Shown here one piece after another: positions 1 to 64,000 of a DNA stretch of 64,000 bases. A program made the translations under genes and the position numbers. A model generated the notes under the pieces. The model made no database searches and was not told the DNA's origin. It saw nothing but the letters and a program-made list of their open reading frames with translations. Source of the DNA: Desulfosarcina sp. (GTDB lineage: Bacteria > Desulfobacterota > Desulfobacteria > Desulfobacterales > Desulfosarcinaceae). The stretch's first letter is position 1; each line of letters starts with the position of its first letter. The DNA lies in NCBI GenBank assembly GCA_014237405.1, contig JABZFO010000163.1:1-64000 (forward strand). The letters run 5' to 3'.

Positions 1-20
1 TGGGTTCGTCAACAAGGCGC

Positions 21-56
21 ATCCGCCGGCGCATATCGAGATATGTGCCGGCGGAT
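21..56. repeat. Long near-perfect hairpin at left edge
   Basis: Two 16-bp arms (21-36 and 41-56) pair with one G:T and enclose a 4-nt CGAG loop. A further CGTCA at 7-11 can pair with TGACG at 67-71. There is no T tract directly after it, so it is not a standard intrinsic terminator. It may be a REP-like palindrome or the end of an element lying mostly outside the window. Positions 57-238 hold no gene; AT content rises towards the gene at 239. Confidence 0.5.
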
Positions 57-238
57 GGAACGCAGGTGACGGATACACAGGCAAGAAAGATGTGGAATTA
101 TTTTTTTCCAGGGCCCTTATCAGAAATACATCATGTCTCTATAAATCATGTTTGGCGGAAATGAAAATAACTCTTCGCCATCCATGGCTCGGCAAAATCT
201 TAAATTTTTAGAATAGTTGAATATTACGGAGATAATAA

Positions 239-991
239 ATGAGTAAATGTTATAGAAAACCTTATCTCAAGAAGGTAATTGCAAAAATAGAGTTTACTTC
301 AAAGATAGATGTCCCAACAAAAGGACTGAATAAAAAATCTTCGGAACTAATACTCAAGCAATTCCCAATATTGGAACCTAGAGAGGTTGTTACCAGACAA
401 GTTAAGATTTCGGAAACAGGAGCAAAAGAGACACGTGACACGCAAAACCATTTAATTTTTCACGGAAAGAATCGAAAAAAAACCATTTGTATCTCTCCTG
501 ATTTTGCTTACTTAGAAATATCAAAATATTCTACATCTGATTTGTTAAAAAAAGACTTTATTTTATTGTTAAATGTTCTTGCAGACGAGACTGATTATTC
601 AATTAAAAGATTTGGTTTGCGGTTTATAAATCAAATAGAAATAGATGAAAGTGATCCATTTTCCTGGGATGAATATATTAACAGTGATTTATTAGCTGCA
701 TTCAATATTGCAGAAGATAAAAATAAAATTTCCAGAATATTTTCTAATATTATACAAAATTATAATGATAATATGATGATAAATTTTCAGTATGGCATGC
801 ATAACCCCGATTACCCGTCAATAATTAAAAAGAAACTGTATATTCTCGATTTTGATGCTTTTCTTCAAGGTGTAATGGAAAAAGAATTAATTCAAAATCA
901 ATTTGATATCGCACATACTCGAATTGAAAACCTTTTTGAAAAATCTATAAAACAGAAACTAAGAGACTTAATGGAAGAAGTAAATGAATAA
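239..991 (+). CDS. TIGR04255 family protein (function unknown)
   Basis: A 250-aa protein. The N-terminal YRKPYLKKVIAKIEF segment and the central RFGLRFINQIEI segment resemble the TIGR04255 family of sporadically distributed proteins, which typically begin with a P-P-L-x-E-V-I-F-E-I-like stretch and carry a R-x-G-L-R-Y-I-N-R-I core. The family has no established biochemical role. There is no signal peptide or membrane segment. It is the first of three genes overlapping head to tail (8 bp with the gene at 984), so translation is probably coupled. The AT-rich composition contrasts with the prophage and suggests horizontal acquisition. The family call is from pattern memory; the function is unknown. 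Confidence 0.7.
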   Translation: MSKCYRKPYLKKVIAKIEFTSKIDVPTKGLNKKSSELILKQFPILEPREVVTRQVKISETGAKETRDTQNHLIFHGKNRKKTICISPDFAYLEISKYSTSDLLKKDFILLLNVLADETDYSIKRFGLRFINQIEIDESDPFSWDEYINSDLLAAFNIAEDKNKISRIFSNIIQNYNDNMMINFQYGMHNPDYPSIIKKKLYILDFDAFLQGVMEKELIQNQFDIAHTRIENLFEKSIKQKLRDLMEEVNE

Positions 992-1163
992 TTACGATGA
1001 AAATACCAATGTTTTTAGTGATATGGAAAATACTGAAACCAAATCATTAGAAATAGTAGAAGTAAAAGAAGGTCATGATATTGATGTAGAAGAAAGAATG
1101 TATGGGATAAATAAGCCCCGTCCGATAATTATTAAGGCTAAAATATCACATGATAAAGACTAA
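984..1163 (+). CDS. Small acidic hypothetical protein between two operon partners
   Basis: A 59-aa reading frame starting at ATG 984, inside the 3' end of the TIGR04255-like gene, and ending at 1163, inside the 5' end of the next gene. The protein is Asp/Glu-rich in its first 40 residues and ends in a basic, hydrophobic stretch (NKPRPIIIKAKISHDKD). The overlaps of 8 and 14 bp make it the linking gene of a three-gene operon. I recognise no domain. Its small size and position recall antitoxin or adaptor subunits, but that is only an analogy. Confidence 0.6.
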   Translation: MNNYDENTNVFSDMENTETKSLEIVEVKEGHDIDVEERMYGINKPRPIIIKAKISHDKD

Positions 1164-1725
1164 AAAAACATATCAAGCAAAAATAAAACAGGGAGATCTT
1201 CTAAAAAATATTGAATTCATCGAAAGTATTGATGAGAAGGATGGAAATTTAGAAATAAGAAAGATTAATTTTCCCTTGGTTATTGTCTTGAGTCAAGATT
1301 GTGATTTAAATCAGGATCATGATTTTAGATATGGAAAGTATAAAGATAACAAAACACATGATAAATATCTCATTTCTGTTCTTGTTGCTCCTTTGTATAA
1401 TATTGACCACTTTACTGAAGGTAACCATCTTGAGTTGATAGGTAGGACTGCGCAGATGATACCTAGATTTAATAAAAAGAGGAATCCAACAACAAAATAT
1501 AAAAACCTATTAGACAACGAGATTCCTAGATATCATTATCTTGAATTTGATGAACATGTTCCAATCGTCCCCTCCGTTATTGATTTTAAACACTATTTTA
1601 CAGTTAATGTAGAGTATCTAAAGAAATATAAAAAACAGAATTTTGTGTGTAGTGTGTCAAATTTATATAGGGAAAGAATTTCACAAAGGTTTTCTTATTT
1701 TCTTGGAAGGATTGGTTTACCATAG
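1150..1725 (+). CDS. Hypothetical protein with LSQDCDL motif
   Basis: A 191-aa soluble protein, last gene of the trio. Residues around 45-60 read PLVIVLSQDCDLNQDHDF, resembling a motif (V-x-S-Q-x-C-D-L) seen in uncharacterised prokaryotic proteins. The conserved Cys-Asp and His/Asp residues could be catalytic or metal-binding, but this is not established. The C-terminus is basic and aromatic. The start overlaps the upstream gene by 14 bp. An ORF on the opposite strand (1317-1517) is only a shadow. The product may act with the TIGR04255-like protein. Confidence 0.6.
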   Translation: MIKTKKTYQAKIKQGDLLKNIEFIESIDEKDGNLEIRKINFPLVIVLSQDCDLNQDHDFRYGKYKDNKTHDKYLISVLVAPLYNIDHFTEGNHLELIGRTAQMIPRFNKKRNPTTKYKNLLDNEIPRYHYLEFDEHVPIVPSVIDFKHYFTVNVEYLKKYKKQNFVCSVSNLYRERISQRFSYFLGRIGLP

Positions 1726-1813
1726 AAAAATTTCATCAAATATGCAGCTGCGTACTTTTAAGTAGGCACCAAACGATCGCCAAGCCAGACTGCAACAACG
1801 AATACCTACCACA

Positions 1814-1839
1814 ACGTCCGTAGCTACCAGGATTACGTT
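1814..1839. repeat. Direct repeat copy 1 (left of 6.1-kb cargo)
   Basis: ACGTCCGTAGCTACCAG at 1814-1830 recurs exactly at 7930-7946 in the same orientation, and both copies are followed after a few differing bases by CGTT. The core contains the palindrome GTAGCTAC. Both copies lie just past the 3' end of a minus-strand gene (the nuclease at 1848 and the holin-like gene at 7958). It could be a recombination site, a duplicated gene tail or a shared 3' processing signal. Confidence 0.55.
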
Positions 1840-1847
1840 GGTTGATC

Positions 1848-2366
1848 TCACCGTTGGCCCCACTTAGATTTCAACCGCAGATACTTTTCCCTTAATTCCG
1901 GATCACCCCAGATATTCAATCCCAGGTCCCTGGCGGACTTCTCAGCGTCCCGAAACGCCTGGTCATATTTTCCACTGCGGCCATATTTTGTGTAATACGG
2001 TGATAGACCTTGCTGAACCAATTCAAGATTGAAATTCTTTCCATCGACAAAGACATAGGCGAGCAGGCGGCCGTATCTTCCCCGAGTCTTGGTTTCCAGT
2101 TCAATCCCCACTGATTTTCCAGACAATCTTTTCTTGGTGTAGTCTGAAGCGACCTTTCCCATCGGTATGTTCTGTTTTCGGTCAGGATGGACAGATTCAG
2201 GGGGGTTGACGCAGAGGAACCGGATCTTTTCCCTGGTGCCATTGTAATCGATAACGATGGTGTCACCGTCGACGATACGGAGAACCTGGTACTGATCAGC
2301 TGCGGCGGTGTATGGGACCGCAAAGAGGATAGTGAAGATCAGGAATAGGTTTTTGAACTTTACCAT
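1848..2366 (-). CDS. Secreted staphylococcal-nuclease-like endonuclease
   Basis: A 172-aa SNase-family protein. Residues 1-23 form a Sec signal peptide (hydrophobic core LFLIFTILFAVPYTAAA), so the enzyme acts in the periplasm or outside. The fold motif VDGDT is at 32-36. Catalytic residues equivalent to nuclease Arg35, Glu43 and Arg87 are Arg49, Glu57 and Arg100 (RYGRLLAY). The calcium ligand Asp40 is replaced by Asn54, so metal preference may differ. The C-terminal NIWGDPE segment is family-typical. The expected activity is sugar-nonspecific cleavage of DNA or RNA. It stands alone, opposite to its neighbours; the direct repeat at 1814 follows its 3' end. Confidence 0.88.
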   Translation of the reverse strand: MVKFKNLFLIFTILFAVPYTAAADQYQVLRIVDGDTIVIDYNGTREKIRFLCVNPPESVHPDRKQNIPMGKVASDYTKKRLSGKSVGIELETKTRGRYGRLLAYVFVDGKNFNLELVQQGLSPYYTKYGRSGKYDQAFRDAEKSARDLGLNIWGDPELREKYLRLKSKWGQR

Positions 2367-2571
2367 AGGGGTACTGTGCTCCGTAAGTTAAATGACTCCG
2401 TGAAGCCCCTGTGCATGCCGCCAGGTACTTTTTATCATCATTCTAAGCCTAAAGTTAGAACAGAATCTACCGATATATTTCCCAGCAGAGAAAAACAATA
2501 CCACACACAATTGACCTGCTATTGTGATGAAACTATTCCGAACACTGAAATTGCGCAGATTCTCCCTTCTC

Positions 2572-2633
2572 TCTCGGGCAAGACCTGTCACCCTGGGTCT
2601 TGCCCATTTTTTTTGACACACCTGCATCAATTT
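2572..2633 (+). terminator. Terminator-like hairpin, repeat copy 1 (upstream of RM operon)
   Basis: The arms GGGCAAGACC and GGTCTTGCCC form a perfect 10-bp stem around a 10-nt loop and run into a T tract, the structure of a Rho-independent terminator on the plus strand. The 33 bp from 2572 to 2604 are identical to 5864-5896, and similarity continues for about 25 bp (T-rich, TTTTGACA, then a TATCAAT/CATCAAT tail). No plus-strand gene upstream obviously needs this terminator. Confidence 0.75.
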
Positions 2634-2708
2634 CGCGAGAAATCTAAAATTCTGATAGGCTTGATCAATTAATTCCGGACTAAAAAGAATTCGGAGGTCT
2701 GTTTATAG

Positions 2709-2737
2709 TTGATATCTGTGATAATTTGTGCCATTAT
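2709..2737 (+). promoter_or_regulatory. Candidate promoter of the RM operon
   Basis: TTGATA (2709-2714) and CATTAT (2732-2737) are 17 bp apart, predicting a transcript start near 2744 and a 36-nt leader to the methyltransferase ATG at 2780. The 2367-2779 interval otherwise holds only the repeated hairpin. An operator bound by the methyltransferase HTH would be expected here, but I see no convincing inverted repeat. Confidence 0.35.
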
Positions 2738-2779
2738 GACAAAAGAATTCCCTTCCACTCCATAAATTAATGGTGTTCC

Positions 2780-4054
2780 ATGCAAAACAATCAGTCACAG
2801 ACCGAGTTTTCACAGCTCAGAGAGCAAACCGGCCTTTCCATAGAGGATTTGTCCGGGACGTTAGGGTTCTCAACGCGAACCCTTTACCGCTGGGATCGCG
2901 GTGAAACCAAACCGCGCCAGGCGGCCATAATTGTGCTCAAAAATATCGCTGCCAGAAAAAGAGAGTCTATACCCGAAGAAGCAAAATTTGAATTCATTGA
3001 CCTTTTTGCCGGCATAGGAGGTCTGCGCCGCGGTTTTAATCTGATCGGTGGCAAATGCGTTTTTACCAGCGAGTGGAATAAATATTCACAGCAGACATAC
3101 AGGGCCAATTTTGAATCCGAGCATGAGATAGCAGGCGATATAACACAAATCAATGCAGCTGAAATTCCCGTTCATGATGTTCTTTTGGCGGGTTTTCCGT
3201 GCCAGCCTTTTTCAATCGCCGGTGTTTCCAAAAAAAATGCGCTCAACCGTCCGCATGGTTTTCTCTGTGAAGCGCAAGGGACACTTTTTTTTGATGTTGC
3301 CCGTATTATAGAATACCACCGGCCAAAAGCCTTCCTGCTTGAAAATGTCAAAAATCTTGTCAACCACGACAAGGGGAAAACCTTCAAGATAATTCACCAT
3401 GTTCTCAAGGAAGAGCTTGGATATCACATCCGGTATAAAGTTATTGATGCACGCTCCTGGGTCCCCCAGCATCGTGAAAGAATATTTATAGCAGGATTCC
3501 GGGAAAAATGTGATTTCAGTTTTGATAATTTTGCTATCCCGGATCCTGTCAGCGGCCCGCGCCTGGGAACGGTGCTTCATCCGGAAAACGGGAGTGAACC
3601 GGAAGAAATGCCCTATACCTTGGGTGAAAAGGCGCTTGTGTCTCCCAAATATACATTATCTGATCTTCTTTGGAACTATCTTCAGGGTTATGCTGAAAAG
3701 CATCGTAAAAAAGGAAACGGCTTCGGCTTTGGTCTGGTTGGTCCTGATGATGTAGCCCGTACTCTTTCAGCGCGCTACTACAAGGACGGATCCGAAATTC
3801 TTGTCCGGCAGGAGGGGCGAAATCCCCGCCGCCTGACACCACGGGAGTGCGCCCGTCTCATGGGTTTTGACAAACCGGATGGCAAGGATTTCATTATTCC
3901 TGTTTCCGATACGCAAGCGTACAAACAATTTGGAAATGCTGTGGCCGTGCCTGTTGTCAGTTCAATAGCCCGTCACATGGCCCACCGGATCACCGGAGAA
4001 CCCCAGCAACTGCAGGTTTTCCCGACTCACGAAGAGCTTGCAGCCTGTGGTTGA
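2780..4054 (+). CDS. DNA (cytosine-5) methyltransferase with N-terminal HTH
   Basis: A 424-aa C5-methyltransferase of the RM operon. Residues 10-50 form an XRE-like helix-turn-helix (LREQTGLSIEDLSGTLGFS, then RTLYRWDRGETKP), as in SsoII-type enzymes that repress their own transcription and tune the endonuclease. Motif I FIDLFAGIGGL is at 72-82, motif IV GFPCQPFS has catalytic Cys141, motif VI LLENV is near 186-190, motif VIII is QHRERIFI, motif IX RRLTPRECARLMGF and motif X QFGNAVAVPV. The variable target-recognition region lies between VIII and IX. Given the partner endonuclease, the target is probably CCWGG or CCNGG; this is inferred. The gene overlaps vsr by 17 bp. Confidence 0.93.
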   Translation: MQNNQSQTEFSQLREQTGLSIEDLSGTLGFSTRTLYRWDRGETKPRQAAIIVLKNIAARKRESIPEEAKFEFIDLFAGIGGLRRGFNLIGGKCVFTSEWNKYSQQTYRANFESEHEIAGDITQINAAEIPVHDVLLAGFPCQPFSIAGVSKKNALNRPHGFLCEAQGTLFFDVARIIEYHRPKAFLLENVKNLVNHDKGKTFKIIHHVLKEELGYHIRYKVIDARSWVPQHRERIFIAGFREKCDFSFDNFAIPDPVSGPRLGTVLHPENGSEPEEMPYTLGEKALVSPKYTLSDLLWNYLQGYAEKHRKKGNGFGFGLVGPDDVARTLSARYYKDGSEILVRQEGRNPRRLTPRECARLMGFDKPDGKDFIIPVSDTQAYKQFGNAVAVPVVSSIARHMAHRITGEPQQLQVFPTHEELAACG

Positions 4055-4514
4055 TATTGTTTCTCCGGAAAAGCGCAGCCGAATGATGGCGGGTATCCGA
4101 AGCAAGGATACCCGCCCGGAACTGATTGTCCGCAAGGGGCTTCACAAAAAGGGGTTCAGATACCTTCTGCACACCTCAAACCTTCCCGGCAAGCCTGATC
4201 TTGTATTTCCCAAATATAACGCTGTAATCCTTATTCACGGGTGTTTCTGGCACAGACATGATTGCTCCCTGTTCAAATGGCCTTCATCACGTCGGGATTT
4301 CTGGAAAACGAAAATAAACAGAAACAGGGAAAGAGATTCTGAAAACCATGAAAATCTGCGCAAGCAAGGCTGGAGGATCCTGACTATATGGGAGTGCGCC
4401 CTGAAAGGCCCCAACCGGTACCCGCATGAAAAAGTGCTCGATGCCACAGAGAGATGGCTGATTTCCGGAAACGATGAATCTGAATTGAGAGGAAAAGAGG
4501 ATGGCGCTCGCTGA
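4038..4514 (+). CDS. vsr: Very short patch repair endonuclease Vsr
   Basis: A 158-aa Vsr homologue that nicks 5' of the T in T:G mismatches formed when 5-methylcytosine deaminates, protecting the methylated sites of this system. Family signatures are SKDTRPELIVR, LPGKPDLVFPKYNAVI with active-site Asp54, HGCFWHRHDC at 67-76 (mismatch-wedge aromatics and catalytic/metal histidines), ERD and WECAL. Its length matches the E. coli enzyme (156 aa). It overlaps the methyltransferase gene by 17 bp and the endonuclease gene by 14 bp, so all three are probably one translationally coupled operon. Confidence 0.94.
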   Translation: MQPVVDIVSPEKRSRMMAGIRSKDTRPELIVRKGLHKKGFRYLLHTSNLPGKPDLVFPKYNAVILIHGCFWHRHDCSLFKWPSSRRDFWKTKINRNRERDSENHENLRKQGWRILTIWECALKGPNRYPHEKVLDATERWLISGNDESELRGKEDGAR

Positions 4515-5730
4515 TCTGACTGACTGGATGGATGAATTTAGCGGTCCTGATTTTGTCTGGTATGCCAAACGTCTTTCGGGAAATGATACTCTCGCCAACC
4601 ATTCACACCAGGCCGGCCCCTATATTCCCAAAGAATTTCTTTTTCAGGTATTTCCGTCAATAAATATTCCGGAAAAGGAAAATCCGGACAAATGGTTTGA
4701 TCTGTATATCGATTCCCATGCAGACGGCAGGAAAATAAGGGCTATCTGGTACAACAACAAACTCAGGGGCGGCACCCGTAACGAAGCCCGACTTACCAAT
4801 TTCGGTGGCGCATCTTCTGCACTGCTGGACCCTGAAAGTACCGGCGCCCTGTCTGTTTTTTCATTCAGGCTCGCCGGTGGTGGAGAAGCAACCGAATGTC
4901 ATGCATGGGTTTGTCGTCACGAAACAGAAGAAGACCTTGTTGAAGAAAGAATCGGCCCGGTTGAACCCGGAACCTGGACGATATGGACACCGGGCAAACC
5001 GGAATATCCCGGTCTGTTTTTAAGCGCAAAGCCCCCTCGCGCAAGTTGCTGGCTTGAAGAACATGAAATCCCGCCCGGATGGCTGGAAAAATTTCCCACC
5101 GGAGCCGAAATTATAAGTAAAGCGGTCAATATCAAGCCCTTTGACTCTGTAAACCCTGACCTGCGGATGATAAAAAGGCGTGAATGTGAATTCGAGATTT
5201 TCAAAAGCATCGAGGAAGCTGTCGAGTTGCCTCTTGTCAGGAAAGGTTTTCACAGTATAGATGAGTTCATAGCCAGAGCCCAGACAATTCTTCAGAGGCG
5301 CAAGGCAAGATCCGGCCGCTCTCTTGAGCTACATGCCCGGCAAATCTTTATTGAAGAAGGCTTGAAAGAAAATGTAGACTTTTCCCACCAGCCCGAGTCT
5401 GATCCCGGAAAAAAACCGGACTTCCTTTTCCCTTCGGGAACCGCTTATAAAACAAAAGAATTTCCTGAAAGCCGTTTGCGCATGCTGGCCGTAAAAACGA
5501 CCTGCAAGGACCGCTGGCGCCAGATCCTGAACGAAGCTGCGAGAATAGAACGCAAGCATCTTCTTACACTTCAGCGGGGGATATCCGAAAACCAGTTCAG
5601 GGAAATGCATGAAGCTCAGGTACAACTGGTTGTTCCGGTGCCGCTTTTAAAAGCTTTCCCCAGAACAGTTCAGCCTCATCTGCAAACATTTGAAAGTTTT
5701 ATCGGAGATGTTCGTCTTTTGAATTTTTGA
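4501..5730 (+). CDS. EcoRII-like type II restriction endonuclease
   Basis: A 409-aa protein close to EcoRII in length (about 404 aa). Residues 1-180 correspond to an EcoRII-N-type effector DNA-binding domain and about 230-409 to the EcoRII-C PD-(D/E)XK nuclease domain. Putative catalytic residues are Glu276 (SLELHAR), Asp307 (KKPDFLFP) and Lys332 and Lys336 in VKTTCKDRWRQ, matching the spacing of Glu271, Asp299, Lys324 and Lys328 described for EcoRII. EcoRII is a type IIE enzyme that cuts CCWGG and needs two sites. The methyltransferase-vsr-endonuclease order supports a CCWGG-like target. Confidence 0.85.
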   Translation: MALADLTDWMDEFSGPDFVWYAKRLSGNDTLANHSHQAGPYIPKEFLFQVFPSINIPEKENPDKWFDLYIDSHADGRKIRAIWYNNKLRGGTRNEARLTNFGGASSALLDPESTGALSVFSFRLAGGGEATECHAWVCRHETEEDLVEERIGPVEPGTWTIWTPGKPEYPGLFLSAKPPRASCWLEEHEIPPGWLEKFPTGAEIISKAVNIKPFDSVNPDLRMIKRRECEFEIFKSIEEAVELPLVRKGFHSIDEFIARAQTILQRRKARSGRSLELHARQIFIEEGLKENVDFSHQPESDPGKKPDFLFPSGTAYKTKEFPESRLRMLAVKTTCKDRWRQILNEAARIERKHLLTLQRGISENQFREMHEAQVQLVVPVPLLKAFPRTVQPHLQTFESFIGDVRLLNF

Positions 5731-5752
5731 TAGATTGGACAAGGTCTTAAAA

Positions 5753-5771
5753 TCATAAGATGCTCTTATGA
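5753..5771. repeat. 8-bp perfect hairpin after endonuclease gene
   Basis: TCATAAGA and TCTTATGA pair perfectly around a 3-nt loop, 22 bp past the endonuclease stop codon. There is no T tract. It could stabilise the 3' end of the transcript. The 5731-6173 interval holds no gene, only this hairpin and two terminators. Confidence 0.35.
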
Positions 5772-5863
5772 GTACCCCACTCAACCGACCTGATTCCTTT
5801 CTGAGCGCTACGACTTCCGGGATAGCTATAAAATAGCTGAACAGCGCTGCACCTGCCATTCAT

Positions 5864-5925
5864 TCTCGGGCAAGACCTGTCACCCTGGGTCTTGCCTTTT
5901 CTTTTGACAATTCTGTATCAATATA
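5864..5925 (+). terminator. Terminator of RM operon, repeat copy 2
   Basis: This is an exact 33-bp copy (5864-5896) of the hairpin at 2572-2604, with a GGCAAGACC/GGTCTTGCC stem followed by TTTTCTTTT. It sits 134 bp after the endonuclease stop and is the likely terminator of the RM operon. The downstream TTTTGACA and TATCAAT stretch also matches copy 1 approximately. Confidence 0.8.
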
Positions 5926-6070
5926 ATGTAAACAATTTAATACATATTGAAAACCCAGCATTGCGTAAAACCCTTAAACTGTAGAAATTAAACGATATCT
6001 AAAGTTTTGAAAAAGCGGCACGGGAAATGCTCTATGGTTTGGTAACGGCAAAAAGCTTTTTTCTTCTCTT

Positions 6071-6106
6071 AGACAGGGCCTCAATTCCGGGGCCTTGTCT
6101 TTTTTT
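6071..6106 (+). terminator. Rho-independent terminator in a gene-free stretch
   Basis: The arms AGACAGGGCC (6071-6080) and GGCCTTGTCT (6091-6100) form a 10-bp stem with one G:T pair, followed by seven T residues. No protein-coding gene precedes it within 340 bp, so it may end a small RNA from the 5930-6100 interval. The small gene at 6174 starts just downstream. Confidence 0.6.
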
Positions 6107-6173
6107 ATGGGTTCAGTGTATATATTTAGATCCTCGCTCAATTCATAATCCGATAATCCGCTGGAGGTAATTC

Positions 6174-6350
6174 ATGGCCCAATTACTGGACTCCAAAGAC
6201 GTTGTGGAGTTCAAAGAGCTCCTGATGGCCAACACTATTCAAATAGATACTATGTACCAATTGTTGATCCAGAAAGGACTCTTTACGGAGGTGGAGTTCC
6301 TGAAAAAGATGAAGGAAGTGCAGATGGATTACCAGGGGGGCAGGCATTAA
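6174..6350 (+). CDS. Small hypothetical protein, 58 aa
   Basis: ATG at 6174 lies 7 bp after a good ribosome binding site (CTGGAGGTAA). The protein is a mixed-charge helix-forming polypeptide (starts MAQLLDSKDVVEFKELL, ends MDYQGGRH) with no Cys, signal peptide or membrane segment. The sequence looks like a short coiled coil, resembling small accessory proteins carried by phages. The opposite-strand reading frame at 6183-6383 is a shadow of this gene. Confidence 0.65.
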   Translation: MAQLLDSKDVVEFKELLMANTIQIDTMYQLLIQKGLFTEVEFLKKMKEVQMDYQGGRH

Positions 6351-6561
6351 TAAACGATATTGGCAAAGTACAGGTTTTGACAAGCTCGGTTTTTATGGGA
6401 TGACTCAATTTATCTTAACCTTAACGGTATTTAGTTTTTCTGTACGATAACACATGGCATTCAATGCCGGATAACATTACATGGGTTATGATATCCAGAT
6501 CCTTATAATCACTTTATAATCTGGTACTACCAAACTCCATAAGAACATAAGGTAATACATT

Positions 6562-7209
6562 ATGGTATTTAGATTTTTCAAAAAAAGGCGTATGGATCTT
6601 GATGAACTGCCAAAAAAGGCTACTGAACAGAAAAAGAATGGTGATATTGACCCCGGTGAACTGCAAAAAAAGGCTACTGAACAGAAAAAAAATGGTGATA
6701 TTGATGGTGCTATTATTTCTCTAAGATCAGCTTACAAGCAACTAGAAAAACAGGGCATAAAATGGCCCATCAATACATACCTTCGCTTGCCATTGTTTCT
6801 CCAAAAGGCAGGTAGAACCGATGAGGCCTGGGCTGAATTTAATGCTCTATTACGTGCCCCCGAATCTGACTTCATGCTGTCAATGAATCATTCAATTATT
6901 CATGATAAAATGAGATTATTTCTTCAACGAGAAGGCAAAGCATCATTAGCAGTTAAATTTGGTGTTCTCAGCTATGTAGAGACAGCCATTGCTTATGACA
7001 AACAGGGCCGTCCAGAAGAATTAAAGCAGCTACAGGATGAGGAAATAATTCATTCTTGCGTTAAATCCCTTTTGAAAAAGGCGAATAAGCCTGAATGTGA
7101 ATATGAAATAGCAAAAATAATCATTAAACACATGAAAAGCATAAAGAAAATCAATTTAAGTGAATTGGCACAAAGTGTAGATGCCATAGTTTCCCGTGAA
7201 AAGGCTTGA
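6562..7209 (+). CDS. Hypothetical helical (TPR-like) protein with tandem repeat
   Basis: A 215-aa protein beginning with a basic stretch (VFRFFKKRR). Residues 15-30 and 33-48 are nearly identical copies of ELxKKATEQKKNGDID, encoded by a 54-bp tandem DNA repeat (6604-6651 and 6658-6705, 3 mismatches). The rest is predicted helical with TPR-like alternation (NGDIDGAIISLRSAYKQLEKQG, then AGRTDEAWAEFNALLR). It probably mediates protein contacts. Two TATAAT hexamers (6504 and 6515) lie upstream. The gene stands alone and I know no specific function. Confidence 0.65.
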   Translation: MVFRFFKKRRMDLDELPKKATEQKKNGDIDPGELQKKATEQKKNGDIDGAIISLRSAYKQLEKQGIKWPINTYLRLPLFLQKAGRTDEAWAEFNALLRAPESDFMLSMNHSIIHDKMRLFLQREGKASLAVKFGVLSYVETAIAYDKQGRPEELKQLQDEEIIHSCVKSLLKKANKPECEYEIAKIIIKHMKSIKKINLSELAQSVDAIVSREKA

Positions 7210-7340
7210 CGATATTATAGACCGGACGGGTCGGCAGACTTTAATGCTAACCAAGATCGATTTTACCGTCGCTTTTAACAAGGTCCTTCTCGTTTCTGGC
7301 AGGTGAGTCTTTTAGGTTTCTAACAAAGGAGATTTATCAA

Positions 7341-7799
7341 ATGAGTACTTTTGAAGGACTGTTTGAGTTACGGAATCAGAATGACCTCTTGAAGAAGCTA
7401 CAATATGACTATAAGCGGTTGGAAGAATCGCCAATAAATCAATACACCGCATTTGATTTCTTTGTGACAGCCGAGCATATGTTGGATTGGCTTTATCCAG
7501 ACGAACGTAACAGACGAGAACAAGTAAAAGACAGGAACGTCTTGCTCAGAATCTGTTCACATATAGCTAGTGGCGCTAAACACTTCCAAGCTACTGCAAG
7601 CCACCATGATTCTGTCCAAGACGCTATAGTCCAGCAAGGGGCCTTTTCTATCGATTTTTCAGATAGTTTTAAAGTGGGACATCTTCAAATTCAATTACAA
7701 GGTCAGGCTGCTTGCGAACTTGGTAACTCTATAAAAGTGATTGATCTCGCTCGGAAGGTTTTAGACTTTTGGAAAAATTATGAGGATCATCAAGGATGA
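7341..7799 (+). CDS. Hypothetical cassette-like protein, 152 aa
   Basis: ATG 7341 follows an AAAGGAGAT ribosome binding site. The soluble protein contains TAFDFFVTAEHMLDWLYPDE and ICSHIASGAKHF segments typical of an uncharacterised bacterial family and is probably all-alpha in the N-terminal half. An attC-like sequence begins about 11 bp after its stop codon, the arrangement expected of an integron gene cassette. No catalytic motif is evident. Confidence 0.65.
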   Translation: MSTFEGLFELRNQNDLLKKLQYDYKRLEESPINQYTAFDFFVTAEHMLDWLYPDERNRREQVKDRNVLLRICSHIASGAKHFQATASHHDSVQDAIVQQGAFSIDFSDSFKVGHLQIQLQGQAACELGNSIKVIDLARKVLDFWKNYEDHQG

Positions 7800-7809
7800 T
7801 AATTGAATG

Positions 7810-7878
7810 ACCTAACCATTCATTCCAGCCGACCGCTTACAGCGGCCTTTGATCCAGGCGGGTATGGCGTTACAGGTA
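7810..7878 (+). other. attC-like sequence (integron cassette recombination site)
   Basis: ACCTAAC at 7810-7816 fits the attC R'' consensus (RYYYAAC). It is followed by ATTCATTCCAGCCGACCGC, very close to the start of classical aadA-type attC sites, then a short palindrome (CCGCT-TAC-AGCGG, 7833-7845). GGCGTTACAGGT at 7867-7878 resembles the R' box but carries two extra bases compared with the complement GTTAGGT, so the site is degenerate. No integron integrase is in the window. Confidence 0.45.
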
Positions 7879-7929
7879 TCCAACTTATCTTAAATCACAG
7901 CTCATTGCAGATAACCGCTGTCTATCGCC

Positions 7930-7955
7930 ACGTCCGTAGCTACCAGAATAGCGTT
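7930..7955. repeat. Direct repeat copy 2 (at prophage late end)
   Basis: The 17 bp at 7930-7946 are identical to 1814-1830 and the following AATAGCGTT is partly conserved. It lies directly after the 3' end of the last prophage late gene, so it marks the boundary between prophage late arm and cargo. Confidence 0.55.
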
Positions 7956-7957
7956 CC

Positions 7958-8488
7958 CTACTTCCCAATAGCCTGGCTGATCGTCCCGTCCTTCCGTGCG
8001 CTGCCCCTGCTGGATCCAAGATAATATGCCGCCGCTGTGACCGCCATGGTCCCGAGCGAACCGATCATCGACATTACGACGGTCTTGTTCGCCTCTGGGA
8101 TGTCGTACTTGAACAGAGTGCCGAGGGCCAAGCCGAACATGAGGATCAATATGGTTGCGATCACCGCCGGCATCTTGTCTTTCAGGGCCACCTGCCTAGC
8201 CCGGGCGTCAGCAGCATCCCCATAGGCCATGCGCTCCAGATCTATGTCCAGCTTCTTCATCTCAACGGTAAACTGCTGGTCGGCCTCCTTGATCCTGAGC
8301 AGGACATCAGGCGACGCCCCGGCCATGGCCGCGTTGAGCTGAGCATCGATGTCCGGCTCCTGGTCCTTGCCGGGGCCAAGCACGGCATCGGCGATGATCT
8401 TCGTAGCCATGCCGGCCAACGGAGTCCCGAATACAGACGCGACTCCAGGGGCCACGGTCCTTACCAGTTGTTTCCAGTCGAATGCCAT
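7958..8488 (-). CDS. Putative holin (3-TM type)
   Basis: A 176-aa protein. An N-terminal amphipathic region (VRTVAPGVASVFGTPLAGMATKI) and two clear C-terminal transmembrane helices (MPAVIATILILMFGLALGTLF; SMIGSLGTMAVTAAAYYLG) are joined by a charged helix rich in Glu/Asp/Lys. This layout matches GTA-type 3-TM holins. It would permeabilise the inner membrane at lysis. It is the last gene of the minus-strand late operon, next to a possible lytic enzyme, with a GGAGGG ribosome binding site. Confidence 0.75.
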   Translation of the reverse strand: MAFDWKQLVRTVAPGVASVFGTPLAGMATKIIADAVLGPGKDQEPDIDAQLNAAMAGASPDVLLRIKEADQQFTVEMKKLDIDLERMAYGDAADARARQVALKDKMPAVIATILILMFGLALGTLFKYDIPEANKTVVMSMIGSLGTMAVTAAAYYLGSSRGSARKDGTISQAIGK

Positions 8489-8505
8489 TATTCAGCCCTC
8501 CATCT

Positions 8506-8913
8506 TTAAAAATGCTCATAAATTGTCAGATGCGCCGTTTCGTTCCCCTGCATAATATCCATGAATTCTTTGAACGTGTTGCCGGAATTTAGGACCGCCC
8601 GGTCACCCGATAGATTTCCATAGTGCCGCGCCAGGATGATGCAGCCTTCAGTGTCCGTCACCCGGTTGCCAGGATGCAGTAGCACGTGATCGCGGTCCGG
8701 AACATCGTTGATCGTGAATGTTTCACCGAAGCGAGGCGATACGATTCTAGTCATGAGATATTGCTGCGCAGGTATTGATGATCGTCCGCGCTCGTTTTCC
8801 AGATCCGGCGGTTCCAGGGTGACGCAGAAAACCGCCTTATTAATCCTGAGTACGCCGAAGGTCCCGAACTTGAAATTTTCCTCAAGCCTGATTAGTTCGA
8901 TGATTGGTATCAT
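8506..8913 (-). CDS. DUF5675-like putative lysis enzyme
   Basis: A 135-aa protein resembling the DUF5675 family found in phage lysis modules (FGVLRINKAVFCVTLEPP; QQYLMTRIVSPRFGETF; HVLLHPGNRVTDTEGCIILAR). The His-Pro-Gly-Asn and Asp-x-x-Gly-Cys residues recall the H-G-N and S-x-G-C motif of YkuD L,D-transpeptidase-like enzymes, so peptidoglycan cleavage or remodelling is plausible but unproven. No signal peptide, so export would depend on the adjacent holin. No classical lysozyme or amidase is seen elsewhere in the late arm, making this the best endolysin candidate. Confidence 0.65.
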   Translation of the reverse strand: MIPIIELIRLEENFKFGTFGVLRINKAVFCVTLEPPDLENERGRSSIPAQQYLMTRIVSPRFGETFTINDVPDRDHVLLHPGNRVTDTEGCIILARHYGNLSGDRAVLNSGNTFKEFMDIMQGNETAHLTIYEHF

Positions 8914-8923
8914 GTATGTTTTC

Positions 8924-9271
8924 TTACCCCCTCGCAGCCTTGATAGCCTCTGAGCAACCCACTTTCAGCAACCACAGGAATCCGCCGCCAATGGAAACGA
9001 CGACACCGGCAATAATCAACCATGCGATACGTTGCGCAAATTTATCAACCCGGCAGCGAAATTTAGAAAACACCAGGCTATTTTGCCGCAGGGTCTCGAT
9101 GCCGGCGGAATAGGAATCCTCGCCAATATCTTTGACCATGCCCATCAGGTGGGATAGTTCGCCCTGGGCGGCCGGCGAGAGATTGCATGTGCATCTTCCG
9201 TTTTGCAGGGCAGCGACCACCGCCTCGGCAACCAAGTCACGCATTTCCTGTTTCTCTTCTGCTGTCAACAT
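8924..9271 (-). CDS. Small membrane protein of lysis module
   Basis: A 115-aa protein with an acidic N-terminal helix (LTAEEKQEMRDLVAEAVVAAL), a CTC motif and one C-terminal transmembrane segment (IAWLIIAGVVVSIGGGFLWLL). Position and topology fit a second holin, antiholin or spanin-like component. An AGAGGAAGC ribosome binding site precedes ATG 9271. The assignment rests on context. Confidence 0.6.
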   Translation of the reverse strand: MLTAEEKQEMRDLVAEAVVAALQNGRCTCNLSPAAQGELSHLMGMVKDIGEDSYSAGIETLRQNSLVFSKFRCRVDKFAQRIAWLIIAGVVVSIGGGFLWLLKVGCSEAIKAARG

Positions 9272-9293
9272 AGGCTATGCTTCCTCTGTTCAA

Positions 9294-12200
9294 TTACTGC
9301 CCGGTTTTTATTGTTTCCCCACTAAAATAGGTTTGCCTGTACCATTTTATCGCTCGGTCCAGTCTGTTCACCTGCCCGGGCGAAAGCGACCCTCTAAACG
9401 CTTTCCGCCGATGTTTCGGGATGCTTGACAGTGGGTGAGCCATGCGGATTGATGTAATCTTCGATCGCGTATTGCCGCCGAGTTCGTAGTATTTTTTCAG
9501 GTAGCGATGAGCGGCATCCAGGTCGCCAAACTTCAACGCCTGCTTGTACCAGTACAGGGCATTGCCTTTTTTGTTCGGCCGGCCGCCATATCTTTTTTCG
9601 TCGCCCTGTTTGGATAACCAGTCGAACACCGCTGAGCGGGTATCATAATAGGACAAGATGCCAGGGTCATTGCGATAGACTATGATCTTTTGCAGGTCGT
9701 TTATAAAATGCTGCGCCGCCTGAACCGCAATCGGAGCGCCAGCGGTCTTGCCCTGAGCCGGTCGGCCTGCAGCCACCCGGTAAAGCGAGTCCAGCTTGAA
9801 TGACCTTAGCGCGTGTTCGACGCGGTCCCTGATAGGCCTCGGCCGTGTAATGTCGGGGTATAGGCTGGACCCGGTGGCAACTTCGGCAAACAGCTTCACC
9901 TCGGGCCTTATGCCTTGGGCTGCGCGGTTCAACAGGGCCTTGGCGGCATCTTGGAGTTTTTCTCCGACCGTGCGCTTGCCCTTAATCAGATCCTTGACGT
10001 CACCTGGCCAGTCTTCCAGGCCGAAGAATGATAAGGCATCGGAGAGAGCCCCTTGAAATCGCAGGGTCAGTATGGTGCCATCCTCGCGTCTTCCGAGGAT
10101 GATGTGCTGCTGCCGGCGCCCGGACTCGCCTAATTCGCGCTCTTCGTCCGGCCACAACAGGATATTGTAAAGCGCCACCGCGCCCATGAGCATCTGGGCC
10201 CGGAGAGCCAGCTTGCCGGCCGACATGATCATTTTCTTACCGGCGACGGCGGTTGCCCTTTTCTTGACGGATCCAGCGTCGCGGTTTTCATACTTGGTGT
10301 TGCGCATCATATAGACATACCGGGGGGCATTGATCTCAAGCCATGAGTAAAAAGGTATCAGGCGTTTCCGGATCCACTGCCCCGTCTTGGAAATGTTGCC
10401 GTAATCGCCCAGCAGCTCCCTGGCCAGCTTCGCCGATCGCTCGTCAGGATTCTTGACGCCGTCGACCTCGTCTATCTTCGATGCCCCGTAGAGCCGTTTG
10501 TCGGCGTTATCTTCAAAATACCGGTATGCCCCCAGGCGCAGAACGTTTTCACGCCACGCGGTCATGCGCTGGACCCGTGTCCAGTACCAGCCGGCGCCAC
10601 GCCTTAACAGGTTGCCCGTGGGCGGTTCGTGAAGGATCAGCTCTTTAACGACTCGGTCCATGGAAAGGATTTTCAGTGCATCGTCAACCTCCTGGACCGA
10701 AAAACCGGAGCCCAGCACACCCAGCTCACGCGCACGGTCAAGCTCAGCCTGGACCTTCACAGGCAGTTTTTTTCGCAAATGCCAGCGCCACAGGTCACCG
10801 GCGGCATTCTTGGCGTATTTGAGGGCGTCTTTCGGCCCCATATAGGCCATGGCCGCGTCAAGGTCTCCGGACCAGTTATTGAGATTATAGCGCACAACCG
10901 AATACGGGTTCAGGAGTATCCATTGCTTCCAGGACCGGAGCATCCAGTCAGCTGCTTTGCCAATCGCGGACGGGTCGCTGTCGTCCCTGAAATTGTCCAT
11001 GGTATCGGCAAGCCCCTGGGGGATAACCCAAATCAGTTCACGGCCTTTGGCCAGCACTTGCCGGACTTCAACGTCTCTGGCATCGATCTCACCGGCCGCC
11101 ATGCGCTGCATAATGTTGTCGGCGATACTGTTTGCCCAGTACCAGCCTTTGCCGGGTTCTGGCTTCCAGATCGTGTAGTCGTCCGGGATCATGCTCTTAT
11201 ACGTCAGGAAGCTGTTTCCTAAACTGCTCTTTATCATCCGGTCACGGCCCTTGATCGCCTTGAAGATGGTGGCCGCCCAATTGGCGCCCGGCTTCTTCGT
11301 GTTGATCAGGTAGGATAGGAAGTGAAACCACCTTGGGTCGTCAAAATATTCTTCGGCCTCATGGGTATAGGCAAGCTCTTCAACCAGGTCGTCCCACTCG
11401 CTGTCATATTCCAGCTTGCCGTTGACCGCCATAGCACCAAGTCTTTGGTTCGCCATGGCAATATTGACCTTGAAAGGCTTCAACGGATCGTCTTGTTCCA
11501 TCAGCTCCTTGACGGTCATTTGCTGCGCATCGGCCATCATCTTGTAAAAGTTCCTGAGATTGGCCGCCTTGGCAGAGGCCTTCAGGTCTGGGTAAATATC
11601 GGCTTCTTTCTTGACCCGTTTCAGTGTCTCCACCGTTTCGAGCTGTGCCAGCTGCTGTGAAACGGCCATAAACTCGGCTTCGATATATTCGGTGTTGTAA
11701 TCAAGGGGCGAGCCCTTGCGAGCTGCCATCCATGGTCGCCAGTGGGTTCTGACGTCGCCGGATCCGGTGCCCAGCCCGTGCTTAATTCCCATGAACATTA
11801 GGACCTGGTGGTGAAAATAGTCCTTGTCCGCCAGGGTTTCTTTTTTTAGTATTTTGGCGTCTACCAGGCGCCACTTGATGTCATTCACCATGGAGTTACG
11901 ACGATTAAGTGCCTCGGACACTTCGGGGTTTTCGTCGGCCAGGCGCCGGTATCTCTCGGATGCCTCGACGACCTGGTCTACAGTCTCGAAGCCAAAGGGC
12001 AGTTTTTTGTCATGGATCAACCCCTTGTTTGTGTCCCGGACCATGTCGGCCAGGATGATGTTCATGCGGAAAACTTCATACCCGTCCCTGGACAGGTTTT
12101 CTGTCAATCCCTGCAACCTCTGGATGGTCTTATTCTTGACGGTTTCCGGTATCTCCTGGTGTCGCCTGAGAAGGTCGTTCATGCTGGCCCGCAGGCCCTT

Positions 12201-15200
12201 GTCTTTGATCGCCTGGAGTTCCGGGAAGTGGTGGCGTTGCTGTCCGAGTTTTTTAAGCCCGGCCTTCATGCGGTCGAGAAAAGACTCTTTGGGCGCACCG
12301 CGAGACTTGGCCATGCGCGTTTCGACCTCTTTAGGGAGAATATCGCCGGTGTCTATTTTCTTGGTGCTGGCCTTGCGGGAAAACAGCGGCATCCCTTCGC
12401 GCAATGCCCTTTGGCGCATTTCCGGGGTGATGGGTAGGGACCAAACTTCACGTTCAACAGTTTCGGCGTACCCCATTGAATTTGCTTCTCGGTTGTAAAG
12501 ATTGAGTGTCCCAACTTTAGGCTTTCCCCAAACCTTCTTACCGAAAAACTTGTTTGCAGCGGCAGGTAGTATTTTGTCGTAAAAGCCGGCCATGCCAGTA
12601 TCTGAAATGGTTATATCGTCGCCCTCAATCACGCCTGACTGTTCAGGGTTATTGATAATTGAATCGCCCATCGATTTACCAATAGCGTCGCTGACGGCGG
12701 TTTCTTTTTCTAAAGTATTGACAACTTCCCCGCCATTTTTAAAACCAACAATCTCGATGCCCGCTTTGGTTTTTGTCCACTCTATTTTATCGACCGCTTG
12801 GCGAAGTGCTTCTTTGTATCGTTCAACTTGCATTTCTCCGGTAGTCCATGCAATCTTATCGCACCCGTTTTCGGCGGCATAGCGAACCATGCGTTTCATT
12901 ACCAACATGGACCAATTTTTGGAGAGCTTGAAGGGGGCGTTGGGGACGGTGCCTTGCAGAGCCCGTACTTCCATGCCACGCAGAGCATCCCATCGGGTTC
13001 TTTCTTCGTCAGTCCATGATCTATCCGGCTTTCCGGTAAACTGCATCGACCCATCGCCGTCTAAATTCGGTGCGGGGGTAAGTCCGATGTCCTCTATCAA
13101 CTCCTTCATCTGTTTGTGAAGATTTAAAACATCACCTTTATACCCTTCCTTCCGTCCCGCCTGATGCCAGTCACTCTGTACTTCTTCAAGAAACAACACC
13201 CGATTACCGTCAGCGTCAGTCCTTTCATTGAATCGGACGTGTGCAAGAATGTTGGGTTCGTCGTAATGGGTGGACTTGTAAACCTTTGCCAATGCCTCTT
13301 TACTTGGGGCATCCTTTCTACCAGGATAATACCAAGACGGTGGAGGCAGCGTCAGCAACAACTCCTTGTAGTTTTCACCGCCCGGAACCACATAGCCGGA
13401 AAATTTCGTATCGAGGGAGATGTCCTCGTTACCCTCGGTGCGGATTACTTCCCGAACCTGAACATGGTGCGCCGCCAGGTAATCAAGGACTGCCTGTTTT
13501 GATACTATCCAGTCTGTCTGAGCCCAGTTTTTCGCAAGCGCTTCTTTATGCCGCGCAATCTTTTCATCAAGCCATTCCAGCAACCCAGACCACGCAAGCT
13601 CTTCTTCTTTTATCAGTCCCTTTTTCACCCAGGACTGCAAGGCCGACTTGATCTGTTTCGGGGTGCCGTTGGTCAGCTTTTGCTCCAGCACCCTGACCAT
13701 TTGGCTATACCAGCGCTCGGCGGCCTTATCGGAGGAAAACGCCGGCGCCGTGCGGATACGCCTTGCCGCCGTCTTTGGCCGTCGATTACCGCCGGTCACA
13801 TGGCGCCTTGCACCTGCCAGCAGGCTGCGGATCTCGGTGTCTGAAAACTTCAGGTTCGGATCCAGCTTGCGGATAAACGCACGAACGGCGGCGACAACTC
13901 GGTCCACCCATCCGGATTCTGCACCGCGCTCAATCTCTCTGGCAAGCCATTCGTCAGCGGCCAACAGTCTGCCGTCTTCCGTTCTGACATCGAAGCCGTA
14001 TTCATCGGCGATTTTCTGGATCTCCGGGCGTTTCGCAATGTAAACTTCCTTGAGGACCCGCACGATGTTCTTGCCCAGGACACCCCGAACGCCATAGTGG
14101 CCAAAGGCCTCATGGAACAAAACCTCATATGCCTGTTTGATTGATGTTATATTGTCGGCCACAATGTAAATGCGACCTTTGTTGTAAACACCGCCGACAA
14201 TGACAGCACCCTTGCCGTCTTGCTCAATGGCAGCGATTTCCCTCAAAATGGGTTCGGGCAGCTCTGCCTGGTGTTGGACAACCCGGATACCCGGAGCATT
14301 CGTCCAGGTGGCAGAAATTAAGTCTAATGCAGCCTGGATGGCAGCAGCCCTGAGATTGGATCCCGATGCCGCCGGCCGCGCTGAAAAAAGGGTGCGCTGC
14401 TTATCAACAAAAAGTTGTTTTTGGCCGCTTATTCGGCTGTTTTTGGGTAGTTTTTTGGATCTTTCGGTTCTATCAGTTTTACGGGCGGGGTGTTTATCTT
14501 GCAGGGCATCGTCGGATACGAAACCTCTTGTGGCGTTGAGGTAACTATCAATTTTCTCTTCGAGGACTTTTCCTTCATGGTATGACTCATAACGATAGGT
14601 CTCAATGAGTTCGCCGAGCTGGTCGGCAATGACCGACCGGACTTGCTCAACAGCCTCGGCCAGTTGTTTTTTTGTACCGCGCTTTTTAATATTCGTCAAG
14701 ACGGTTTTAATCTGCCTGGGAGTAGCCGCCGCCTCGTCAATTTTGTCCATGACACTACTCAGGGCTCCGGCCACCGGTCCGGGAACTTCCGGGAGGTCAA
14801 CTATCCCGGCATATTTGCCATAAATGCGCCGGCGGTAAATCAGACTCGGGTTAAGGTATTCCTCCTCGGAAATTTCTCGAGCCTTGCGTCTCGAAAAGGC
14901 GGGCCTGTCAAGGCGAGCGCCACCGGAGGGGGCATCGACTCTGACGAGCGGATGCCGTCGTATGATGACTTCCAGAATATCGGCAGCCTTGTCGTTGTCC
15001 GGCAGGAAATACCTGTTTTCATATTGGATGTTTTCTACTATCCCGCCACTTTCCTGAAACCAGTGGAGCATACCCCAACTAAGGCCCCTGATCTCGACCC
15101 GGTCTTCTCCTGAGACGTTGGACCGAAGCAGTCGCCATCGATCGGCGAGACGCACGGTAGCGTTCTCATTCATCACCTTGGCGACAAGATCGGTCGCCTC

Positions 15201-18200
15201 GTATTTGACTGCCGCCTGAGAAACGCCCAGGGCGTCAAGGGTGTCGGAGACATCGTCCGGATGAACAACACGGCCTATGTACCGTTCGCCCTTGTCCGTG
15301 CGGACCCGGTTGATTCTCGCTGTCCCGCTGATGTGGTTCCAGATTGGGAGAAGGTTGCCGGTCAGCAGGTGCAGGTCTTCTGTGACAGTCTTGGGCAGTC
15401 CCTTGGCCTCTTCATTCCATATCTTCTTGGCCTCTTTTTCGGTCAGGTTCCACCATTTATCGCCGGTAAGCTCGTTGACCAGCTTTCGCTGTGTGGTTCC
15501 CTTCGGGCTGACCAGGGACCGGTAAAGCTCCGGGTTGCCTGAACTGTTCGTGCGCTGCCTGTCCTGTGTAGCAGACCATATCCGGCCGCTGGCGACGTTT
15601 TGGTAATACCCGCCATGGTTGGGGTAAAACTCTTTCGAGTTGGCAAACAGAACAGTCCTTGACGGGCGTGTCAACTCAACCCGAACATAATCTGTTTTAG
15701 CGCCTGTATCCTTGTCTGTATGGACTGTTTTTTTCTCGGCGGTCACGATTTTGTCGGCCGTGACGGTTTCGATCCCGACGTCAAGAGTGCCGGCGTCGGC
15801 GTACTCCTGCACAACCGCATCCATGTGGTCAGAAAAGGCCTTGAATACCGTATTCTGGCCGTCGATATTCATTGAGAGAAGTCGGTTCAAGAACTGCGTC
15901 ATTGACGGCGGGTTCTCGTCGTCCAAGGATAGCCCGGTTTGCGCAGAAAACTCTTCTGCCGAGATGCCTTCGACCCTGTCCAGATAGAAATTATCCAACA
16001 GGCGATGCAGGGCGGCTGTGGCATAGATGCTTTCAAGATTGTCTCGGGCCTGAAATATACCCTGGGATCCTGTTTGCCGCTGGCCTTTGGTCAGCGCCCC
16101 CAGTTGGTCAAGGCGTCGGGCAATGGAGCTGATGAAACGGACCTGGGCTTTTAGGTCGGTCTGAACCAGGATGACTTCGGGTGCGCTGGCCTGATTGGAC
16201 CGGTGTGTCCGTCCAAGGCCCTGAACGGCCTTATCTGCCCGCCAGCCGGGTTGTACCAGATAGTGCTTGCGGGGCCGCCGGTTAATCCTGGTGTTGTCGG
16301 CGTGAAAACTGCGCCCGGTGGCGCCCTTGCCGGAAAAAACCAATATCTGCTTTTTATCGTCCTGAAAAGCGTCAACGTCTGCCGCAACATGCTTATTCGA
16401 CCGGCGCTCGGTAACTAGTCTTCCCTCTTTTTCATCCATGACCAGCCGGCGTGATCGACCGGTGACCTCTGCCACGTTTTCGGCACCCAGTTCCTCGATC
16501 AGGAAATCGAGCGGCCCATTGGGCATGGTGATAGAATTGACCCTGATGATAAGGGCATCGCGCATGGCCTCGGCTTCGCGGTTGATGACCGGCTCCCCGT
16601 CGCTGTCATACACGGGCCGTTTGCGGATATTACCGTTTTCGTCCTCATACTCCTCATACTGTATGATCGGGAAACTTCTTTCCAGATAGTTGATCAGGTT
16701 TTCCCTCGGGGTCATATCCAGGTCTTCAAGCTCTTGATCCTGCCGTCTTCCTGATAGCGCCCGGGTCAAGTTCGCCTCCCCGGTGCTGACCATCTGTAGA
16801 ACAACCGCATGGCCGCTTTTAATGTCCTCCCTGATCCGCTTTACCACGCTCGGCATAGCCAAGGTGGTGACGATGGTGTTGAAAAACCGCTGTTGTGCGC
16901 CCCAAAATGCGGAGTAATTGGCACTCTGTTTAGACGATTCGGTAAGCTCTACTGCTTCGCTAATGTTCTGCAGCACAATCTGCCAGGCGCCGGCCAGCTC
17001 GTCGTATTTACCACTCTGCTCGGCTGTCAGGGGGTGAACCAGGCGATCATATTTAACGTCGGCATAGGAAAGGGACCGGGCCGTATATAAGCCCAGGCTT
17101 TTAAGGTTCCGGGCGATAAGCTCCATGGCTGCCATACCGCCGGAGCTTATCTGGTTGACAAAGTCGACCCCGCTCGAAAACGGGGTTTCCTCGCCCCACA
17201 ACCCCATGCGCTCAGCATATGCAAGGTTGCTGACCTCTGTTGCGCCGGTGGCCGAAACATACACAATACGAGCATCAGGCAGGCGGTGCTGAAGGTGTAT
17301 GCCGGCCAGGGCCATCCCGGACGGCGGCTTCGCCCCCCTTGATCCAGCCTGAGTCATGGCGTTAGCCATATTGTGTGATTCATCGAAAGCAATGACGCCG
17401 TCGAAGTCCTCACCTAACCAGTCAACGACTTGATTTATCCGGATCTCAAGGTCTGTGTATGATCCGGGCTGATCTTCCCTTATATTTTGATAAGACCCCG
17501 TGCCGACCCCGCGCATAGTGTGGTAACTGGCAAACAAAATACCTTCATCGGCTTTGATCTGGTTTCCGGGTTTGTACTTGTTCATGGGGAGTAGGCTGTC
17601 GGCGCCTTCGGGCCATCCAACAGACGTCAAGTCGCGCTTAGCATCGGGGACAAGGTCAAACGTCTCGGACACCCAGACCGCTTTCTTGCGGCCCCGGTTC
17701 CAGTTGTCCCAGATGATACCGGCGATTTCCCTGCCTTTTCCGACACCGGTGTTATCGCCTATAAAAAACCCGCGCCGCTCACCGCTGGGGAGTTTCTTTT
17801 CGTGAGACGCGCCGGCGTAGCTGATAGCCTCCAGCTGGATGTCCGACATATTTCCGGACTTGATGGCAGAGAGTGGTAATTTAGGAATGTAGTTGATTTT
17901 AGGTGGGGCCGTGTCGGCCATGGCCACGGATTCGACCAATGGCGTTGGATGGGGTGCGGCCCCCTTGATCGTAACTATGGGCCGGTAGGATTCGAAAACA
18001 GCATCGGGGATTTCGTCAACATCGGCAGGGGTTAGGTCGGCATCTCCCCGTACAAGATCACTCCCTCTATCGCCGTCACTATCTCGTTTGCCATCAATAT
18101 CGGCGTCTGAAGTCGGCCCATCCCCGCTTTCGTCCACCGGTCCAGGCCCACCGCCTTGATCAGCCGGTTCGGGTCCTGGTTCAGGGCGAACAGAATCGCG

Positions 18201-21200
18201 GTCTCCTGGTCTGGGCTCAGCTGGTCCGGCCGTTCCTCCAGCATCCACGCCAGCATCCCCATGCACGGCGGGCGTTGTGGCGCTGGATACAGGTGATTCT
18301 GAATCAGGAGTCGATGGCAGAGTCGGTCTATCGGAAGGTTGTATCTCTTTTCTGGCATTTCGCACCCCCTTGAGGATATTAGGCAGATCCTCGAAGTGTT
18401 GAACGGCAGCCGTTAACTCAGTATCAGTCGTCGGGCCGGTTTTGTCAATAACAAGTACCTGATTATCAAAAGTCGTGCCATATTTGCGGTAATCGTCGCC
18501 GGCAATGCTGACATTGGCCAGCACGTTGTATTTTGCCCGGATCCGGTCCCACCACTTTGTAAATGTCGGCCGATCGTGGGCCATGCCCCGGCCAACTATG
18601 GCTACCAGGCGACCACCAGGTTCCAGTCGGGCTAGGGCCTGTTCGATGTGCTGGGCGCCATACTTGGTTTTGTTGCGGGAGACCCGGCCAGCGGTTGACG
18701 AGAACGGCGGATTCATTACAATTACGGTCGGCTGAATGCTCCGGTCCAGAATATTGTCCAGTTGTTCGGCGTTCTCGGTGGTGACCTGGTCGAAGCCCTG
18801 CCCCTCCAGTAGTCCGGCCCGTCGATTTGACAGTTCGTTGACATAAACCTTATCGGCCACCTGCTTGGCGAACACGGCAATACCGCCGACACCGGCCGAC
18901 GGTTCGAGATAGATGTCATCTTTTTTCAGATTCGCCACCCAGTTAACGGCATAGGCCAGGCCGGGCGGCGTCGAAAACTGCTGGAACTCAATTTGCTCCC
19001 TGGTTCGTTTGGTTTGAGTCGGGAGGATAGATTGAACCATTCTGACTAATCCTCCTACTGAAACCCCAGCTGCATGGGCGTCGTCGACGGTTGGCACATA
19101 GACACCCCGCTTATTCATGCCGCTGATGTAGTCGTTGACTCCGATTTCAACCGCATCATAGGCGTCCTTCGGCGTGTAGACACCCTGCGCCTGTGTCCCG
19201 GACCATGCTTCGTTTGCCTGGGAGAACAGTTCCCGCCAATCAAAGGCCTCGTTGGATTTCAGCTTCCCTACCACCCACGCCGACAGTTTCGGACTGCCGG
19301 TAAGCTCTTTTTCCGGCAGATCCTCCGATTTTTCGGCCTTGGGGGCCGGCGGTTCAGGCTTGGCCTTCGCCGCTTTCGACTTGTACGGCTCCACCTTGTC
19401 CTCGGTTATAAAGAATCTCCCATCCTCTCTTGTCATTATCGGGACGTTGTTAGGCTCGTCAGAATAATAGTCCTGGGTAACCGTGCCGGTGCGTGTGTTC
19501 CCTTTAGAATCAACGAACCTTACCTTCTCACCGCGTTTGTAGAGAGGTTCTCTTTTCTGTTCTGACTTTTGTTCTTTGGCTGGCTCCTTCTTTTTTGATA
19601 TGTCTCCGACCGGCTTCGTCTGCTTGCCGCTTTCGAGCCAGGTTCTCAAATCCTCCAGGGGCATTTCGGTAATATCCCCAAGCCCGGTCCAGCCCTTTTC
19701 ATAATTGGAAAGGTACAGCTTTTTGGCGGCATCAATCGACTCGGCACCGAGAATTACTTTATGCTCGTCGAATTTGCCGTCCTCATTAACCTGGTCGACG
19801 ACAAAGGCCCTGGGGTTTTTCTCCTGGTCCAGATCCACAAATACGTCGACGTGATCGCCGTCCTTGCCCTCGGACCGGAGAAAATATCCATAATGGCCAT
19901 GGATAGGCGTTTCCCATTTTTTGCCATCAGGGGAAACGCCCGAGCGTACAGACCCGTCCGGGTTCTCGACGGTGATGTCGAACCCGTGGGCCTGGATGTG
20001 CCCCATTTTATAATTGCCGGCCTCTTTCTGTGCATCGGTCGGTTCAGGAAGAACGTTTTCCGGGGAAGTCGCTGCCTCGTTGGCTTGCTCGTCGATGTCG
20101 TCTGGTGAAATTTCGTCGGAACCAATATCCTCGGCCCGGATCTCGACCGTCTGCGCCGGATCCAGGACAACCTCCTCAGACTCGCTTCTCACCTTAATCC
20201 CATCGCCGAAGGGGTCATATTCGGTTACGGTATATTCGCCGTACTTTCCACCGATGACCAGTCCAACGGTTTTGCCCTCCGGGATCTCGCCGGCCGATAT
20301 TTCTTTATAGGCGCCGTCCTTCCCGTAGTTCGGCGGCTCTTCAAGGGGTTGCTCGGAGGACGCATCGATCTTGGCCTGCTGCTCTTTCTGGTACTTCGTC
20401 TTTGCTTCTGCGTCTAGGGATCCCCGCCTCAGTTCTTCGGGCCGATCTGATAGGATTTCGGTCAAATCCTCGGACGGCAGCATCCACCCTTCTGCGACCA
20501 AGGCCCGTTTTGCTTTTTCGATCTCAATCCCATCTGCCTTGAATATGCCTGCCTTATTCGCGTCGTCATGGGTCGCGGTGAGGTCTTTTTTAAGATTACC
20601 AGGATTGATGCCACCCATGGCCCGGATCGCGCCGCCGAGAGTCGTGGGCTCCGGTCCTTTTTCAGGCTTGATCTTGGCGACGGTGTTCCGAAAATCAAGT
20701 TCCCTGTCGATAATCTCGGCAAGGTCATCCCTGTTATCATGCTTTACTTGAGCCTTAGCCCGAAGCAGGTCCTCCGGCGTCGCCTGGCCGATAGGCTTTC
20801 CGGCGGCCTTGGCGATTTCTCCGAGTTTGACACCATGAACGGCCGAGCTGGCTTCCTCTTTCGATGGCGCCTTTTGGATCCCCATGGCGGTAGCAACGAC
20901 GTCGGGGTTCTCTTTAGCGAATTTTCTCGCTGAAGGTACACCCTCTTTAACCATTCGGTTGCTGGCGATTTCCTGCTCAGTCAAGATTGCCTGGGCCGAT
21001 TCTTCAGCGGACTTGCCGGTGGTGGCGGTCAGGTCATCGATGGCCTTCTTTTCAGCCTCTTTTTTGGCGACACGGTCGGCCTCGTCAAGATGTTCTTCGA
21101 ATACCGCTGCCGATTCATCGGCCGGCTTTATACCCCTGTCGATCAACTCCTGACTTAGCAGCTCGAGGTTTTCCGCCTGTTTTACGGATAAATCTTTGCG

Positions 21201-22646
21201 GGCGGCCTTGGTCTTCTTTAGGTTCTTGGTCCGGGTCAACAACTGCTTGTCGGTGAGTTTTGCCAGCCATTCCGGCTTTTCGGAAGTCTCGGCGGCGGTC
21301 TCCTGGGTGGGCAACGTTGGCGTGTGTGTCTCTGGTTCCGTTTCGGCCAGGTCTTCGTCCGAAAATGCGGCTGCGGTCTCTTCCGCGTCGAGAGAATCGA
21401 CGGTCTCTACGGTCGGAACATTAGGGCCTGTCTCTGGTTCCGGCTCAGATTGCCCGGTAAGCAAGTCCTTGGCCGACTTGTCCTCTTCACCAGGGCTTAA
21501 AAGAATATCCCGTGCATCCATTCCGGCGGTGACGGCGGTGCCAGGGGCGCCCATGACGGTGAAAGCAAGGGCCGATTGTTTGGCTGTGTCCACAAGCCGG
21601 TCAATGACCTGGTCACGGGTAACGGCAGGAATATTGCTGTTGCCCATCGATCGATCGACTTCTTTGGCCACCTCGCCCATAAGGAGGTTCGTCGATTCCT
21701 GCAAAAGCTCCTGGGCGGTTTCCGCGGCAATAAACCCACCATACTTAGCTGCCGTCTTTAGGGCCAGCATCTTGAGCGTGCCGCTTTTCATGGCCTTGAC
21801 CATGGCCTTGTTGATGGATCCGGTAAGAAGGGCCTTGCCCCCAGGGATCGTCTTCAATAAAAGTCCGATCTGACCGAGCTCGATCGCCCCATTCACGATA
21901 CCGACGGCTCCGGCCGCGGCCTTGGCGATATTCGGGTCAAGGCGGTTACCCTCGGCATCCTTCATTTCAAGCAGTTCGTCGTAGGCAAGTCCCGCCTCGA
22001 TTCTGCCAATATTTTCAAGGGATCCGGACACCATGCCGACCCCGTACATACCGGCAAACACGGCGGGAACGGTGATGATTTCCTCTGGAAGGGCCGCCTG
22101 TGGTCCGGCCTGGCCGGCTACGGCTGCAATCGCACCGGCGCCCATGCCAAGGGCAAGGCCTTTCTTTGTTCCCTCGGCCATGCCGCGGAGCATGATCGGC
22201 GCCATTTCGGCCGATGCGGTCAGGGCTTGCTCGAAAAGACCACGCTCCTCGGTGTCTCGCTGGGGCATGGATTTTTTCAGGTCGGCGACTCGGTCCCTGA
22301 TTTCGGGTGTGTCGTTACCCAAAAGCTGTTCTGACCGCAATATACCCAGTTCGGTTTGCAGTTCCCCCGTTTCCCACGCATCACCGACCCGGGAGAACAT
22401 GGTGTCAGGCTTTTCCTCAGTGGGAACCTCTGCGACCGCCGGCGGGGGGTTAGGATCTGCGCCGGCAACCATGTAAATAAACTTATCCCGGATCCGGCCT
22501 TGCTCCTCGTAATCCAGCTCGAAGAACTCGTCGTCGGCCATGTTGACATCAAAGTAATCCTCCAGCTCAGCCCGTTTATCGACATGCGGTAGGCCGGAAA
22601 ACTCTTTGTTCTCTTTGAACTGGTCTATTACGGCGGAAAGAGGCAT
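9294..22646 (-). CDS. Giant polyvalent virion protein (methyltransferase, SBNO helicase, peptidase-like)
   Basis: A 4450-aa uninterrupted frame covering 13.3 kb. Visible regions (residue numbers approximate): Gly/Ala-rich hydrophobic stretch 160-215; low-complexity charged linker 380-860; inorganic-pyrophosphatase-like polyvalent domain 875-975 (HGHYGYF, DHVDVFVD); adenine methyltransferase 1215-1400 (LEPSAGVGG, VMNPPF); strawberry-notch-type SF2 helicase 1590-2230 (Walker A GDNTGVGKGRE, FDESHN, GLGRTHRSNQ); metallopeptidase-like HEAFGHYG near 2847; polyvalent-associated domains around 3150-3340 (LEEVQSDWH, IAWTTGEMQ); C-terminal helical part with a hydrophobic helix near 4155. Known relatives such as P1 DarB and other polyvalent proteins are packaged and injected to protect incoming DNA. 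Its place after the internal virion genes supports injection. Confidence 0.88.
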   Translation of the reverse strand: MPLSAVIDQFKENKEFSGLPHVDKRAELEDYFDVNMADDEFFELDYEEQGRIRDKFIYMVAGADPNPPPAVAEVPTEEKPDTMFSRVGDAWETGELQTELGILRSEQLLGNDTPEIRDRVADLKKSMPQRDTEERGLFEQALTASAEMAPIMLRGMAEGTKKGLALGMGAGAIAAVAGQAGPQAALPEEIITVPAVFAGMYGVGMVSGSLENIGRIEAGLAYDELLEMKDAEGNRLDPNIAKAAAGAVGIVNGAIELGQIGLLLKTIPGGKALLTGSINKAMVKAMKSGTLKMLALKTAAKYGGFIAAETAQELLQESTNLLMGEVAKEVDRSMGNSNIPAVTRDQVIDRLVDTAKQSALAFTVMGAPGTAVTAGMDARDILLSPGEEDKSAKDLLTGQSEPEPETGPNVPTVETVDSLDAEETAAAFSDEDLAETEPETHTPTLPTQETAAETSEKPEWLAKLTDKQLLTRTKNLKKTKAARKDLSVKQAENLELLSQELIDRGIKPADESAAVFEEHLDEADRVAKKEAEKKAIDDLTATTGKSAEESAQAILTEQEIASNRMVKEGVPSARKFAKENPDVVATAMGIQKAPSKEEASSAVHGVKLGEIAKAAGKPIGQATPEDLLRAKAQVKHDNRDDLAEIIDRELDFRNTVAKIKPEKGPEPTTLGGAIRAMGGINPGNLKKDLTATHDDANKAGIFKADGIEIEKAKRALVAEGWMLPSEDLTEILSDRPEELRRGSLDAEAKTKYQKEQQAKIDASSEQPLEEPPNYGKDGAYKEISAGEIPEGKTVGLVIGGKYGEYTVTEYDPFGDGIKVRSESEEVVLDPAQTVEIRAEDIGSDEISPDDIDEQANEAATSPENVLPEPTDAQKEAGNYKMGHIQAHGFDITVENPDGSVRSGVSPDGKKWETPIHGHYGYFLRSEGKDGDHVDVFVDLDQEKNPRAFVVDQVNEDGKFDEHKVILGAESIDAAKKLYLSNYEKGWTGLGDITEMPLEDLRTWLESGKQTKPVGDISKKKEPAKEQKSEQKREPLYKRGEKVRFVDSKGNTRTGTVTQDYYSDEPNNVPIMTREDGRFFITEDKVEPYKSKAAKAKPEPPAPKAEKSEDLPEKELTGSPKLSAWVVGKLKSNEAFDWRELFSQANEAWSGTQAQGVYTPKDAYDAVEIGVNDYISGMNKRGVYVPTVDDAHAAGVSVGGLVRMVQSILPTQTKRTREQIEFQQFSTPPGLAYAVNWVANLKKDDIYLEPSAGVGGIAVFAKQVADKVYVNELSNRRAGLLEGQGFDQVTTENAEQLDNILDRSIQPTVIVMNPPFSSTAGRVSRNKTKYGAQHIEQALARLEPGGRLVAIVGRGMAHDRPTFTKWWDRIRAKYNVLANVSIAGDDYRKYGTTFDNQVLVIDKTGPTTDTELTAAVQHFEDLPNILKGVRNARKEIQPSDRPTLPSTPDSESPVSSATTPAVHGDAGVDAGGTAGPAEPRPGDRDSVRPEPGPEPADQGGGPGPVDESGDGPTSDADIDGKRDSDGDRGSDLVRGDADLTPADVDEIPDAVFESYRPIVTIKGAAPHPTPLVESVAMADTAPPKINYIPKLPLSAIKSGNMSDIQLEAISYAGASHEKKLPSGERRGFFIGDNTGVGKGREIAGIIWDNWNRGRKKAVWVSETFDLVPDAKRDLTSVGWPEGADSLLPMNKYKPGNQIKADEGILFASYHTMRGVGTGSYQNIREDQPGSYTDLEIRINQVVDWLGEDFDGVIAFDESHNMANAMTQAGSRGAKPPSGMALAGIHLQHRLPDARIVYVSATGATEVSNLAYAERMGLWGEETPFSSGVDFVNQISSGGMAAMELIARNLKSLGLYTARSLSYADVKYDRLVHPLTAEQSGKYDELAGAWQIVLQNISEAVELTESSKQSANYSAFWGAQQRFFNTIVTTLAMPSVVKRIREDIKSGHAVVLQMVSTGEANLTRALSGRRQDQELEDLDMTPRENLINYLERSFPIIQYEEYEDENGNIRKRPVYDSDGEPVINREAEAMRDALIIRVNSITMPNGPLDFLIEELGAENVAEVTGRSRRLVMDEKEGRLVTERRSNKHVAADVDAFQDDKKQILVFSGKGATGRSFHADNTRINRRPRKHYLVQPGWRADKAVQGLGRTHRSNQASAPEVILVQTDLKAQVRFISSIARRLDQLGALTKGQRQTGSQGIFQARDNLESIYATAALHRLLDNFYLDRVEGISAEEFSAQTGLSLDDENPPSMTQFLNRLLSMNIDGQNTVFKAFSDHMDAVVQEYADAGTLDVGIETVTADKIVTAEKKTVHTDKDTGAKTDYVRVELTRPSRTVLFANSKEFYPNHGGYYQNVASGRIWSATQDRQRTNSSGNPELYRSLVSPKGTTQRKLVNELTGDKWWNLTEKEAKKIWNEEAKGLPKTVTEDLHLLTGNLLPIWNHISGTARINRVRTDKGERYIGRVVHPDDVSDTLDALGVSQAAVKYEATDLVAKVMNENATVRLADRWRLLRSNVSGEDRVEIRGLSWGMLHWFQESGGIVENIQYENRYFLPDNDKAADILEVIIRRHPLVRVDAPSGGARLDRPAFSRRKAREISEEEYLNPSLIYRRRIYGKYAGIVDLPEVPGPVAGALSSVMDKIDEAAATPRQIKTVLTNIKKRGTKKQLAEAVEQVRSVIADQLGELIETYRYESYHEGKVLEEKIDSYLNATRGFVSDDALQDKHPARKTDRTERSKKLPKNSRISGQKQLFVDKQRTLFSARPAASGSNLRAAAIQAALDLISATWTNAPGIRVVQHQAELPEPILREIAAIEQDGKGAVIVGGVYNKGRIYIVADNITSIKQAYEVLFHEAFGHYGVRGVLGKNIVRVLKEVYIAKRPEIQKIADEYGFDVRTEDGRLLAADEWLAREIERGAESGWVDRVVAAVRAFIRKLDPNLKFSDTEIRSLLAGARRHVTGGNRRPKTAARRIRTAPAFSSDKAAERWYSQMVRVLEQKLTNGTPKQIKSALQSWVKKGLIKEEELAWSGLLEWLDEKIARHKEALAKNWAQTDWIVSKQAVLDYLAAHHVQVREVIRTEGNEDISLDTKFSGYVVPGGENYKELLLTLPPPSWYYPGRKDAPSKEALAKVYKSTHYDEPNILAHVRFNERTDADGNRVLFLEEVQSDWHQAGRKEGYKGDVLNLHKQMKELIEDIGLTPAPNLDGDGSMQFTGKPDRSWTDEERTRWDALRGMEVRALQGTVPNAPFKLSKNWSMLVMKRMVRYAAENGCDKIAWTTGEMQVERYKEALRQAVDKIEWTKTKAGIEIVGFKNGGEVVNTLEKETAVSDAIGKSMGDSIINNPEQSGVIEGDDITISDTGMAGFYDKILPAAANKFFGKKVWGKPKVGTLNLYNREANSMGYAETVEREVWSLPITPEMRQRALREGMPLFSRKASTKKIDTGDILPKEVETRMAKSRGAPKESFLDRMKAGLKKLGQQRHHFPELQAIKDKGLRASMNDLLRRHQEIPETVKNKTIQRLQGLTENLSRDGYEVFRMNIILADMVRDTNKGLIHDKKLPFGFETVDQVVEASERYRRLADENPEVSEALNRRNSMVNDIKWRLVDAKILKKETLADKDYFHHQVLMFMGIKHGLGTGSGDVRTHWRPWMAARKGSPLDYNTEYIEAEFMAVSQQLAQLETVETLKRVKKEADIYPDLKASAKAANLRNFYKMMADAQQMTVKELMEQDDPLKPFKVNIAMANQRLGAMAVNGKLEYDSEWDDLVEELAYTHEAEEYFDDPRWFHFLSYLINTKKPGANWAATIFKAIKGRDRMIKSSLGNSFLTYKSMIPDDYTIWKPEPGKGWYWANSIADNIMQRMAAGEIDARDVEVRQVLAKGRELIWVIPQGLADTMDNFRDDSDPSAIGKAADWMLRSWKQWILLNPYSVVRYNLNNWSGDLDAAMAYMGPKDALKYAKNAAGDLWRWHLRKKLPVKVQAELDRARELGVLGSGFSVQEVDDALKILSMDRVVKELILHEPPTGNLLRRGAGWYWTRVQRMTAWRENVLRLGAYRYFEDNADKRLYGASKIDEVDGVKNPDERSAKLARELLGDYGNISKTGQWIRKRLIPFYSWLEINAPRYVYMMRNTKYENRDAGSVKKRATAVAGKKMIMSAGKLALRAQMLMGAVALYNILLWPDEERELGESGRRQQHIILGRREDGTILTLRFQGALSDALSFFGLEDWPGDVKDLIKGKRTVGEKLQDAAKALLNRAAQGIRPEVKLFAEVATGSSLYPDITRPRPIRDRVEHALRSFKLDSLYRVAAGRPAQGKTAGAPIAVQAAQHFINDLQKIIVYRNDPGILSYYDTRSAVFDWLSKQGDEKRYGGRPNKKGNALYWYKQALKFGDLDAAHRYLKKYYELGGNTRSKITSIRMAHPLSSIPKHRRKAFRGSLSPGQVNRLDRAIKWYRQTYFSGETIKTGQ

Positions 22647-24205
22647 TATCGGACATCCTTCCAGCTGGCTTTCTGTCTGTTGTTGGCTTCAAGGAACGGG
22701 CTTTTCCCTTCGGCGATGCGTTTCTTGGCGTGTTTGGTTGCTTTTTGGGCTATCTCTTTGGTAACCTCCCCGCCTCCGAGAAGATGATTGATTTCATCTT
22801 GTGAGAGTGTTGGGACGAGTGTCGGGATCTCCGTTTCCTTCCCGTCGATGTTGACCCCTATCGAAATCTCAGTGGAGAAACCGCGGCCGTCCGTCCGCTT
22901 CAACTCCCCGAGGAAACCCTTTCCCTTCGGAGTTCCGTCCGCTCTTTTTCCGTATTCGTCCTTATATTTTTCGGCGACGGTCGCGGACATCTTGTTGTAA
23001 ATGTCGACAACTTTTATCGCGTATTTGATTTTTTTCTTTTCAGCTCCGTCAAGCTCCTCTTTGGCGTTGTATTTGACGACCAGCTTAATTGCTGCATCCA
23101 GGGCGGTCTTGCCTTCGTCGGTGAGATTCCCCTCCATGTCGTAAGCGTTCTTGCTGCCAGTGAACGGTTCGAGAAGGAGTTCCAGGTCAGCCTTAAATTT
23201 CTTCTGCTGCTTTTCCTCGGCCTTGGTGCCGGAGGTGCTCCCGGCGGCATCTGCCCGCTTGTTTGCGAGATTGGTCTGAGCTTTAAGATTTTCCCGTTCC
23301 AACGGTGCCTTATCTTTTTTGATTTCGGTGTCCTGCTTCGTCGCCTCGGTCCGGGCTTCTATGTTCTCCCGGCCGGTTTCGGCGCCCTTTTTGTCGGCTT
23401 CCTGCTTCCAGTATGCCGGTGGCCGAAAGTCATGTTCGCCCTCGACTATCTTGCCGGTCTCCTCGTCGAACCCCTTGAGAGTTTTTCCGGTTTTCGGGTC
23501 CTTCCAGGTTTCGCGTAGGATATAATCGCCGGTTTTCCCGACATCCACGAAAGGGACATAAATAGCCTCGGTACCATCCTCGGTTGTCCAGATTTGGTGA
23601 TTAAGCGCATTTTTGAGATTGGTTTCAGATGCGCGTTGCTTGGACTTGTGGTAGGTGTCTTTGTATGCCTTGGAAAACCGCACCGCCATAGTCATGGCCT
23701 CGGCGACGGTAGGCGTCGGCTCTGTAAATTCGGTCTTGCCATCTTCGCCGACAAGGATCATCTGCGAACGGTCCACATTCCCGGCATCGTCCGTGACGAA
23801 CCCCTTAAACTGGTTGCCGTCTGGAAGGTACTGGTAGATAGGCAATAGCGTGTCCATGGCCTCATCACCCCGATGCCTACTCATCAAATATTCGGCCTTA
23901 ACGAGTCGCCCGTCGATATCTGCCTGGTTCTCCCGGCGCTGGGCCTCGTTATTCTCGAACTCAGCGGCCTGAAATTCCTGGTCTGCACGCATACTCTGCA
24001 TTTGCATGGCCGATGCGGTGAGGTGGGCGCGATAGTTGTAATCCTCTTCACCGGAGTTTATTTTCTCCCCTTTTCCAATTCGGTCCAGGTATGCGTCGGT
24101 TTGTTTGCTCTGGTCAATCCGGCGGTTCCACTCAAAAAACTGTGTAATTTGGCGAGCGGCCCGGAACCCATCTTCCATCTGAAATCGTCCTGATGCGTCA
24201 GGCAT
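22646..24205 (-). CDS. Internal virion protein, coiled-coil
   Basis: A 519-aa hydrophilic protein, strongly helical, with coiled-coil segments at about 90-130 and 270-340 rich in Glu/Lys/Gln. Residues about 440-505 contain STEISIGVNIDGKETEIP, LVPTLSQDEINHLL and AKKRIAEGKSPF, a motif I recognise as recurring in phage ejection/internal proteins. It overlaps the start of the giant protein gene by one base (stop/start junction at 22646), suggesting coordinated synthesis and joint packaging. An ATG at 24205 with upstream GGAGATTGAT sets the start. It probably acts as a core or ejection protein. Confidence 0.7.
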   Translation of the reverse strand: MPDASGRFQMEDGFRAARQITQFFEWNRRIDQSKQTDAYLDRIGKGEKINSGEEDYNYRAHLTASAMQMQSMRADQEFQAAEFENNEAQRRENQADIDGRLVKAEYLMSRHRGDEAMDTLLPIYQYLPDGNQFKGFVTDDAGNVDRSQMILVGEDGKTEFTEPTPTVAEAMTMAVRFSKAYKDTYHKSKQRASETNLKNALNHQIWTTEDGTEAIYVPFVDVGKTGDYILRETWKDPKTGKTLKGFDEETGKIVEGEHDFRPPAYWKQEADKKGAETGRENIEARTEATKQDTEIKKDKAPLERENLKAQTNLANKRADAAGSTSGTKAEEKQQKKFKADLELLLEPFTGSKNAYDMEGNLTDEGKTALDAAIKLVVKYNAKEELDGAEKKKIKYAIKVVDIYNKMSATVAEKYKDEYGKRADGTPKGKGFLGELKRTDGRGFSTEISIGVNIDGKETEIPTLVPTLSQDEINHLLGGGEVTKEIAQKATKHAKKRIAEGKSPFLEANNRQKASWKDVR

Positions 24206-24227
24206 AATATCAATCTCCGCGTGCTGG

Positions 24228-24515
24228 TTATGACATCATATAGCTAAGCAAGCTCACCCCGGCGCCAATGGCAGCACCCCACGCGCCGGCGCTCGCTCCC
24301 GTAGAAACGCCTTTTGCAATGGCAGACCCGGCGGCAGCGCCGCCGATACCGGACGATAAAGCGCCACCGATCGACTTGGACGCCGCAAGCTCTGTCTCCC
24401 TGCTTGGCTGCATCCTCGACCTTGAACCGATCGCCTGGTTGGAGTGCTGCATGGCCATGGTATGAAAACTGCCCCCACCGCCTCCGAGTCTTGGTGAAAT
24501 ACCGTAAGCTGCCAT
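24228..24515 (-). CDS. Small Gly/Ala-rich virion-associated protein
   Basis: A 95-aa protein with a basic N-terminal half and a Gly/Ala-rich C-terminal half (SIGGALSSGIGGAAAGSAIA, then AAIGAGVSLLSYM) that could insert in a membrane. Such small glycine-zipper proteins occur among ejection proteins of short-tailed phages and could help form the DNA conduit. It starts directly after the stop of the gene at 24518 and precedes the large internal protein gene. Confidence 0.6.
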   Translation of the reverse strand: MAAYGISPRLGGGGGSFHTMAMQHSNQAIGSRSRMQPSRETELAASKSIGGALSSGIGGAAAGSAIAKGVSTGASAGAWGAAIGAGVSLLSYMMS

Positions 24516-24517
24516 GG

Positions 24518-25393
24518 TTAGAACCCCGTTGCCATCGCCGTTCTAAGGCGGTTGAAGTTGTCTTCCTCGGCCGTCCTCCGGGCTGATGTCCGGGCTTGTC
24601 CGAGAATCTTGGTCCTGTTGGTTGCCAGCTCGCTTGTGTTGACGTCTGCAGCACTCACCCCCGTCCGGGCCGCGGTCCTGAGTGCAGTCCTTTCGGAGCT
24701 GCTGGCGGCCTGAGAAGCGTCGGCCTGGGCCTCGTCCATGCGCTGATTGGGGTCAACACCCTCAAGCGCCTCCCGAAAATATGCCGACCTGACCGGAGCT
24801 TGTTCCTTGATTGCTTTGGTGGTTTCGGACATCTGCAATCTTTGCAAGGCTGTCTGTTCCGGCAACAGGCTGGCGTTGGCCTGGATCAACTGCTGCAGGT
24901 ACTCCATTTCAGAAGTGATGTTTGGATCGAGCCCGTTCAGTTCTCCTCTGGTTTTGGTGATATACTCTCGGTTCGGATCCTTGATGTATTCCTCTCCCTG
25001 GGCTGGCCTTGTGAAGCTCTGCCTTCCATGAGAAAGGTCGGTCCCTTCTCCTTGCTTTGTCGCATATCGTTGGGTAACGGGCGGCTTGTAGTCGGGGTTT
25101 TTGATCAGACTGCTCTGGCCCTCGACGAACTTTCCGGATTCATCATAATACCCCGTGACCTCCTCAGTTGGATCGTAGTCAACGCCGTACTTAAACTGAT
25201 TGAAAAGGTCCCTGCCCCAGCTCTGCTGCTCTTTCGAGAGTTCAAGCATCCCGGCATTAAACACTGGGTCAACAGTGGTGGTGGTGGAGCTGCCGCCCTT
25301 GCATTCTGCGACCGGCCCGGCATATTCGAACCAATCCTCGTCGATTACCTTGCCAGTGTTGATGTCAATTACGACCTGGTTATATATTTTCAT
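24518..25393 (-). CDS. Putative internal/ejection virion protein
   Basis: A 291-aa protein. It starts with a beta-rich segment (MKIYNQVVIDINTGKVIDEDW) common in phage internal proteins, contains Gly/Ser/Thr-rich SSTTTTVDP, and ends in a long Ala/Arg/Glu helix (QADASQAASSSERTALRTAA). It overlaps the acetyltransferase-like gene by 14 bp. The domain is not named; position between tail and internal virion genes supports a structural role. Confidence 0.6.
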   Translation of the reverse strand: MKIYNQVVIDINTGKVIDEDWFEYAGPVAECKGGSSTTTTVDPVFNAGMLELSKEQQSWGRDLFNQFKYGVDYDPTEEVTGYYDESGKFVEGQSSLIKNPDYKPPVTQRYATKQGEGTDLSHGRQSFTRPAQGEEYIKDPNREYITKTRGELNGLDPNITSEMEYLQQLIQANASLLPEQTALQRLQMSETTKAIKEQAPVRSAYFREALEGVDPNQRMDEAQADASQAASSSERTALRTAARTGVSAADVNTSELATNRTKILGQARTSARRTAEEDNFNRLRTAMATGF

Positions 25394-25928
25394 CTGTTGG
25401 CACCTCTCTGCCGTAATAGATCATGGTTCCTGGGAAACTGCGTTGCTGTGCGTGGTTCCAGCACCCCATCGGGATCTCGCCGACGATGCCGCCGCCGCAC
25501 CTAAGCATAAAGTTTATCGCAAGCTGGTTAGAAGAAGGACAGATCCCGATGAAATATTCAAATACAGGCGCCCCGTCCCTTTTTATGTCCAGAAAATATC
25601 CGGCCATCTTCCGGCCGAGCGCCACGCTTCCCGCCCCCCAGCCATTAGAGAACAGGGCAAAGTGTATCCATGCCCGTCTTTGGGTCTCATCGATGCGGTT
25701 GATCCAGGCAATGCCCGCCGGCTTTCCGTCGCTATGGATAACAACCAGAACGGTGCCATGGTCCTTCATGGCCCGGACAAAATCATCGCCGGACAGGATC
25801 GTCCCGTCACTGAACACGGAATCGGCGGTGCCGTCGTCAACCATTTGGTCGTAAAACGACGCCAAGTCCGAGTCTTTGAACGTCGGGATGCCGTCTATAT
25901 GGGTGTAAGGCAAAATTGTTGTAGTCAT
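25380..25928 (-). CDS. GNAT-like acetyltransferase of the virion operon
   Basis: A 182-aa protein with a GNAT-like pattern: central beta strands (TVLVVIHSDGKPAGIAWINRI), a WIHFALFSNGW strand-turn, a possible acyl-CoA loop (GWGAGSVALGRKMAGYFLDI) and a late SSNQLAINFMLRCGG helix typical of GNAT motif B (N-x-x-A-x-x-x-Y-x-x-x-G-F). Such genes recur in virion operons of N4-like and podovirus-like phages. The substrate is unknown; it could modify a structural or host protein. Confidence 0.65.
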   Translation of the reverse strand: MTTTILPYTHIDGIPTFKDSDLASFYDQMVDDGTADSVFSDGTILSGDDFVRAMKDHGTVLVVIHSDGKPAGIAWINRIDETQRRAWIHFALFSNGWGAGSVALGRKMAGYFLDIKRDGAPVFEYFIGICPSSNQLAINFMLRCGGGIVGEIPMGCWNHAQQRSFPGTMIYYGREVPTDENI

Positions 25929-25932
25929 GGCG

Positions 25933-28089
25933 TCATTCCCCCACCCTGTTGACTACAGCTTTTGTTACTTGATTTGTCGTCGCCCCTGCCACTTGGTTCC
26001 GTGTCGCCCCTGCGTTGGCAGCTCCGGCCGCGTAATCTACTGCACCTATATGCCAAGTTCCGGTCTGTGCGCTGGATGTCCACGAATAAGGGGTAGAGGA
26101 AAGATCCACAGTCGAAGCAAAGATATCGGCGTAAGAAAATGACCCACCGGCTCGGGTAGTGATGGCGGCAGGGATACCGGTAGGTCCTGTAAGTGTGGTA
26201 CCTGCTTCATGGGCAGGGGAACTGCTGGAGCTTAAATTAAAATCGTCACTTGCTGTATCTTTGAATAAAGGATCACCGGAAATATACTCCCCGTTATCGG
26301 GGTTATTGGCCGAATTGTAAGTACAAGGCTCACAGGTCGATGACCCACGATAGTCAACGTCAGGCGTTCCAGCATCAGACTCATACAAGAGGTTGGTTTT
26401 AACGTCAAAATCCGTCCACTCTTTAAGTGATACATGAAACTCATCATTGGGGAATGATGGGCGTGGATCAACGCTTATATTATTTTTAAAGGAACCATAA
26501 ATATCATCAGCACGTATGTTAAAACTATGCTGCATCGCAGATTTATAGTTACTGTGAATCTCATACGTATCACCAGATCGCATACCGGCAGAATACAGAT
26601 TGTTAGAACCACAAACGACTGTAGTTTGCGTGGTATCGGTGACATCGTAAGAATTGCCGTTAGCCGTACCGCTTGTGATTTCGAGGGTATAGCCAATATT
26701 ATAAACATCTACTTTATAATTTGCTGCGGAGTTGGTTATAGTACCGTTTGCCGCGTCAGGGGGGTCACTGGTGGCACTACCAGATGTATAAGAATATGCT
26801 GATTCGAAACATATACTATTGTTGAAGTAAGCGTAGAGTTCATCCATTCCATCATAGGGTTCATTCTCTGGAGAACTCTCCATCCTGAAACAGGAACCCT
26901 TGGCAGCATTGATGATGTTTCCCCAGGAGTGCCACTCTTCTGCATCAACTCCATCATCATCAGTCATGGGGGACCCCCATGTACCCGTATTAGGATAGAA
27001 ACCACCGCGTACATCTTTGAGATAATTGCAATAAACTAAAACCCACTTCCAGTTTCCTGACGCCGTGATGACGGAGCCGGCATAAGGTTCGTCTTGGAAC
27101 CCGTGGTCAGGCTCCCAGTCAGTGATTTTATTGTACCGGATGAGAATATTTTCTGCGAGTTGAGTTACAGTTTCGCCCTTGATTGAAATTATCGGTCTTG
27201 CAAACGCCGCTCGCCCATGATTGTGGATGTAGTTATGCTCAACTAAAACATTTTTGGCGGAATGAATTAATAATGGACTCATGCCACGCCATGCGGTGTT
27301 ACTGGAAAACTCATTATGAGAAATTGTTACTCCGTCAATGTACTGAGACATTCGAATATCGTAACCCACCGTATTGTTGTCATATTGAGTTTTATAGGTG
27401 TTCTCAAAGAAAGTGTTGCCGTTGCCTGAACTTCCACCGATGGTAATATCAGAAGGATAGTAAGTAGATGAAGATGCGGCCATGATAATTCCACTTTCAA
27501 CAGCCCGTTGGAACGTGGAATTGGTAACTTTAATTCTTGCGGCAGAGGCATATAGCCGCAGACCGTTATTGTTTTCGTTAAATGTGCAGTTATCGACATT
27601 AATATCATCAGCACTTCTAATATAAAGACCAGCGGCATCGGAGACGGATGTTCCCATCTCACCTGTTTCGTCGTTGTCAAATTTGATATTTTTTACATCG
27701 ACAAACTGAACAATCGTAGTAGTATCATCCTCTTTGTAAAGGAAAAAAGACGACCACCCCGCACCAACATCCATACCCTTTAATTCAGCGTCAGTCCCAT
27801 AACCATAAGTGGTATAGCAGTAGCCATCATAGGTGACTGGATGCCCACTGGTGCCACCATCTGGGGATAAAACACCCGTGGTGATATTTCCGCATAGAAC
27901 TACAGTATCGTCATCAAGTGTTCCAAAGTGACCAGTACCAGCATTGTGGTAGGCTATGCTGGCACGGTTGGCATAAGAACCACCAAGACCGTCGCCGGCA
28001 CCAGTCTGAGCGACATAATAGGTTGCCGACCAGACCGGCGTGACGATCATCAGATAGGATAAAACTAAGGCGAACAGCTTTTTTATCAT
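25933..28089 (-). CDS. Secreted right-handed beta-helix protein (tailspike-like)
   Basis: A 718-aa protein. Residues 1-21 are a Sec signal peptide (KKLFALVLSYLMIVTPVWS, cleavage before ATYYV). The mature N-terminus (TYYVAQTGAGDG) and repeated short strands with N-x-x-F/I turns (INVDNCTFNENNNGLRL, VTNSTFQRAVESGI, VTISHNEFSSN) indicate a parallel beta-helix of the kind found in tailspikes and polysaccharide lyases. A late gene with a signal peptide is unusual for a tailspike. It may be a surface or periplasmic polysaccharide-active protein, or a cargo gene within the late operon. The start ATG overlaps the previous stop (TAATG). Confidence 0.75.
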   Translation of the reverse strand: MIKKLFALVLSYLMIVTPVWSATYYVAQTGAGDGLGGSYANRASIAYHNAGTGHFGTLDDDTVVLCGNITTGVLSPDGGTSGHPVTYDGYCYTTYGYGTDAELKGMDVGAGWSSFFLYKEDDTTTIVQFVDVKNIKFDNDETGEMGTSVSDAAGLYIRSADDINVDNCTFNENNNGLRLYASAARIKVTNSTFQRAVESGIIMAASSSTYYPSDITIGGSSGNGNTFFENTYKTQYDNNTVGYDIRMSQYIDGVTISHNEFSSNTAWRGMSPLLIHSAKNVLVEHNYIHNHGRAAFARPIISIKGETVTQLAENILIRYNKITDWEPDHGFQDEPYAGSVITASGNWKWVLVYCNYLKDVRGGFYPNTGTWGSPMTDDDGVDAEEWHSWGNIINAAKGSCFRMESSPENEPYDGMDELYAYFNNSICFESAYSYTSGSATSDPPDAANGTITNSAANYKVDVYNIGYTLEITSGTANGNSYDVTDTTQTTVVCGSNNLYSAGMRSGDTYEIHSNYKSAMQHSFNIRADDIYGSFKNNISVDPRPSFPNDEFHVSLKEWTDFDVKTNLLYESDAGTPDVDYRGSSTCEPCTYNSANNPDNGEYISGDPLFKDTASDDFNLSSSSSPAHEAGTTLTGPTGIPAAITTRAGGSFSYADIFASTVDLSSTPYSWTSSAQTGTWHIGAVDYAAGAANAGATRNQVAGATTNQVTKAVVNRVGE

Positions 28090-28793
28090 TATGGTGTCGG
28101 AACCTCCGTATCATCAATACTAAACCGATAAAGCAGATAATCCCCCACAACACTGTTGACCCCATTCACCCCCACCACTGTACCTAGTTTATTAGGATGA
28201 TCTCCGGCGGTTGATGGTGCCACGGTGTTCTGGTGACCGGCAGTGGTCATTGTCCATAAGGGTTTGCCAAGATCCGCAGATGTGAAAGTAAATTCATCCC
28301 GGCGCATCAGAAGACATTGACCTACCCAAATAGCCCCACTATTCCCGGATGTGATCGCGGCGGGGGCAATACCAATAGGGAAGTAGGTATCGGCATCAGC
28401 GGCATCGGCGTCGTAATTGTAAATCTTCAGTCGGTCGGTGTCGTATTTAGCATAGACGTGATAACCTAATGTAATGTTCTCACCTGCATACAAGGTCATA
28501 AAATCGACCAGCTTCCACCCGCCGTCGGAAAGATCGGAGGTCGTACCGGTCTGGCCGTTTTTTACGAAAGCGGCCGTGCTTTGCTGGCTCGGCGGCACAG
28601 TTGCCGAGTCTGTAGCCATGTCGTCTTCATCGAGGATGGCGGATTCAAGCAAATATGCGGTATGAGGATCCCCAGCGGCAACATGAGCGTCAAGCTCGGC
28701 TTGCGTGACGGTATCCTCTCCGTATAAGCCGGCAGCCATGACAAACACCGGCAGGGCTACCAAAAGGCAAACGATCGATAATATTTTTTTCAT
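28089..28793 (-). CDS. Secreted late protein, paralogue of upstream gene
   Basis: The start is set at ATG 28793 (GGAGAAAATCA upstream), giving 234 aa; an in-frame upstream extension to 28856 overlaps the previous gene and adds a poor N-terminus. A Sec signal peptide (MKKILSIVCLLVALPVF, then VMAAG) is clear. The mature part has repeated beta-type segments (YNYDADAADADTYFPIG, GDHPNKLGTVVGVNGV) matching the 28804-29394 product (YDADSADPDNDTYSPIA; GDHIKQIGTVLNI), so the genes are paralogues. It is probably a fibre-associated or receptor-binding accessory protein; no enzyme motif is seen. Confidence 0.65.
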   Translation of the reverse strand: MKKILSIVCLLVALPVFVMAAGLYGEDTVTQAELDAHVAAGDPHTAYLLESAILDEDDMATDSATVPPSQQSTAAFVKNGQTGTTSDLSDGGWKLVDFMTLYAGENITLGYHVYAKYDTDRLKIYNYDADAADADTYFPIGIAPAAITSGNSGAIWVGQCLLMRRDEFTFTSADLGKPLWTMTTAGHQNTVAPSTAGDHPNKLGTVVGVNGVNSVVGDYLLYRFSIDDTEVPTP

Positions 28794-28803
28794 TGATTTT
28801 CTC

Positions 28804-29394
28804 CTATACCGTCCAGTCCGGATATCTAAAGGAAATATCAAAAACGTCACGCCCATTGGCAGCTATGTTCAAAACGGTTCCTATTTGCTTTATGTGATCG
28901 CCGGCGCCACTTGGAGCCGAGTACAAAATACCCCCCGCAAGAACATCAGAACAAAAGACCCCGGTCCCAACTTGTGCTTGTGCGGCGGCCCAACCATCAT
29001 TGGCAAGGATTCCATCGCCTACCGTCACTACAATGGCGTCACCTGCCGAATACGTGCCGCTGCTGTGCAGCAAGGCAATGGGGGAATAGGTGTCATTGTC
29101 TGGGTCGGCGGAGTCCGCATCGTAGAAATAAAACCGGGTGCCGGATCCGGTGTCTTTACAGTAGAGAACTTTCCATTGATCGGCAGCGGCCATGCTTTCA
29201 CCGGCAACGGCGGCAACCGTTTTGCCCTGCCAGCTATCGTCTGCCGGGTTTAAAATGTTAAGCGTCTGTTCGACGGCAAGAAGCGTGGCAATGGTGGATT
29301 TATAAACAGTACCGCCCTTAATAACCCACACAAGGTCACTGTCTGCTAATCCGGCAACATAGGATAGGGCTGTTGGTTCAAGATCAAGTGCCAT
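28804..29394 (-). CDS. Putative tail/fibre accessory protein
   Basis: A 196-aa protein without a signal peptide. It shares the YDAD-A-D-TY-PI and GDHIKQIGTV segments with the following gene, indicating gene duplication. The Gly/Asp-rich beta composition (TVGDGILANDGW, GTGVFCSDVLAGG) resembles fibre or capsid-decoration domains. It is positioned after the tail fibre gene and a small coiled-coil gene. Confidence 0.6.
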   Translation of the reverse strand: MALDLEPTALSYVAGLADSDLVWVIKGGTVYKSTIATLLAVEQTLNILNPADDSWQGKTVAAVAGESMAAADQWKVLYCKDTGSGTRFYFYDADSADPDNDTYSPIALLHSSGTYSAGDAIVVTVGDGILANDGWAAAQAQVGTGVFCSDVLAGGILYSAPSGAGDHIKQIGTVLNIAANGRDVFDISFRYPDWTV

Positions 29395-29406
29395 GTGTGC
29401 CCTCCG

Positions 29407-29601
29407 TTATTCTGATGGTATCGGTGACTGCTTTTGAGTAGTGAGTTTATCGATCTCACCTTTCAGCTGCTGGTTCTCTTTGTGCAGCTGCTCATATGCT
29501 TCTTCTATTGCCCGCATCCTGGAGTAAACCTCTCCGATGAGTCGATCTTTCCCGGCCAGCAATTCCCTTACGTCCTTAGCTTTCAGACCACTTTCATTCA
29601 T
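29407..29601 (-). CDS. Small coiled-coil protein
   Basis: Using ATG 29601 (upstream GGGAGAG) gives 64 aa. A longer frame from 29652 overlaps the fibre gene and is less likely. The sequence from residue 10 to 55 has heptad spacing (LLAGKDRLIGEVYSRMRAIE, then LHKENQQLKGEIDKL), a clear coiled coil with no transmembrane segment. It could be a trimerising adaptor for the tail fibre or an assembly chaperone. Confidence 0.6.
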   Translation of the reverse strand: MNESGLKAKDVRELLAGKDRLIGEVYSRMRAIEEAYEQLHKENQQLKGEIDKLTTQKQSPIPSE

Positions 29602-29617
29602 TTTGGTTGCTCTCCCT

Positions 29618-31447
29618 TTAGTTTGAAATGCCGTGTTTAATGAGCGCCGCATCTATCGTATCGAGCCGGTCGGCCACCTGCCGAGCCGCCCCCATCAGCA
29701 ATGACAGCATTATTGTCGTCGATAGGTAGGGCTTGCCGTCATGATCAACCGCGACGTCGCCCTTTTTCCATGACTGAATGATTTTCCCGGCCTCGTCTTT
29801 ATGCTCGCCTGGCTTTTGGTGTTTGTGTACCAACCATGCGGGCAGCGTGGCGTCATCTATCAGCCTCAGTCCGGTAGACGGATCAAAAAGCAAGGATGGT
29901 TTGATGCTCCTTATAACTTCTACATCGTCGACCGGCACAACGGTTTCGCCATCAAGCCGGTCGTCCATATGAAAGAAATCGGCCACATTAAGGCTATGGC
30001 TGGAATAGATATAGTCCCATCTGAGACTGGTGCTTCCGAGGTCATAGGTGGCGGTGGTTTCTGGCAGAATGTCGTTAGCTGAAATACTATCGCAATAAAC
30101 ATTCAACCATCGTCTGGTGGAACTGCCCAGGTCGTAAGAGGCGTCATCATAGGGTTCGGCGTCATCGTAGAAATGGGTTGGCCCCCGCATTAAAATTGAC
30201 GAACTCGCGTAAAGTCCGATTGTGTTCCATTTATTGGCAGCTGCTAAACCGCCAATCGAGAGAGCACCCCCGCTCGTTGTTGTTCTTAGTACAAAATTAG
30301 TTCCACTCCCGGCATCACAACCCATCTCGGCTATCTGTGTCGATAGGTTCTGATAGAACCATCCAATACGAGAGCCATTAAGCGTCCCGCTGGTCATCTT
30401 GACATCCCCGCCGTCTTTAATGACGATGTCTCCGCTTACTCCCATCGTCCCTCCGGAGTTGATGTCAAGACCATCGGTGGTGTTGATTGCAATCTTCCCA
30501 GAGCTGATCGTCAGCGTACCGAATGCCGTGCCCTTTAGCTCACTGGCTGTTATCGTGGCCGACGCTATTTGGCTTGCCGTGATTGTGTTTGCCGCAATTT
30601 CAGCTGCCGTGATCGTATTTGCCGCGACGTGGCGGGCAAGAATCGACCCATCCACCACCAATCCGCCATCGATGGCCACCATGGACACGCCATCGACGTC
30701 ACCTGTCAGTAAAATGCCGTGCCGTCGCCAGTTAGCGGTTGTGGTTGGAGCAACACCGGTAATACCTGCGCCGGAGTTGTCATCGATGCAGATATAGGTC
30801 CGGCCGGTGGTCACATAGTAGACCTGGTCGTCTTCATAGTAGGTTGTGGCTGCGGAATAGTTGTCCGGCGATCCGCCCTTGAGCATAGCGATTACATGCT
30901 CGATGGTATCGCCGACGAGGAACTCAGTCAGAACATTGCCGGAAACCCATGCCGAAAAATTCTCCCCTGAAAAATCTACGGCCCGGATCCAGTAGTAATA
31001 ATCCTTATCCTCCAGGTTCAATCCTGTATCGGTCGCGCTCGTAACCGGGTGCGTCGCTATGATGGTACGGGAATAGGAGGTTATGGCGGGCGCGGAGCTG
31101 CCGGCGGACACCTCGGCTATGCGTATCTCGTAATAGTAAGCCCTGCTACTGAGTGATGCTGACCATGATAGCGTGTTCCGGAAGGTGCCCCCGCTCACAC
31201 TAAAAATAGATGGCGGCAGTATTGTTACTTGACCCACGTTACCGCTGCCGTCAGCCCTTGTTATCGGAGTCGCGTATGCCGCCAGAGAGTTGATGAAATC
31301 AGGGTCGACCAGGTCGCGCATTGAAATGAATCTGTCCAGCTCGTTGCCACGCAATCCCTCCCTTGTTTCGAGTAGCTGTCTAACGCTCGACCCGAACTGC
31401 GGAGAACTCGGGGCCGGTATGGATACGATATGGCGATTAGACATCAA
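29618..31447 (-). CDS. Tail fibre/tip protein with FnIII-like and S74-like regions
   Basis: A 609-aa modular protein. Residues about 75-175 look like a fibronectin III domain (LSWSASLSSRAYYYEIRIAE; DYYYWIRAVDFSGENFSAW). Residues 190-245 resemble a small carbohydrate-binding module (YSAATTYYEDDQVYYVTTGR). A repeated TITAAEIA/TITASQIA stretch (about 275-310) follows. Two YDLGS-x-RW repeats (about 440-495) precede a C-terminal region resembling peptidase S74-type chaperone tails, without an obvious catalytic dyad assigned here. The role is probably host recognition. It overlaps the upstream gene by 11 bp. Confidence 0.75.
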   Translation of the reverse strand: MMSNRHIVSIPAPSSPQFGSSVRQLLETREGLRGNELDRFISMRDLVDPDFINSLAAYATPITRADGSGNVGQVTILPPSIFSVSGGTFRNTLSWSASLSSRAYYYEIRIAEVSAGSSAPAITSYSRTIIATHPVTSATDTGLNLEDKDYYYWIRAVDFSGENFSAWVSGNVLTEFLVGDTIEHVIAMLKGGSPDNYSAATTYYEDDQVYYVTTGRTYICIDDNSGAGITGVAPTTTANWRRHGILLTGDVDGVSMVAIDGGLVVDGSILARHVAANTITAAEIAANTITASQIASATITASELKGTAFGTLTISSGKIAINTTDGLDINSGGTMGVSGDIVIKDGGDVKMTSGTLNGSRIGWFYQNLSTQIAEMGCDAGSGTNFVLRTTTSGGALSIGGLAAANKWNTIGLYASSSILMRGPTHFYDDAEPYDDASYDLGSSTRRWLNVYCDSISANDILPETTATYDLGSTSLRWDYIYSSHSLNVADFFHMDDRLDGETVVPVDDVEVIRSIKPSLLFDPSTGLRLIDDATLPAWLVHKHQKPGEHKDEAGKIIQSWKKGDVAVDHDGKPYLSTTIMLSLLMGAARQVADRLDTIDAALIKHGISN

Positions 31448-33293
31448 GGGCCTCGACTTGGTCCATTATTTCATCGGGTGATGTGGCCAGGATTACCGCA
31501 TCAACATCGGCCTGTGTTACCAGCTCAACCTCGGTGAGCTCATATTCACTGGTTTTCGGAAGTGTGAAAATGTTTTCGTCCACCACCGACTTTGACCAGT
31601 CGTCGCCCAGCCGGTCTTTGATTTGTACTCCATCACCGTATATCGTCATAACGACCGGCTTGCCGGCAGTCTGATCTCCGAGAATTAAGCCATATGCAAA
31701 GTTGGTCGGTTCGGTCACCTCTTTCCGGGACATAAACTTCAGCGGCAGGAAGTTGGATGTATGAGTTTCCCAACCATGGGCGCCATACTCTGCGTCCAGG
31801 TATGTTAGTAAATACAAAGTGTCACCGACCGGATCTATACACCCGTCGTGGAAAACCAGCGGGACCATACCGAAGATCACGTTGTCGGTCCCAAACACGA
31901 CATCATCGGAGCCAAAGACAACGCCATCGTCTCCGGAAAGCGTCCTGACATATATCGTTTTTATGTATGGGTCTTTTGTGAAGTCGAAACTGAACCCCTG
32001 AGCGCTGCCCTCCCAAAAACCAAAATAGGTCTCGTCATAATAAAACGACACCAGGTCGGCATGGGTAAATCCGCTTGGCGGCAAATCGTCCCACTGTTTT
32101 TTTTCTAAAACATCTTTCGTCAGAACCACCAGGCCCTTTTCGTTGATCAGAACAAGGCCGTCGGGAGACGGGTAAATGACGCCTATAGGCGTGACGATGA
32201 AACCCCTGGCGCTCAGGCACCCTTGCTCATACAATAGCGGTTCGCCTTGCAGAGACTCAGGGTCAACACCTGTTATGATGTACGGGTAAGCCGTCGTGGC
32301 GATAATGGCCATGCCGCGATAGGAACCCCATGCCACCGGCTCATAAGCCATCGTCACCTTGTGGTTAGGATCCCATGCGTACCAGTAGAAGGGTTCACTC
32401 ACGCGGAAAGTGTCACCGGACAAGCCGCCAAACATGCCGTTGTGGAACGCCCTCAGCTGTTTCAGGTTGTCCGGCGCCGGTGACCAACCCTCGGTCGGGC
32501 ATTGTTCGTCCACATTATCATTCAGCCCGGCCGGGGTTCCGTCGGTATCGTAGACTTGGGTAGCTGAATTGGGAACACTGGCGATGGGAATGTCATAAAC
32601 GCCTGTAGCAGTTGCGCTGCCCGGCCTGGCCTGCAGCAACTGGTAGGATCCACCGACACTACCCGACTCCAGGCGGTAAAGCCTGACATGGGTGATGTTA
32701 TTTCCTGATCCTGCCAGGGTAGGAATTACAAAATTTGACAGGCTGAGGTACTCGCCCCCCTCGATGTCCTGTATCGCTGACGCGGGGGATGGCTTTGACT
32801 CCTCCTCGGTACCGTCGGACCACTTGCTTACCAGTGTGTAATAGTAGGATACGGTCTTGGCGACCACCCCGTCACCGGTTCCGGACGGGCCATGAATGGT
32901 CAGGGCTGCGGACGGCGGGGTAACACCAAGGCGCCGATAATCTGCCGTTGTGGTCGGTCGGCCTGTGCTCGGCATCAGGACCGTGTCGGTTTGCTTGGGG
33001 TAGCCATTACCAGAATAAAAGAGGCGATCGTTTCCACTCGGGACCTCGCCCCGTACCACGCTTATCTCGGATTCCAGCCAAAAGAGAAAGTTGCTGCCGT
33101 ATTTGTAAAGAGAGCGCAGGTCTCCAACAGTAGCCTGGTCCCACAACTGAGCTGCCGCCAGCGCCCGGACAGGCGAAAGGCGGCCGCTGCCAAGGGCGCA
33201 ATTCTCGGCAACCTGGCCGAAATTAATCGGCAGGCGCTTGGGCGATATTGCCGGGACCATGCCCTTGAAATTTTTCAGGACAATCGAAGCCAC
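31437..33293 (-). CDS. Tail/neck structural protein
   Basis: A 618-aa protein starting at GTG 33293, which overlaps the previous TAG by one base. Beta-rich, with an N-terminal segment (KNFKGMVPAISPKRLP) and a SYYYTLVSKWSDGTEEESKPS region (FnIII-like). I recognise this gene type in short-tailed phages between the connector proteins and the tail fibre; it may form the tail hub or stabilise the portal. No enzymatic motifs are seen. Confidence 0.65.
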   Translation of the reverse strand: MASIVLKNFKGMVPAISPKRLPINFGQVAENCALGSGRLSPVRALAAAQLWDQATVGDLRSLYKYGSNFLFWLESEISVVRGEVPSGNDRLFYSGNGYPKQTDTVLMPSTGRPTTTADYRRLGVTPPSAALTIHGPSGTGDGVVAKTVSYYYTLVSKWSDGTEEESKPSPASAIQDIEGGEYLSLSNFVIPTLAGSGNNITHVRLYRLESGSVGGSYQLLQARPGSATATGVYDIPIASVPNSATQVYDTDGTPAGLNDNVDEQCPTEGWSPAPDNLKQLRAFHNGMFGGLSGDTFRVSEPFYWYAWDPNHKVTMAYEPVAWGSYRGMAIIATTAYPYIITGVDPESLQGEPLLYEQGCLSARGFIVTPIGVIYPSPDGLVLINEKGLVVLTKDVLEKKQWDDLPPSGFTHADLVSFYYDETYFGFWEGSAQGFSFDFTKDPYIKTIYVRTLSGDDGVVFGSDDVVFGTDNVIFGMVPLVFHDGCIDPVGDTLYLLTYLDAEYGAHGWETHTSNFLPLKFMSRKEVTEPTNFAYGLILGDQTAGKPVVMTIYGDGVQIKDRLGDDWSKSVVDENIFTLPKTSEYELTEVELVTQADVDAVILATSPDEIMDQVEALDV

Positions 33294-33967
33294 TACTTTG
33301 CAGCCTTCCTCCGAATGATGTTATTCGGATCAATCGATTTTTCGACCAGGTCTTTACGGCCGAGCCCGGTTACAAACAGGTTCCATTGATTGGTGGCATC
33401 AGCCCTTGCTGTGCGTGAGTGTTTCGCCTCGATCGAGTATGCCCGGTACAGGTCATAGGCGATTAACAGCGGCTTGTAGATATCCTGAATCGTGATTACC
33501 GCCGATATGGGAGTGACGACCGCCGGGAGCACGGCTTCAATTACAGAAATCTTGCCCTGGTTGGAGCTTGGTTGTTGAGGGTAGCAATGGAAATGGCGAG
33601 GATCGTTTTCATCGAACATGACCAGCTCAACGGCTGCTGCCGCGGCGGCAACCATCCAGCCCGAATTCAAAGTCGTAAAATGGTCAAAATCAACAATGCG
33701 GATCTCGGTACCGGGTGTGTTGCCATCAGTACCGAGGTTCTGCACCGGCCGAATGAGCGCATGGGCGGTCAGTGAAATGCTTTGGTATGTGCCCTCTACC
33801 AATGCGAGCGTGTTCTTCTGCGTCGAGATGTCGGGCTTAAAGAGGCAGGCGGCCGCCTGGCCATCGTTGATCCAATCAAGATGGTCGGCGGTGGCGTGGC
33901 GGTCAAAGCCGCTGTCAAACAACTTCTCGGCGGCTGCGTCGGCAATATCCTGAGCGGTGACAGTCAT
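33293..33967 (-). CDS. Connector/adaptor protein (DUF6682-like)
   Basis: A 224-aa helical protein (VTAQDIADAAAEKLFD, HLDWINDGQAAACLFKPD at the N-terminus, later LIAYDLYRAYSIEAKH). The pattern of an N-terminal helical bundle followed by a beta domain and a long C-terminal helix is typical of head-tail adaptors in N4- and T7-like phages. It lies between another connector-like gene and the tail protein, 1-2 bp apart. Confidence 0.65.
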   Translation of the reverse strand: MTVTAQDIADAAAEKLFDSGFDRHATADHLDWINDGQAAACLFKPDISTQKNTLALVEGTYQSISLTAHALIRPVQNLGTDGNTPGTEIRIVDFDHFTTLNSGWMVAAAAAAVELVMFDENDPRHFHCYPQQPSSNQGKISVIEAVLPAVVTPISAVITIQDIYKPLLIAYDLYRAYSIEAKHSRTARADATNQWNLFVTGLGRKDLVEKSIDPNNIIRRKAAK

Positions 33968-33968
33968 A

Positions 33969-34610
33969 TCAGAACCATTTTATTTTACGCCGGACGGCCG
34001 GTGTGGCACGCGGGGCATAGGAAAAATAAGCGTCAAGCAGGGCGAGGCCTGCACTCTCTTTGCCGTTGTGTAGACTCGCAAGCGCTACCTTTCGCTGCGC
34101 CTCCATTGTGACATCCGGCAGCATTTCATAGGCCGGGCCGCTCACCAGAATCTTTTCGTGTAGATGGGCCGGAATAGAAACGGGGATGTCGGCGTCTTGG
34201 GCCAGCGTGGCAGGGATACCGTAAAATTGGAGGTTTATAATCTCTTCGGCGCCGGCCCTCGGCCGGACGTGAAGGGTGTCGCCAACAGCCGCAACCTCTT
34301 TGATGTCCTCACCGTCGTCGGTTTTGTCGTACCCCTCGTACAACGCCTTTGTCCCAGTGCGAATCGTGAGGTGGCGCGTATTGGTGTTGCTGAATGCCGA
34401 AAGAAGATCATGTTGCCATTCGGTCGGCATGACCACGGTCAGTCCGTCGGCGGCCACGGTAACCGTTTTCTCGGTGTCTAAAAGGGGAATACAGACGGTG
34501 GCTGTTGCCGCAACCAGCTTGTCGTTGACCTTGGTGATGATGTCAGCCCTCAGTATGGCCGGGTCATCGAGGATAATCTGGATCCGGCGTATGATCTGTC
34601 CGAGGTTCAT
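33969..34610 (-). CDS. Head-tail connector-like protein
   Basis: A 213-aa protein with an N-terminal MNLGQIIRRIQIILDD helix, a central beta region and a C-terminal helix ending in a basic tail (RATPAVRRKIKWF). Structure and place suggest an adaptor beneath the portal. It begins with an ATGA overlap on the stop of the 34607 gene and ends 2 bp before the next start. Confidence 0.6.
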   Translation of the reverse strand: MNLGQIIRRIQIILDDPAILRADIITKVNDKLVAATATVCIPLLDTEKTVTVAADGLTVVMPTEWQHDLLSAFSNTNTRHLTIRTGTKALYEGYDKTDDGEDIKEVAAVGDTLHVRPRAGAEEIINLQFYGIPATLAQDADIPVSIPAHLHEKILVSGPAYEMLPDVTMEAQRKVALASLHNGKESAGLALLDAYFSYAPRATPAVRRKIKWF

Positions 34611-35647
34611 GCCGCCTCCTCTTCCTCAATGGGCCAGGCCTGCCCCTTGATGAGCTTTTCCCATTTGGCGCGGGCCGAGTCGTAGATATCGTCTGGCGCG
34701 TTCAGCATTTCTATTTCATGCGCTTCGACGTATGCCCGGAAGTTTTCTGCGTTCAGCCTTACCCACTTCTTTTGCCATGCAGTCCATTCGTGATTACTCC
34801 AATTCAGGTAGGCTTCGCCCGGGGCCGGGGCTTGGTCGTGGCCGCGGTCATCCTCACCAGTGGGGATCGGGCATCCGATGTCAGGCATGAGCGCCACCCA
34901 TTTTTCCGCGGCTATGCCACGGATCTTGACGGAGGCCTCGACAAATCGTCTGATATGAGCGTTGACGTATGCCTGGTATCGCATTTTTGACAGGGTTTTC
35001 CACTCGCGGATGAACTGGTCTTCATCATACGTGAACTCCGGCTTCGGGAGTTCGTCCTCTTTGTAGATACGGAAATCAGGGAGCTTGAGAAGATACTGGC
35101 GGTGCTCACTTGACAAGACCTCGCACACACAATCGCCGTTTTCATTGTCCTCGAAAGTGTAGGTTCGCTTCCCCAGGGTGAGGACCGTCGGGCCGTCGCG
35201 CTGAATCAGGCACTCTATGACATTGGGGTTGAAGGGGAGTTCAACGTGCAGGCTGTTAAGATGGTCGGCAATCGCATCTATGGAGTATGGCAAAGGCTGT
35301 CCACCGGTTTCGGCCACCATGAGCATAACTTCCTCGATCAATATGAGTTCTCGATCATTAAAAACCTTGCCGCCATCCTCTCTCAGCATGGAAAAAACGA
35401 CCTTGTTCGGGCGGAGCACGCTTTCCCGCATGAGATTGGCAATATGGTAGAACTCGGTGCAGCACGGTGTCAGCACGTGCAGATCGACATCACAAGCATG
35501 CCGGTCCGACTCGGCGGCCAGCCGGGCGGGAGTGTCGCTGAACTCGTAGGGAGCTGGGAAAATAAATTCAATCTTCAGACGCTCGATTAGCGCGTTTCTC
35601 CATGTCGAACCTTCCCCGTTAGATCCTCCGAGATATACTCTTTTCAT
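34607..35647 (-). CDS. Head-operon protein with nucleoside 2-deoxyribosyltransferase-like N-terminus
   Basis: A 346-aa protein. Residues 1-130 (KRVYLGGSNGEGSTWRNALI, then DRHACDVDLHVLTPCCTEFY and NKVVFSML) match the fold signature of nucleoside 2-deoxyribosyltransferase-like proteins (V-F-L-G-G-S, STWR, CD-x-x-L-x-V-I-T-P). The enzyme family exchanges bases on deoxynucleosides; whether catalytic residues are intact cannot be settled by eye. Residues 180-346 are helical, unrelated and Trp-rich (EWTAWQKKWVRL). Location between decoration and connector genes suggests a structural or packaged role. An AAGGAGAG ribosome binding site precedes ATG 35647. Confidence 0.6.
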   Translation of the reverse strand: MKRVYLGGSNGEGSTWRNALIERLKIEFIFPAPYEFSDTPARLAAESDRHACDVDLHVLTPCCTEFYHIANLMRESVLRPNKVVFSMLREDGGKVFNDRELILIEEVMLMVAETGGQPLPYSIDAIADHLNSLHVELPFNPNVIECLIQRDGPTVLTLGKRTYTFEDNENGDCVCEVLSSEHRQYLLKLPDFRIYKEDELPKPEFTYDEDQFIREWKTLSKMRYQAYVNAHIRRFVEASVKIRGIAAEKWVALMPDIGCPIPTGEDDRGHDQAPAPGEAYLNWSNHEWTAWQKKWVRLNAENFRAYVEAHEIEMLNAPDDIYDSARAKWEKLIKGQAWPIEEEEAA

Positions 35648-35676
35648 GATTGCTCTCCTTATTGGTTGGGTTGGGT

Positions 35677-35739
35677 CCCTCCGGCCATACCGGACTACGG
35701 AGGGCGGTCCGTAATCCGGCCTGGGCCATGGCCGGAGGG
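35677..35739. promoter_or_regulatory. Nested long hairpin between capsid-side genes
   Basis: The outer arms CCCTCCGGCCAT (35677-35688) and ATGGCCGGAGGG (35728-35739) pair perfectly over 12 bp. The inner arms CCGGACTACGGA (35690-35701) and TCCGTAATCCGG (35708-35719) pair over 11 of 12 bp around a 6-nt loop. In the minus-strand late transcript this forms a strong GC-rich structure between the genes at 35776 and 34607. No U tract follows, so it is more likely an RNA processing, stability or attenuation element than a terminator. Confidence 0.7.
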
Positions 35740-35775
35740 TGGGGAAAATTGTTGGGAACCGGTTATTCGACCTTG

Positions 35776-36270
35776 CTATTTCCCATGGTCGGACGACCGG
35801 AAATACAGCACCCCGTAGATATCACCGGCGACTGGCGTTGCAGCTGCCGCTATGATCTTCATGACGACCGTTTTCTCTGCATCGATCGCAGGGCAGGTGG
35901 ATTCGGCCAGCCAGGTGGCCGGCTCGAACACACACTCAAGATCGTTCATGTCCTGGAAACCAGCCGTCCGGCCCACGGTGGCGCCATCGATCAGCAGGGA
36001 ACTCGGGACCAGGCCGTCCTTGTCGGCGTTAAGGATACCCACGTCCCATTCCAGAGATGTGACGCCGTCGATGTCGTCCAGATACATTTTGATATCGACC
36101 GGGATGCAATTGGCCGGCAGCGGGCACAGTCCGACCAAATGGTTGATGGCCAGGGATGTGTCCACCGTGGCCTTGAACGGAATACAGTAAACCTCTCCCG
36201 AGCTGTGGGGAGCCGGGGGCTGATACAGATGGCGGTTGGCCACCTTGTCAGACTCATAATTTAATGCCAT
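35776..36270 (-). CDS. Putative capsid decoration/head protein
   Basis: A 164-aa beta-rich protein (YCIPFKATVDTSLAINHLVG, TSLEWDVGILNADKDG, GDIYGVLYFRS) immediately downstream of the major capsid gene, where phages normally encode decoration or head-stabilising proteins. No signal peptide or membrane segment. No family name is recognised; the assignment is positional. Confidence 0.6.
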   Translation of the reverse strand: MALNYESDKVANRHLYQPPAPHSSGEVYCIPFKATVDTSLAINHLVGLCPLPANCIPVDIKMYLDDIDGVTSLEWDVGILNADKDGLVPSSLLIDGATVGRTAGFQDMNDLECVFEPATWLAESTCPAIDAEKTVVMKIIAAAATPVAGDIYGVLYFRSSDHGK

Positions 36271-36298
36271 GATACACCTCGTTTTTTTTAGAGTGCGG

Positions 36299-36321
36299 AA
36301 AAGGGGCCAGGAACAAGCCCC
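36299..36321 (-). terminator. Weak terminator after major capsid gene
   Basis: On the minus strand GGGGC-N9-GCCCC is followed by only four T residues, 22 bp past the capsid stop codon. It could reduce read-through and so favour capsid over downstream expression. Confidence 0.4.
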
Positions 36322-36342
36322 GGCCCGTTACAATTATCTATC

Positions 36343-37479
36343 TTACGCGGTCGGATCCTTGGCTGCGGTGTCCAGAGCTATGCCGCCATAGTCCTTGCCG
36401 TTAAAGGTGACCTTTTTCACGCCGACAATGGTGTGAGAAGTGATGATCAGCTGGTTGCCATTGTCGCGGGTCTCCTCATTCCATCCGAACCGCAGGCCGG
36501 TACCAGGGCTGCCGAATGCGCAGACCATGTGCTGCTCACCGAGAAACAGGGCACGGGCGGCCAGGATGTTGCTGCCGGACCCGTAGTCTGAGAACCTGAT
36601 CACGCCCTTATGCTTTTGAAGCACGACCGCGTTGTGCATACCCAGGGCGCCGGTAAAAATCGGACTTTTCTTGCCAACGGCCGCAGCGGCCGCCTTCTGG
36701 ATGTCCAGCCAACCGCCGGTGCCGGTGCTGGTGCGCAGGTCATATGCCTGCCACGGGTTCATCAGGCAGACATAGTGCAGCTCATTGCCGATTTTGATCG
36801 GCTGAATCTGCGGGGTCTGGGTGTTGCCGTCGGTTCCGGCGCTCCCCCCACCACCGCCACCACCCATCATCTCAGCCCGGGCAACGGCTTTGTCGACGAT
36901 CGGCAAGTCAAAGGTGTCGGTCACCGTGATGGTCGCCTTGGCCTTGTTGCCCGCGTAAAGAATGTGCTCAGAATCCGGTGCGGTGATCGCGTTGCCGGCA
37001 AAGCCGGTGTAGGTGGTCGGGTAAACGAAATCCGCGTTGATGCCCCGGGCTCCGGATCCGTACATGAAAAAGAGCTCATCGAACACACGCGCCCACCATT
37101 CAGACTGACGCTTGCGGGCGATTTTGCGCAGCTTATGAACGGTGCGCTTGCGGGTCATTCTGCCACCCGAGTTAACACCACCACGCAACTGATCGATGTT
37201 GACATCGTCGCTGTAGAACTTCAGATCTTCCTCTTTGTTCTCCAGGACTTCGTCACCTTCAATGGGTTGCATCGTCATCTGCATGGTCAGGTCAAATCCG
37301 ACCTCGTCGCCAGCGTCGCTTTCCAGCTCGTCGAGCTGTTGAACCGGCATCGATGCGGTCTCTCCCTTGCCCATGAACCGAGTAGTCCAATACGACTTCT
37401 TCGGGGTGTCCAGCGCCAAAAACGCTGAAAACTTTTTAACTGCCTTGGGGTCATTTACCCCTATTACTGTTTGTCCCAT
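36343..37479 (-). CDS. Major capsid protein, N4-gp56 family
   Basis: A 378-aa protein with family features: an N-terminal domain containing MPVQQLDELESDAGDEVGFDL, LKFYSDDVNIDQLRGGV, and the RMTRKRTVHKLRKIARKR segment, followed by WWARVFDELFFMYGSGARG. A seven-glycine loop (MMGGGGGGGSAG) occurs near residue 205. It would form the HK97-fold shell. It follows the scaffold-like gene across a 144-bp leader with a strong GGAGGTTATAACA ribosome binding site, consistent with high expression. Confidence 0.88.
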   Translation of the reverse strand: MGQTVIGVNDPKAVKKFSAFLALDTPKKSYWTTRFMGKGETASMPVQQLDELESDAGDEVGFDLTMQMTMQPIEGDEVLENKEEDLKFYSDDVNIDQLRGGVNSGGRMTRKRTVHKLRKIARKRQSEWWARVFDELFFMYGSGARGINADFVYPTTYTGFAGNAITAPDSEHILYAGNKAKATITVTDTFDLPIVDKAVARAEMMGGGGGGGSAGTDGNTQTPQIQPIKIGNELHYVCLMNPWQAYDLRTSTGTGGWLDIQKAAAAAVGKKSPIFTGALGMHNAVVLQKHKGVIRFSDYGSGSNILAARALFLGEQHMVCAFGSPGTGLRFGWNEETRDNGNQLIITSHTIVGVKKVTFNGKDYGGIALDTAAKDPTA

Positions 37480-37623
37480 TGTTATAACCTCCGGTTTTTA
37501 CGGTTTTCAGGTTTCAAGTTTTTTTACGATGTACTGCTATCGCTGTTTTCCACTTGACCCTGGCTATGTGTAAAAACCGGGCGGCTATTTAAAAACCGTT
37601 TGGACAACAGGTGCTGCTACTAC

Positions 37624-38622
37624 TTATGCTGCGCTTTCGTACCTCTCCAACTGTGCAGGCGTCAGTTTCTCGATCGCCTCCTGGAACTTTTCACCGTCGA
37701 GCCTGTCTAAATAATCGAACTCTGACGGGTCACTCTCTTCTTCGGCGGACGGCAGTTTTGCGATGTCGCCGTCTTCGATTGTTGATCGATCGGCATTGCC
37801 GGACTTCGCTGCGGCGATGGCCTTGGCCTTGCGGGCCTTTTCGGCTGCCTGTCTCTTAACCTCCTCCGCTTCTGTTGCCGTCGGGTCAGCGGTAAGGACA
37901 AGATCCGACTCAACCTGCTTTTTTGCCGCGGCAAGCAACTGGTCGTCGGTCATGGTAGCACCGTCCTCGGTCTTCAAAATCCTGTTGACGGTGGCGACGT
38001 AGGCCGCGTTGAGCGTTTGGTTCGAAAGGAACCTCGGATTGTCCTCAAAAAACTTATCCTGGGATCCCTGCCATTGAAAATGCCGGGCGTTCTGATTGTA
38101 CTCCTTGGCGTCCTCATCCTTCCATCTCAACCTGTTGTACTCGGTTTTTATTTCGTCGAAGGCCTGGTAGTCGATCTCGCCGTCATCGAACTGTGTTTTG
38201 GCCTCATCGAACTTTGTTTTGGCGGCTTCGAGCTTTTCCGGATCGACACTCGGCAACTGAGGGGGCTGCGTTTGCTGAGGCGCCGGGACCTCATCGGCTT
38301 CTTTGGCCGCGGCGGCATCGGCGGCTTCCTTTTCGGCCAGGGCCTTTGCGTCGGCGTCCTCCTTGGCCTTTGCCTCGGCAGCTTTATCGTCGGTGGCCGC
38401 TTTATCAGCTTCCGCTTTTTCGGTTGCCGCTTTCTCGTCGGCTATTTTCTGGGCGGCTGCCTTGTCTTCGGCGGCCTGTTTTTCGGCATCGGCGGCTTCC
38501 TTGGCTTCCCGCTCAGCGGCTTCGGCATCTGTTTCCTCGATGGTGTCATCATCGTCACCGCCATCGATGGCGGCAACTTCCTCAGGGCTCAATCCTTCTT
38601 TTTCTTCGTCGGTCAATGGCAT
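37624..38622 (-). CDS. Putative scaffolding protein
   Basis: A 332-aa acidic protein. Residues 30-115 are an almost uninterrupted Ala/Glu/Lys/Asp coiled coil (EAKEAADAEKQAAEDKAAAQ), followed by a Pro/Gln linker and a helical domain containing NQNARHFQWQGSQDKFFEDNP. The C-terminus (ATEAEEVKRQAAEKARKAKA, then EKFQEAIEKLTPAQLERY) is helical too. Composition and location just before the major capsid gene are classic for phage scaffolds. No protease domain is seen. Confidence 0.72.
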   Translation of the reverse strand: MPLTDEEKEGLSPEEVAAIDGGDDDDTIEETDAEAAEREAKEAADAEKQAAEDKAAAQKIADEKAATEKAEADKAATDDKAAEAKAKEDADAKALAEKEAADAAAAKEADEVPAPQQTQPPQLPSVDPEKLEAAKTKFDEAKTQFDDGEIDYQAFDEIKTEYNRLRWKDEDAKEYNQNARHFQWQGSQDKFFEDNPRFLSNQTLNAAYVATVNRILKTEDGATMTDDQLLAAAKKQVESDLVLTADPTATEAEEVKRQAAEKARKAKAIAAAKSGNADRSTIEDGDIAKLPSAEEESDPSEFDYLDRLDGEKFQEAIEKLTPAQLERYESAA

Positions 38623-38656
38623 GTTGGGTTCTCCTTTGCGGGTTGGTGGTTAGGGT

Positions 38657-39142
38657 CTATTCGTCTTCAAGCTCAGAGCCGCGGAGTAGGTCTCCTTCGA
38701 TGGTTGGGCCTTCCTCATTGCCAGAAAGGCCATCGCCAGACCCATCGTGAAGAATAGGGCCACCTTGATCGTCCTTTTCGGCTGGCTTCATGATGCCTGC
38801 CGGCAGTTCCGGCTCTTCAACTCGTTGGACGTCGAATTTCTCGTCAATGTTCCGCAAGTACCGGATCACGCCGCCGTCGGTCCGCTCCGTGTGAATGTAG
38901 ACGCCTGGAAAAAATTCCAGCGCCTCGGCCACGGAATAACCGCCGTCGGGGTTTGTTTGCAGGGTAGACACGCAGACCAGGCATCCGATGCCGGACACCC
39001 CCATAGCCTTAGTGGACTTCATAAACCCCTGTTCGTGAGACCAGGCCTTGCAAAGCACTTTCCACTGGTCACCGCCCTCTGATTCAAAGTCTGAAATGTT
39101 CGCCCTTGCCGATTTTTCATCTACTGCGTTAAGCGTCCTCAT
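38657..39142 (-). CDS. Head-module hypothetical protein
   Basis: A 161-aa protein with a mixed alpha/beta N-terminal part (DQWKVLCKAWSHEQGFMKST, VSGIGCLVCVSTLQTNPDGG) and an acidic, Gly-rich disordered tail. It resembles uncharacterised phage proteins encoded between portal and scaffold; it may be a head accessory factor. No catalytic motif is recognised. Confidence 0.55.
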   Translation of the reverse strand: MRTLNAVDEKSARANISDFESEGGDQWKVLCKAWSHEQGFMKSTKAMGVSGIGCLVCVSTLQTNPDGGYSVAEALEFFPGVYIHTERTDGGVIRYLRNIDEKFDVQRVEEPELPAGIMKPAEKDDQGGPILHDGSGDGLSGNEEGPTIEGDLLRGSELEDE

Positions 39143-39157
39143 AGTTCAGTCTCCTTC

Positions 39158-39358
39158 TTAAAACGGGTTAGTGGAAAAAGAGTTCCGGTCTAACACAAAC
39201 CCCTTTCCGGCCCATCCGGGCAGGTTCTCCATGAATAACTGACGGCCATCCGTCAGTCCCCTACAGTTACCCAACATTCCGAGGGGTCGTTTGTTTGCTG
39301 CGACCGACCGGCAGGCCACCTTAAAGGCATGGGAAAACTGTAAGGCCACCACAATCAC
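39158..39358 (-). CDS. Small hypothetical protein after portal gene
   Basis: A 66-aa frame beginning at a GTG that overlaps the portal stop by 4 bp (GTGA), suggesting coupled translation. The C-terminal NCRGLTDGRQLFMENLP and GWAGKGFVLDRNSF stretch is ordered-looking, with aromatic and Gly residues. No known domain. The GTG start lowers certainty. Confidence 0.5.
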   Translation of the reverse strand: MIVVALQFSHAFKVACRSVAANKRPLGMLGNCRGLTDGRQLFMENLPGWAGKGFVLDRNSFSTNPF

Positions 39359-41517
39359 GACGCCCTGGGGGCAGGCAACTGCTTGGGTGCCTCCCTGCGG
39401 GCCTCAATTTTATCCAGCACCTCGGCTTTCTTGATGCGCGAATTCTCGAACAACTGACGGACTTCGGCCAGCTTGGCCTTTGCTTCGGCCACAGCTTTCT
39501 CGGCCTGGGCGTCGTTTTTATTGGCCTCGGACTCCTTGAGATCCATCTCCAGCTGCAACAGGGCATCCTCGATAGCCTTTTGCCGGGCGGCCTCGTCAAT
39601 CTTGGCCTGCTGCTCGGCCTGTACCTTCGGATCGTTCGGATCCGCGTCAGGATCCTCCTGTCCGTTGATGGCCCGGATGCGCTCTACGGCTATCTCGCGG
39701 CCAGGCAAGTCTGACATATCAATCCACAGGTCGAGCAGATGGAGGATGATCTCGGCCGGCAGCTTGGACAGCATGTCTCCAAACTGCTCAAACATATTCT
39801 GGCGAACGGTTGCATTGTAATTTTCGGCGTCGATTACAAAGTCGCACTGTGTCTCGGTGACATCGTTCACCGTCTCGCCGTCGGGGGCCGGAACATTAAA
39901 ATCGATGAAATCCATCTTGCCCTGGTCGCCGGTAATCCGGATCGTCTTTTCCTCGGTCATATATTGCTCGATGAGCGATAGAGTGACCTCGCCCTCAAGG
40001 AAAAATGCCAATAAATGGTTGTCGTACAGTTCGGCCGTGTTGACATGGCCCTGGTCCTGGCGGGCTTTGATCGCTCGGCCAGATGTTGCGTTGGTCTCCA
40101 CCCCTCGATTTTCGTCGGTCACTCCGCCTGTGCTTTCGATAAACCGGGCATCCTGTTCCATCAGCATGATGTGTTCTCTGGCCAGGGCGGTCTGGTTGCG
40201 AAGTTCGATGCCCTCAAGTTTTTTAACAACCAGGTTTCCGTCGGGTCGGTCTTTTTCCTCAATCAGGTCGTCAAAATCCTTCCAGTTGTTATCCTCGATT
40301 ACCATTTGGTTGGAAGAGAGTATCCACAGGGCTTTGGCGCGACGCTTGTTCAGATCGTCCTGGGGATCCATCTGCTGGGCCGGTACGCCGTAGGGAGTTC
40401 CGTCTCGTTTCTTTTTGTATCCCCAATGCGGTATAAGCCGGAACCGATTATGATTGTATGGCCGACGGCCATATGCGAGGACATATTTGCCGCAAAAAAC
40501 CATCCACATCATAATAAACCGGGTTGAGTCTACGACGCTGCACAGTTCACCATCGACCATGGATCTCATGCCTTTGTTTTTCTCATCGTAGACCGCTCCG
40601 TTAAGCGACCCTATGTCCTTGCCGCGGAGCACGGACACCTTTTCCACGACCCGGAACTCACACGCAACGAGCCGCACTCGGTCGCGGTTGATGCCCAGGC
40701 CGAACGGATCAGCATCCTGGCCGTCGAGTTCGTCGAGTTCCGGGTTAATGCTGCTCTCGTCGTACTGATCGTCGGTCAGGTCCTTGCCCTGCATTACCGA
40801 CGCTTTGATGGCGTCCTTGCGGTCGGGAAACATTGCTACTGCGATGTCATAATCGACAATGCGGGACCGGAATTGGTATCGGCCGTCATCCAGGTCCAGC
40901 TGCTTGCCACAAGAGTCATGCCAGACGTTGCGCCAATCTTCATAGCGAAGGTAGATCGGTTCTTCCGAATCGTCGCCGCGAATGCCGATGTCGGTCCAAC
41001 CCAGGCCCGAGATAACCTGGTCTTTAAATGCCTGCGACCGTGCGTAACGGGCCTTGTTGACGCTGTTGACGTATTTCAGGAGCTTGGTCTTGCCCTGGGC
41101 GCTTTTTCCGTCGTCCTTTCGCCGTGGGAGTACGGAATAGTCAAAGCGGGTGCGCCGTTCGGTTCCCGTGAGCCAGTCGTGTGTAGATTTCACGAGATTG
41201 TAAACACAGGCTTTTTGTCCGCGCTCGTCGAGCTCGGCTTCATCGTCATCAGCCCATTGCTTCCCGTCGACATAATCGTGAGCCTTCATGCGCTCGGCAC
41301 GACTGTCAGCCTGTTTGCTCCGCTCGTAGTTCCACCACCCGATCACCATCCGCCGGTGTCTTTTGACAGTTTCGTCAGTGTCAAGAAAATGCTCGGTTCC
41401 GGATTTTCTCTCGGCCTCCTTGACGCCTGGAATGTCCCTGGTCTGCTCATCGAGAGTCAGCCCCTGGTCCTGGAGGACGGTGTCTTGATCTTCGGTGGTG
41501 AAATCAATGCTGCCCAT
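39355..41517 (-). CDS. Portal protein
   Basis: A 720-aa protein with a P22-like portal organisation: N-terminal region with RRMVIGWWNYERSKQADSRA and DYVDGKQWADDDEAELDERG, a central core including VYNLVKSTHDWLTGTERRTR and the RLIPHWGYKKKRDGTPYG segment, and a C-terminal long coiled coil (QQAKIDEAARQKAIEDALLQ onward) corresponding to the barrel. It forms the dodecameric DNA channel at the capsid vertex. The downstream small gene overlaps it; upstream is a short hypothetical and the terminase. Confidence 0.85.
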   Translation of the reverse strand: MGSIDFTTEDQDTVLQDQGLTLDEQTRDIPGVKEAERKSGTEHFLDTDETVKRHRRMVIGWWNYERSKQADSRAERMKAHDYVDGKQWADDDEAELDERGQKACVYNLVKSTHDWLTGTERRTRFDYSVLPRRKDDGKSAQGKTKLLKYVNSVNKARYARSQAFKDQVISGLGWTDIGIRGDDSEEPIYLRYEDWRNVWHDSCGKQLDLDDGRYQFRSRIVDYDIAVAMFPDRKDAIKASVMQGKDLTDDQYDESSINPELDELDGQDADPFGLGINRDRVRLVACEFRVVEKVSVLRGKDIGSLNGAVYDEKNKGMRSMVDGELCSVVDSTRFIMMWMVFCGKYVLAYGRRPYNHNRFRLIPHWGYKKKRDGTPYGVPAQQMDPQDDLNKRRAKALWILSSNQMVIEDNNWKDFDDLIEEKDRPDGNLVVKKLEGIELRNQTALAREHIMLMEQDARFIESTGGVTDENRGVETNATSGRAIKARQDQGHVNTAELYDNHLLAFFLEGEVTLSLIEQYMTEEKTIRITGDQGKMDFIDFNVPAPDGETVNDVTETQCDFVIDAENYNATVRQNMFEQFGDMLSKLPAEIILHLLDLWIDMSDLPGREIAVERIRAINGQEDPDADPNDPKVQAEQQAKIDEAARQKAIEDALLQLEMDLKESEANKNDAQAEKAVAEAKAKLAEVRQLFENSRIKKAEVLDKIEARREAPKQLPAPRAS

Positions 41518-41948
41518 TAGTGGATCACCTCAGACAACGGCTTGGAGACAACCAGGTCTTGAACGTGTGAAACAGATCCCTCTCCGCGCAAGTCAGCCAT
41601 GGTGACCTTGACTTCTCCCAGGTTCACCAGCTCCTCTTTTTGCGGGGGCGCCTTGATCAGGTCATCAATGCCTTCCTCGATGACCGATGCGATGCGGCCC
41701 ATACGGCTGGGCGTGACCAGTCCTAAATCGAACAGGTTACAGAGGAACTGGCAGATTTGGCTCATATGATAAATGAACCGAGGATTATGGTCCTCACTGT
41801 ACTGCCAGACATCGTTGAGACGAATGGCAAAAGAGGGGGCCACCGGCCGATCCAGCCGAAACGTCTTGACCGGCGAGACCTTCTTGTGGATAACCAGGAC
41901 GGGGTCTCCTTGGTCGTCGTATTCAATTCTTCGATAAACTTCGGCCAT
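41517..41948 (-). CDS. Hypothetical protein between terminase and portal
   Basis: A 143-aa soluble protein (EVYRRIEYDDQGDPVLVIHK, FIYHMSQICQFLCNLFDLG). It lies one base from the terminase and shares one base with the portal start, so it is tightly embedded in the packaging module. No recognised domain; a packaging accessory role is inferred from position only. Confidence 0.6.
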   Translation of the reverse strand: MAEVYRRIEYDDQGDPVLVIHKKVSPVKTFRLDRPVAPSFAIRLNDVWQYSEDHNPRFIYHMSQICQFLCNLFDLGLVTPSRMGRIASVIEEGIDDLIKAPPQKEELVNLGEVKVTMADLRGEGSVSHVQDLVVSKPLSEVIH

Positions 41949-41949
41949 C

Positions 41950-43482
41950 TTAAACCACCCTTGCTGATCGTTTGCGCGACCTGCGCTTCTTCCGCCTGGC
42001 CGGCGGGGACTGGTAACCGATAGCTAAATAGCGCCCGGCATCGGCGAAATGTGTTGCCCAATTATGCAGCGGTGTATCGAAATAGCCGCCGTTGATTTCG
42101 TCCGGCTTGCGCTGGTAGGAGTCCATGCCGTCAATAAATTTTTCGCACTTTTCCTCGTCTATCCAGCAGCTCGGCAGAAAGTCCCGGGTCGCCGATATAC
42201 CGTCGGCCAGGTCCAGCTTGTCGACGACCACAATATTCTGGTCGGGCATCAGCTCTATCAGTGTGGCCAGGCGGGTTTTACCGGTGATCAGTGACTTGTT
42301 CGCGATGTCGTGGGGCAGGAAATGCGTGTTGTAGACATACCCCTTGATCTGTAGCATCTGGACATAGTCGGCCAGCTTCCGATCGTTGCCATAATAGAGA
42401 TCTATGATCCGGTTTTCCATTCCGTACCGCTGGTGGAATAACAGCACCATCCAATCATCGATGCCCAGGTCCCAGGCCGTGTTGACCGGCAGCGTGGGGT
42501 CATACGGCACCTTGCCTATTCGTCCGTGTTCCCGGAGGTAGGCCATCTCCTCGGCGTAATAGGCTCCCTCGATTGACGCTTTGAACGCCTCGGCCGGGGT
42601 GCTCGGGAACTCCTGGTACATCTTTTCCTTCATTATCAGGCGTTTCTTGTAGTACCAGGTCTTCTGCCGCCGGGTGAGCTTCACCGGCTTGCCGTCGGTG
42701 CCGATCAGGTGGCCGTCGGCCTCCAGCTTGTCGAAATACTCGACCGACTCCTTGGGCAGGGTGACCAACAGGGCGTCAGCCGCATCCAGCTGATTCTTTG
42801 GATCCCAGAACCAGGGAAAAAAATGCAGCTTGTAGTCCAGCTTTGTTAATGGTTTTTCCATACGCTCGTTGTTGAGGGCCTCTGTGCAAAAATCGAAAAA
42901 ATCACCGTACCTGCCCTCTGCCGTTGACTCGATTACAACAATATTACCGGCATGAATTGCATTGAGGCTGCCGGTCTTGATCTCCTGAGCCTTGTCCGGG
43001 TACTTGCGACATATCTTTCCATGCTCAGAAATGTGTAGACGTTGAACGGTCCCGGATCGAACCGATGTAGCAACGTAAATGATGGAACCGTTGCTAAAAG
43101 CCAGCTCTCTCTGGCTGTCAGTGACCAACCTCCTTTGGTTGCGAAACCCTTCGGGCAGGTTGTCATACGGGAACTTGACCTTTCTCCGGAAAATCTTGCT
43201 GGCGTCCTCGCGGTTGTGGGCGATGATGCCGGCCTCGATGTCTTTGATGAAAAGGCAGTCGTCGAGAAAAAAGATGTCAACAAATGTTGTCCCTCCAAAC
43301 TGCCGGGCCTTGAGAATCAGATTGCAGTACCAAAGGTCCCAGTAAAGTTTCTCCTGCAGCGGGTTACATACAAACTTAACCTTTTGTCCGTCCTCGTTTG
43401 TGATGTAATACAGGTTATTTAGGCGCCACCACTTGTCGTCGAACCTTTCGACCACTTCTACCTGACTTGTTGGGCAGCTCAT
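41950..43482 (-). CDS. Terminase large subunit
   Basis: A 510-aa packaging motor. The ATPase domain has an adenine-binding Gln in NPLQEKLYWD, a Walker A-like KARQFGGTT at 58-66, and a Walker B/catalytic acid in VVIESTAEG near 178-185. The C-terminal RNase H-like nuclease starts at NTAWDLGIDDWM near 330 and includes a second acidic cluster around HFLPHD and VVVDKLDLADG. The tail is very basic (RRKKRRSRKRSA). It overlaps the small subunit gene by 68 bp. It cuts concatemers and drives DNA into the prohead. Confidence 0.88.
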   Translation of the reverse strand: MSCPTSQVEVVERFDDKWWRLNNLYYITNEDGQKVKFVCNPLQEKLYWDLWYCNLILKARQFGGTTFVDIFFLDDCLFIKDIEAGIIAHNREDASKIFRRKVKFPYDNLPEGFRNQRRLVTDSQRELAFSNGSIIYVATSVRSGTVQRLHISEHGKICRKYPDKAQEIKTGSLNAIHAGNIVVIESTAEGRYGDFFDFCTEALNNERMEKPLTKLDYKLHFFPWFWDPKNQLDAADALLVTLPKESVEYFDKLEADGHLIGTDGKPVKLTRRQKTWYYKKRLIMKEKMYQEFPSTPAEAFKASIEGAYYAEEMAYLREHGRIGKVPYDPTLPVNTAWDLGIDDWMVLLFHQRYGMENRIIDLYYGNDRKLADYVQMLQIKGYVYNTHFLPHDIANKSLITGKTRLATLIELMPDQNIVVVDKLDLADGISATRDFLPSCWIDEEKCEKFIDGMDSYQRKPDEINGGYFDTPLHNWATHFADAGRYLAIGYQSPPARRKKRRSRKRSARVV

Positions 43483-44134
43483 CAGAATTCGCCTTTGTGA
43501 CTGATTTCAGCATCTCCTCCCATGGGTCGACCTTGACGCCGATCGGGCCACCCTCCTTGCCGGTGAGCTCAACGTGTTTGATCATTTTCCATCGGTCTGG
43601 ATTGCGGTTGGTCAGGAAAAACGTGATGGCCTTGACGTCGGGGGCAACGGACTTGGAAACCTTTTTCGTGATAGCAAGCTCTACCCCGACAACAACCTTC
43701 TTGGTCACAGGATTGCCGTCCTCGTCGAGAAACTGGATGCCATCCTCGTCTAATACAGGGGTGTCCTTGTAGACCGGCACAGGCTCTCGGGTTACCTCGG
43801 AGTATCGATAACCTTTGATGCGTTTCAGCAGGCAGGTTTCAGCCGTGGCGCAGTCAAAAATATCCTTGCCACGCTTAATGGAGGCCCAAAACTCTGGAAA
43901 TTCATTTTTCCATCGGGTGATTGTTGATTTGGAAACATCGAATAAATTGGATAGCTTAACGTCCGTCAGCCCACCTTCCGAGCAAGCCACAAACGCCATA
44001 TTCGCAAACTCCTTGCGATAGGTGGTGGTCTGCCCGCCTGGCATTAGAAGGGCCTCTGGCTTATAATCGCGGGTGAATAGGGGATTGTCATGGGTGGAGG
44101 GTAGGGTGAAAAACGCCCCTATGTCCACCGACAT
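43415..44134 (-). CDS. Terminase small subunit
   Basis: A 239-aa protein with an N-terminal helix-turn-helix (ANMAFVACSEGGLTDVKLSN, LFDVSKSTITRWKNEFPEF), matching DNA-recognition small terminase subunits. The middle part contains ATAETCLLKRIKGYRYSEVT, and FFLTNRNPDRW is a frequent motif in this family. It binds the packaging start site and recruits the large subunit, whose gene overlaps its 3' end. Confidence 0.82.
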   Translation of the reverse strand: MSVDIGAFFTLPSTHDNPLFTRDYKPEALLMPGGQTTTYRKEFANMAFVACSEGGLTDVKLSNLFDVSKSTITRWKNEFPEFWASIKRGKDIFDCATAETCLLKRIKGYRYSEVTREPVPVYKDTPVLDEDGIQFLDEDGNPVTKKVVVGVELAITKKVSKSVAPDVKAITFFLTNRNPDRWKMIKHVELTGKEGGPIGVKVDPWEEMLKSVTKANSDELPNKSGRSGRKVRRQVVAPK

Positions 44135-44170
44135 AGAGGCATGGCGCTATATGGGTAAAAAGGGTGGGTT

Positions 44171-44338
44171 TTAGGGCTGTTTTTCTACTTCAACGCCGGA
44201 TTTTGTTTCGCGGATACGCTCCTCCGTGCACCACGGGTACCCACAGGACCGGCACTTTCTTACTCGGTCGACCTTATCCCCGTACTTATGGGTGTCTATC
44301 ACAATATTATTAGACTCTCCGCATTCTGGGCATAGCAT
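44171..44338 (-). CDS. 55-aa zinc-ribbon protein
   Basis: A short frame from ATG 44338 to a stop at 44171, two bases after the previous gene. Two cysteine pairs, CPEC near residue 3 and CRSCGYPWC near residue 29, form a plausible zinc ribbon. It lies in the same orientation and spacing as its neighbours and is too short for usual length cutoffs. It could bind nucleic acid or regulate late transcription. Confidence 0.65.
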   Translation of the reverse strand: MLCPECGESNNIVIDTHKYGDKVDRVRKCRSCGYPWCTEERIRETKSGVEVEKQP

Positions 44339-44340
44339 TT

Positions 44341-44571
44341 TTAGAGCACCCTCAGTCCGGCCTCGCTGGCCATTCTATTCATTGCCTGGTGGAAATACTC
44401 TGTAAAGAAGACGTGGTTATATTTCCCGGTTTTACAGTGGCGGATCTCACAGCTTTTCCCGTGCTCCTTGGCTTTTACTTTTGCCTCTAACAGCGCTGCG
44501 GGAATGAGCGCGTCGATCTGTTTAATGTGTTTTCTGGACAAAATTACTCCCCTTTTCTTTGGTTTGGTCAT
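44341..44571 (-). CDS. Hypothetical phage protein, 76 aa
   Basis: A basic 76-aa protein (TKPKKRGVILSRKHIKQID, EIRHCKTGKYNHVFFTEYFH). ATG 44571 overlaps the stop of the upstream gene by 4 bp (ATGA). No named domain. It is part of a run of small middle genes between the replication genes and terminase. Confidence 0.6.
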   Translation of the reverse strand: MTKPKKRGVILSRKHIKQIDALIPAALLEAKVKAKEHGKSCEIRHCKTGKYNHVFFTEYFHQAMNRMASEAGLRVL

Positions 44572-44894
44572 TTTAAAAGATTATCAACAAAGGCATGTAT
44601 CTCCGGCATATCAATAGATAAATAGCCACCATCGAAAACTTTAAAAACTTTAAACCGAGAATATCCGTAGTCGATGTGGTCAATAATAAAGACTGCGTCC
44701 TTCCTGCGAATACCAGCACTAAGTAGACGTTTAAATATCGTCAGGGTATACAGGTCTTTTCTTGAGAATAGGTTCTTAGTTCCAGGCCCGGCAGCTTTTG
44801 CGATTGAAGGTTTTATATATCCGTGTGATAACCATTCTTTCAGGCATCCTCGCTTTATTCCAAGGCGGCTTTCAACCATTGTGGTGGTGAACAT
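44568..44894 (-). CDS. MerR-like DNA-binding protein
   Basis: A 108-aa protein. Residues 1-60 resemble a MerR-type winged HTH (VESRLGIKRGCLKEWLSHGY, then FSRKDLYTLTIFKRLLSAG with the usual basic-aromatic wing). The C-terminal 40 residues form a small ligand- or dimer-like region. It may regulate late transcription because it sits just upstream of the terminase and capsid genes. Confidence 0.65.
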   Translation of the reverse strand: MFTTTMVESRLGIKRGCLKEWLSHGYIKPSIAKAAGPGTKNLFSRKDLYTLTIFKRLLSAGIRRKDAVFIIDHIDYGYSRFKVFKVFDGGYLSIDMPEIHAFVDNLLK

Positions 44895-44918
44895 TAAAAC
44901 ACCCTCAGCGGCCGACTG

Positions 44919-45701
44919 TTATTCATTCGAGTATGGTCTGAATGTTTCCGGTTGTTTTAAAAACCAATTCCTGAACTTTGCTATGGGGATCCTGGCCACA
45001 CGGTCACCAAGTTGGTTTGTCCTGAACATGACGATATAATCCAGAATCCCGACACTTCTGAGCGAATAAGCAGTTTGTTCGTGCTTCGTGTTGTGGGTCT
45101 CAACAAGCTCCGGATGGCCTTTATTTTCAAGGTCGTGATACGCCGTCGCGATCAATGCTTTTTCCATTCCAACGCGCAAATCACGGTGTTTGGCTTCAGC
45201 TGCCAGACTCTTTGCCATCTCTTCATAAGGGCGCATAAACTCTTTTTCCACCGCCCTGCATTTGGAACACGGCACATCTTTGTAGGCGCTCTGGTCGGGA
45301 ACGCCGCATATACAACAATAATGATTGTCCTTATTCCTCCGTTTCAGCCATTCCAACCGCCTTCTAAATTTCTTTTCCTGTTTCAGTTGCGTGCGCCGTC
45401 GTTTCTCAGCGATGAGGGCACGGAACTCACTGGAGGACTGCTTACGTCGTTCTTTCAGTTGAGCGGATGTCAATGGGGCCGGCTTATCTGTTATATCCAT
45501 ACTACTGGCCAGCCACTTTTTTGTGGCCTGTGTGTTTTGACAGGCCACGGCGACCATTCCGACCAGGCGTTCCTGAGCTTCGTTATAAACATACCAGTCA
45601 ATATGATGGGTTTCCCTCCTTTCAAGGTGGTCGCCACGAATCACCCCTTTCCGGAATAAGGTTTCGTTTAAGCGCATTCGAGCCAAACAATCCATAGTCA
45701 T
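44919..45701 (-). CDS. Hypothetical protein with zinc-finger-like cysteines
   Basis: With ATG 45701 (MTMDCLARMRLNETLFRKG) the protein has 260 aa; the longer frame to 45767 overlaps the preceding gene by 52 bp and is less likely. Residues 90-140 are a highly basic coiled helix (EKRRRTQLKQEKKFRRRLEW), followed by CCICG and CSKC pairs that may bind zinc. The C-terminal half has ALIATAYHDLENKGHPEL. It may bind DNA or RNA; function unknown. Confidence 0.6.
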   Translation of the reverse strand: MTMDCLARMRLNETLFRKGVIRGDHLERRETHHIDWYVYNEAQERLVGMVAVACQNTQATKKWLASSMDITDKPAPLTSAQLKERRKQSSSEFRALIAEKRRRTQLKQEKKFRRRLEWLKRRNKDNHYCCICGVPDQSAYKDVPCSKCRAVEKEFMRPYEEMAKSLAAEAKHRDLRVGMEKALIATAYHDLENKGHPELVETHNTKHEQTAYSLRSVGILDYIVMFRTNQLGDRVARIPIAKFRNWFLKQPETFRPYSNE

Positions 45702-45715
45702 AGCTGGTACTGGTA

Positions 45716-46132
45716 TTAACTGTTTTTCAACCCAAACCGCCCCCATTGAAGAACAAAGCCCAGGCACTTCCAGATATTGGACCGGATCTTCCTCATCGCT
45801 ATCTGTGTTCCGACCTCCTGATCATAGTTCGTCGGGTCCACGCACGAGCTGACCTCATACTGCACAAATCCAGTTATGGTGTCGATTTTGACGAGCGTGG
45901 TTTTGTCGTCGAGTTGGCGGGGTTCCGGTAAATCGATGAATCGGCTAACCATATTCTCTGTGATTTTGCTCGGATCCTGGCCCATCGGGAAATAAGTTCT
46001 TTCGAGCACGTCTTTCGGCGACCAGGAAACATGCCCGTCGGGATACTTCTTGACCGCATAACCCTCCTCACCGTTCTCGCCGATCTGCTTCCACGCCTCG
46101 ATGATCTTAACTCCAATGTAAAATTGACTCAT
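45716..46132 (-). CDS. Phage Gp49/Gp66-like family protein
   Basis: A 138-aa protein with the family core YAVKKYPDGHVSWSPKDVLE and a long helix before it. This matches the Phage_gp49_66 family (Sf6 gene 66, N4-type gp49-like), widespread in phage middle operons but without known activity. ATG 46132 overlaps the RuvC-like gene's stop by 4 bp. Confidence 0.72.
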   Translation of the reverse strand: MSQFYIGVKIIEAWKQIGENGEEGYAVKKYPDGHVSWSPKDVLERTYFPMGQDPSKITENMVSRFIDLPEPRQLDDKTTLVKIDTITGFVQYEVSSCVDPTNYDQEVGTQIAMRKIRSNIWKCLGFVLQWGRFGLKNS

Positions 46133-46635
46133 GATTCCATCTCCTTTATGAGTTTGATTCGCTCTGGGGTATATCCCTGAGCATGTTTTGCAATCAGAAT
46201 GGCGTCCGCTCGATTATGGTGTTTTGCCTGACTGATCAGTTTACAGTTTGGATATAATTTCCTTGCTGCAGCGAGAGCCCGCTTTTTGGTTGTGGGCCCG
46301 GAGTGTTTTTGGATCAGGCCCTTTTGCCACTGCTGGGGGGTGCGTCTCAGGTAGGGGACGCCGGCCGCAACCAGGATGCCATCCCATTGGCCAGCGTTGT
46401 GAATCAGCTTTCCAATACCGACAATATCGAGCCTGCGACCGTCCACCGGGTGAGGATCTATGCGCTCAAGGACGGCGGCCTGGATCCTGAATCGCCCCGA
46501 CCACTCTCTAATGCAGTCCCACGCGACCGCAACCCCTGGCCAGTCGAAGAGCTGGAGATTGTCCTTTTCATCGATCAGGGCCGCGGCACCGGTTAATCCG
46601 GGGTCAATACCTATCCAGGCTTCGAGTCCGAACAT
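46129..46635 (-). CDS. RuvC-like Holliday junction resolvase
   Basis: A 168-aa RNase H-fold nuclease. Catalytic acids are at IGIDPGLTGA (first strand), AAVLERI (Glu near residue 57), and HHNRADAILIA at the C-terminus (Asp near 144). RuvC-type enzymes cut four-way junctions; phage versions trim branched DNA before packaging. An AGAGGAAAAAG ribosome binding site precedes the ATG. Neighbouring replication and packaging genes fit this role. Confidence 0.82.
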   Translation of the reverse strand: MFGLEAWIGIDPGLTGAAALIDEKDNLQLFDWPGVAVAWDCIREWSGRFRIQAAVLERIDPHPVDGRRLDIVGIGKLIHNAGQWDGILVAAGVPYLRRTPQQWQKGLIQKHSGPTTKKRALAAARKLYPNCKLISQAKHHNRADAILIAKHAQGYTPERIKLIKEMES

Positions 46636-46650
46636 GAATCGCTTTTTCCT

Positions 46651-46836
46651 CTATCTTGAATCGCGCAACCGCAAGCCGATTCCTTTTCGGTTACACCGCA
46701 TCATTTTTCTGATCGGCGATACTTTATCCGACCATATGGCCGGCGGTCTGACCGGTGGCTCTTCTATCTGGCGGGGAAAATGAAACGAAAATATTATAAT
46801 AATGGGCCGTCCTCTAAAAAAAATACGTGGCATCAT
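46651..46836 (-). CDS. Small basic hypothetical protein
   Basis: A 61-aa frame whose ATG overlaps the stop of the gene at 46833 (ATGA), a common coupling arrangement in this operon. The protein is Arg/Pro-rich with a short hydrophobic stretch (RPIIIIFSFHFP). No domain is recognised. The low-complexity composition leaves some doubt. Confidence 0.42.
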   Translation of the reverse strand: MMPRIFFRGRPIIIIFSFHFPRQIEEPPVRPPAIWSDKVSPIRKMMRCNRKGIGLRLRDSR

Positions 46837-47282
46837 AAATGGAGCTCCCCTGATGTGATGGCTGCAGCTTGTTCCCGCACCTTTGCCTCATGCTCTTTTT
46901 GATCAGCGGGATCGTATGGCTGCTGCGAATCACCACCATTTCGAGACCCGAGACCCTTCATGCGTAAGTGTTCCCGGATCCAGTCTTTATTTTTCTGGGC
47001 CTGCTCGGGTGTCAGCTCTGGGAGTGGTAGCATTTTGAATTCAGGCTGGATGCCTGCGACAATGGCGCTGTATTCTTCATTTACACCTGCCGTGGTCGGA
47101 AACCACTTGCTTTTTTTACGGCAATTGCTGACCGCCTGAACGAAACGGGCATCGAGCATGTGTCCACAATCCTCCATCCAGATTTCAGCCAAAGTTTTGA
47201 GTTCCTGGGTGCCTCGCCTCGCATTTAAAGCCAAGTTGAGCCTTAGAAGTTCCTTGCTGATCGTCTTCATGGTCACTTTCAT
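46833..47282 (-). CDS. Putative replication loader (P-like) protein
   Basis: A 149-aa helical protein. The N-terminal segment (LAEIWMEDCGHMLDARFVQA, then SKWFPTTAGVNEEY) has the pattern of replicative-helicase loader/inhibitor proteins (W-x-x-x-L, D-x-x-F-x-x-A, F-P-t). The C-terminus is charged and disordered. It overlaps the O-like initiator gene by 98 bp; the O-then-P order is as in lambdoid replication modules. The homology call is tentative. Confidence 0.6.
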   Translation of the reverse strand: MKVTMKTISKELLRLNLALNARRGTQELKTLAEIWMEDCGHMLDARFVQAVSNCRKKSKWFPTTAGVNEEYSAIVAGIQPEFKMLPLPELTPEQAQKNKDWIREHLRMKGLGSRNGGDSQQPYDPADQKEHEAKVREQAAAITSGELHL

Positions 47283-48162
47283 TGTCCATTTTCTCCAGCA
47301 TGGCTATTTGTTGGCGTTTTTCGTAATCCTGGGCCTGGGCGTAGGTTGTTGGTTGGATATTTCTGTTTTTAGGCGTCCCTTTGGGCACATTCTTTTCCGG
47401 ATGCCACTCCATCTGGTTCCTCAACCATTTCTGCCAAGCTGAGTACCAACTCGCAAAAACTGACCCCTTCGCCCGGTGGTGAATAAGAAAACCCTCCGTC
47501 ATGTCTTCGAGGTCGGCAACACATCCCTTAGCCGCTGCATATTCTTTCATTTGGTCGGTAATCGGAAAATCGTCTGGGGCGGGGGTCGAGGCAGGTGGTT
47601 TATTTTTTGAAATTATTTTCTTTATAACTTTCTTTTTATTAGTATTGCTTTCTTGTTTTCCTATAATAGGTAAAGATTTTTCACTGTCACACTCTACGGG
47701 TACAGAACTGTCACACTCTACGGGTACAGGGGATGTTTTTTTCCCTGTACCCGTAGAGTGTGACAGTTTGTCAGTATATATAATGTTTCCAGACAGTTCG
47801 GCGTCTTCTTGCCTTCCTGTACCCCTATAGGGTGACAGTTTGAATATCCACTGCTCATAATTCTTATTAAAAACAAAGAGTTGTTTTGTTCTCGGTTTTC
47901 CTGTTTTTGTAGACACCCTTATAACCCTATAGGGTAAAAGTTTGGTCTTTATCAGGGTGGCAACATGCTGCCTTTTTATCCTCAACGCGGCACCTATTTC
48001 AGCATAAGAAAGTCGGCATTCCTTCCTACTGTGCCCATATGTTTTTCTGAGAATAAAAAGCACAATTCTTAATTCTCTACCCCTGAGTGGTGATGCTATG
48101 ATTGCGTCCAAAAGTTCATTGGCTATCGGTGTATACCCATGCTCTTTTTGAGGGGATGCCAT
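47185..48162 (-). CDS. Replication initiator, phage O-like
   Basis: A 325-aa protein. Residues 1-110 form a winged-helix domain like the N-terminus of lambda-type O proteins (YTPIANELLDAIIASPLRGR, ELRIVLFILRKTYGHSRKEC, LSYAEIGAALRIKRQHVATL). The central part is low-complexity because its DNA carries the replication iterons (SHSTGTG, VPVECDS repeats). The C-terminal region (about 200-260: FPITDQMKEYAAAKG, FASWYSAWQKWLRNQMEW) is the domain that typically contacts the loader. It would bind the iterons within its own gene and open the adjacent AT-rich DNA. Confidence 0.82.
   Translation of the reverse strand: MASPQKEHGYTPIANELLDAIIASPLRGRELRIVLFILRKTYGHSRKECRLSYAEIGAALRIKRQHVATLIKTKLLPYRVIRVSTKTGKPRTKQLFVFNKNYEQWIFKLSPYRGTGRQEDAELSGNIIYTDKLSHSTGTGKKTSPVPVECDSSVPVECDSEKSLPIIGKQESNTNKKKVIKKIISKNKPPASTPAPDDFPITDQMKEYAAAKGCVADLEDMTEGFLIHHRAKGSVFASWYSAWQKWLRNQMEWHPEKNVPKGTPKNRNIQPTTYAQAQDYEKRQQIAMLEKMDNESDHEDDQQGTSKAQLGFKCEARHPGTQNFG
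47598..47838. other. Lambda-type replication origin (iterons plus AT-rich region)
   Basis: A 22-bp unit beginning CTGTCACACTCTACGGG occurs at 47684-47705 and 47708-47729, exactly inverted at 47745-47766, and inverted with 3 changes at 47817-47838. A weaker relative centres on the palindrome ACCCTATAGGGT at 47924. The units lie in the middle of the O-like gene, and a strongly AT-rich tract (47598-47682) adjoins them on one side. This is the layout of lambda ori, with initiator-binding repeats beside an unwinding element. Confidence 0.8.
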
Positions 48163-48293
48163 CTATACGACCCCCTGGTAAAATATGGCCATATTCTTGC
48201 TTTTATAAGAACTATTTTTCCCACATAATTTATATTTTTCTTTAAATTCGGTGCATTGGAAAATTGAAAATATTAGAATTCCATACACCGCCC

Positions 48294-48485
48294 TTATTGT
48301 TTTCTGTTTGAAAATTGGATAAGATTTAACAGGATGGGGAATTTGATCAGGATATCCAAAGCCATTAGGATGCAAGCCCGGATGACCACGGATTTAGGGG
48401 CATCGAGGTCAAAAGACGCTTTTTGAAACCACTCATACATCTCTTCTTCCATATTGAACGTGCACTTGACCTCTTTTCCAGCCAT
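48294..48485 (-). CDS. Ribbon-helix-helix-like small protein
   Basis: A 63-aa protein starting MAGKEVKCTFNMEEEMYEWF with an AGGAGAGA ribosome binding site. The short strand followed by two helices (EMYEWFQKASFDLDAPKSVV, IRACILMALDILIKF) fits an RHH-type DNA-binding fold. It is the third gene of the leftward early operon and may be a regulator. Confidence 0.6.
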   Translation of the reverse strand: MAGKEVKCTFNMEEEMYEWFQKASFDLDAPKSVVIRACILMALDILIKFPILLNLIQFSNRKQ

Positions 48486-48507
48486 AGATCTGTCTCTCCT
48501 TTAAACG

Positions 48508-48759
48508 TCAAACGCCCCAGGGGTTGTTAATCCCCAGAGCGCTGAAAAATCGGTCGGCCGCCGGGCCGGATCTGATCTCGCCAGATAAAAGATTATTAAC
48601 AGTTGTGTGTGAAATGCCCATTTCCCGGGCACAGGCCGCCTTGTTTAGTTTCCATTTGAAACTGAACACAGCGCAAAGCGCCTGTTCTGGGGAGAACCCA
48701 AACACCCTTATTATTTCATAAATATATTTAATTGAGCTTTCTTGATCAGGTTTGCCCAT
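48508..48759 (-). CDS. HTH DNA-binding protein
   Basis: An 83-aa protein with a helix-turn-helix at about 40-65 (LNKAACAREMGISHTTVNNL, LSGEIRSG), preceded by a helical segment (YIYEIIRVFGFSPEQALCAV). Likely a CII-like or Cro-like early regulator in the leftward operon. Confidence 0.7.
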   Translation of the reverse strand: MGKPDQESSIKYIYEIIRVFGFSPEQALCAVFSFKWKLNKAACAREMGISHTTVNNLLSGEIRSGPAADRFFSALGINNPWGV

Positions 48760-48861
48760 GGTTTCGATTTGAAAATTGTGTTACAGACATTTGTTTAGAG
48801 CAAATTAATAAGCAGGACCACGCCCAAATGGTCACCGAGTTGTTTCGCGCCGAGGACCTGC

Positions 48862-49056
48862 TTAAATAACCGAGTGTTGGGATTGTGGAATATCTCCTGG
48901 ATCTGAAAGCAACCTGTCCATCAGTAATTCGATGGTTTTGGATACCTTGTTGTCTTTTTTGATCCGTCGATAATGGCGGTCGGTAATGCCAAGCTCCACC
49001 GCTACCTTTTTGGGGTTGCCAAATTTTTTCTCTAATTGTGCGAATTGAGCTTCCAT
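48862..49056 (-). CDS. Cro-like HTH regulator, probably leaderless
   Basis: Starting at ATG 49056 the protein has 64 aa (MEAQFAQLEKKFGNPKKVAV, ELGITDRHYRRIKKD) with a Cro/YdaS-like helix-turn-helix. A longer frame from 49116 would run through the promoter and operator, so it is rejected. The -10 hexamer of the divergent promoter ends 7 bp before this ATG, so the transcript should begin at or within a base or two of the start codon, without a Shine-Dalgarno. It is divergent to the S24 repressor, the usual place for cro. Confidence 0.7.
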   Translation of the reverse strand: MEAQFAQLEKKFGNPKKVAVELGITDRHYRRIKKDNKVSKTIELLMDRLLSDPGDIPQSQHSVI

Positions 49057-49062
49057 AGCAGG

Positions 49063-49092
49063 ACAATAAAGGACTTTATGTCCTTTTGTCAA
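49063..49092 (-). promoter_or_regulatory. Leftward early promoter with operator
   Basis: On the minus strand TTGACA (plus 49087-49092) and TATTGT (plus 49063-49068) are 18 bp apart. The spacer contains the perfect inverted repeat AAAGGACTTTATGTCCTTT (49068-49086), so a bound repressor would block RNA polymerase. Its AGGAC-N5-GTCCT core is shared with two sites at 50501 and 50524. A further AGGAC half-site is at 49060-49064. Confidence 0.75.
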
Positions 49093-49138
49093 TGAAATAT
49101 TAATTATTTTTATCACCGGAAGGGATTATTTATCTCTT

Positions 49139-49792
49139 ATGTGCGCAGAATATAGAATTACCGAAAAAGACAAAGAGATCGGAGCCCTCATTTATGAATA
49201 CATTAAGTCGGTTCCAGGGCTGCATAAAAGCGATATTGCAAAATTAGTTGTAAAGGATAATGCTCATTTTTATCGCCTGCTTAACGGGAAACACCGCTGG
49301 ACAAGAGAGATAATTGATAAAGTTGTTGCTGCTTTGAGCCGATATGGAGTAGTAGTCAGTCCTTATGAATTACTTGGAGAGGGGGTGAGAATTCCAGTGG
49401 TCGCAGAAGTTTCGGCAGGCAAGGCCCTTGTGTGGATGGAAGGAAATCATCCATCAGGCAATGGGTTTGATTATATTTATGCGCGTGATATTCCTGGCAT
49501 AAGCGAGAAAATGGCTGCGGAATGTTATGCTGTGCGTGTTCGTGGCGATTCCATGATTCCGCTTTTAAAAAATGGCGAGCTATTAATTGTAAATCCTGAC
49601 AGCAGGGAAGAGATCGTAAATGGAGATCATGTTGTATTTACAGATACGGACCGCAATTCGTACATTAAATGGGTCAGTTTTGAAAACGGATTGTTGGTAT
49701 TAAACTCATTTAATCCAATTTTTCAACCACGCTGTTTTAAGCCCTCCGACGCTGTTTTAATGGATAAGATAATAGTTATCATTAAATCATGA
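49139..49792 (+). CDS. Phage repressor, CI/LexA-like with S24 peptidase
   Basis: A 217-aa prophage repressor. Residues 1-80 contain a helix-turn-helix DNA-binding domain (YIKSVPGLHKSDIAKLVVKD, NAHFYRLLNGKHRWTREIID). The S24 self-cleaving domain follows: cleavage site Ala93-Gly94 (VSAGKA), nucleophile Ser138 (RGDSMIP) and general base Lys177 (SYIKWVSF). It should be inactivated by RecA-stimulated autocleavage during the SOS response. Predicted operators are the three AGGAC-N5-GTCCT palindromes in both early promoters. Its stop overlaps the next gene's ATG (ATGA). Confidence 0.9.
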   Translation: MCAEYRITEKDKEIGALIYEYIKSVPGLHKSDIAKLVVKDNAHFYRLLNGKHRWTREIIDKVVAALSRYGVVVSPYELLGEGVRIPVVAEVSAGKALVWMEGNHPSGNGFDYIYARDIPGISEKMAAECYAVRVRGDSMIPLLKNGELLIVNPDSREEIVNGDHVVFTDTDRNSYIKWVSFENGLLVLNSFNPIFQPRCFKPSDAVLMDKIIVIIKS

Positions 49793-50007
49793 AAACTTTA
49801 AAAAGGGTCACAAAGGGCGCTGTCGTTCTTGTAAATATTATTCTTTGTTATTTTATAATTTCAGGAATATATGGATATTTTATTGCCTATAACCCTGAGA
49901 GAAAGACAAGCTGGCTCTTGGCCACCTTGTTATGGTTGGTTATTCTTTCGGTTGTGGATTTGATATATCTTTTCGTCAAAAAGTATTATCACCGAAATGA
50001 AAAATAA
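49789..50007 (+). CDS. Two-TM membrane protein co-transcribed with repressor
   Basis: A 72-aa protein with two hydrophobic helices (AVVLVNIILCYFIISGIYGY and WLLATLLWLVILSVVDLIYL) and basic termini. The ATG overlaps the repressor stop (ATGA), so it is expressed in the lysogen. Small lysogenic membrane proteins often cause superinfection exclusion, which is the favoured but untested role. Confidence 0.65.
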   Translation: MKTLKRVTKGAVVLVNIILCYFIISGIYGYFIAYNPERKTSWLLATLLWLVILSVVDLIYLFVKKYYHRNEK

Positions 50008-50314
50008 CGTGATAAAAGACGTGGCGGCCTTGATCTTCGATTGTATAAAAGAGACCGCCATTTTTCTTTTTGGAGCCCTGGTTTTTATAGCATGGCTTTA
50101 TGTTTTTTTCGTCCTGCCAATCACACTTATTAACGAACATTTATTCGATATTAACGACCTCTCCCCGATAATAGCAGGCCTAGTCTGTGTATTATATTTC
50201 TTTTGGCTCATGATTGTTTTTAGGCTTTTGGGTGTTTGGGGAAACAGGGGTCAAATACCAAAATTCAATTTCACATTTCAAAAAACCTTCCCGATAATCC
50301 CATTTAAAAAATAA
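49997..50314 (+). CDS. Second lysogenic membrane protein
   Basis: A 105-aa protein with two or three hydrophobic segments (ETAIFLFGALVFIAWLYVFF; IIAGLVCVLYFFWLMIVFRL) and a basic C-terminus. It overlaps the preceding gene by 11 bp and completes the repressor operon. Candidate immunity or exclusion factor; no family recognised. Confidence 0.62.
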   Translation: MKNNVIKDVAALIFDCIKETAIFLFGALVFIAWLYVFFVLPITLINEHLFDINDLSPIIAGLVCVLYFFWLMIVFRLLGVWGNRGQIPKFNFTFQKTFPIIPFKK

Positions 50315-50340
50315 CTCAGGTCTTCATTCTTCCTCTCAAA

Positions 50341-50400
50341 ATCCACACGAATCCACACGAATCCACACGAATCCACACGAATCCTCATATATCCTCATAA
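50341..50400. repeat. Helically phased 10-bp tandem repeats
   Basis: Four perfect copies of ATCCACACGA (50341-50380) are followed by ATCCTCATAT and ATCCTCATAA, six units in exactly 60 bp. A 10-bp period places every unit on the same face of the helix, so the array could bend DNA or bind a regulator cooperatively. It lies in the 50315-50564 gene-free interval, between the end of the repressor operon and the rightward early promoter. There are no spacers, so it is not a CRISPR. Confidence 0.85.
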
Positions 50401-50500
50401 AATCCAACATTTTTCCTATATCCCGTCCTTTTAAAGATTTATAAAAATCTAAAAATCTGACTTGATTTTCTAAAGTCGGGTGTTTTTTATACCCACAAAT

Positions 50501-50543
50501 AGGACAATTAGTCCTTGACTAATAGGACTTTTTGTCCTACCAT
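50501..50543 (+). promoter_or_regulatory. Rightward early promoter flanked by two operators
   Basis: TTGACT (50515-50520) and TACCAT (50538-50543) are 17 bp apart. The palindromes AGGACAATTAGTCCT (50501-50515) and AGGACTTTTTGTCCT (50524-50538) touch the -35 and fill the spacer, 23 bp centre to centre. They match the operator in the leftward promoter, so the S24 repressor probably silences both early operons. Confidence 0.75.
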
Positions 50544-50564
50544 CCACTTGTTATCTCACCAGTC

Positions 50565-50846
50565 ATGGATGGAAAAATGCTGAAAGAAATCCACACCTAC
50601 CTGATTCTCGCCGCCATCGCAACCCTGCTTGTCCTCTCAATATTGTTCTGGAGCGCCCATGTTGGAATGTTTAGGGACCCGGCAGATGACGATCTTGTGG
50701 AGCTGCGGAGGGTTTTCGCGCGGTATGAGTCGATCGGACCTGAATTTATGTACGACCAAAATAAAAGCTACAGTCCAGCCACCCAAAAAGAGGCACCTAA
50801 AAAAAATGAGACCCGTCACAAAAGAAGAACTGAAGCAAGCCATTGA
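50565..50846 (+). CDS. Small membrane-anchored early protein
   Basis: Taking ATG 50565 as start (a TTG at 50532 would lie inside the promoter) gives 93 aa. Residues 11-31 form one transmembrane helix (YLILAAIATLLVLSILFW) and the rest is a hydrophilic, basic tail. It is the first gene of the rightward early operon and could target the host envelope or replication machinery. ATG 50577 is an alternative start. Confidence 0.55.
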   Translation: MDGKMLKEIHTYLILAAIATLLVLSILFWSAHVGMFRDPADDDLVELRRVFARYESIGPEFMYDQNKSYSPATQKEAPKKNETRHKRRTEASH

Positions 50847-51006
50847 TACGGCTATGCATCTCGGCAGAGAGAGCGGACAGATGGCAATGATTGAGCTAAA
50901 TCAACAATTAGGCACCATTTCCGCACTTATCCGCATGCTTCCCAGCGACCTGGGACGACCAGAATTGGAAAAAGAAGAATTCAAGAATGGAATTAATCAG
51001 GCTTAG
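50806..51006 (+). CDS. Small hypothetical early protein
   Basis: Starting at ATG 50806 (MRPVTKEELKQAIDTAMHLG) the product has 66 aa and overlaps the upstream gene by 41 bp. A longer frame from 50629 runs within that gene and is unlikely. It is predicted as two helices (ELKQAIDTAMHLGRESGQMA; QQLGTISALIRMLPSDLG). No function is recognised. Confidence 0.55.
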   Translation: MRPVTKEELKQAIDTAMHLGRESGQMAMIELNQQLGTISALIRMLPSDLGRPELEKEEFKNGINQA

Positions 51007-51021
51007 GGAGGAGGCCACCCA

Positions 51022-51201
51022 ATGGACAAAAAAACAACCAACATCTTTGACCAGCTTTTTAAAAACTATTTCGCCGAGCTCGACGCCGCTGAAGATGCCG
51101 ACCGGATCGCCGAAGCCATCTGCACATGTAGATACTGCGGCAAAACTGGCAAGGACTGCCAGCACGCAGTCTGTCTTGATGCCGTTCCTTACGGATGTTG
51201 A
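51022..51201 (+). CDS. 59-aa cysteine-rich early protein
   Basis: ATG 51022 follows a strong GGGAGGAGG ribosome binding site. The product starts MDKKTTNIFDQLFKNYFAEL and carries CTCRYCGKTGKDCQHAVC near the C-terminus, a possible zinc-binding cluster. It lies in another frame inside what looks like a 462-aa ORF, which shows that the large neighbouring gene really starts at 51308. Confidence 0.65.
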   Translation: MDKKTTNIFDQLFKNYFAELDAAEDADRIAEAICTCRYCGKTGKDCQHAVCLDAVPYGC

Positions 51202-51307
51202 TCCATCCCACCCCAATCCCCCAGCCCAGCCCAACAGGTATGAGCAACCTGGGGCCGGGGGACCTAACCATAATTTAAACACACCATCAACACAAAAGGA
51301 GAATGCC

Positions 51308-52375
51308 ATGTCAAACCAACAGGCGATGCAACGCATCAATGCTGCAAAAAAAGCAGGGCATAATATAATTATGCTCTGTACACCATCCTCCCTACCAGAT
51401 TTTGATGAGGCTGTCTCTAATCTGAGCGTTAGGCACCAATTAATTGTTGAAACGATCAGGTTTGATACAGAAAACGACTCTGGTGACGTCTATTATCATT
51501 CAACTTCGAAAAAATGGATGTTCCACGTTAAAGGCCTCGACCAGCTGGCCCGTGCCGCAAATATTGATTGGGAGTTTGATATAACCGGGCCAAGAAAGAC
51601 TAAAACAGACGACACTGTTTGTTACCAGGCTGTCGGCTTCTATCGTCGAGAATTAAACAACCGGGTCCGTTTGGGACGTGACTGTGAAATAAGCATGAAA
51701 ACCACGAAAGAGGATCTGATTTATGAATATGAGGCAAAGGCTAAAAAAGACAATAAGAGAACAGATGAGCAAAAGCGCGAATACATCGAATACTGCGTAA
51801 ACCGTGATTTCAAATTTAAACGCAAGCACCGCATGAAGACGGCAGCATCGTCAGCTATGGGCTCGGTTATATCTAAACTACTATGCCTTAAAACTGGATA
51901 CACTAAAGAAGAAATCAGCGCCCCTTTCACCGTTGTACGTTGCATGGTCGTGCCGGATATAAAAGATCCGGAAATGCAGCGCCAGGTTTCCATGCAAATG
52001 GTCGCCGGTGTATTCGGCCAGCGGCCGGAGCCGCTATCCCTTCCCAACGGAGCCATCAAAGGAAGGGATATTTCCGATGCTATCAACGTCGACCACCACA
52101 CAGTGGAAGAGAACCCGCTGGACGAGGAAGAATTCCCGCCTTATGAAGAACACCAGCCCCACGAAGAACTTTTCATCCCGGTCAACATCCTCCAATTCCA
52201 AGAACTTGACGGTCAAAGGCAAATTGATGTCCTGGAAAAGATGATCGATCAGAAAGGATACAACCGTGCAAAACTCAATGCTCCGTTGGTAGAGTTCGCG
52301 CCCGAGCACCTGGATGGATTTTTCTCTATGCTGCTCAAGCGCCAGGATGTCATGGAAGAAGATATCCCACACTAA
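51308..52375 (+). CDS. Putative recombination/annealing protein
   Basis: The start at ATG 51308 has an AAAGGAGAATGCC ribosome binding site and gives 355 aa; an upstream in-frame extension overlaps two other genes. The core (FKRKHRMKTAASSAMGSVIS, KLLCLKTGYTKEEISAPFTV, RCMVVPDIKDPEMQRQ) matches a widespread phage protein type in recombination modules, which I suspect is an annealing protein. The C-terminal half is acidic, then helical. Adjacent SbcD/SbcC-like genes support a recombination role. The biochemical call is an inference. Confidence 0.55.
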   Translation: MSNQQAMQRINAAKKAGHNIIMLCTPSSLPDFDEAVSNLSVRHQLIVETIRFDTENDSGDVYYHSTSKKWMFHVKGLDQLARAANIDWEFDITGPRKTKTDDTVCYQAVGFYRRELNNRVRLGRDCEISMKTTKEDLIYEYEAKAKKDNKRTDEQKREYIEYCVNRDFKFKRKHRMKTAASSAMGSVISKLLCLKTGYTKEEISAPFTVVRCMVVPDIKDPEMQRQVSMQMVAGVFGQRPEPLSLPNGAIKGRDISDAINVDHHTVEENPLDEEEFPPYEEHQPHEELFIPVNILQFQELDGQRQIDVLEKMIDQKGYNRAKLNAPLVEFAPEHLDGFFSMLLKRQDVMEEDIPH

Positions 52376-52384
52376 GGAGGTCAC

Positions 52385-52591
52385 ATGGCTAAAGTGTTCG
52401 CCCGTATAGGGTCCCAAATGAAGTGTTGCCCCCACTGCGGGGGGCCGTTGTCATACCGCGACAATCACCCGTTTTGCCGCTGTCAGTTAAACCTTAAAAA
52501 ACAACCCCACTATCAAACAGTTGTTGAAAGGAGAAGCCATGAAAATACTTCACACAGCAGATTTCCACATCAAAGACTCGTCTATCGATGA
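52385..52591 (+). CDS. Small zinc-ribbon protein
   Basis: A 68-aa protein with an AAGGAGGTCAC ribosome binding site directly upstream of ATG 52385. CCPHCGGPLSYRDNHPFCRC holds two cysteine pairs for a zinc ribbon. Its last 53 bp overlap the SbcD-like gene in another frame, so the basic C-terminus may be non-essential. Confidence 0.62.
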   Translation: MAKVFARIGSQMKCCPHCGGPLSYRDNHPFCRCQLNLKKQPHYQTVVERRSHENTSHSRFPHQRLVYR

Positions 52592-53756
52592 GGGGATTAA
52601 GTGCCTGGATTTCCTGGTCGACTGGGCAAGGAAAGAGTCGCCAGACCTGATCATCATTGCCGGGGATCTTACCCACCGCAATGACGTCAAGTGGGACTCC
52701 AAAACCGCCCGGGTGATTATTCTCACCGTCGCCGAGCTGGCCGACATCGCGCCTGTGTTCATCGTCAAAGGGACCCCATACCATGATGGAGACATCCCGG
52801 AAATGCTGGACCGGATCAGATCAAAGCACTCTATCGTCGTGTCTTTATACCCAGAGCAATGTATCCTCTCCCCAAAGTCGTCCGGTGGCCTGAATATTCT
52901 CCCGGTTGACTCATCTAAAAATGTCACCGTCAGCGCTATTATTTCAATGGTTCCCTGCCCTACCAAGGCTTTTTTGGAGTCACAGACATCATTTGAAATG
53001 AGAGAGTGCGACAACATGATTGAAAACGGCATGGGCCAGATCCTGGCCGCGTTCGGCCGCACAGCGGCGGCCATCCCCGCCCCACACATACTGATAGGCC
53101 ATTGGACCGTGGGGGGCGCCTTTATATCCGAAAAACAGCAGATGATCGGCAGGGATATAGAAATTTCCCAGGGTCAAATTCAGCTGGCTGATGCTAACCT
53201 GGTCTGCCTTGGCCATATTCACAAAGCACAGAAAATCGGTCAGAACATTTTTTATCCCGGGTCCCTCTACTCCCTGACAGCTGGCGAGCTGGATCCGAAA
53301 GGGTTTTACATCCACGAGCTCGGCGATCACGGCCTTCTCCAATCCGAATTCATTAAAGCTCCCGCCACCCGCCGGCTAATCTTGGACGCCGATTTCACCA
53401 ATGGCGACCGGTTGGCCGACCTTGAGTCGATCCTGCACACATTCTCCACCGGGGATATCCACGGTTCGATCATCCATGCCCGCTTCCGGATCTGGGAAGA
53501 TGAGACCGCTAAACTGGACGTTGAACAGATCAAGCAGAATTTCGAGGGCGCCGTCGAGGTTGTTGTCGATGTCGTCCGGGTACCCAGGGCGAACGTGCGC
53601 AGCAAGAACTATTTCCGGCTGAACACCCTGCGCGAAAAGATAGAGGAACAGGCGAAAATAAAAGACGAGGTCCTGCCGGCGGGGATTCCGGATAAAGTGG
53701 AAAGCCTTGAATCCATGGAGCCGGATAAGATCTTTGAAGGGCTGCCGGTGGCGTAG
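52539..53756 (+). CDS. SbcD/Mre11-like nuclease (T4 gp47-like)
   Basis: A 405-aa calcineurin-like phosphoesterase, start at ATG 52539 (AAAGGAGAAG upstream). Metal-binding motifs are ILHTADFHI (Asp8, His10), IIIAGDLTHRND (Asp43, Asn49), the GH in ILIGHWT and the GHIH in LVCLGHIHK. With the ATPase encoded next it would form an SbcCD/gp46-47-type complex that processes DNA ends and hairpins for recombination and replication. Confidence 0.85.
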   Translation: MKILHTADFHIKDSSIDEGIKCLDFLVDWARKESPDLIIIAGDLTHRNDVKWDSKTARVIILTVAELADIAPVFIVKGTPYHDGDIPEMLDRIRSKHSIVVSLYPEQCILSPKSSGGLNILPVDSSKNVTVSAIISMVPCPTKAFLESQTSFEMRECDNMIENGMGQILAAFGRTAAAIPAPHILIGHWTVGGAFISEKQQMIGRDIEISQGQIQLADANLVCLGHIHKAQKIGQNIFYPGSLYSLTAGELDPKGFYIHELGDHGLLQSEFIKAPATRRLILDADFTNGDRLADLESILHTFSTGDIHGSIIHARFRIWEDETAKLDVEQIKQNFEGAVEVVVDVVRVPRANVRSKNYFRLNTLREKIEEQAKIKDEVLPAGIPDKVESLESMEPDKIFEGLPVA

Positions 53757-53758
53757 CG

Positions 53759-53944
53759 ATGCACGAAAGACCGCCCATAAAAAGAACCTGCACCTACTGC
53801 CCGTCGCTTTTCTTCAAGCGCCGGTCGGTAGGATCCTGGGCATATTGTAAATATCGGCAAGACTGGATTGAGGACTGCTCATCCGAATGCGACGATTTCG
53901 GGAAGCAAAAACAAAGGAGACCATATGAGATTGACATCGATTAG
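53759..53944 (+). CDS. Small cysteine-rich protein
   Basis: A 61-aa protein beginning 2 bp after the nuclease stop and overlapping the ATPase start by 20 bp. Cysteines at CTYC, YCKY, CSSEC suggest metal binding. Tight packing between the two subunits suggests a small accessory factor. No family is recognised. Confidence 0.55.
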   Translation: MHERPPIKRTCTYCPSLFFKRRSVGSWAYCKYRQDWIEDCSSECDDFGKQKQRRPYEIDID

Positions 53945-56411
53945 ACTGCGGGGCGCCATCGGCATCTTAAAGGGTATTGGCGTAGAGGAGATCCACCTGA
54001 ACCTTTCAGACTTGGGGGGCATGGTCGCCCTGGACGGAGACAACGGCACCGGAAAAACCACCCTGCTTGACAACCTCCATCCATACCGGGTGTTGCCGTC
54101 CCGCCCTAAAAAATCCCTGCAGCACCATTTCTACCTGAGAGATTCCTTCCGGGAAATCGAACTGGATCACGACGGCAAACACTACCGGTTCCTGATCAAG
54201 ATAGACCCGGAGGCAGGGAAGCAAGAAGGATATATTTATATTGATGGATCCACCGAATCAATCACCACCGGCAAGGTCCGGGAGTACGACGACAAAGTAG
54301 CATCTCTTTTCGGATCCCTGGATCTGTTCCTTTCATCCGTGTTCTGCGCTCAAAAAACCGATGATTCTAAAATGACGGTCGGGCAGATGAAAGAGCAATG
54401 GGCCGAGTTTTTAAAACTCCACGAACTACAGACTCACTCCGAAACCGCGAAACACGCGGCTAAGATAATAGCCAGCCATATCAGCGCCGTTACCCGGGAC
54501 ACCCAGCAAAGGGAAGGTGTGCTCGACGCGCTGAAAACTGTCCCGGCCGAGCTCAAGAGTGCCGAGATTGAGGCCGGCCACAATGCAATCAGGCTCAACG
54601 CCATGGAAGACCACCTATTGGTCCTTGATCATGACCTGCAGGCGGCCATGGAGAGCGAGGCACAGGATAACGCCACCCGCAAACAAATTGAATCAATCGG
54701 CGCACAGATCGACGGTGTTGAAAAGGATATAATCGAGCTTGATGCCGAATACAGTACAGCCGTCGATGAAAATAAAGACCAGATCACCAGCGTATCCAGC
54801 AATCTGGATAGGCTGAAAGCCATCACCGAAATGGCCGACGACATAGAGGCTGCCGCCGGCAAGGTGGCGGTAATCGATGAGAAAATGTCTGGTCTCTACG
54901 ATCAGAATGCGCATGAAGGGAAACTCTTAGCCGACGCTCATACTGAACTGGCAGCGCATGAGTCCGGCTGCCAGCAACGTGAAGGGGATTATCTTCTGAC
55001 TGTATCGGTGTCCAACCGGAAGGCGGAACGGGTTAAAGAGCATATCAGAGGACTGCGCGTCGGGATCAACGGCGCCGCAGACCGGATCCAACAGTATGAG
55101 CAGGATCCAGCAGTTGCTCGGCTGCAGCGAGAGATTGACGGCCTGGATCGCCGTGCCGAACTTCTGAGACTGCGCCCTGATGCCTGTGCTATCGACGGGT
55201 GCAGTTTTATTTCCGACGCCCTGGAGGCTCAAGCGCAACGCGAGGATATTGTTAAACTGCTCAAAGACCGCAAAAAACATGTCTCCTTGGCAATTACCGA
55301 TAAGTCAATAGAAATTGACAATCTCAAAATAAACCGCGCCGCGGCCGCCGAATACGCACGGTCAATCTCCGAGCAAGCCGCTTTAGCGTACCAGTGGCAG
55401 GAGGAAATTCGGGAAGAGGAAAAGGCTCTGGCCAAAACCATCTATAAGGGGATCAACGGTTGCCGTATTGCCGCTGAAACGGTGGAAACTGAAATCAACA
55501 ACCTGAAGCGTATACGGGAAAAGTACGAGGCCCTATCCAAAAAACTCCCCGAGCTATCTGCCGCAAAGGCGGAGTATAAAGCTCTCTTCGAGAATCTTGA
55601 ACGACTAAACAGAGAGTCGAAGGTGCTGGTTGATAGGATGGTTGCGGAGACGGCAAAGAAGCAGATTATAATTGCTGCGCTGAAAAAAGAGCGCGGCCAA
55701 CTGGCCGAATCTATCATAGGCGGCAGGGCCGACCAGGTGCGCGAAAAGATTGAAACCATAAAAGGCTATCTGGCCATGCGCCGGGAGACCTTCAGCACCA
55801 TCGAAAAAAGAATCTCCACCCTCGAAAGCGATAACACTCGTCTGGTCGTTACTGAACGCGAAATTTTAGAGCTGGAGAAAAAACGGGGTGTGCTCGAACA
55901 AGAAGAGAGTGAATGGACTTACCTGTCAAACGGGTTCGGCAAGAACGGCCTGCAGGCCTTGGAGATTGACAATGTAGCTCCGGCCATATCGTCAATAGCA
56001 AACGACCTGCTTGCATCCACCTACGGGCCAACCATGCAGGTATCAATTGATACTCTCACAGAATCCAGTCGGGAAACCCTGGATACCTGGGTGATCCGCG
56101 ACGACGGATCCAAACACCTGCTTGACGACTTTTCGGGCGGTGAAAAAGTCTGGATCCTCAAGGCCCTGCGCCTGGCCCGGACAATCATCGGGAAAGAACG
56201 GTCAGGGGCAGACATCCGGACGGCATTTTCCGATGAAGAGGACGGCGCCCTGCGCCACGGGGAGACCAGTGAAAACTTTATCCGGATGTTCAGGGCGTTC
56301 ATCGAGCGGGCAGATATCGACTCCTGCTTCTATATCAGCCACAAACCCGAGTGCATCGGCATGGCCGACCATGTGATTGGCTTCGGTGATGGTGCGTTGA
56401 GTGTTCAGTAA
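53925..56411 (+). CDS. SbcC/Rad50-like ATPase (T4 gp46-like)
   Basis: The start is ATG 53925 (AAAGGAG ribosome binding site), giving 828 aa. Walker A GDNGTGKTT lies at 38-46; long coiled coils fill about 180-690 and are split by a central CAIDGC, a possible atypical zinc hook (Rad50 uses CxxC). The ABC signature FSGGEKVWILKAL and Walker B region occur near 735-790. It is the ATPase partner of the preceding nuclease gene. The size and short arms fit phage gp46-type rather than bacterial SbcC. Confidence 0.85.
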   Translation: MRLTSIRLRGAIGILKGIGVEEIHLNLSDLGGMVALDGDNGTGKTTLLDNLHPYRVLPSRPKKSLQHHFYLRDSFREIELDHDGKHYRFLIKIDPEAGKQEGYIYIDGSTESITTGKVREYDDKVASLFGSLDLFLSSVFCAQKTDDSKMTVGQMKEQWAEFLKLHELQTHSETAKHAAKIIASHISAVTRDTQQREGVLDALKTVPAELKSAEIEAGHNAIRLNAMEDHLLVLDHDLQAAMESEAQDNATRKQIESIGAQIDGVEKDIIELDAEYSTAVDENKDQITSVSSNLDRLKAITEMADDIEAAAGKVAVIDEKMSGLYDQNAHEGKLLADAHTELAAHESGCQQREGDYLLTVSVSNRKAERVKEHIRGLRVGINGAADRIQQYEQDPAVARLQREIDGLDRRAELLRLRPDACAIDGCSFISDALEAQAQREDIVKLLKDRKKHVSLAITDKSIEIDNLKINRAAAAEYARSISEQAALAYQWQEEIREEEKALAKTIYKGINGCRIAAETVETEINNLKRIREKYEALSKKLPELSAAKAEYKALFENLERLNRESKVLVDRMVAETAKKQIIIAALKKERGQLAESIIGGRADQVREKIETIKGYLAMRRETFSTIEKRISTLESDNTRLVVTEREILELEKKRGVLEQEESEWTYLSNGFGKNGLQALEIDNVAPAISSIANDLLASTYGPTMQVSIDTLTESSRETLDTWVIRDDGSKHLLDDFSGGEKVWILKALRLARTIIGKERSGADIRTAFSDEEDGALRHGETSENFIRMFRAFIERADIDSCFYISHKPECIGMADHVIGFGDGALSVQ

Positions 56412-56430
56412 AAAAAAGGAGGGGGTTCGA

Positions 56431-56661
56431 ATGCTGCGGATAAAATTAGAAGTTGTGCCATATGGTAATGAGTCAAAGTGCAAAGTAATTGACACAATGA
56501 TAATTATAAATACTGCTGACCACCCTAACCGACCCAAATATGGAAACTATATTGCTGAAATTGACGACAACGGTGGACGAAGGCTAGCAAGCGTTAAAGA
56601 TCATCGTAGAGATGATGGGGTTTGGGAATTGGTACGATTGGCCCTTAATGCGGATTGGTAA
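56431..56661 (+). CDS. Small hypothetical protein
   Basis: ATG 56431 follows an AAAGGAGGGGG ribosome binding site and yields 76 aa (MLRIKLEVVPYGNESKCKVI, GNYIAEIDDNGGRRLASVKD). A compact beta-type protein with no recognised family, between the ATPase and helicase genes. Confidence 0.6.
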   Translation: MLRIKLEVVPYGNESKCKVIDTMIIINTADHPNRPKYGNYIAEIDDNGGRRLASVKDHRRDDGVWELVRLALNADW

Positions 56662-56750
56662 CTACCGGGAGTTCAAACCAACGCCAACACAAACACCCAT
56701 ACTATTTTGCATGGGCAAAGGGAAGTCATAAGCGGGAATGCGGTTAGAAA

Positions 56751-58385
56751 ATGCTGAGAAAACACCAGTCCGACCTTGAAAAGATAGTCGCCGAAATCAT
56801 AGCCGGCGAACCGATTACTCACATATTCGCTAAGGTAACACCGGGCGGGGGAAAGTCGGCCCTCCCCATCATCCTGGGCCGGCTGATCACCGCCGGCCTG
56901 GCCGATGCTATCTGTTGGGTGGTCCCGAGAAACTCGCTGCAGCACCAGGGCGAACAGAACTTTGCCGATCGGTTTTTTAAAACCATGCTCAACCACGACC
57001 TGTCCATCCGGTCCAGCACAAACGAGCTGAACCCTTGCCGCGGGCTCGACGGGTTCGTGACGACATACCAGGCGATCGGCGTTGACGCGAATGGCACGGT
57101 CTTGGATGAAATCAAATCAAAACGATACATTCTCGTCCTGGATGAATTTCACCACGTTGAAAAAGATGGCACCTGGTCCGGATCCGTAGCGCCGATCTTC
57201 CGGGCGGCCAAATATAAACTGCTTATGACCGGCACCCTCGAACGCGGAGACCGCAAGGAGATTGCCCTTGTTCCTTACTCCCGGATCCCCACGGCCGCGG
57301 GTGTTGATATCATAAAACCAAACATCACAAACGGTCCGCGGACCAGGGTGATTGGGTACTCCAGGGCGGACGCCCTGAAAGAACAGGCGATCCTCCCCCT
57401 TCGGTTTTCACTGTTCGACGGATCCGCAACCTGGGAGACTCTCGACGGGAAAACCAAGCAGTATTCGGCGATCAGCCAGGCCGGCGACGACGCATCCGAC
57501 GCGATATACACAGCACTGAGAACCAACTTTGCCGTTGGGTTGATCGATGCCGGGCTGAACCATTGGGCCGGATACCGTCAGGTCCACGCTGATGCGAGGC
57601 TCCTGGTGGTAGCCGCCAACGTCGAGCTTGCAAAGGATGCTGTAAGGCATATCCGCGAACAAGGGCAATACTGCGAGCTGGCAACTTCTCACGACACGCC
57701 CCAGGCCCGCAAGGCCATCAAGAGGTTCAGAGAGGGAAAAACCAAACTGCTTGTCGGGGTGGCTATGTTCTACGAGGGCTTCGATTGTAAACAGGTGAGT
57801 CATATTATAGCCCTCACCCACATTCGGTCGCGTCCATGGATAGAGCAAATGGTGGCCAGGGCTGTGCGAATAGACTCGGCCCTGGAGTATGAGGGTCAGT
57901 ACGCCTATATCTTTGCGCCGCGTGACCCGTACTTTTCTGAAATCGTCCTGAAAATAGAGTCAGAACAGGAGGCCGTCCTTTTTAAAAAGCCGGGGCCTGT
58001 GGAGCCGTCGCTATTTGACGAGAAAAAGAGTGGGGCCGGTGCTCCCGAACCGGTCCACCCGGTCGAGTCGTTGCTGGGAACCCTGAAAGAAACCTATGTC
58101 GGTGTCAGTCAGGATCAAATCAGGACACCTATTCCGATGACCCCCAGCGATCACGAATCGGTATTGAGGTCGGACATCGAAACCCACGTCCGTATCTACT
58201 GCCGCAACACCGGATTTAAGCACAAACGAATCAACGGCGAGCTGCGAAGACATTTCGATAAGCCCCGGGCAGAAATGACGGTCCCGGAGCTGATCAGGGT
58301 CCGGCGGTATCTGAAGCTTTATTATCCGCATGAAACAAGCCGCCGGCCGGCAAAACGGATTCGCGTGGTTCAGCTTGCAAACTAA
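56751..58385 (+). CDS. SF2 DNA helicase
   Basis: A 544-aa helicase. Motif I is TPGGGKS at 30-36, motif II DEFH at 131-134, motif III LMTGT near 160, and motif VI QMVARAVRID near 370. The C-terminal 100 residues (TPSDHESVLRSDIETHVRIY; INGELRRHFDKPRAEMTVPE) are an additional helical domain. Probably acts in replication or recombination-dependent repair alongside the SbcCD-like pair. Confidence 0.82.
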   Translation: MLRKHQSDLEKIVAEIIAGEPITHIFAKVTPGGGKSALPIILGRLITAGLADAICWVVPRNSLQHQGEQNFADRFFKTMLNHDLSIRSSTNELNPCRGLDGFVTTYQAIGVDANGTVLDEIKSKRYILVLDEFHHVEKDGTWSGSVAPIFRAAKYKLLMTGTLERGDRKEIALVPYSRIPTAAGVDIIKPNITNGPRTRVIGYSRADALKEQAILPLRFSLFDGSATWETLDGKTKQYSAISQAGDDASDAIYTALRTNFAVGLIDAGLNHWAGYRQVHADARLLVVAANVELAKDAVRHIREQGQYCELATSHDTPQARKAIKRFREGKTKLLVGVAMFYEGFDCKQVSHIIALTHIRSRPWIEQMVARAVRIDSALEYEGQYAYIFAPRDPYFSEIVLKIESEQEAVLFKKPGPVEPSLFDEKKSGAGAPEPVHPVESLLGTLKETYVGVSQDQIRTPIPMTPSDHESVLRSDIETHVRIYCRNTGFKHKRINGELRRHFDKPRAEMTVPELIRVRRYLKLYYPHETSRRPAKRIRVVQLAN

Positions 58386-58393
58386 GGATACTG

Positions 58394-59071
58394 ATGTCTG
58401 AACAACAAGCACAATTCTGGACACCCCGGGAGGCCATGCCTCAACCAAAGCGGCAGACCAACCGGACACTAATCCGATCGGTATCCAATAGTCAGCACGA
58501 AATCCTGAACTGGATTCAGCTGTTATATTGTCCAGGCGGGTTCGACCTGGATTGCACCTACCGGATTGGAGGGCTGTATCGCAACGGGGTCGTGACGCCC
58601 AGGTGGAAGATGGACATTGCCCCTAGGACCCGAGACACCATCCCGGCCGATGTTACCGCCCTGCCGTTTAAAAGTGGATCCCTGAAAGCCATAATATTTG
58701 ACCCTCCGTTCTTTGCGGCGGGGTCAACCAAAAGCAACCTTCGAATGAAGTACGGCGGTTTTAAAACCATGGACGCGCTATGGGACATGTACCGCCTATC
58801 CCTGCAGGAGATATATCGGGTTCTGCGCATCGGCGGGGTACTGGTCTTTAAATGTCAAGATTCGGTGTACGGCCGAAAGCAGTACTTGGTCCATGCCGAC
58901 ATAATCAAATACGCTCAATCGATTAATTTTTATGCTCAGGACCTATTCGTTTCGCTGGCCAGCCATGTTGCGATCGCATGGAACCACGGCCGGCAAGTTC
59001 ACGCGCGAAAGTTCCATTGCTATTTTATCGTATTCGAGAAAAAGCGCAGATTTATAAAGACGCTGGACTGA
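58394..59071 (+). CDS. DPPF-motif DNA methyltransferase-like protein
   Basis: A 225-aa protein with the amino-methyltransferase catalytic motif FDPPFFAAG near residues 98-106 and a partner segment YRVLRIGGVLVFKCQDS near 141-157 (typical strand before motif V-VI). The SAM-binding loop is less clear (PADVTALPFKSGS). Probable N4-cytosine or N6-adenine methyltransferase that modifies phage DNA, or a host-mimic. No cognate endonuclease is nearby. Confidence 0.7.
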   Translation: MSEQQAQFWTPREAMPQPKRQTNRTLIRSVSNSQHEILNWIQLLYCPGGFDLDCTYRIGGLYRNGVVTPRWKMDIAPRTRDTIPADVTALPFKSGSLKAIIFDPPFFAAGSTKSNLRMKYGGFKTMDALWDMYRLSLQEIYRVLRIGGVLVFKCQDSVYGRKQYLVHADIIKYAQSINFYAQDLFVSLASHVAIAWNHGRQVHARKFHCYFIVFEKKRRFIKTLD

Positions 59072-59102
59072 TGCTTAGTAATCACTAAAGGAGAATTTTA
59101 AA

Positions 59103-60032
59103 ATGACCAAGATTGAATGGGCGGAGGAAACCATCAACCCTTTCCCAGGCTGCACAAAGGTCTCCGAGGGGTGCGATAACTGTTATGCCGCAAGGCAGGC
59201 AAACCGTTTTAAGGGTGGGATGAAATACGGCGGATTGGTCGAAAATGGGGAGTGGACCGGCAGGACCCGATTCTGGCCGGGTGATATCGACCAAATCACG
59301 AAATGGAGAAAACCAAAATTCGTTTTCGTCAACAGCATGGGCGACCTGTTTCACCCGGGCAATACTTTCGAACAGCTCGATTACCTTCTTTGCAGGATGC
59401 TACTTGCCCCCCAACACACCTTTTTGTTGCTGACCAAACGACCGGCCCGCATGGCAGAGTATTTTAACGGCCTGCGAAATAACGTCATAGGCCATTATGA
59501 CAGATTGTTTTTCCAGTCTATATACCCACGGATCCATGGCAAAATGATAGAGTATCGGAAAGGGACACCCTTTAAAAATATATACCTGGGCGTCACCGCC
59601 GAGAACCAGCAACGAGCCAACGAGCGCATCCCTATCCTGCTACAAATCACGGCCGCTGTCCGGTTTGTTTCGGTTGAGCCGATGCTTGAATTCGTCCAGA
59701 TTCGAGACTGGCTTTACCAGGACTTAATACAGTGGGTGATCTGCGGTGGTGAATCCGGCCCCGGTGCCCGGCCAGTCCATCCCAGATGGGCAAGGTCTTT
59801 GCGAAATCAGTGTGCTGATATCTCGTTCTTTTTTAAGCAATGGGGTAGCTGGATACCCGGCGATCAGTGCGGTCAGAGCGTTGATCCTTATGCAGAGGGG
59901 ATGCCCGAATGGTCTGTAAAAAAAGGTAATTTCCATAGATGGGATAGCTGGCTGGGGTCCTTCAAAGTCGGCAAAAAGAAAGCCGGCCGCGTGCTGGACG
60001 GCAGGACCTGGGATCAATATCCAAAACCTTGA
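59103..60032 (+). CDS. DUF5131 (phage Gp37/Gp68) family protein
   Basis: A 309-aa protein with the family start KIEWAEETINPFPGC and the cysteine cluster CTKVSEGCDNCYA, then FRPGDID-like and VNSMGDLFH segments, ending in the SEPMLEFV/CGGESGPGARP region. The family is related to radical-SAM/photoproduct-lyase-like folds and its cysteines may hold an iron-sulfur cluster; the reaction is unknown. It lies next to a methyltransferase, so a nucleic-acid modification role is plausible. Confidence 0.8.
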   Translation: MTKIEWAEETINPFPGCTKVSEGCDNCYAARQANRFKGGMKYGGLVENGEWTGRTRFWPGDIDQITKWRKPKFVFVNSMGDLFHPGNTFEQLDYLLCRMLLAPQHTFLLLTKRPARMAEYFNGLRNNVIGHYDRLFFQSIYPRIHGKMIEYRKGTPFKNIYLGVTAENQQRANERIPILLQITAAVRFVSVEPMLEFVQIRDWLYQDLIQWVICGGESGPGARPVHPRWARSLRNQCADISFFFKQWGSWIPGDQCGQSVDPYAEGMPEWSVKKGNFHRWDSWLGSFKVGKKKAGRVLDGRTWDQYPKP

Positions 60033-60043
60033 CATAAATCAAA

Positions 60044-60367
60044 ATGGTCTATACCCCTGAACAAGTAGCCACTTTAATGCAGGTGTCCACCAGGACGGTC
60101 TACGATCACAAAGACCGCCTGGGGGGGTTCTACCCTGCCGGCATACGTGTTCTCAGATTTCGCAAGGGGGTTATTGATGGGATTTTACAGGGATCCGAAG
60201 CGCAAGGACTGGGTGTACCGGTTCCAATTCCGGGGCAACCAGTACGGGGGCAGGGGGTACAAAACCAAGGGGGCAGCGGTAACCGCCAGGGAAGATCACC
60301 GAAAAAAATTAAACGCCGAACCTGCTCCGGAAAAAACCGCCACGGCCTTTTCGGTGGTGGCCAATGA
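60044..60367 (+). CDS. Excisionase-like HTH protein overlapping integrase gene
   Basis: A 107-aa frame. Residues 1-50 are an HTH_17/excisionase-type winged helix (YTPEQVATLMQVSTRTVYDH; GIRVLRFRKGVIDGIL). The remaining 57 residues are Pro/Gly/Lys-rich and overlap the integrase gene by 191 bp in another frame. Either the tail is tolerated dual-coding sequence or the functional protein is essentially the first half. It would steer excision by the integrase. Confidence 0.72.
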   Translation: MVYTPEQVATLMQVSTRTVYDHKDRLGGFYPAGIRVLRFRKGVIDGILQGSEAQGLGVPVPIPGQPVRGQGVQNQGGSGNRQGRSPKKIKRRTCSGKNRHGLFGGGQ

Positions 60368-61262
60368 ATATCTTGACGAAGCAAACCGGAGGTTCGCCAA
60401 GAAAACCTACCAAGGGAAGGGCTATTGCTATCGCATCTTCATGGAATCATTGGGTGGCGATAGACCGATCACGGACATATCATCCGTGGATGTTGATAGG
60501 TTCCTCAAAACCCGTCCGAGCAACAACAATTTCAATGTCCACCGGAAGGATCTGCTTGCACTTTTTCATTTTGCCCGAAAGCGGAAATACATAATGGAAA
60601 ACCCCGTCAACGACATTGATAAGATGCCCCACACTCCCGGCCGAAAAGTTATCCCGACCGAAGAACAGGTTATTGCGCTTATCCTTGTCGCCGATCCGGT
60701 AGATGAAAAACCCTTACTGTTGACCATCCTGCATACGCTGGCCAGGGTGGATGAAATCTTAAGGCTGACCTGGGAAGATATTAATTTTGAGCGAAAGACG
60801 GTGACGTTATGGACCCGGAAGCGCAAGGGCGGGGCGTATGAAGCTGATCCAATGCCGATGAATAAAGATCTGCACGGCACCCTGAAGGCACTATTTAAAA
60901 AGCGCGAGCAAACGACATGGGTTTTCCTGAATCCAAAGACGATGACCCGGTACACCCGGCGCCCGAAACTTATGAAAGGGCTTTGTATGAGGGCTTTCGA
61001 TCCGGCATGTAAAAAATTGGCCGACTATACTGGCCCGGTTTTCGGCTTCCACGCCCTGCGCCATTTTGCGGCGTCGCTGTTGGCCGACCGGGAAAAATTC
61101 AGCACAAAAACGGTCCAGAAACTATTGAGGCACAAGGAGTCCCGGACCACGGAAATATATCTACACACCCTGGGCGACGGCATGAGGGAGGCCGCTGCTA
61201 CGCTGGAAGGAAAGTTTACAATGGCAAAGACTAAACAGGACGATGCGGCGGAAGGTCGGTAG
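60177..61262 (+). CDS. int: Tyrosine recombinase (phage integrase)
   Basis: ATG 60177 (AAGGGGG upstream) gives 361 aa. The N-terminal arm-binding segment (RKDWVYRFQFRGNQYGGRGY) and core-binding domain (about 60-150) precede the catalytic domain with Arg190 (LARVDEILRL), a possible Lys in TRKRKGG (216-219), His292 and Arg295 (FHALRHF), His319 (LLRHKESRTTEIY) and nucleophile Tyr328. It inserts the phage at its attachment site; the 3' fragment of tRNA-Pro at 63178 is the best candidate in this window. Confidence 0.9.
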   Translation: MGFYRDPKRKDWVYRFQFRGNQYGGRGYKTKGAAVTAREDHRKKLNAEPAPEKTATAFSVVANEYLDEANRRFAKKTYQGKGYCYRIFMESLGGDRPITDISSVDVDRFLKTRPSNNNFNVHRKDLLALFHFARKRKYIMENPVNDIDKMPHTPGRKVIPTEEQVIALILVADPVDEKPLLLTILHTLARVDEILRLTWEDINFERKTVTLWTRKRKGGAYEADPMPMNKDLHGTLKALFKKREQTTWVFLNPKTMTRYTRRPKLMKGLCMRAFDPACKKLADYTGPVFGFHALRHFAASLLADREKFSTKTVQKLLRHKESRTTEIYLHTLGDGMREAAATLEGKFTMAKTKQDDAAEGR

Positions 61263-61421
61263 CCCATGGGAGTACGGACCTTATTCTGCCAGTATTTGAC
61301 AGCGCCCTTTTTCTTGGATACTCTCAATATATCTAAAATTTGGTTTAATCAGTTTGTTACATGTGCAATCCGATGTTATAAATGCCCCTATACATAATCG
61401 TTAGCAATCTAAGAAACAATT

Positions 61422-61742
61422 ATGGATCCAGACCGTCTTGATAAGTTTGCAGATACGATTTTAAAAGGTTCATACGCTGTAGGGGCCTTTTTTTTTAATA
61501 TAATTCTTGCCTATCAGGCTTATCATTGGATTAGATATGGGACATGGCTGCCATTGCCATTGTCGTCGGTATTCGTTTTTTTTGATTTTGACCTATCCTA
61601 CATCCATAACCCAACTGATTGGCATGGTTTGGCGAAGGTTTGTGTGTGGCTATTAAATTTACCACTATCCATTTGTTTACCTGCTTTAATAATTTTCACA
61701 TGTGTTGTCCTGAAGCTCATAATTAGTGCCAACCCTGAATAA
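61422..61742 (+). CDS. Small two-TM membrane protein
   Basis: A 106-aa AT-rich-encoded protein with hydrophobic segments (SYAVGAFFFNIILAYQAY; LLNLPLSICLPALIIFTCVV). It follows a CGTTAGCA stretch at 61398 that resembles a cassette boundary, but the match is short. Probably accessory cargo between integrase and att; function unknown. A hairpin (CCCCTGAGCG and AAAGGGG near 61811-61838) follows in the 61743-61929 gap. Confidence 0.58.
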   Translation: MDPDRLDKFADTILKGSYAVGAFFFNIILAYQAYHWIRYGTWLPLPLSSVFVFFDFDLSYIHNPTDWHGLAKVCVWLLNLPLSICLPALIIFTCVVLKLIISANPE

Positions 61743-61929
61743 CGAAAATAGTCAGAGGGCTTAAATAATAAATTTTCATCCTCAATAAAATTTAAAAAGT
61801 GCAAAATAACCCCTGAGCGAAATTGTTTCTAAAGGGGATGATATCGAGACATCTATATAACATTCCCTTGTGGGACGTAATATAGACGAGTATTGATTAT
61901 CAATGTTATATTTCCTATATCAGTGAACA

Positions 61930-62424
61930 ATGTTTTTAAACCCATTTAAATCGAATATCTATTTTGATTCATGTGCTTTTGATGGAGGCTCTCCAGAAGA
62001 GCAAAAATCTTCGGTTGAAAGCCGCCAGATAATGAAGCAAAGCGGTAATAGAATACAAATCCTACATTCAGTTCAAAAGGAAATAGATTATCCTAAAACC
62101 CCAGGCTGGGTTAAAAGAGAGGCTATGTCATCGGTTTCTACAAAGGAAACAACACTTGATACAGATGGAATAATAAAATTAAGAGACATTGAAAAAATCA
62201 TTGTTGGAAATGGAATCTTAGAAAGAAGGAAGCCTGATTGTAGGCATGTATTTGAAACTACACGATATGGCGATTACTTCATAACTACAGATAAAGGGAT
62301 TTTAAAACATTCGGATATTATTTTTCAAAAGTATCACACATACATAATGAAACCTTCTGAGCTGCTTAAAATTATACTCGAATATCAAAATCAACATTAC
62401 AAAGCGTTACAGCGGACACAGTGA
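61930..62424 (+). CDS. PIN-domain-like protein in a cassette context
   Basis: A 164-aa protein. IYFDSCAFDGG near residue 10 and YFITTDKGILKHSDIIFQKY near 115-135 match the acidic strands of PIN-type nucleases, and a further Glu (VQKEID) lies between. PIN proteins are usually RNases and often toxins, but no antitoxin is evident. The C-terminus ALQRTQ is encoded by an attC-like sequence, a hallmark of integron cassette genes. The low GC content supports horizontal origin. Confidence 0.62.
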   Translation: MFLNPFKSNIYFDSCAFDGGSPEEQKSSVESRQIMKQSGNRIQILHSVQKEIDYPKTPGWVKREAMSSVSTKETTLDTDGIIKLRDIEKIIVGNGILERRKPDCRHVFETTRYGDYFITTDKGILKHSDIIFQKYHTYIMKPSELLKIILEYQNQHYKALQRTQ

Positions 62425-62452
62425 TCTTCGCCGCTTAATTTCACGTTAGAGG
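62394..62452 (+). other. attC-like sequence at end of PIN-like gene
   Basis: The 3' end of the PIN-like gene and following bases read CAAAGCGTTACAGCGGACAC, then a spacer, CGCCGCTTAATTTC and ACGTTAGAGGC. This is a familiar integron-cassette layout (AAAGCGTTACAGCGGAC near one end, GTTAGAG R'-like box at the other), although the left R'' box (CATTACAAAG instead of a TAAC core) is degenerate. The next gene starts 11 bp after the GTTAGAGGC box. Confidence 0.5.
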
Positions 62453-62462
62453 CAAAACAATC

Positions 62463-62948
62463 GTGGATTTAAATTTAAGAATAAATGATTGTCCTATATT
62501 TTTAAACAAAGATATAAACAAATCAGAATTAAAAAAATACAATTTTAAGAGAGCAGGAATTTTTAGCCGGTTGATGATAAAACCTAATAAAGGAGAAATA
62601 GTTTGGTGGTCCAAAAATTGTACCTTAAAATATCTAAATGATGATTTTGAAAACTCAATAGAACCAATTTTGAATATAAAAGCAGGAAAAAATATGATGT
62701 TTGGCACTTCAGCATATTTGTGGTTCAAGGAACAAAAATTAATAAGACTAACATTTCAAATAATAAAAAACAGAATAGTTGCAGAAATTGCTTTGAAAAA
62801 ACTTGAAGAAAAATTCATTGAGCTTATTGGGAACCCGACCTCGACAGAGTTACCATTTATTATATGGGGAGCCGAGGGTCAAAAATTCATGATTGAATAT
62901 CCTCATCAAATGAACGGATATGTTCATTTGATGAATAGAAACCTATAA
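62463..62948 (+). CDS. Hypothetical cassette-like protein
   Basis: A 161-aa basic, AT-rich-encoded protein starting at GTG 62463, 11 bp after the cassette-type GTTAGAGGC box. It contains a mixed alpha/beta pattern (NKGEIVWWSKNCTLKYLNDD; RLTFQIIKNRIVAEIALKKL). No family is recognised. The GTG start and position right after the attC-like site fit an integron cassette. Confidence 0.5.
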   Translation: MDLNLRINDCPIFLNKDINKSELKKYNFKRAGIFSRLMIKPNKGEIVWWSKNCTLKYLNDDFENSIEPILNIKAGKNMMFGTSAYLWFKEQKLIRLTFQIIKNRIVAEIALKKLEEKFIELIGNPTSTELPFIIWGAEGQKFMIEYPHQMNGYVHLMNRNL

Positions 62949-63066
62949 ACTCAGTTTTCACTCCGAAGTGAGCTTTGCCGCTCCGGGCGAAACAGGTTGT
63001 TACTGCTCCAACTCATCACCAGCCATACATACCAATTTTCAACGATCGTAGTTACTGGGCGTTCGT

Positions 63067-63112
63067 TGGTGTCGCCTATTGGTGTCGCTTCCACTTCAAA
63101 TAGGCGACACCA
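63067..63112. repeat. 14-bp perfect inverted repeat next to tRNA fragment
   Basis: TGGTGTCGCCTATT (63067-63080) and AATAGGCGACACCA (63099-63112) are exact reverse complements around an 18-nt loop that itself contains another GGTGTCGC. It lies 66 bp before the tRNA-Pro fragment, so it could be integrase or excisionase arm-binding sequence. In the 62949-63666 interval I see otherwise only the tRNA remnant and terminators. Confidence 0.6.
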
Positions 63113-63177
63113 GACCGTAAACGACGCAAACAAATGAAAGATATATCAAGTAATTTCAGTGTTTATAATTCAGTACC

Positions 63178-63227
63178 CCTGCTTTGGGAGCAGGGGGCCG
63201 GAGGTTCAAATCCTCTCGCCCCGACCA
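63178..63227 (+). tRNA. Partial tRNA-Pro(TGG), 3' part: attachment-site remnant
   Basis: The sequence has an intact anticodon arm (CCTGC-TTTGGGA-GCAGG, 63178-63194, anticodon TGG), variable region, T arm (GGAGG-TTCAAAT-CCTCT), 3' acceptor strand CGCCCCG, discriminator A and CCA (63225-63227). The 5' acceptor strand and D arm are absent upstream, where AT-rich DNA lies. This is the scar left when an element integrates into the 3' part of a tRNA gene and carries a replacement copy at its other end. Confidence 0.8.
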
Positions 63228-63239
63228 ATTTTAACAGAA

Positions 63240-63279
63240 AAAAACGGGAATTTAGCAACATAGCTATTTTCCCGTTTTT
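63240..63279. terminator. Bidirectional terminator after tRNA fragment
   Basis: AAAAACGGGAA (63240-63250) and TTCCCGTTTTT (63269-63279) pair perfectly around an 18-nt loop, with T-rich flanks on both strands. It would end transcription of the original tRNA-Pro gene. Confidence 0.75.
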
Positions 63280-63376
63280 CGTTATTTTTTATTTGGGACG
63301 AATTGGGGTACAAGATACGATGCCATAAGGGGACAATAAAGAAAAAACGATCTATGCTCAATGGATAATTAAAAAA

Positions 63377-63415
63377 AGGGGATCAAACGGAAATGGCGGT
63401 TCCCCTGTTATTTTT
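63377..63415 (+). terminator. Weak terminator-like hairpin
   Basis: AGGGGA (63377-63382) and TCCCCT (63401-63406) pair, followed by GTTATTTTTG. The stem is short and the loop has 18 nt. It may terminate transcription entering from the left. Confidence 0.35.
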
Positions 63416-63666
63416 GACCCTCTTTGGCATGGTACAAAGCGGCTGCACTGTCATCCTTCTTGGAAGCTTTTCATTTCCCCAGCGTTTTTGTGTTATCTTT
63501 TCTAGAGTCACACAGGTTGCCTAAAACAACCTTTAAATAATGCTGCTATTTCCTAATATTAGGAAAATATGCCAAAAACGCGGTAATAAAAATTGCATAA
63601 TCGCGGTGTTTAAAATATAAAAATCGCGACACGAATATTAATCATCTCGCGGCAGGAAAATCCGAA

Positions 63667-64000
63667 ATGATAGAACGTTACCCAAGATGGCAAAAGGCGA
63701 CTATCAAACAGCTGATGTTAGAAAGGCGTGTACTGCTACTGAGCGGTCCAAGGCAATGCGGTAAAACCACACTGGCACGTGAACTAGAATCCGATGAGAC
63801 GTAATACCGGACCCTTGATGACAGTACACTTAGAGAAGCTGCCGGCAACGACCCGCAGGGATTCATCAAGCGCAGATCCAAGACATTGATTGTTGATGAA
63901 GTGCAGCGCATCCCATCCCTGCTTCCGGCAATCAAAAAAGCTGTAGACGAAGACACCATTCCCGGGCAGTATCTATTGACTGGGTCCACCAATATTCAAT
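63667..64000 (+). pseudogene. AAA ATPase (DUF4143-type) with in-frame stop, truncated by window
   Basis: From ATG 63667 the frame reads IERYPRWQ, then the P-loop SGPRQCGKTTLARELE, then TAA at 63802-63804 (codon 46), after which the same frame continues in perfect family sequence (YRTLDDSTLREAAGNDPQGF, LIVDEVQRIPSLLPAIKKAV, YLLTGSTN). This is the N-terminal half of ATPases with a C-terminal DUF4143 domain. The premature stop indicates a pseudogene, a recoded stop or a sequencing error. The gene runs off the window. Confidence 0.8.

What the first reader, a model, noticed from the sequence alone, without database searches (positions are those of the whole stretch)
9294..22646. 4450-aa polyvalent phage protein combining methyltransferase, SBNO helicase, pyrophosphatase-like and peptidase-like domains
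It is one uninterrupted 13.3-kb gene, about a quarter of the prophage. Such proteins are thought to be injected with the DNA and to counter host defences. Domain count and length exceed the classical DarB-type proteins I know.
Basis: partly seen in the sequence, partly recalled or inferred. Interest (0 to 1): 0.8.

Follow-up and report, generated by a model that had tools for sequence, protein, structure and literature searches.

The report
Giant multi-tool phage virion protein
A virus of bacteria carries one enormous gene for a protein that bundles several enzymes, probably injected with its DNA to blunt bacterial defences; giants of this kind and size are known, but this one ends in a large, poorly known tail module that many environmental phages share while swapping the enzymes in front of it.

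Summary
Window 9294-22646, minus strand, is one frame of 4450 aa with intact motifs of an InPase, an N6-adenine methyltransferase, a Strawberry-notch (SBNO) helicase and an HEXXXH zincin peptidase. I add a probable GNAT-fold domain (about 3060-3420) and a conserved ~1,030-aa C-terminal module. The gene ends the late run of a Bcep22-like podovirus.

The interpretation (DarB-type polyvalent protein) is reasonable; the claim of unusual size is not. Five of six fetched phages with related capsids carry giants of 4433-5007 aa, and one, JC1 gp69 (4515 aa), was found in purified virions. Two environmental homologues reach 5097 and 5611 aa. Iyer et al. 2017 described the kind.

Less expected is the C-terminal module. 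It reaches no Pfam, PHROG or NCBIfam model and matched no phage record by tblastn, yet recurs in 48 other distinct sequences. In all 44 with an intact 3' end it closes the protein, in frames from 1224 to 5611 aa with differing cargo. Two sister giants, 92% identical over it, differ by the methyltransferase-helicase cassette. Its predicted fold partly matches viral models, some labelled LPD38. I propose it is the virion-loading or delivery chassis; that is inference.

The parts
9294..22646 (-). single 4450-aa gene (polyvalent protein)
21387..22646 (-). residues 1-420, N-terminal region with two hydrophobic stretches (189-208, 246-264); 136-375 matches a PHROG
   Evidence: PHROG 28077, hydropathy, BLAST matches in four other loci, L032 (G454), L047, L063 and L093, weakly in G453
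19632..20036 (-). residues 871-1005, polyvalent-type InPase domain with a DGDxxD acidic motif at 929
   Evidence: Pfam PF18823; motif; 4.5e-27 match to the C-terminal domain of the Pa193 portal
18357..19337 (-). residues 1104-1430, N6-adenine methyltransferase region: TP motif (STPP, 1225), motif I EPSAGVGG, NPPF at 1312
16998..17954 (-). residues 1565-1883, SBNO helicase lobe 1 (GVGK at 1634, DESH at 1755)
   Evidence: Pfam AAA_34, motifs
15765..16514 (-). residues 2045-2294, SBNO helicase lobe 2 (motif VI QGLGRTHR)
   Evidence: Pfam Helicase_C_4, motifs
14877..15749 (-). residues 2300-2590, region after the helicase that travels with the SBNO module in relatives; possibly the wHTH that Iyer et al. 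describe (inference, not tested)
   Evidence: matched in 9 other loci of the table, 25-44% identity
13812..14354 (-). residues 2765-2945, zincin-like metallopeptidase: HEAFGH 2845-2850, candidate third ligand E2899
   Evidence: H2845 12/14, E2846 13/14, H2850 14/14, E2899 14/14 of the rows that cover it; model blocks mostly at pLDDT 90 or more
12387..13469 (-). residues 3060-3420, QSDWHQ domain, probable GNAT-acetyltransferase fold
   Evidence: VIA-align Z 9.6 to 6.6 in the 50 rows shown, GNAT-type by title or recall; Foldseek alone not significant; conserved polar residues
9297..12389 (-). residues 3420-4450, conserved C-terminal module, mostly helical, at the protein's end in all 3'-complete relatives found
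22646..24205 (-). 519-aa gene directly upstream, its stop overlapping the giant's start by one base; homologues precede the giant in G453 and G454
31437..33293 (-). internal virion protein (phrog_511), same late run; homologue upstream of the giant in 4 of 4 relatives checked
36343..37479 (-). major head protein
   Evidence: phrog_334; best isolates 47-52% identical
39355..43482 (-). portal (39355-41517), a small gene and large terminase (41950-43482)

Best explanation
It is a phage-type polyvalent protein of a Bcep22-like podovirus. Late in infection it is made with the capsid and ejection proteins and loaded into the head (inferred from the gene run and from JC1 gp69). The conserved C-terminal module is the shared chassis that docks or threads it in the virion (inferred). 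At infection it is ejected with the DNA (inferred). The zincin domain then trims it into working pieces (inferred from Iyer et al.). The SBNO helicase tracks along the incoming DNA and the attached N6-adenine methyltransferase modifies or shields it, so that type I-like restriction fails (inferred from P1 DarB). The InPase removes pyrophosphate or a defence nucleotide, and the GNAT-fold domain acylates a host target (both speculative). The cargo in front of the chassis is exchanged as cassettes between phages (shown for one sister pair).
For: Domains and motifs. Late-gene context with terminase, portal, head protein and internal virion protein. Counterpart JC1 gp69, the last gene of its morphogenesis module, found in CsCl-purified virions with 51 unique peptides. 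P1 DarB is a head protein that protects DNA in cis and is targeted to the capsid. C-terminal module at the protein end in 44 of 44 distinct homologues with an intact 3' end (4 of the 48 are cut at the 3' end). Cassette difference between sister giants L068 and L074.
Against: No virion proteomics or activity for this protein. In P1 DarB the capsid-targeting signal is at the N-terminus, which argues against a C-terminal signal. P0001 and JC1 gp69 show no BLAST match at E up to 1, so transfer of function rests on gene position and architecture. LPD38, the label on some fold relatives of the C-terminal module, is not detected by Pfam. Of the module's 50 fold hits none exceeds a query TM-score of 0.50 and 12 lie under 0.30; the profile comparison with six isolates' ends gave a probability of 2%. 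Foldseek alone found no significant PDB relative of the GNAT-fold domain.
Confidence: 0.72

Rival explanations
1. It is mainly an ejection motor: the SBNO helicase pulls phage DNA into the cell, and the other domains assist entry rather than counter defences.
For: It lies in the same late run as the phrog_511 internal virion protein. SNF2-clade enzymes translocate on duplex DNA (Iyer et al.). Hydrophobic N-terminal stretches.
Against: Frames with the same C-terminal module but no detected helicase exist, e.g. L043, L069 and L073 of 1224-1248 aa, so a helicase on this chain is not needed in general. Here it is paired with a methyltransferase with intact motifs.
Confidence: 0.15
2. It acts in the lysogen: an orphan modification or defence protein expressed from the prophage to mark host DNA or exclude other phages.
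For: The contig also carries restriction and defence-like genes. Iyer et al. propose defensive reuse of remnants in hosts.
Against: The gene overlaps the stop of the preceding late gene by one base and lies on the late strand. Promoter-like sites in 7500-24500 are near the chance number (12 against a mean of 9.7), which says little either way.
Confidence: 0.08
3. The fusion is an assembly artefact or decaying relic of a metagenome-type draft genome.
For: The genome is in 201 contigs with 4.84% contamination and no 16S rRNA match.
Against: A closed 13.3-kb frame with intact motifs. G454, from IMG/VR, matches at 42-57% identity from residue 7 to 4447 in the same order, except 1038-1111 and 2588-2958, and its contig has the same capsid genes.
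Confidence: 0.03

Closest known systems
JC1 gp69 / Bcep22-like (Lessievirus) DarB-like giants
   Same: 4515 aa, last gene of the morphogenesis module, methyltransferase plus SNF2-clade helicase in the paper's domain table, found in virions
   Different: JC1 has a lytic transglycosylase, LPD3 and a Pfam-recognised LPD38; Pfam finds none of these in P0001. SNF2-type instead of SBNO helicase. No BLAST match between the two
Phage P1 DarB
   Same: Methyltransferase-helicase dyad; antirestriction is the model function
   Different: 250 kDa, N-terminal capsid-targeting signal; P0001 is about twice as long with further predicted enzymatic domains. The sequences were not compared
Polyvalent proteins of Iyer et al. 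2017 (PMC5512222), including SBNO-bearing Methylomonas WP_020485828.1
   Same: Disparate enzymes in one polypeptide; SBNO, InPase, HEXXXH peptidase and GNAT domains all named there
   Different: I could not compare the Methylomonas sequence or check whether this exact domain order is listed in their supplement
G454 giant (IMGVR_UViG_3300037851_001498)
   Same: Same N-terminus, InPase, methyltransferase, SBNO, GNAT-like domain and C-terminal module; head protein 69%, large terminase 62%, portal 61% identical
   Different: 5097 aa; no match to the peptidase region; extra sequence, e.g. between 1310 and 1809

Membership tests
Polyvalent protein, phage type (Iyer et al. 2017) | Several domains of unrelated activity in one polypeptide, often over 2,000 aa | tested here: met
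Polyvalent protein, phage type (Iyer et al. 2017) | Encoded among late genes with a portal-terminase system | tested here: met
Polyvalent protein, phage type (Iyer et al. 2017) | Contains a domain seen only in phage-type members (InPase among them) | tested here: met
   InPase; list of such domains
Polyvalent protein, phage type (Iyer et al. 2017) | Packaged and injected | not testable with these tools
   needs virion proteomics and a translocation assay
DarB-type methylase-helicase dyad | N6-adenine methyltransferase with TP motif and NPP(Y/F) | tested here: met
   STPP 1225, NPPF 1312
DarB-type methylase-helicase dyad | SF2 helicase of the SNF2 clade fused C-terminally, motifs intact | tested here: met
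   SBNO type
DarB-type methylase-helicase dyad | N-terminal LPD36 with GXG(G/A/S) | tested here: inconclusive
   the strict pattern has no hit in 1104-1210, but I had no LPD36 model to hand
DarB-type methylase-helicase dyad | Protects DNA in cis against type I restriction | not testable with these tools
   needs plating of a deletion phage on restricting hosts
LPD38 (PF18857) | Pfam profile match | tested here: not met
   no hit for P0001 whole or in segments nor for four relatives' modules, while the JC1 control scores 1.9e-33
LPD38 (PF18857) | Shared fold | tested here: inconclusive
   50 BFVD models with E <= 0.001, of which 2 are named LPD38 and 12 more 'large polyvalent protein associated domain'; query TM 0.12-0.50; profile-profile P 0.024, probability 2%
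Zincin-like MPTase, HEXXXH set | HEXXXH helix, later helix with Glu, three-strand sheet | tested here: met
   motif and Glu conserved; strands and helices of the model; description in Iyer et al.. Activity untested
GNAT acetyltransferase | GNAT fold | tested here: inconclusive
   VIA-align rows GNAT-type by title or recall, Z up to 9.6, but Foldseek has nothing at E <= 0.001 and Pfam nothing over a cut-off
Bcep22-like (Lessievirus) virion giant | Gene position after capsid and internal virion genes | tested here: met
Bcep22-like (Lessievirus) virion giant | Sequence homology of the giant to JC1 gp69 | tested here: not met
   no BLAST match at E <= 1: it may work alike, but is not filed as an orthologue

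The most novel reading that the evidence does not exclude
The ~1,030-aa C-terminal module is a general delivery chassis: a structural domain, recognisable beyond its own family mainly by fold, that loads and threads giant effector proteins through phage virions, with enzyme cassettes exchanged in front of it much as toxins are exchanged behind secretion domains. P0001 would then be one load-out of a wide delivery system, so far seen in draft genomes of Nitrospirota, Desulfobacteraceae, Acidobacteriota and Pelotomaculum and in many contigs of uncultured phages.
Probability: 0.35. Interest if true: 0.72.

Novelty: new member of a known kind. Interest (0 to 1): 0.46.

Why it matters
Giant polyvalent proteins are common, but to my knowledge it is not settled how such chains are packed, threaded through a portal and cut. 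A conserved end module with short natural versions (frames of 1224-1309 aa) and swapped cargo gives a clean way to ask which part is the address label: the C-terminal module here, or an N-terminal signal as in P1 DarB. If it is the module, it could carry chosen laboratory reporter proteins into cells through phages.

Tried and rejected
Size as the novelty: rejected, because published and environmental relatives match or exceed it. The frame lengths are stop to stop and a little longer than start-to-stop lengths (except G455, counted from its ATG).

LPD38 membership by sequence: rejected; fold only. PDB search of the C-terminal model: 0 matches at E <= 0.001; the second look gave Z at most 4.2 over 50-137 aligned residues in nearly all rows. 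PDB profile search with the module: one hit at 0.18.

Split giant in Itty13: the fetched 32 kb has three large frames (1562, 1153 and 970 aa) beyond the late genes, on the other strand, but none of the three matched JC1 gp69 at 1e-5, so I do not claim it.

Linker motif P.[FY][SAK][RK] as a cleavage site: 41 seen against 16.75 expected in 50 long frames. Modest, chosen after seeing three instances, and many hits are homologous to each other; not pursued.

CCWGG avoidance by the phage: none (177 seen, 158.7 expected). Host naming by 16S: no match in the genome. Exact repeats of 15 bases or more between the left 8.2 kb and the right 20 kb of the contig: none. The C-terminal module as a delivery module in print: the listings of searches (8 papers; none; 12 shown of 44) show nothing that describes it; I read no paper for this beyond those cited, and the library lacks most subscription papers.

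Counts of cargo changes on the tree used 31 of 47 rows, those I took as closed at the 5' end; the 16 others were dropped, and no shuffled control was obtained. Presence was called by BLAST with P0001 segments at E <= 1e-4, which misses remote versions. The duplicates removed are those identical over up to 600 residues before the module's end; near-identical sequences remain.

Full report
What is there. The minus strand at 9294-22646 holds one frame of 4450 aa. The plus strand there is full of stops. Pfam finds an InPase at 871-1005, a methyltransferase stretch at 1283-1354 (just under its cut-off), and the two SBNO lobes at 1565-1883 and 2045-2294. PHROGs adds 17 families, one named DarB-like, matched over the N-terminal, InPase, methyltransferase, peptidase and 3076-3278 stretches. 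Two of the PHROG profiles hit are 4647 and 3925 positions long, so long relatives were already on file. Ten segments covering the parts outside the InPase and helicase reach no Pfam cut-off, even with hits listed up to E 10. NCBIfam lists nothing for the whole protein.

Are the enzymes intact? The methyltransferase has STPP at 1225, EPSAGVGG and NPPF at 1312. The helicase has GVGKG, DESH and QGLGRTHR. The InPase has a DGDxxD motif. The peptidase region has HEAFGH. In an alignment of 24 rows, 14 of which cover it, H2845 is kept in 12, E2846 in 13, H2850 in 14 and E2899 in 14. AlphaFold2 on 24 sequences gave mean pLDDT 71.6 and pTM 0.49 for 2586-3425, with blocks of the peptidase mostly at 90 or more (model residue n is P0001 residue n+2585).

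A fifth enzyme-like domain. Residues 3060-3420 carry EEVQSDWHQAGRKEG and a dense set of conserved polar residues. Foldseek against the PDB gave nothing at E <= 0.001; its best rows were spermidine acetyltransferases and isocitrate lyase 2, at E 0.025 and above. The second look by VIA-align aligned 988 chains, 27 with Z >= 8. The 50 rows shown, Z 9.6 to 6.6, are acetyltransferases, AtaT/KacT/TacT-type toxins, AHL synthases and the end domain of isocitrate lyase 2; most say so in their titles, for the rest the GNAT fold is recalled. The tool warns that Z under 8 can mean only a common arrangement. I call it a probable GNAT fold. Iyer et al. list GNATs among polyvalent domains.

Context. To the right on the same strand lie small and large terminase, portal, major head protein, a phrog_399 structural protein and a phrog_511 internal virion protein, then other genes up to the 519-aa gene whose stop overlaps the giant's start. 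The head protein is 47-52% identical to those of Itty13, CSP3, DC1, JC1, POI1126, Pavtok, LASTA and others in the 30 rows shown of 203 records. I fetched six of these records. Five have an annotated giant: JC1 4515 aa, POI1126 4841, Pavtok 5007 (by its coordinates), LASTA 4433 and Atu_ph08 4877. In JC1, POI1126, Pavtok and LASTA it follows the late genes on the same strand; in Atu_ph08 it lies on the other strand to most of them. Itty13 has no such single gene in the 32 kb fetched. In JC1, gp69 was seen in CsCl-purified virions, 51 unique peptides and 15.61% coverage, and makes up 22.1% of the genome (passages of PMC9144972). P0001 has no BLAST match to JC1 gp69 at E up to 1; its only good matches among the five giants are the InPases of POI1126 and Atu_ph08. 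The SBNO dyad here and the SNF2 dyad of JC1 are thus comparable cargo, not shown to be orthologous. A tyrosine integrase lies at 60147-61262 and an S24 repressor at 49139-49792, so a prophage is likely, but no attachment repeat was found.

Relatives of the giant. In 50,697 phage records, tblastn with the first 3000 residues matches 613 records, none over 80% of the query; most of the 40 rows shown match at the InPase. The last 1019 residues match none, nor do two relatives' modules. Residues 3001-3431 were not searched there. In IMG/VR the same C-terminal region was found at 38-61% identity in four contigs, whose giants measure 4081, 5097, 5611 and 3468 aa. In whole genomes it is rare: with the last 1019 residues 2 of 60 relatives match, one being the window's own. 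With residues 2740-4450, 6 of 395 genomes of the phylum match; one is the window's own, four match by the peptidase or GNAT-like part, and one (G176) by the module.

The C-terminal module. A scan with the five-sequence alignment gave 48 IMG/VR loci and 6 loci in named draft genomes: Ca. Magnetominusculus, another Nitrospirae bin, Nitrospira, an Acidobacteriota bin, Pelotomaculum and a Desulfobacteraceae bin. With four earlier loci that makes 58 records, 48 distinct after removing duplicates. Of these 48, 44 have an intact 3' end. In all 44 the module ends within 136 aa of the stop, in 42 within 50. The 28 frames closed at both ends run from 1224 to 5611 aa, two of them longer than P0001. Sixteen more are open at the 5' end of the stored stretch. 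Cargo differs: methyltransferase, SBNO, InPase, peptidase and GNAT-like segments are each matched in some members only, and one member has a MuF_C domain just before the module (L044). On a tree of the module, P0001 groups with L063, L008 and G454 (SH-aLRT 97%), of which only P0001 and G454 show the methyltransferase and SBNO segments. The fewest changes are 7 for the methyltransferase (8 carriers among 31 rows), 4 for SBNO (5), 7 for the peptidase (8) and 5 for the GNAT-like domain (9), without a shuffled control. L068 and L074 are 92% identical over the module, 86% over 793 columns further N-terminal and 69% over 633 columns between. In one gap L074 has about 1,625 residues, which hold the methyltransferase-SBNO cassette, where L068 has about 660 (L074 is open at its 5' end). 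That is direct evidence of cassette exchange or loss.

What is the module? AlphaFold2 with 47 sequences gives a nearly all-helical model, pLDDT 73.9, pTM 0.64. No PDB relative was found. In BFVD, 50 viral models match at E <= 0.001, the best at 4.7e-28; 43 of them align over 1,000 columns or more, 2 are named LPD38 and 12 more carry another 'large polyvalent protein associated domain' name. Query TM-scores are 0.12-0.50, so the likeness is partial. Pfam LPD38 finds JC1 at 4196-4401 (1.9e-33) but none of the modules tried. Profile-profile comparison with six isolates' ends gave P 0.024, probability 2%; the Itty13 row in that set is not shown to belong. My reading is a remote, extended relative of the LPD38 end region; by rule I do not file it as LPD38.

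Mechanism. Shown: one chain, intact motifs, late context, conserved end, a cassette difference between sisters, and virion presence of a counterpart in JC1 (published). Inferred: packaging of this protein, injection, self-processing, DNA protection, and the roles of InPase and GNAT. P1 DarB carries a capsid signal in its first 30 residues (PMC9024508, passages), so an N-terminal signal is a live alternative to the C-terminal chassis. The N-terminal 420 residues of P0001 are matched by BLAST in only four other loci of the table, though many frames there are cut at the 5' end.

Against what is known. Iyer et al. 2017 (PMC5512222: abstract, sections 6, 8, 11, 14, 23 and 29 and passages seen) describe polyvalent proteins with 2-15 domains, SBNO helicases 'in a few instances', InPases, HEXXXH peptidases, GNATs, and a 12,242-aa plasmid protein. 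P0001 is a new member of that kind. The constant C-terminal module with exchangeable cargo is the part I did not find described, within the limits of an open-access library and of listings only.

Verdict. Observation confirmed, interpretation partly supported, new member of a known kind, interest 0.46. The novel case is the delivery chassis, probability 0.35.

Noticed in passing
window 2780-5730: An EcoRII-type restriction-modification set: C5-methyltransferase with HTH (2780-4054), Vsr mismatch endonuclease (4038-4514) and EcoRII with both domains near full length (4501-5730), left of the end of the late run.
   Followed up: partly
window 50987-61262: Between an S24 repressor (49139-49792) and a tyrosine integrase (60147-61262) lie a metallophosphoesterase, a weakly LmuB-like protein, a ResIII-type helicase and a DUF5131 protein; possibly prophage-borne defence.
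   Followed up: partly
L005 5958-19671 (C126 about 64957-78670): Right of the window: PrimPol/helicase-like protein, type I methyltransferase, PDC-S02, type I specificity subunit and a SIR2-HerA pair. No type I restriction subunit among the best rows for the six L005 proteins tested.
   Followed up: partly
window 25933-28089: 718-aa protein with a right-handed beta-helix match in the late run, perhaps a tail spike.
   Followed up: no
P0001 residues 1034, 2582, 3420: A P-x-[FY]-[SAK]-[RK] motif sits near module junctions; 41 against 16.75 expected over 50 long frames. Could be a linker or processing site.
   Followed up: partly
PDB 9b41 chain L, residues 632-763: The portal of Pseudomonas phage Pa193 ends in the same InPase-type domain; residues 529-765 have no discernible density (PMC11042391 passages).
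   Followed up: partly
L006 15618-16178 (G016:C4): A genome of the host's own family holds a 187-aa frame, 52% identical to P0001 4320-4447: a lone end of the module, probably a remnant.
   Followed up: no
G402:C8 and G290:C1 (L037, L041, L038): Two other genomes of the phylum carry open frames of 4955 and 4268 aa with the GNAT-like or peptidase segments but no match to the C-terminal module in the table.
   Followed up: partly
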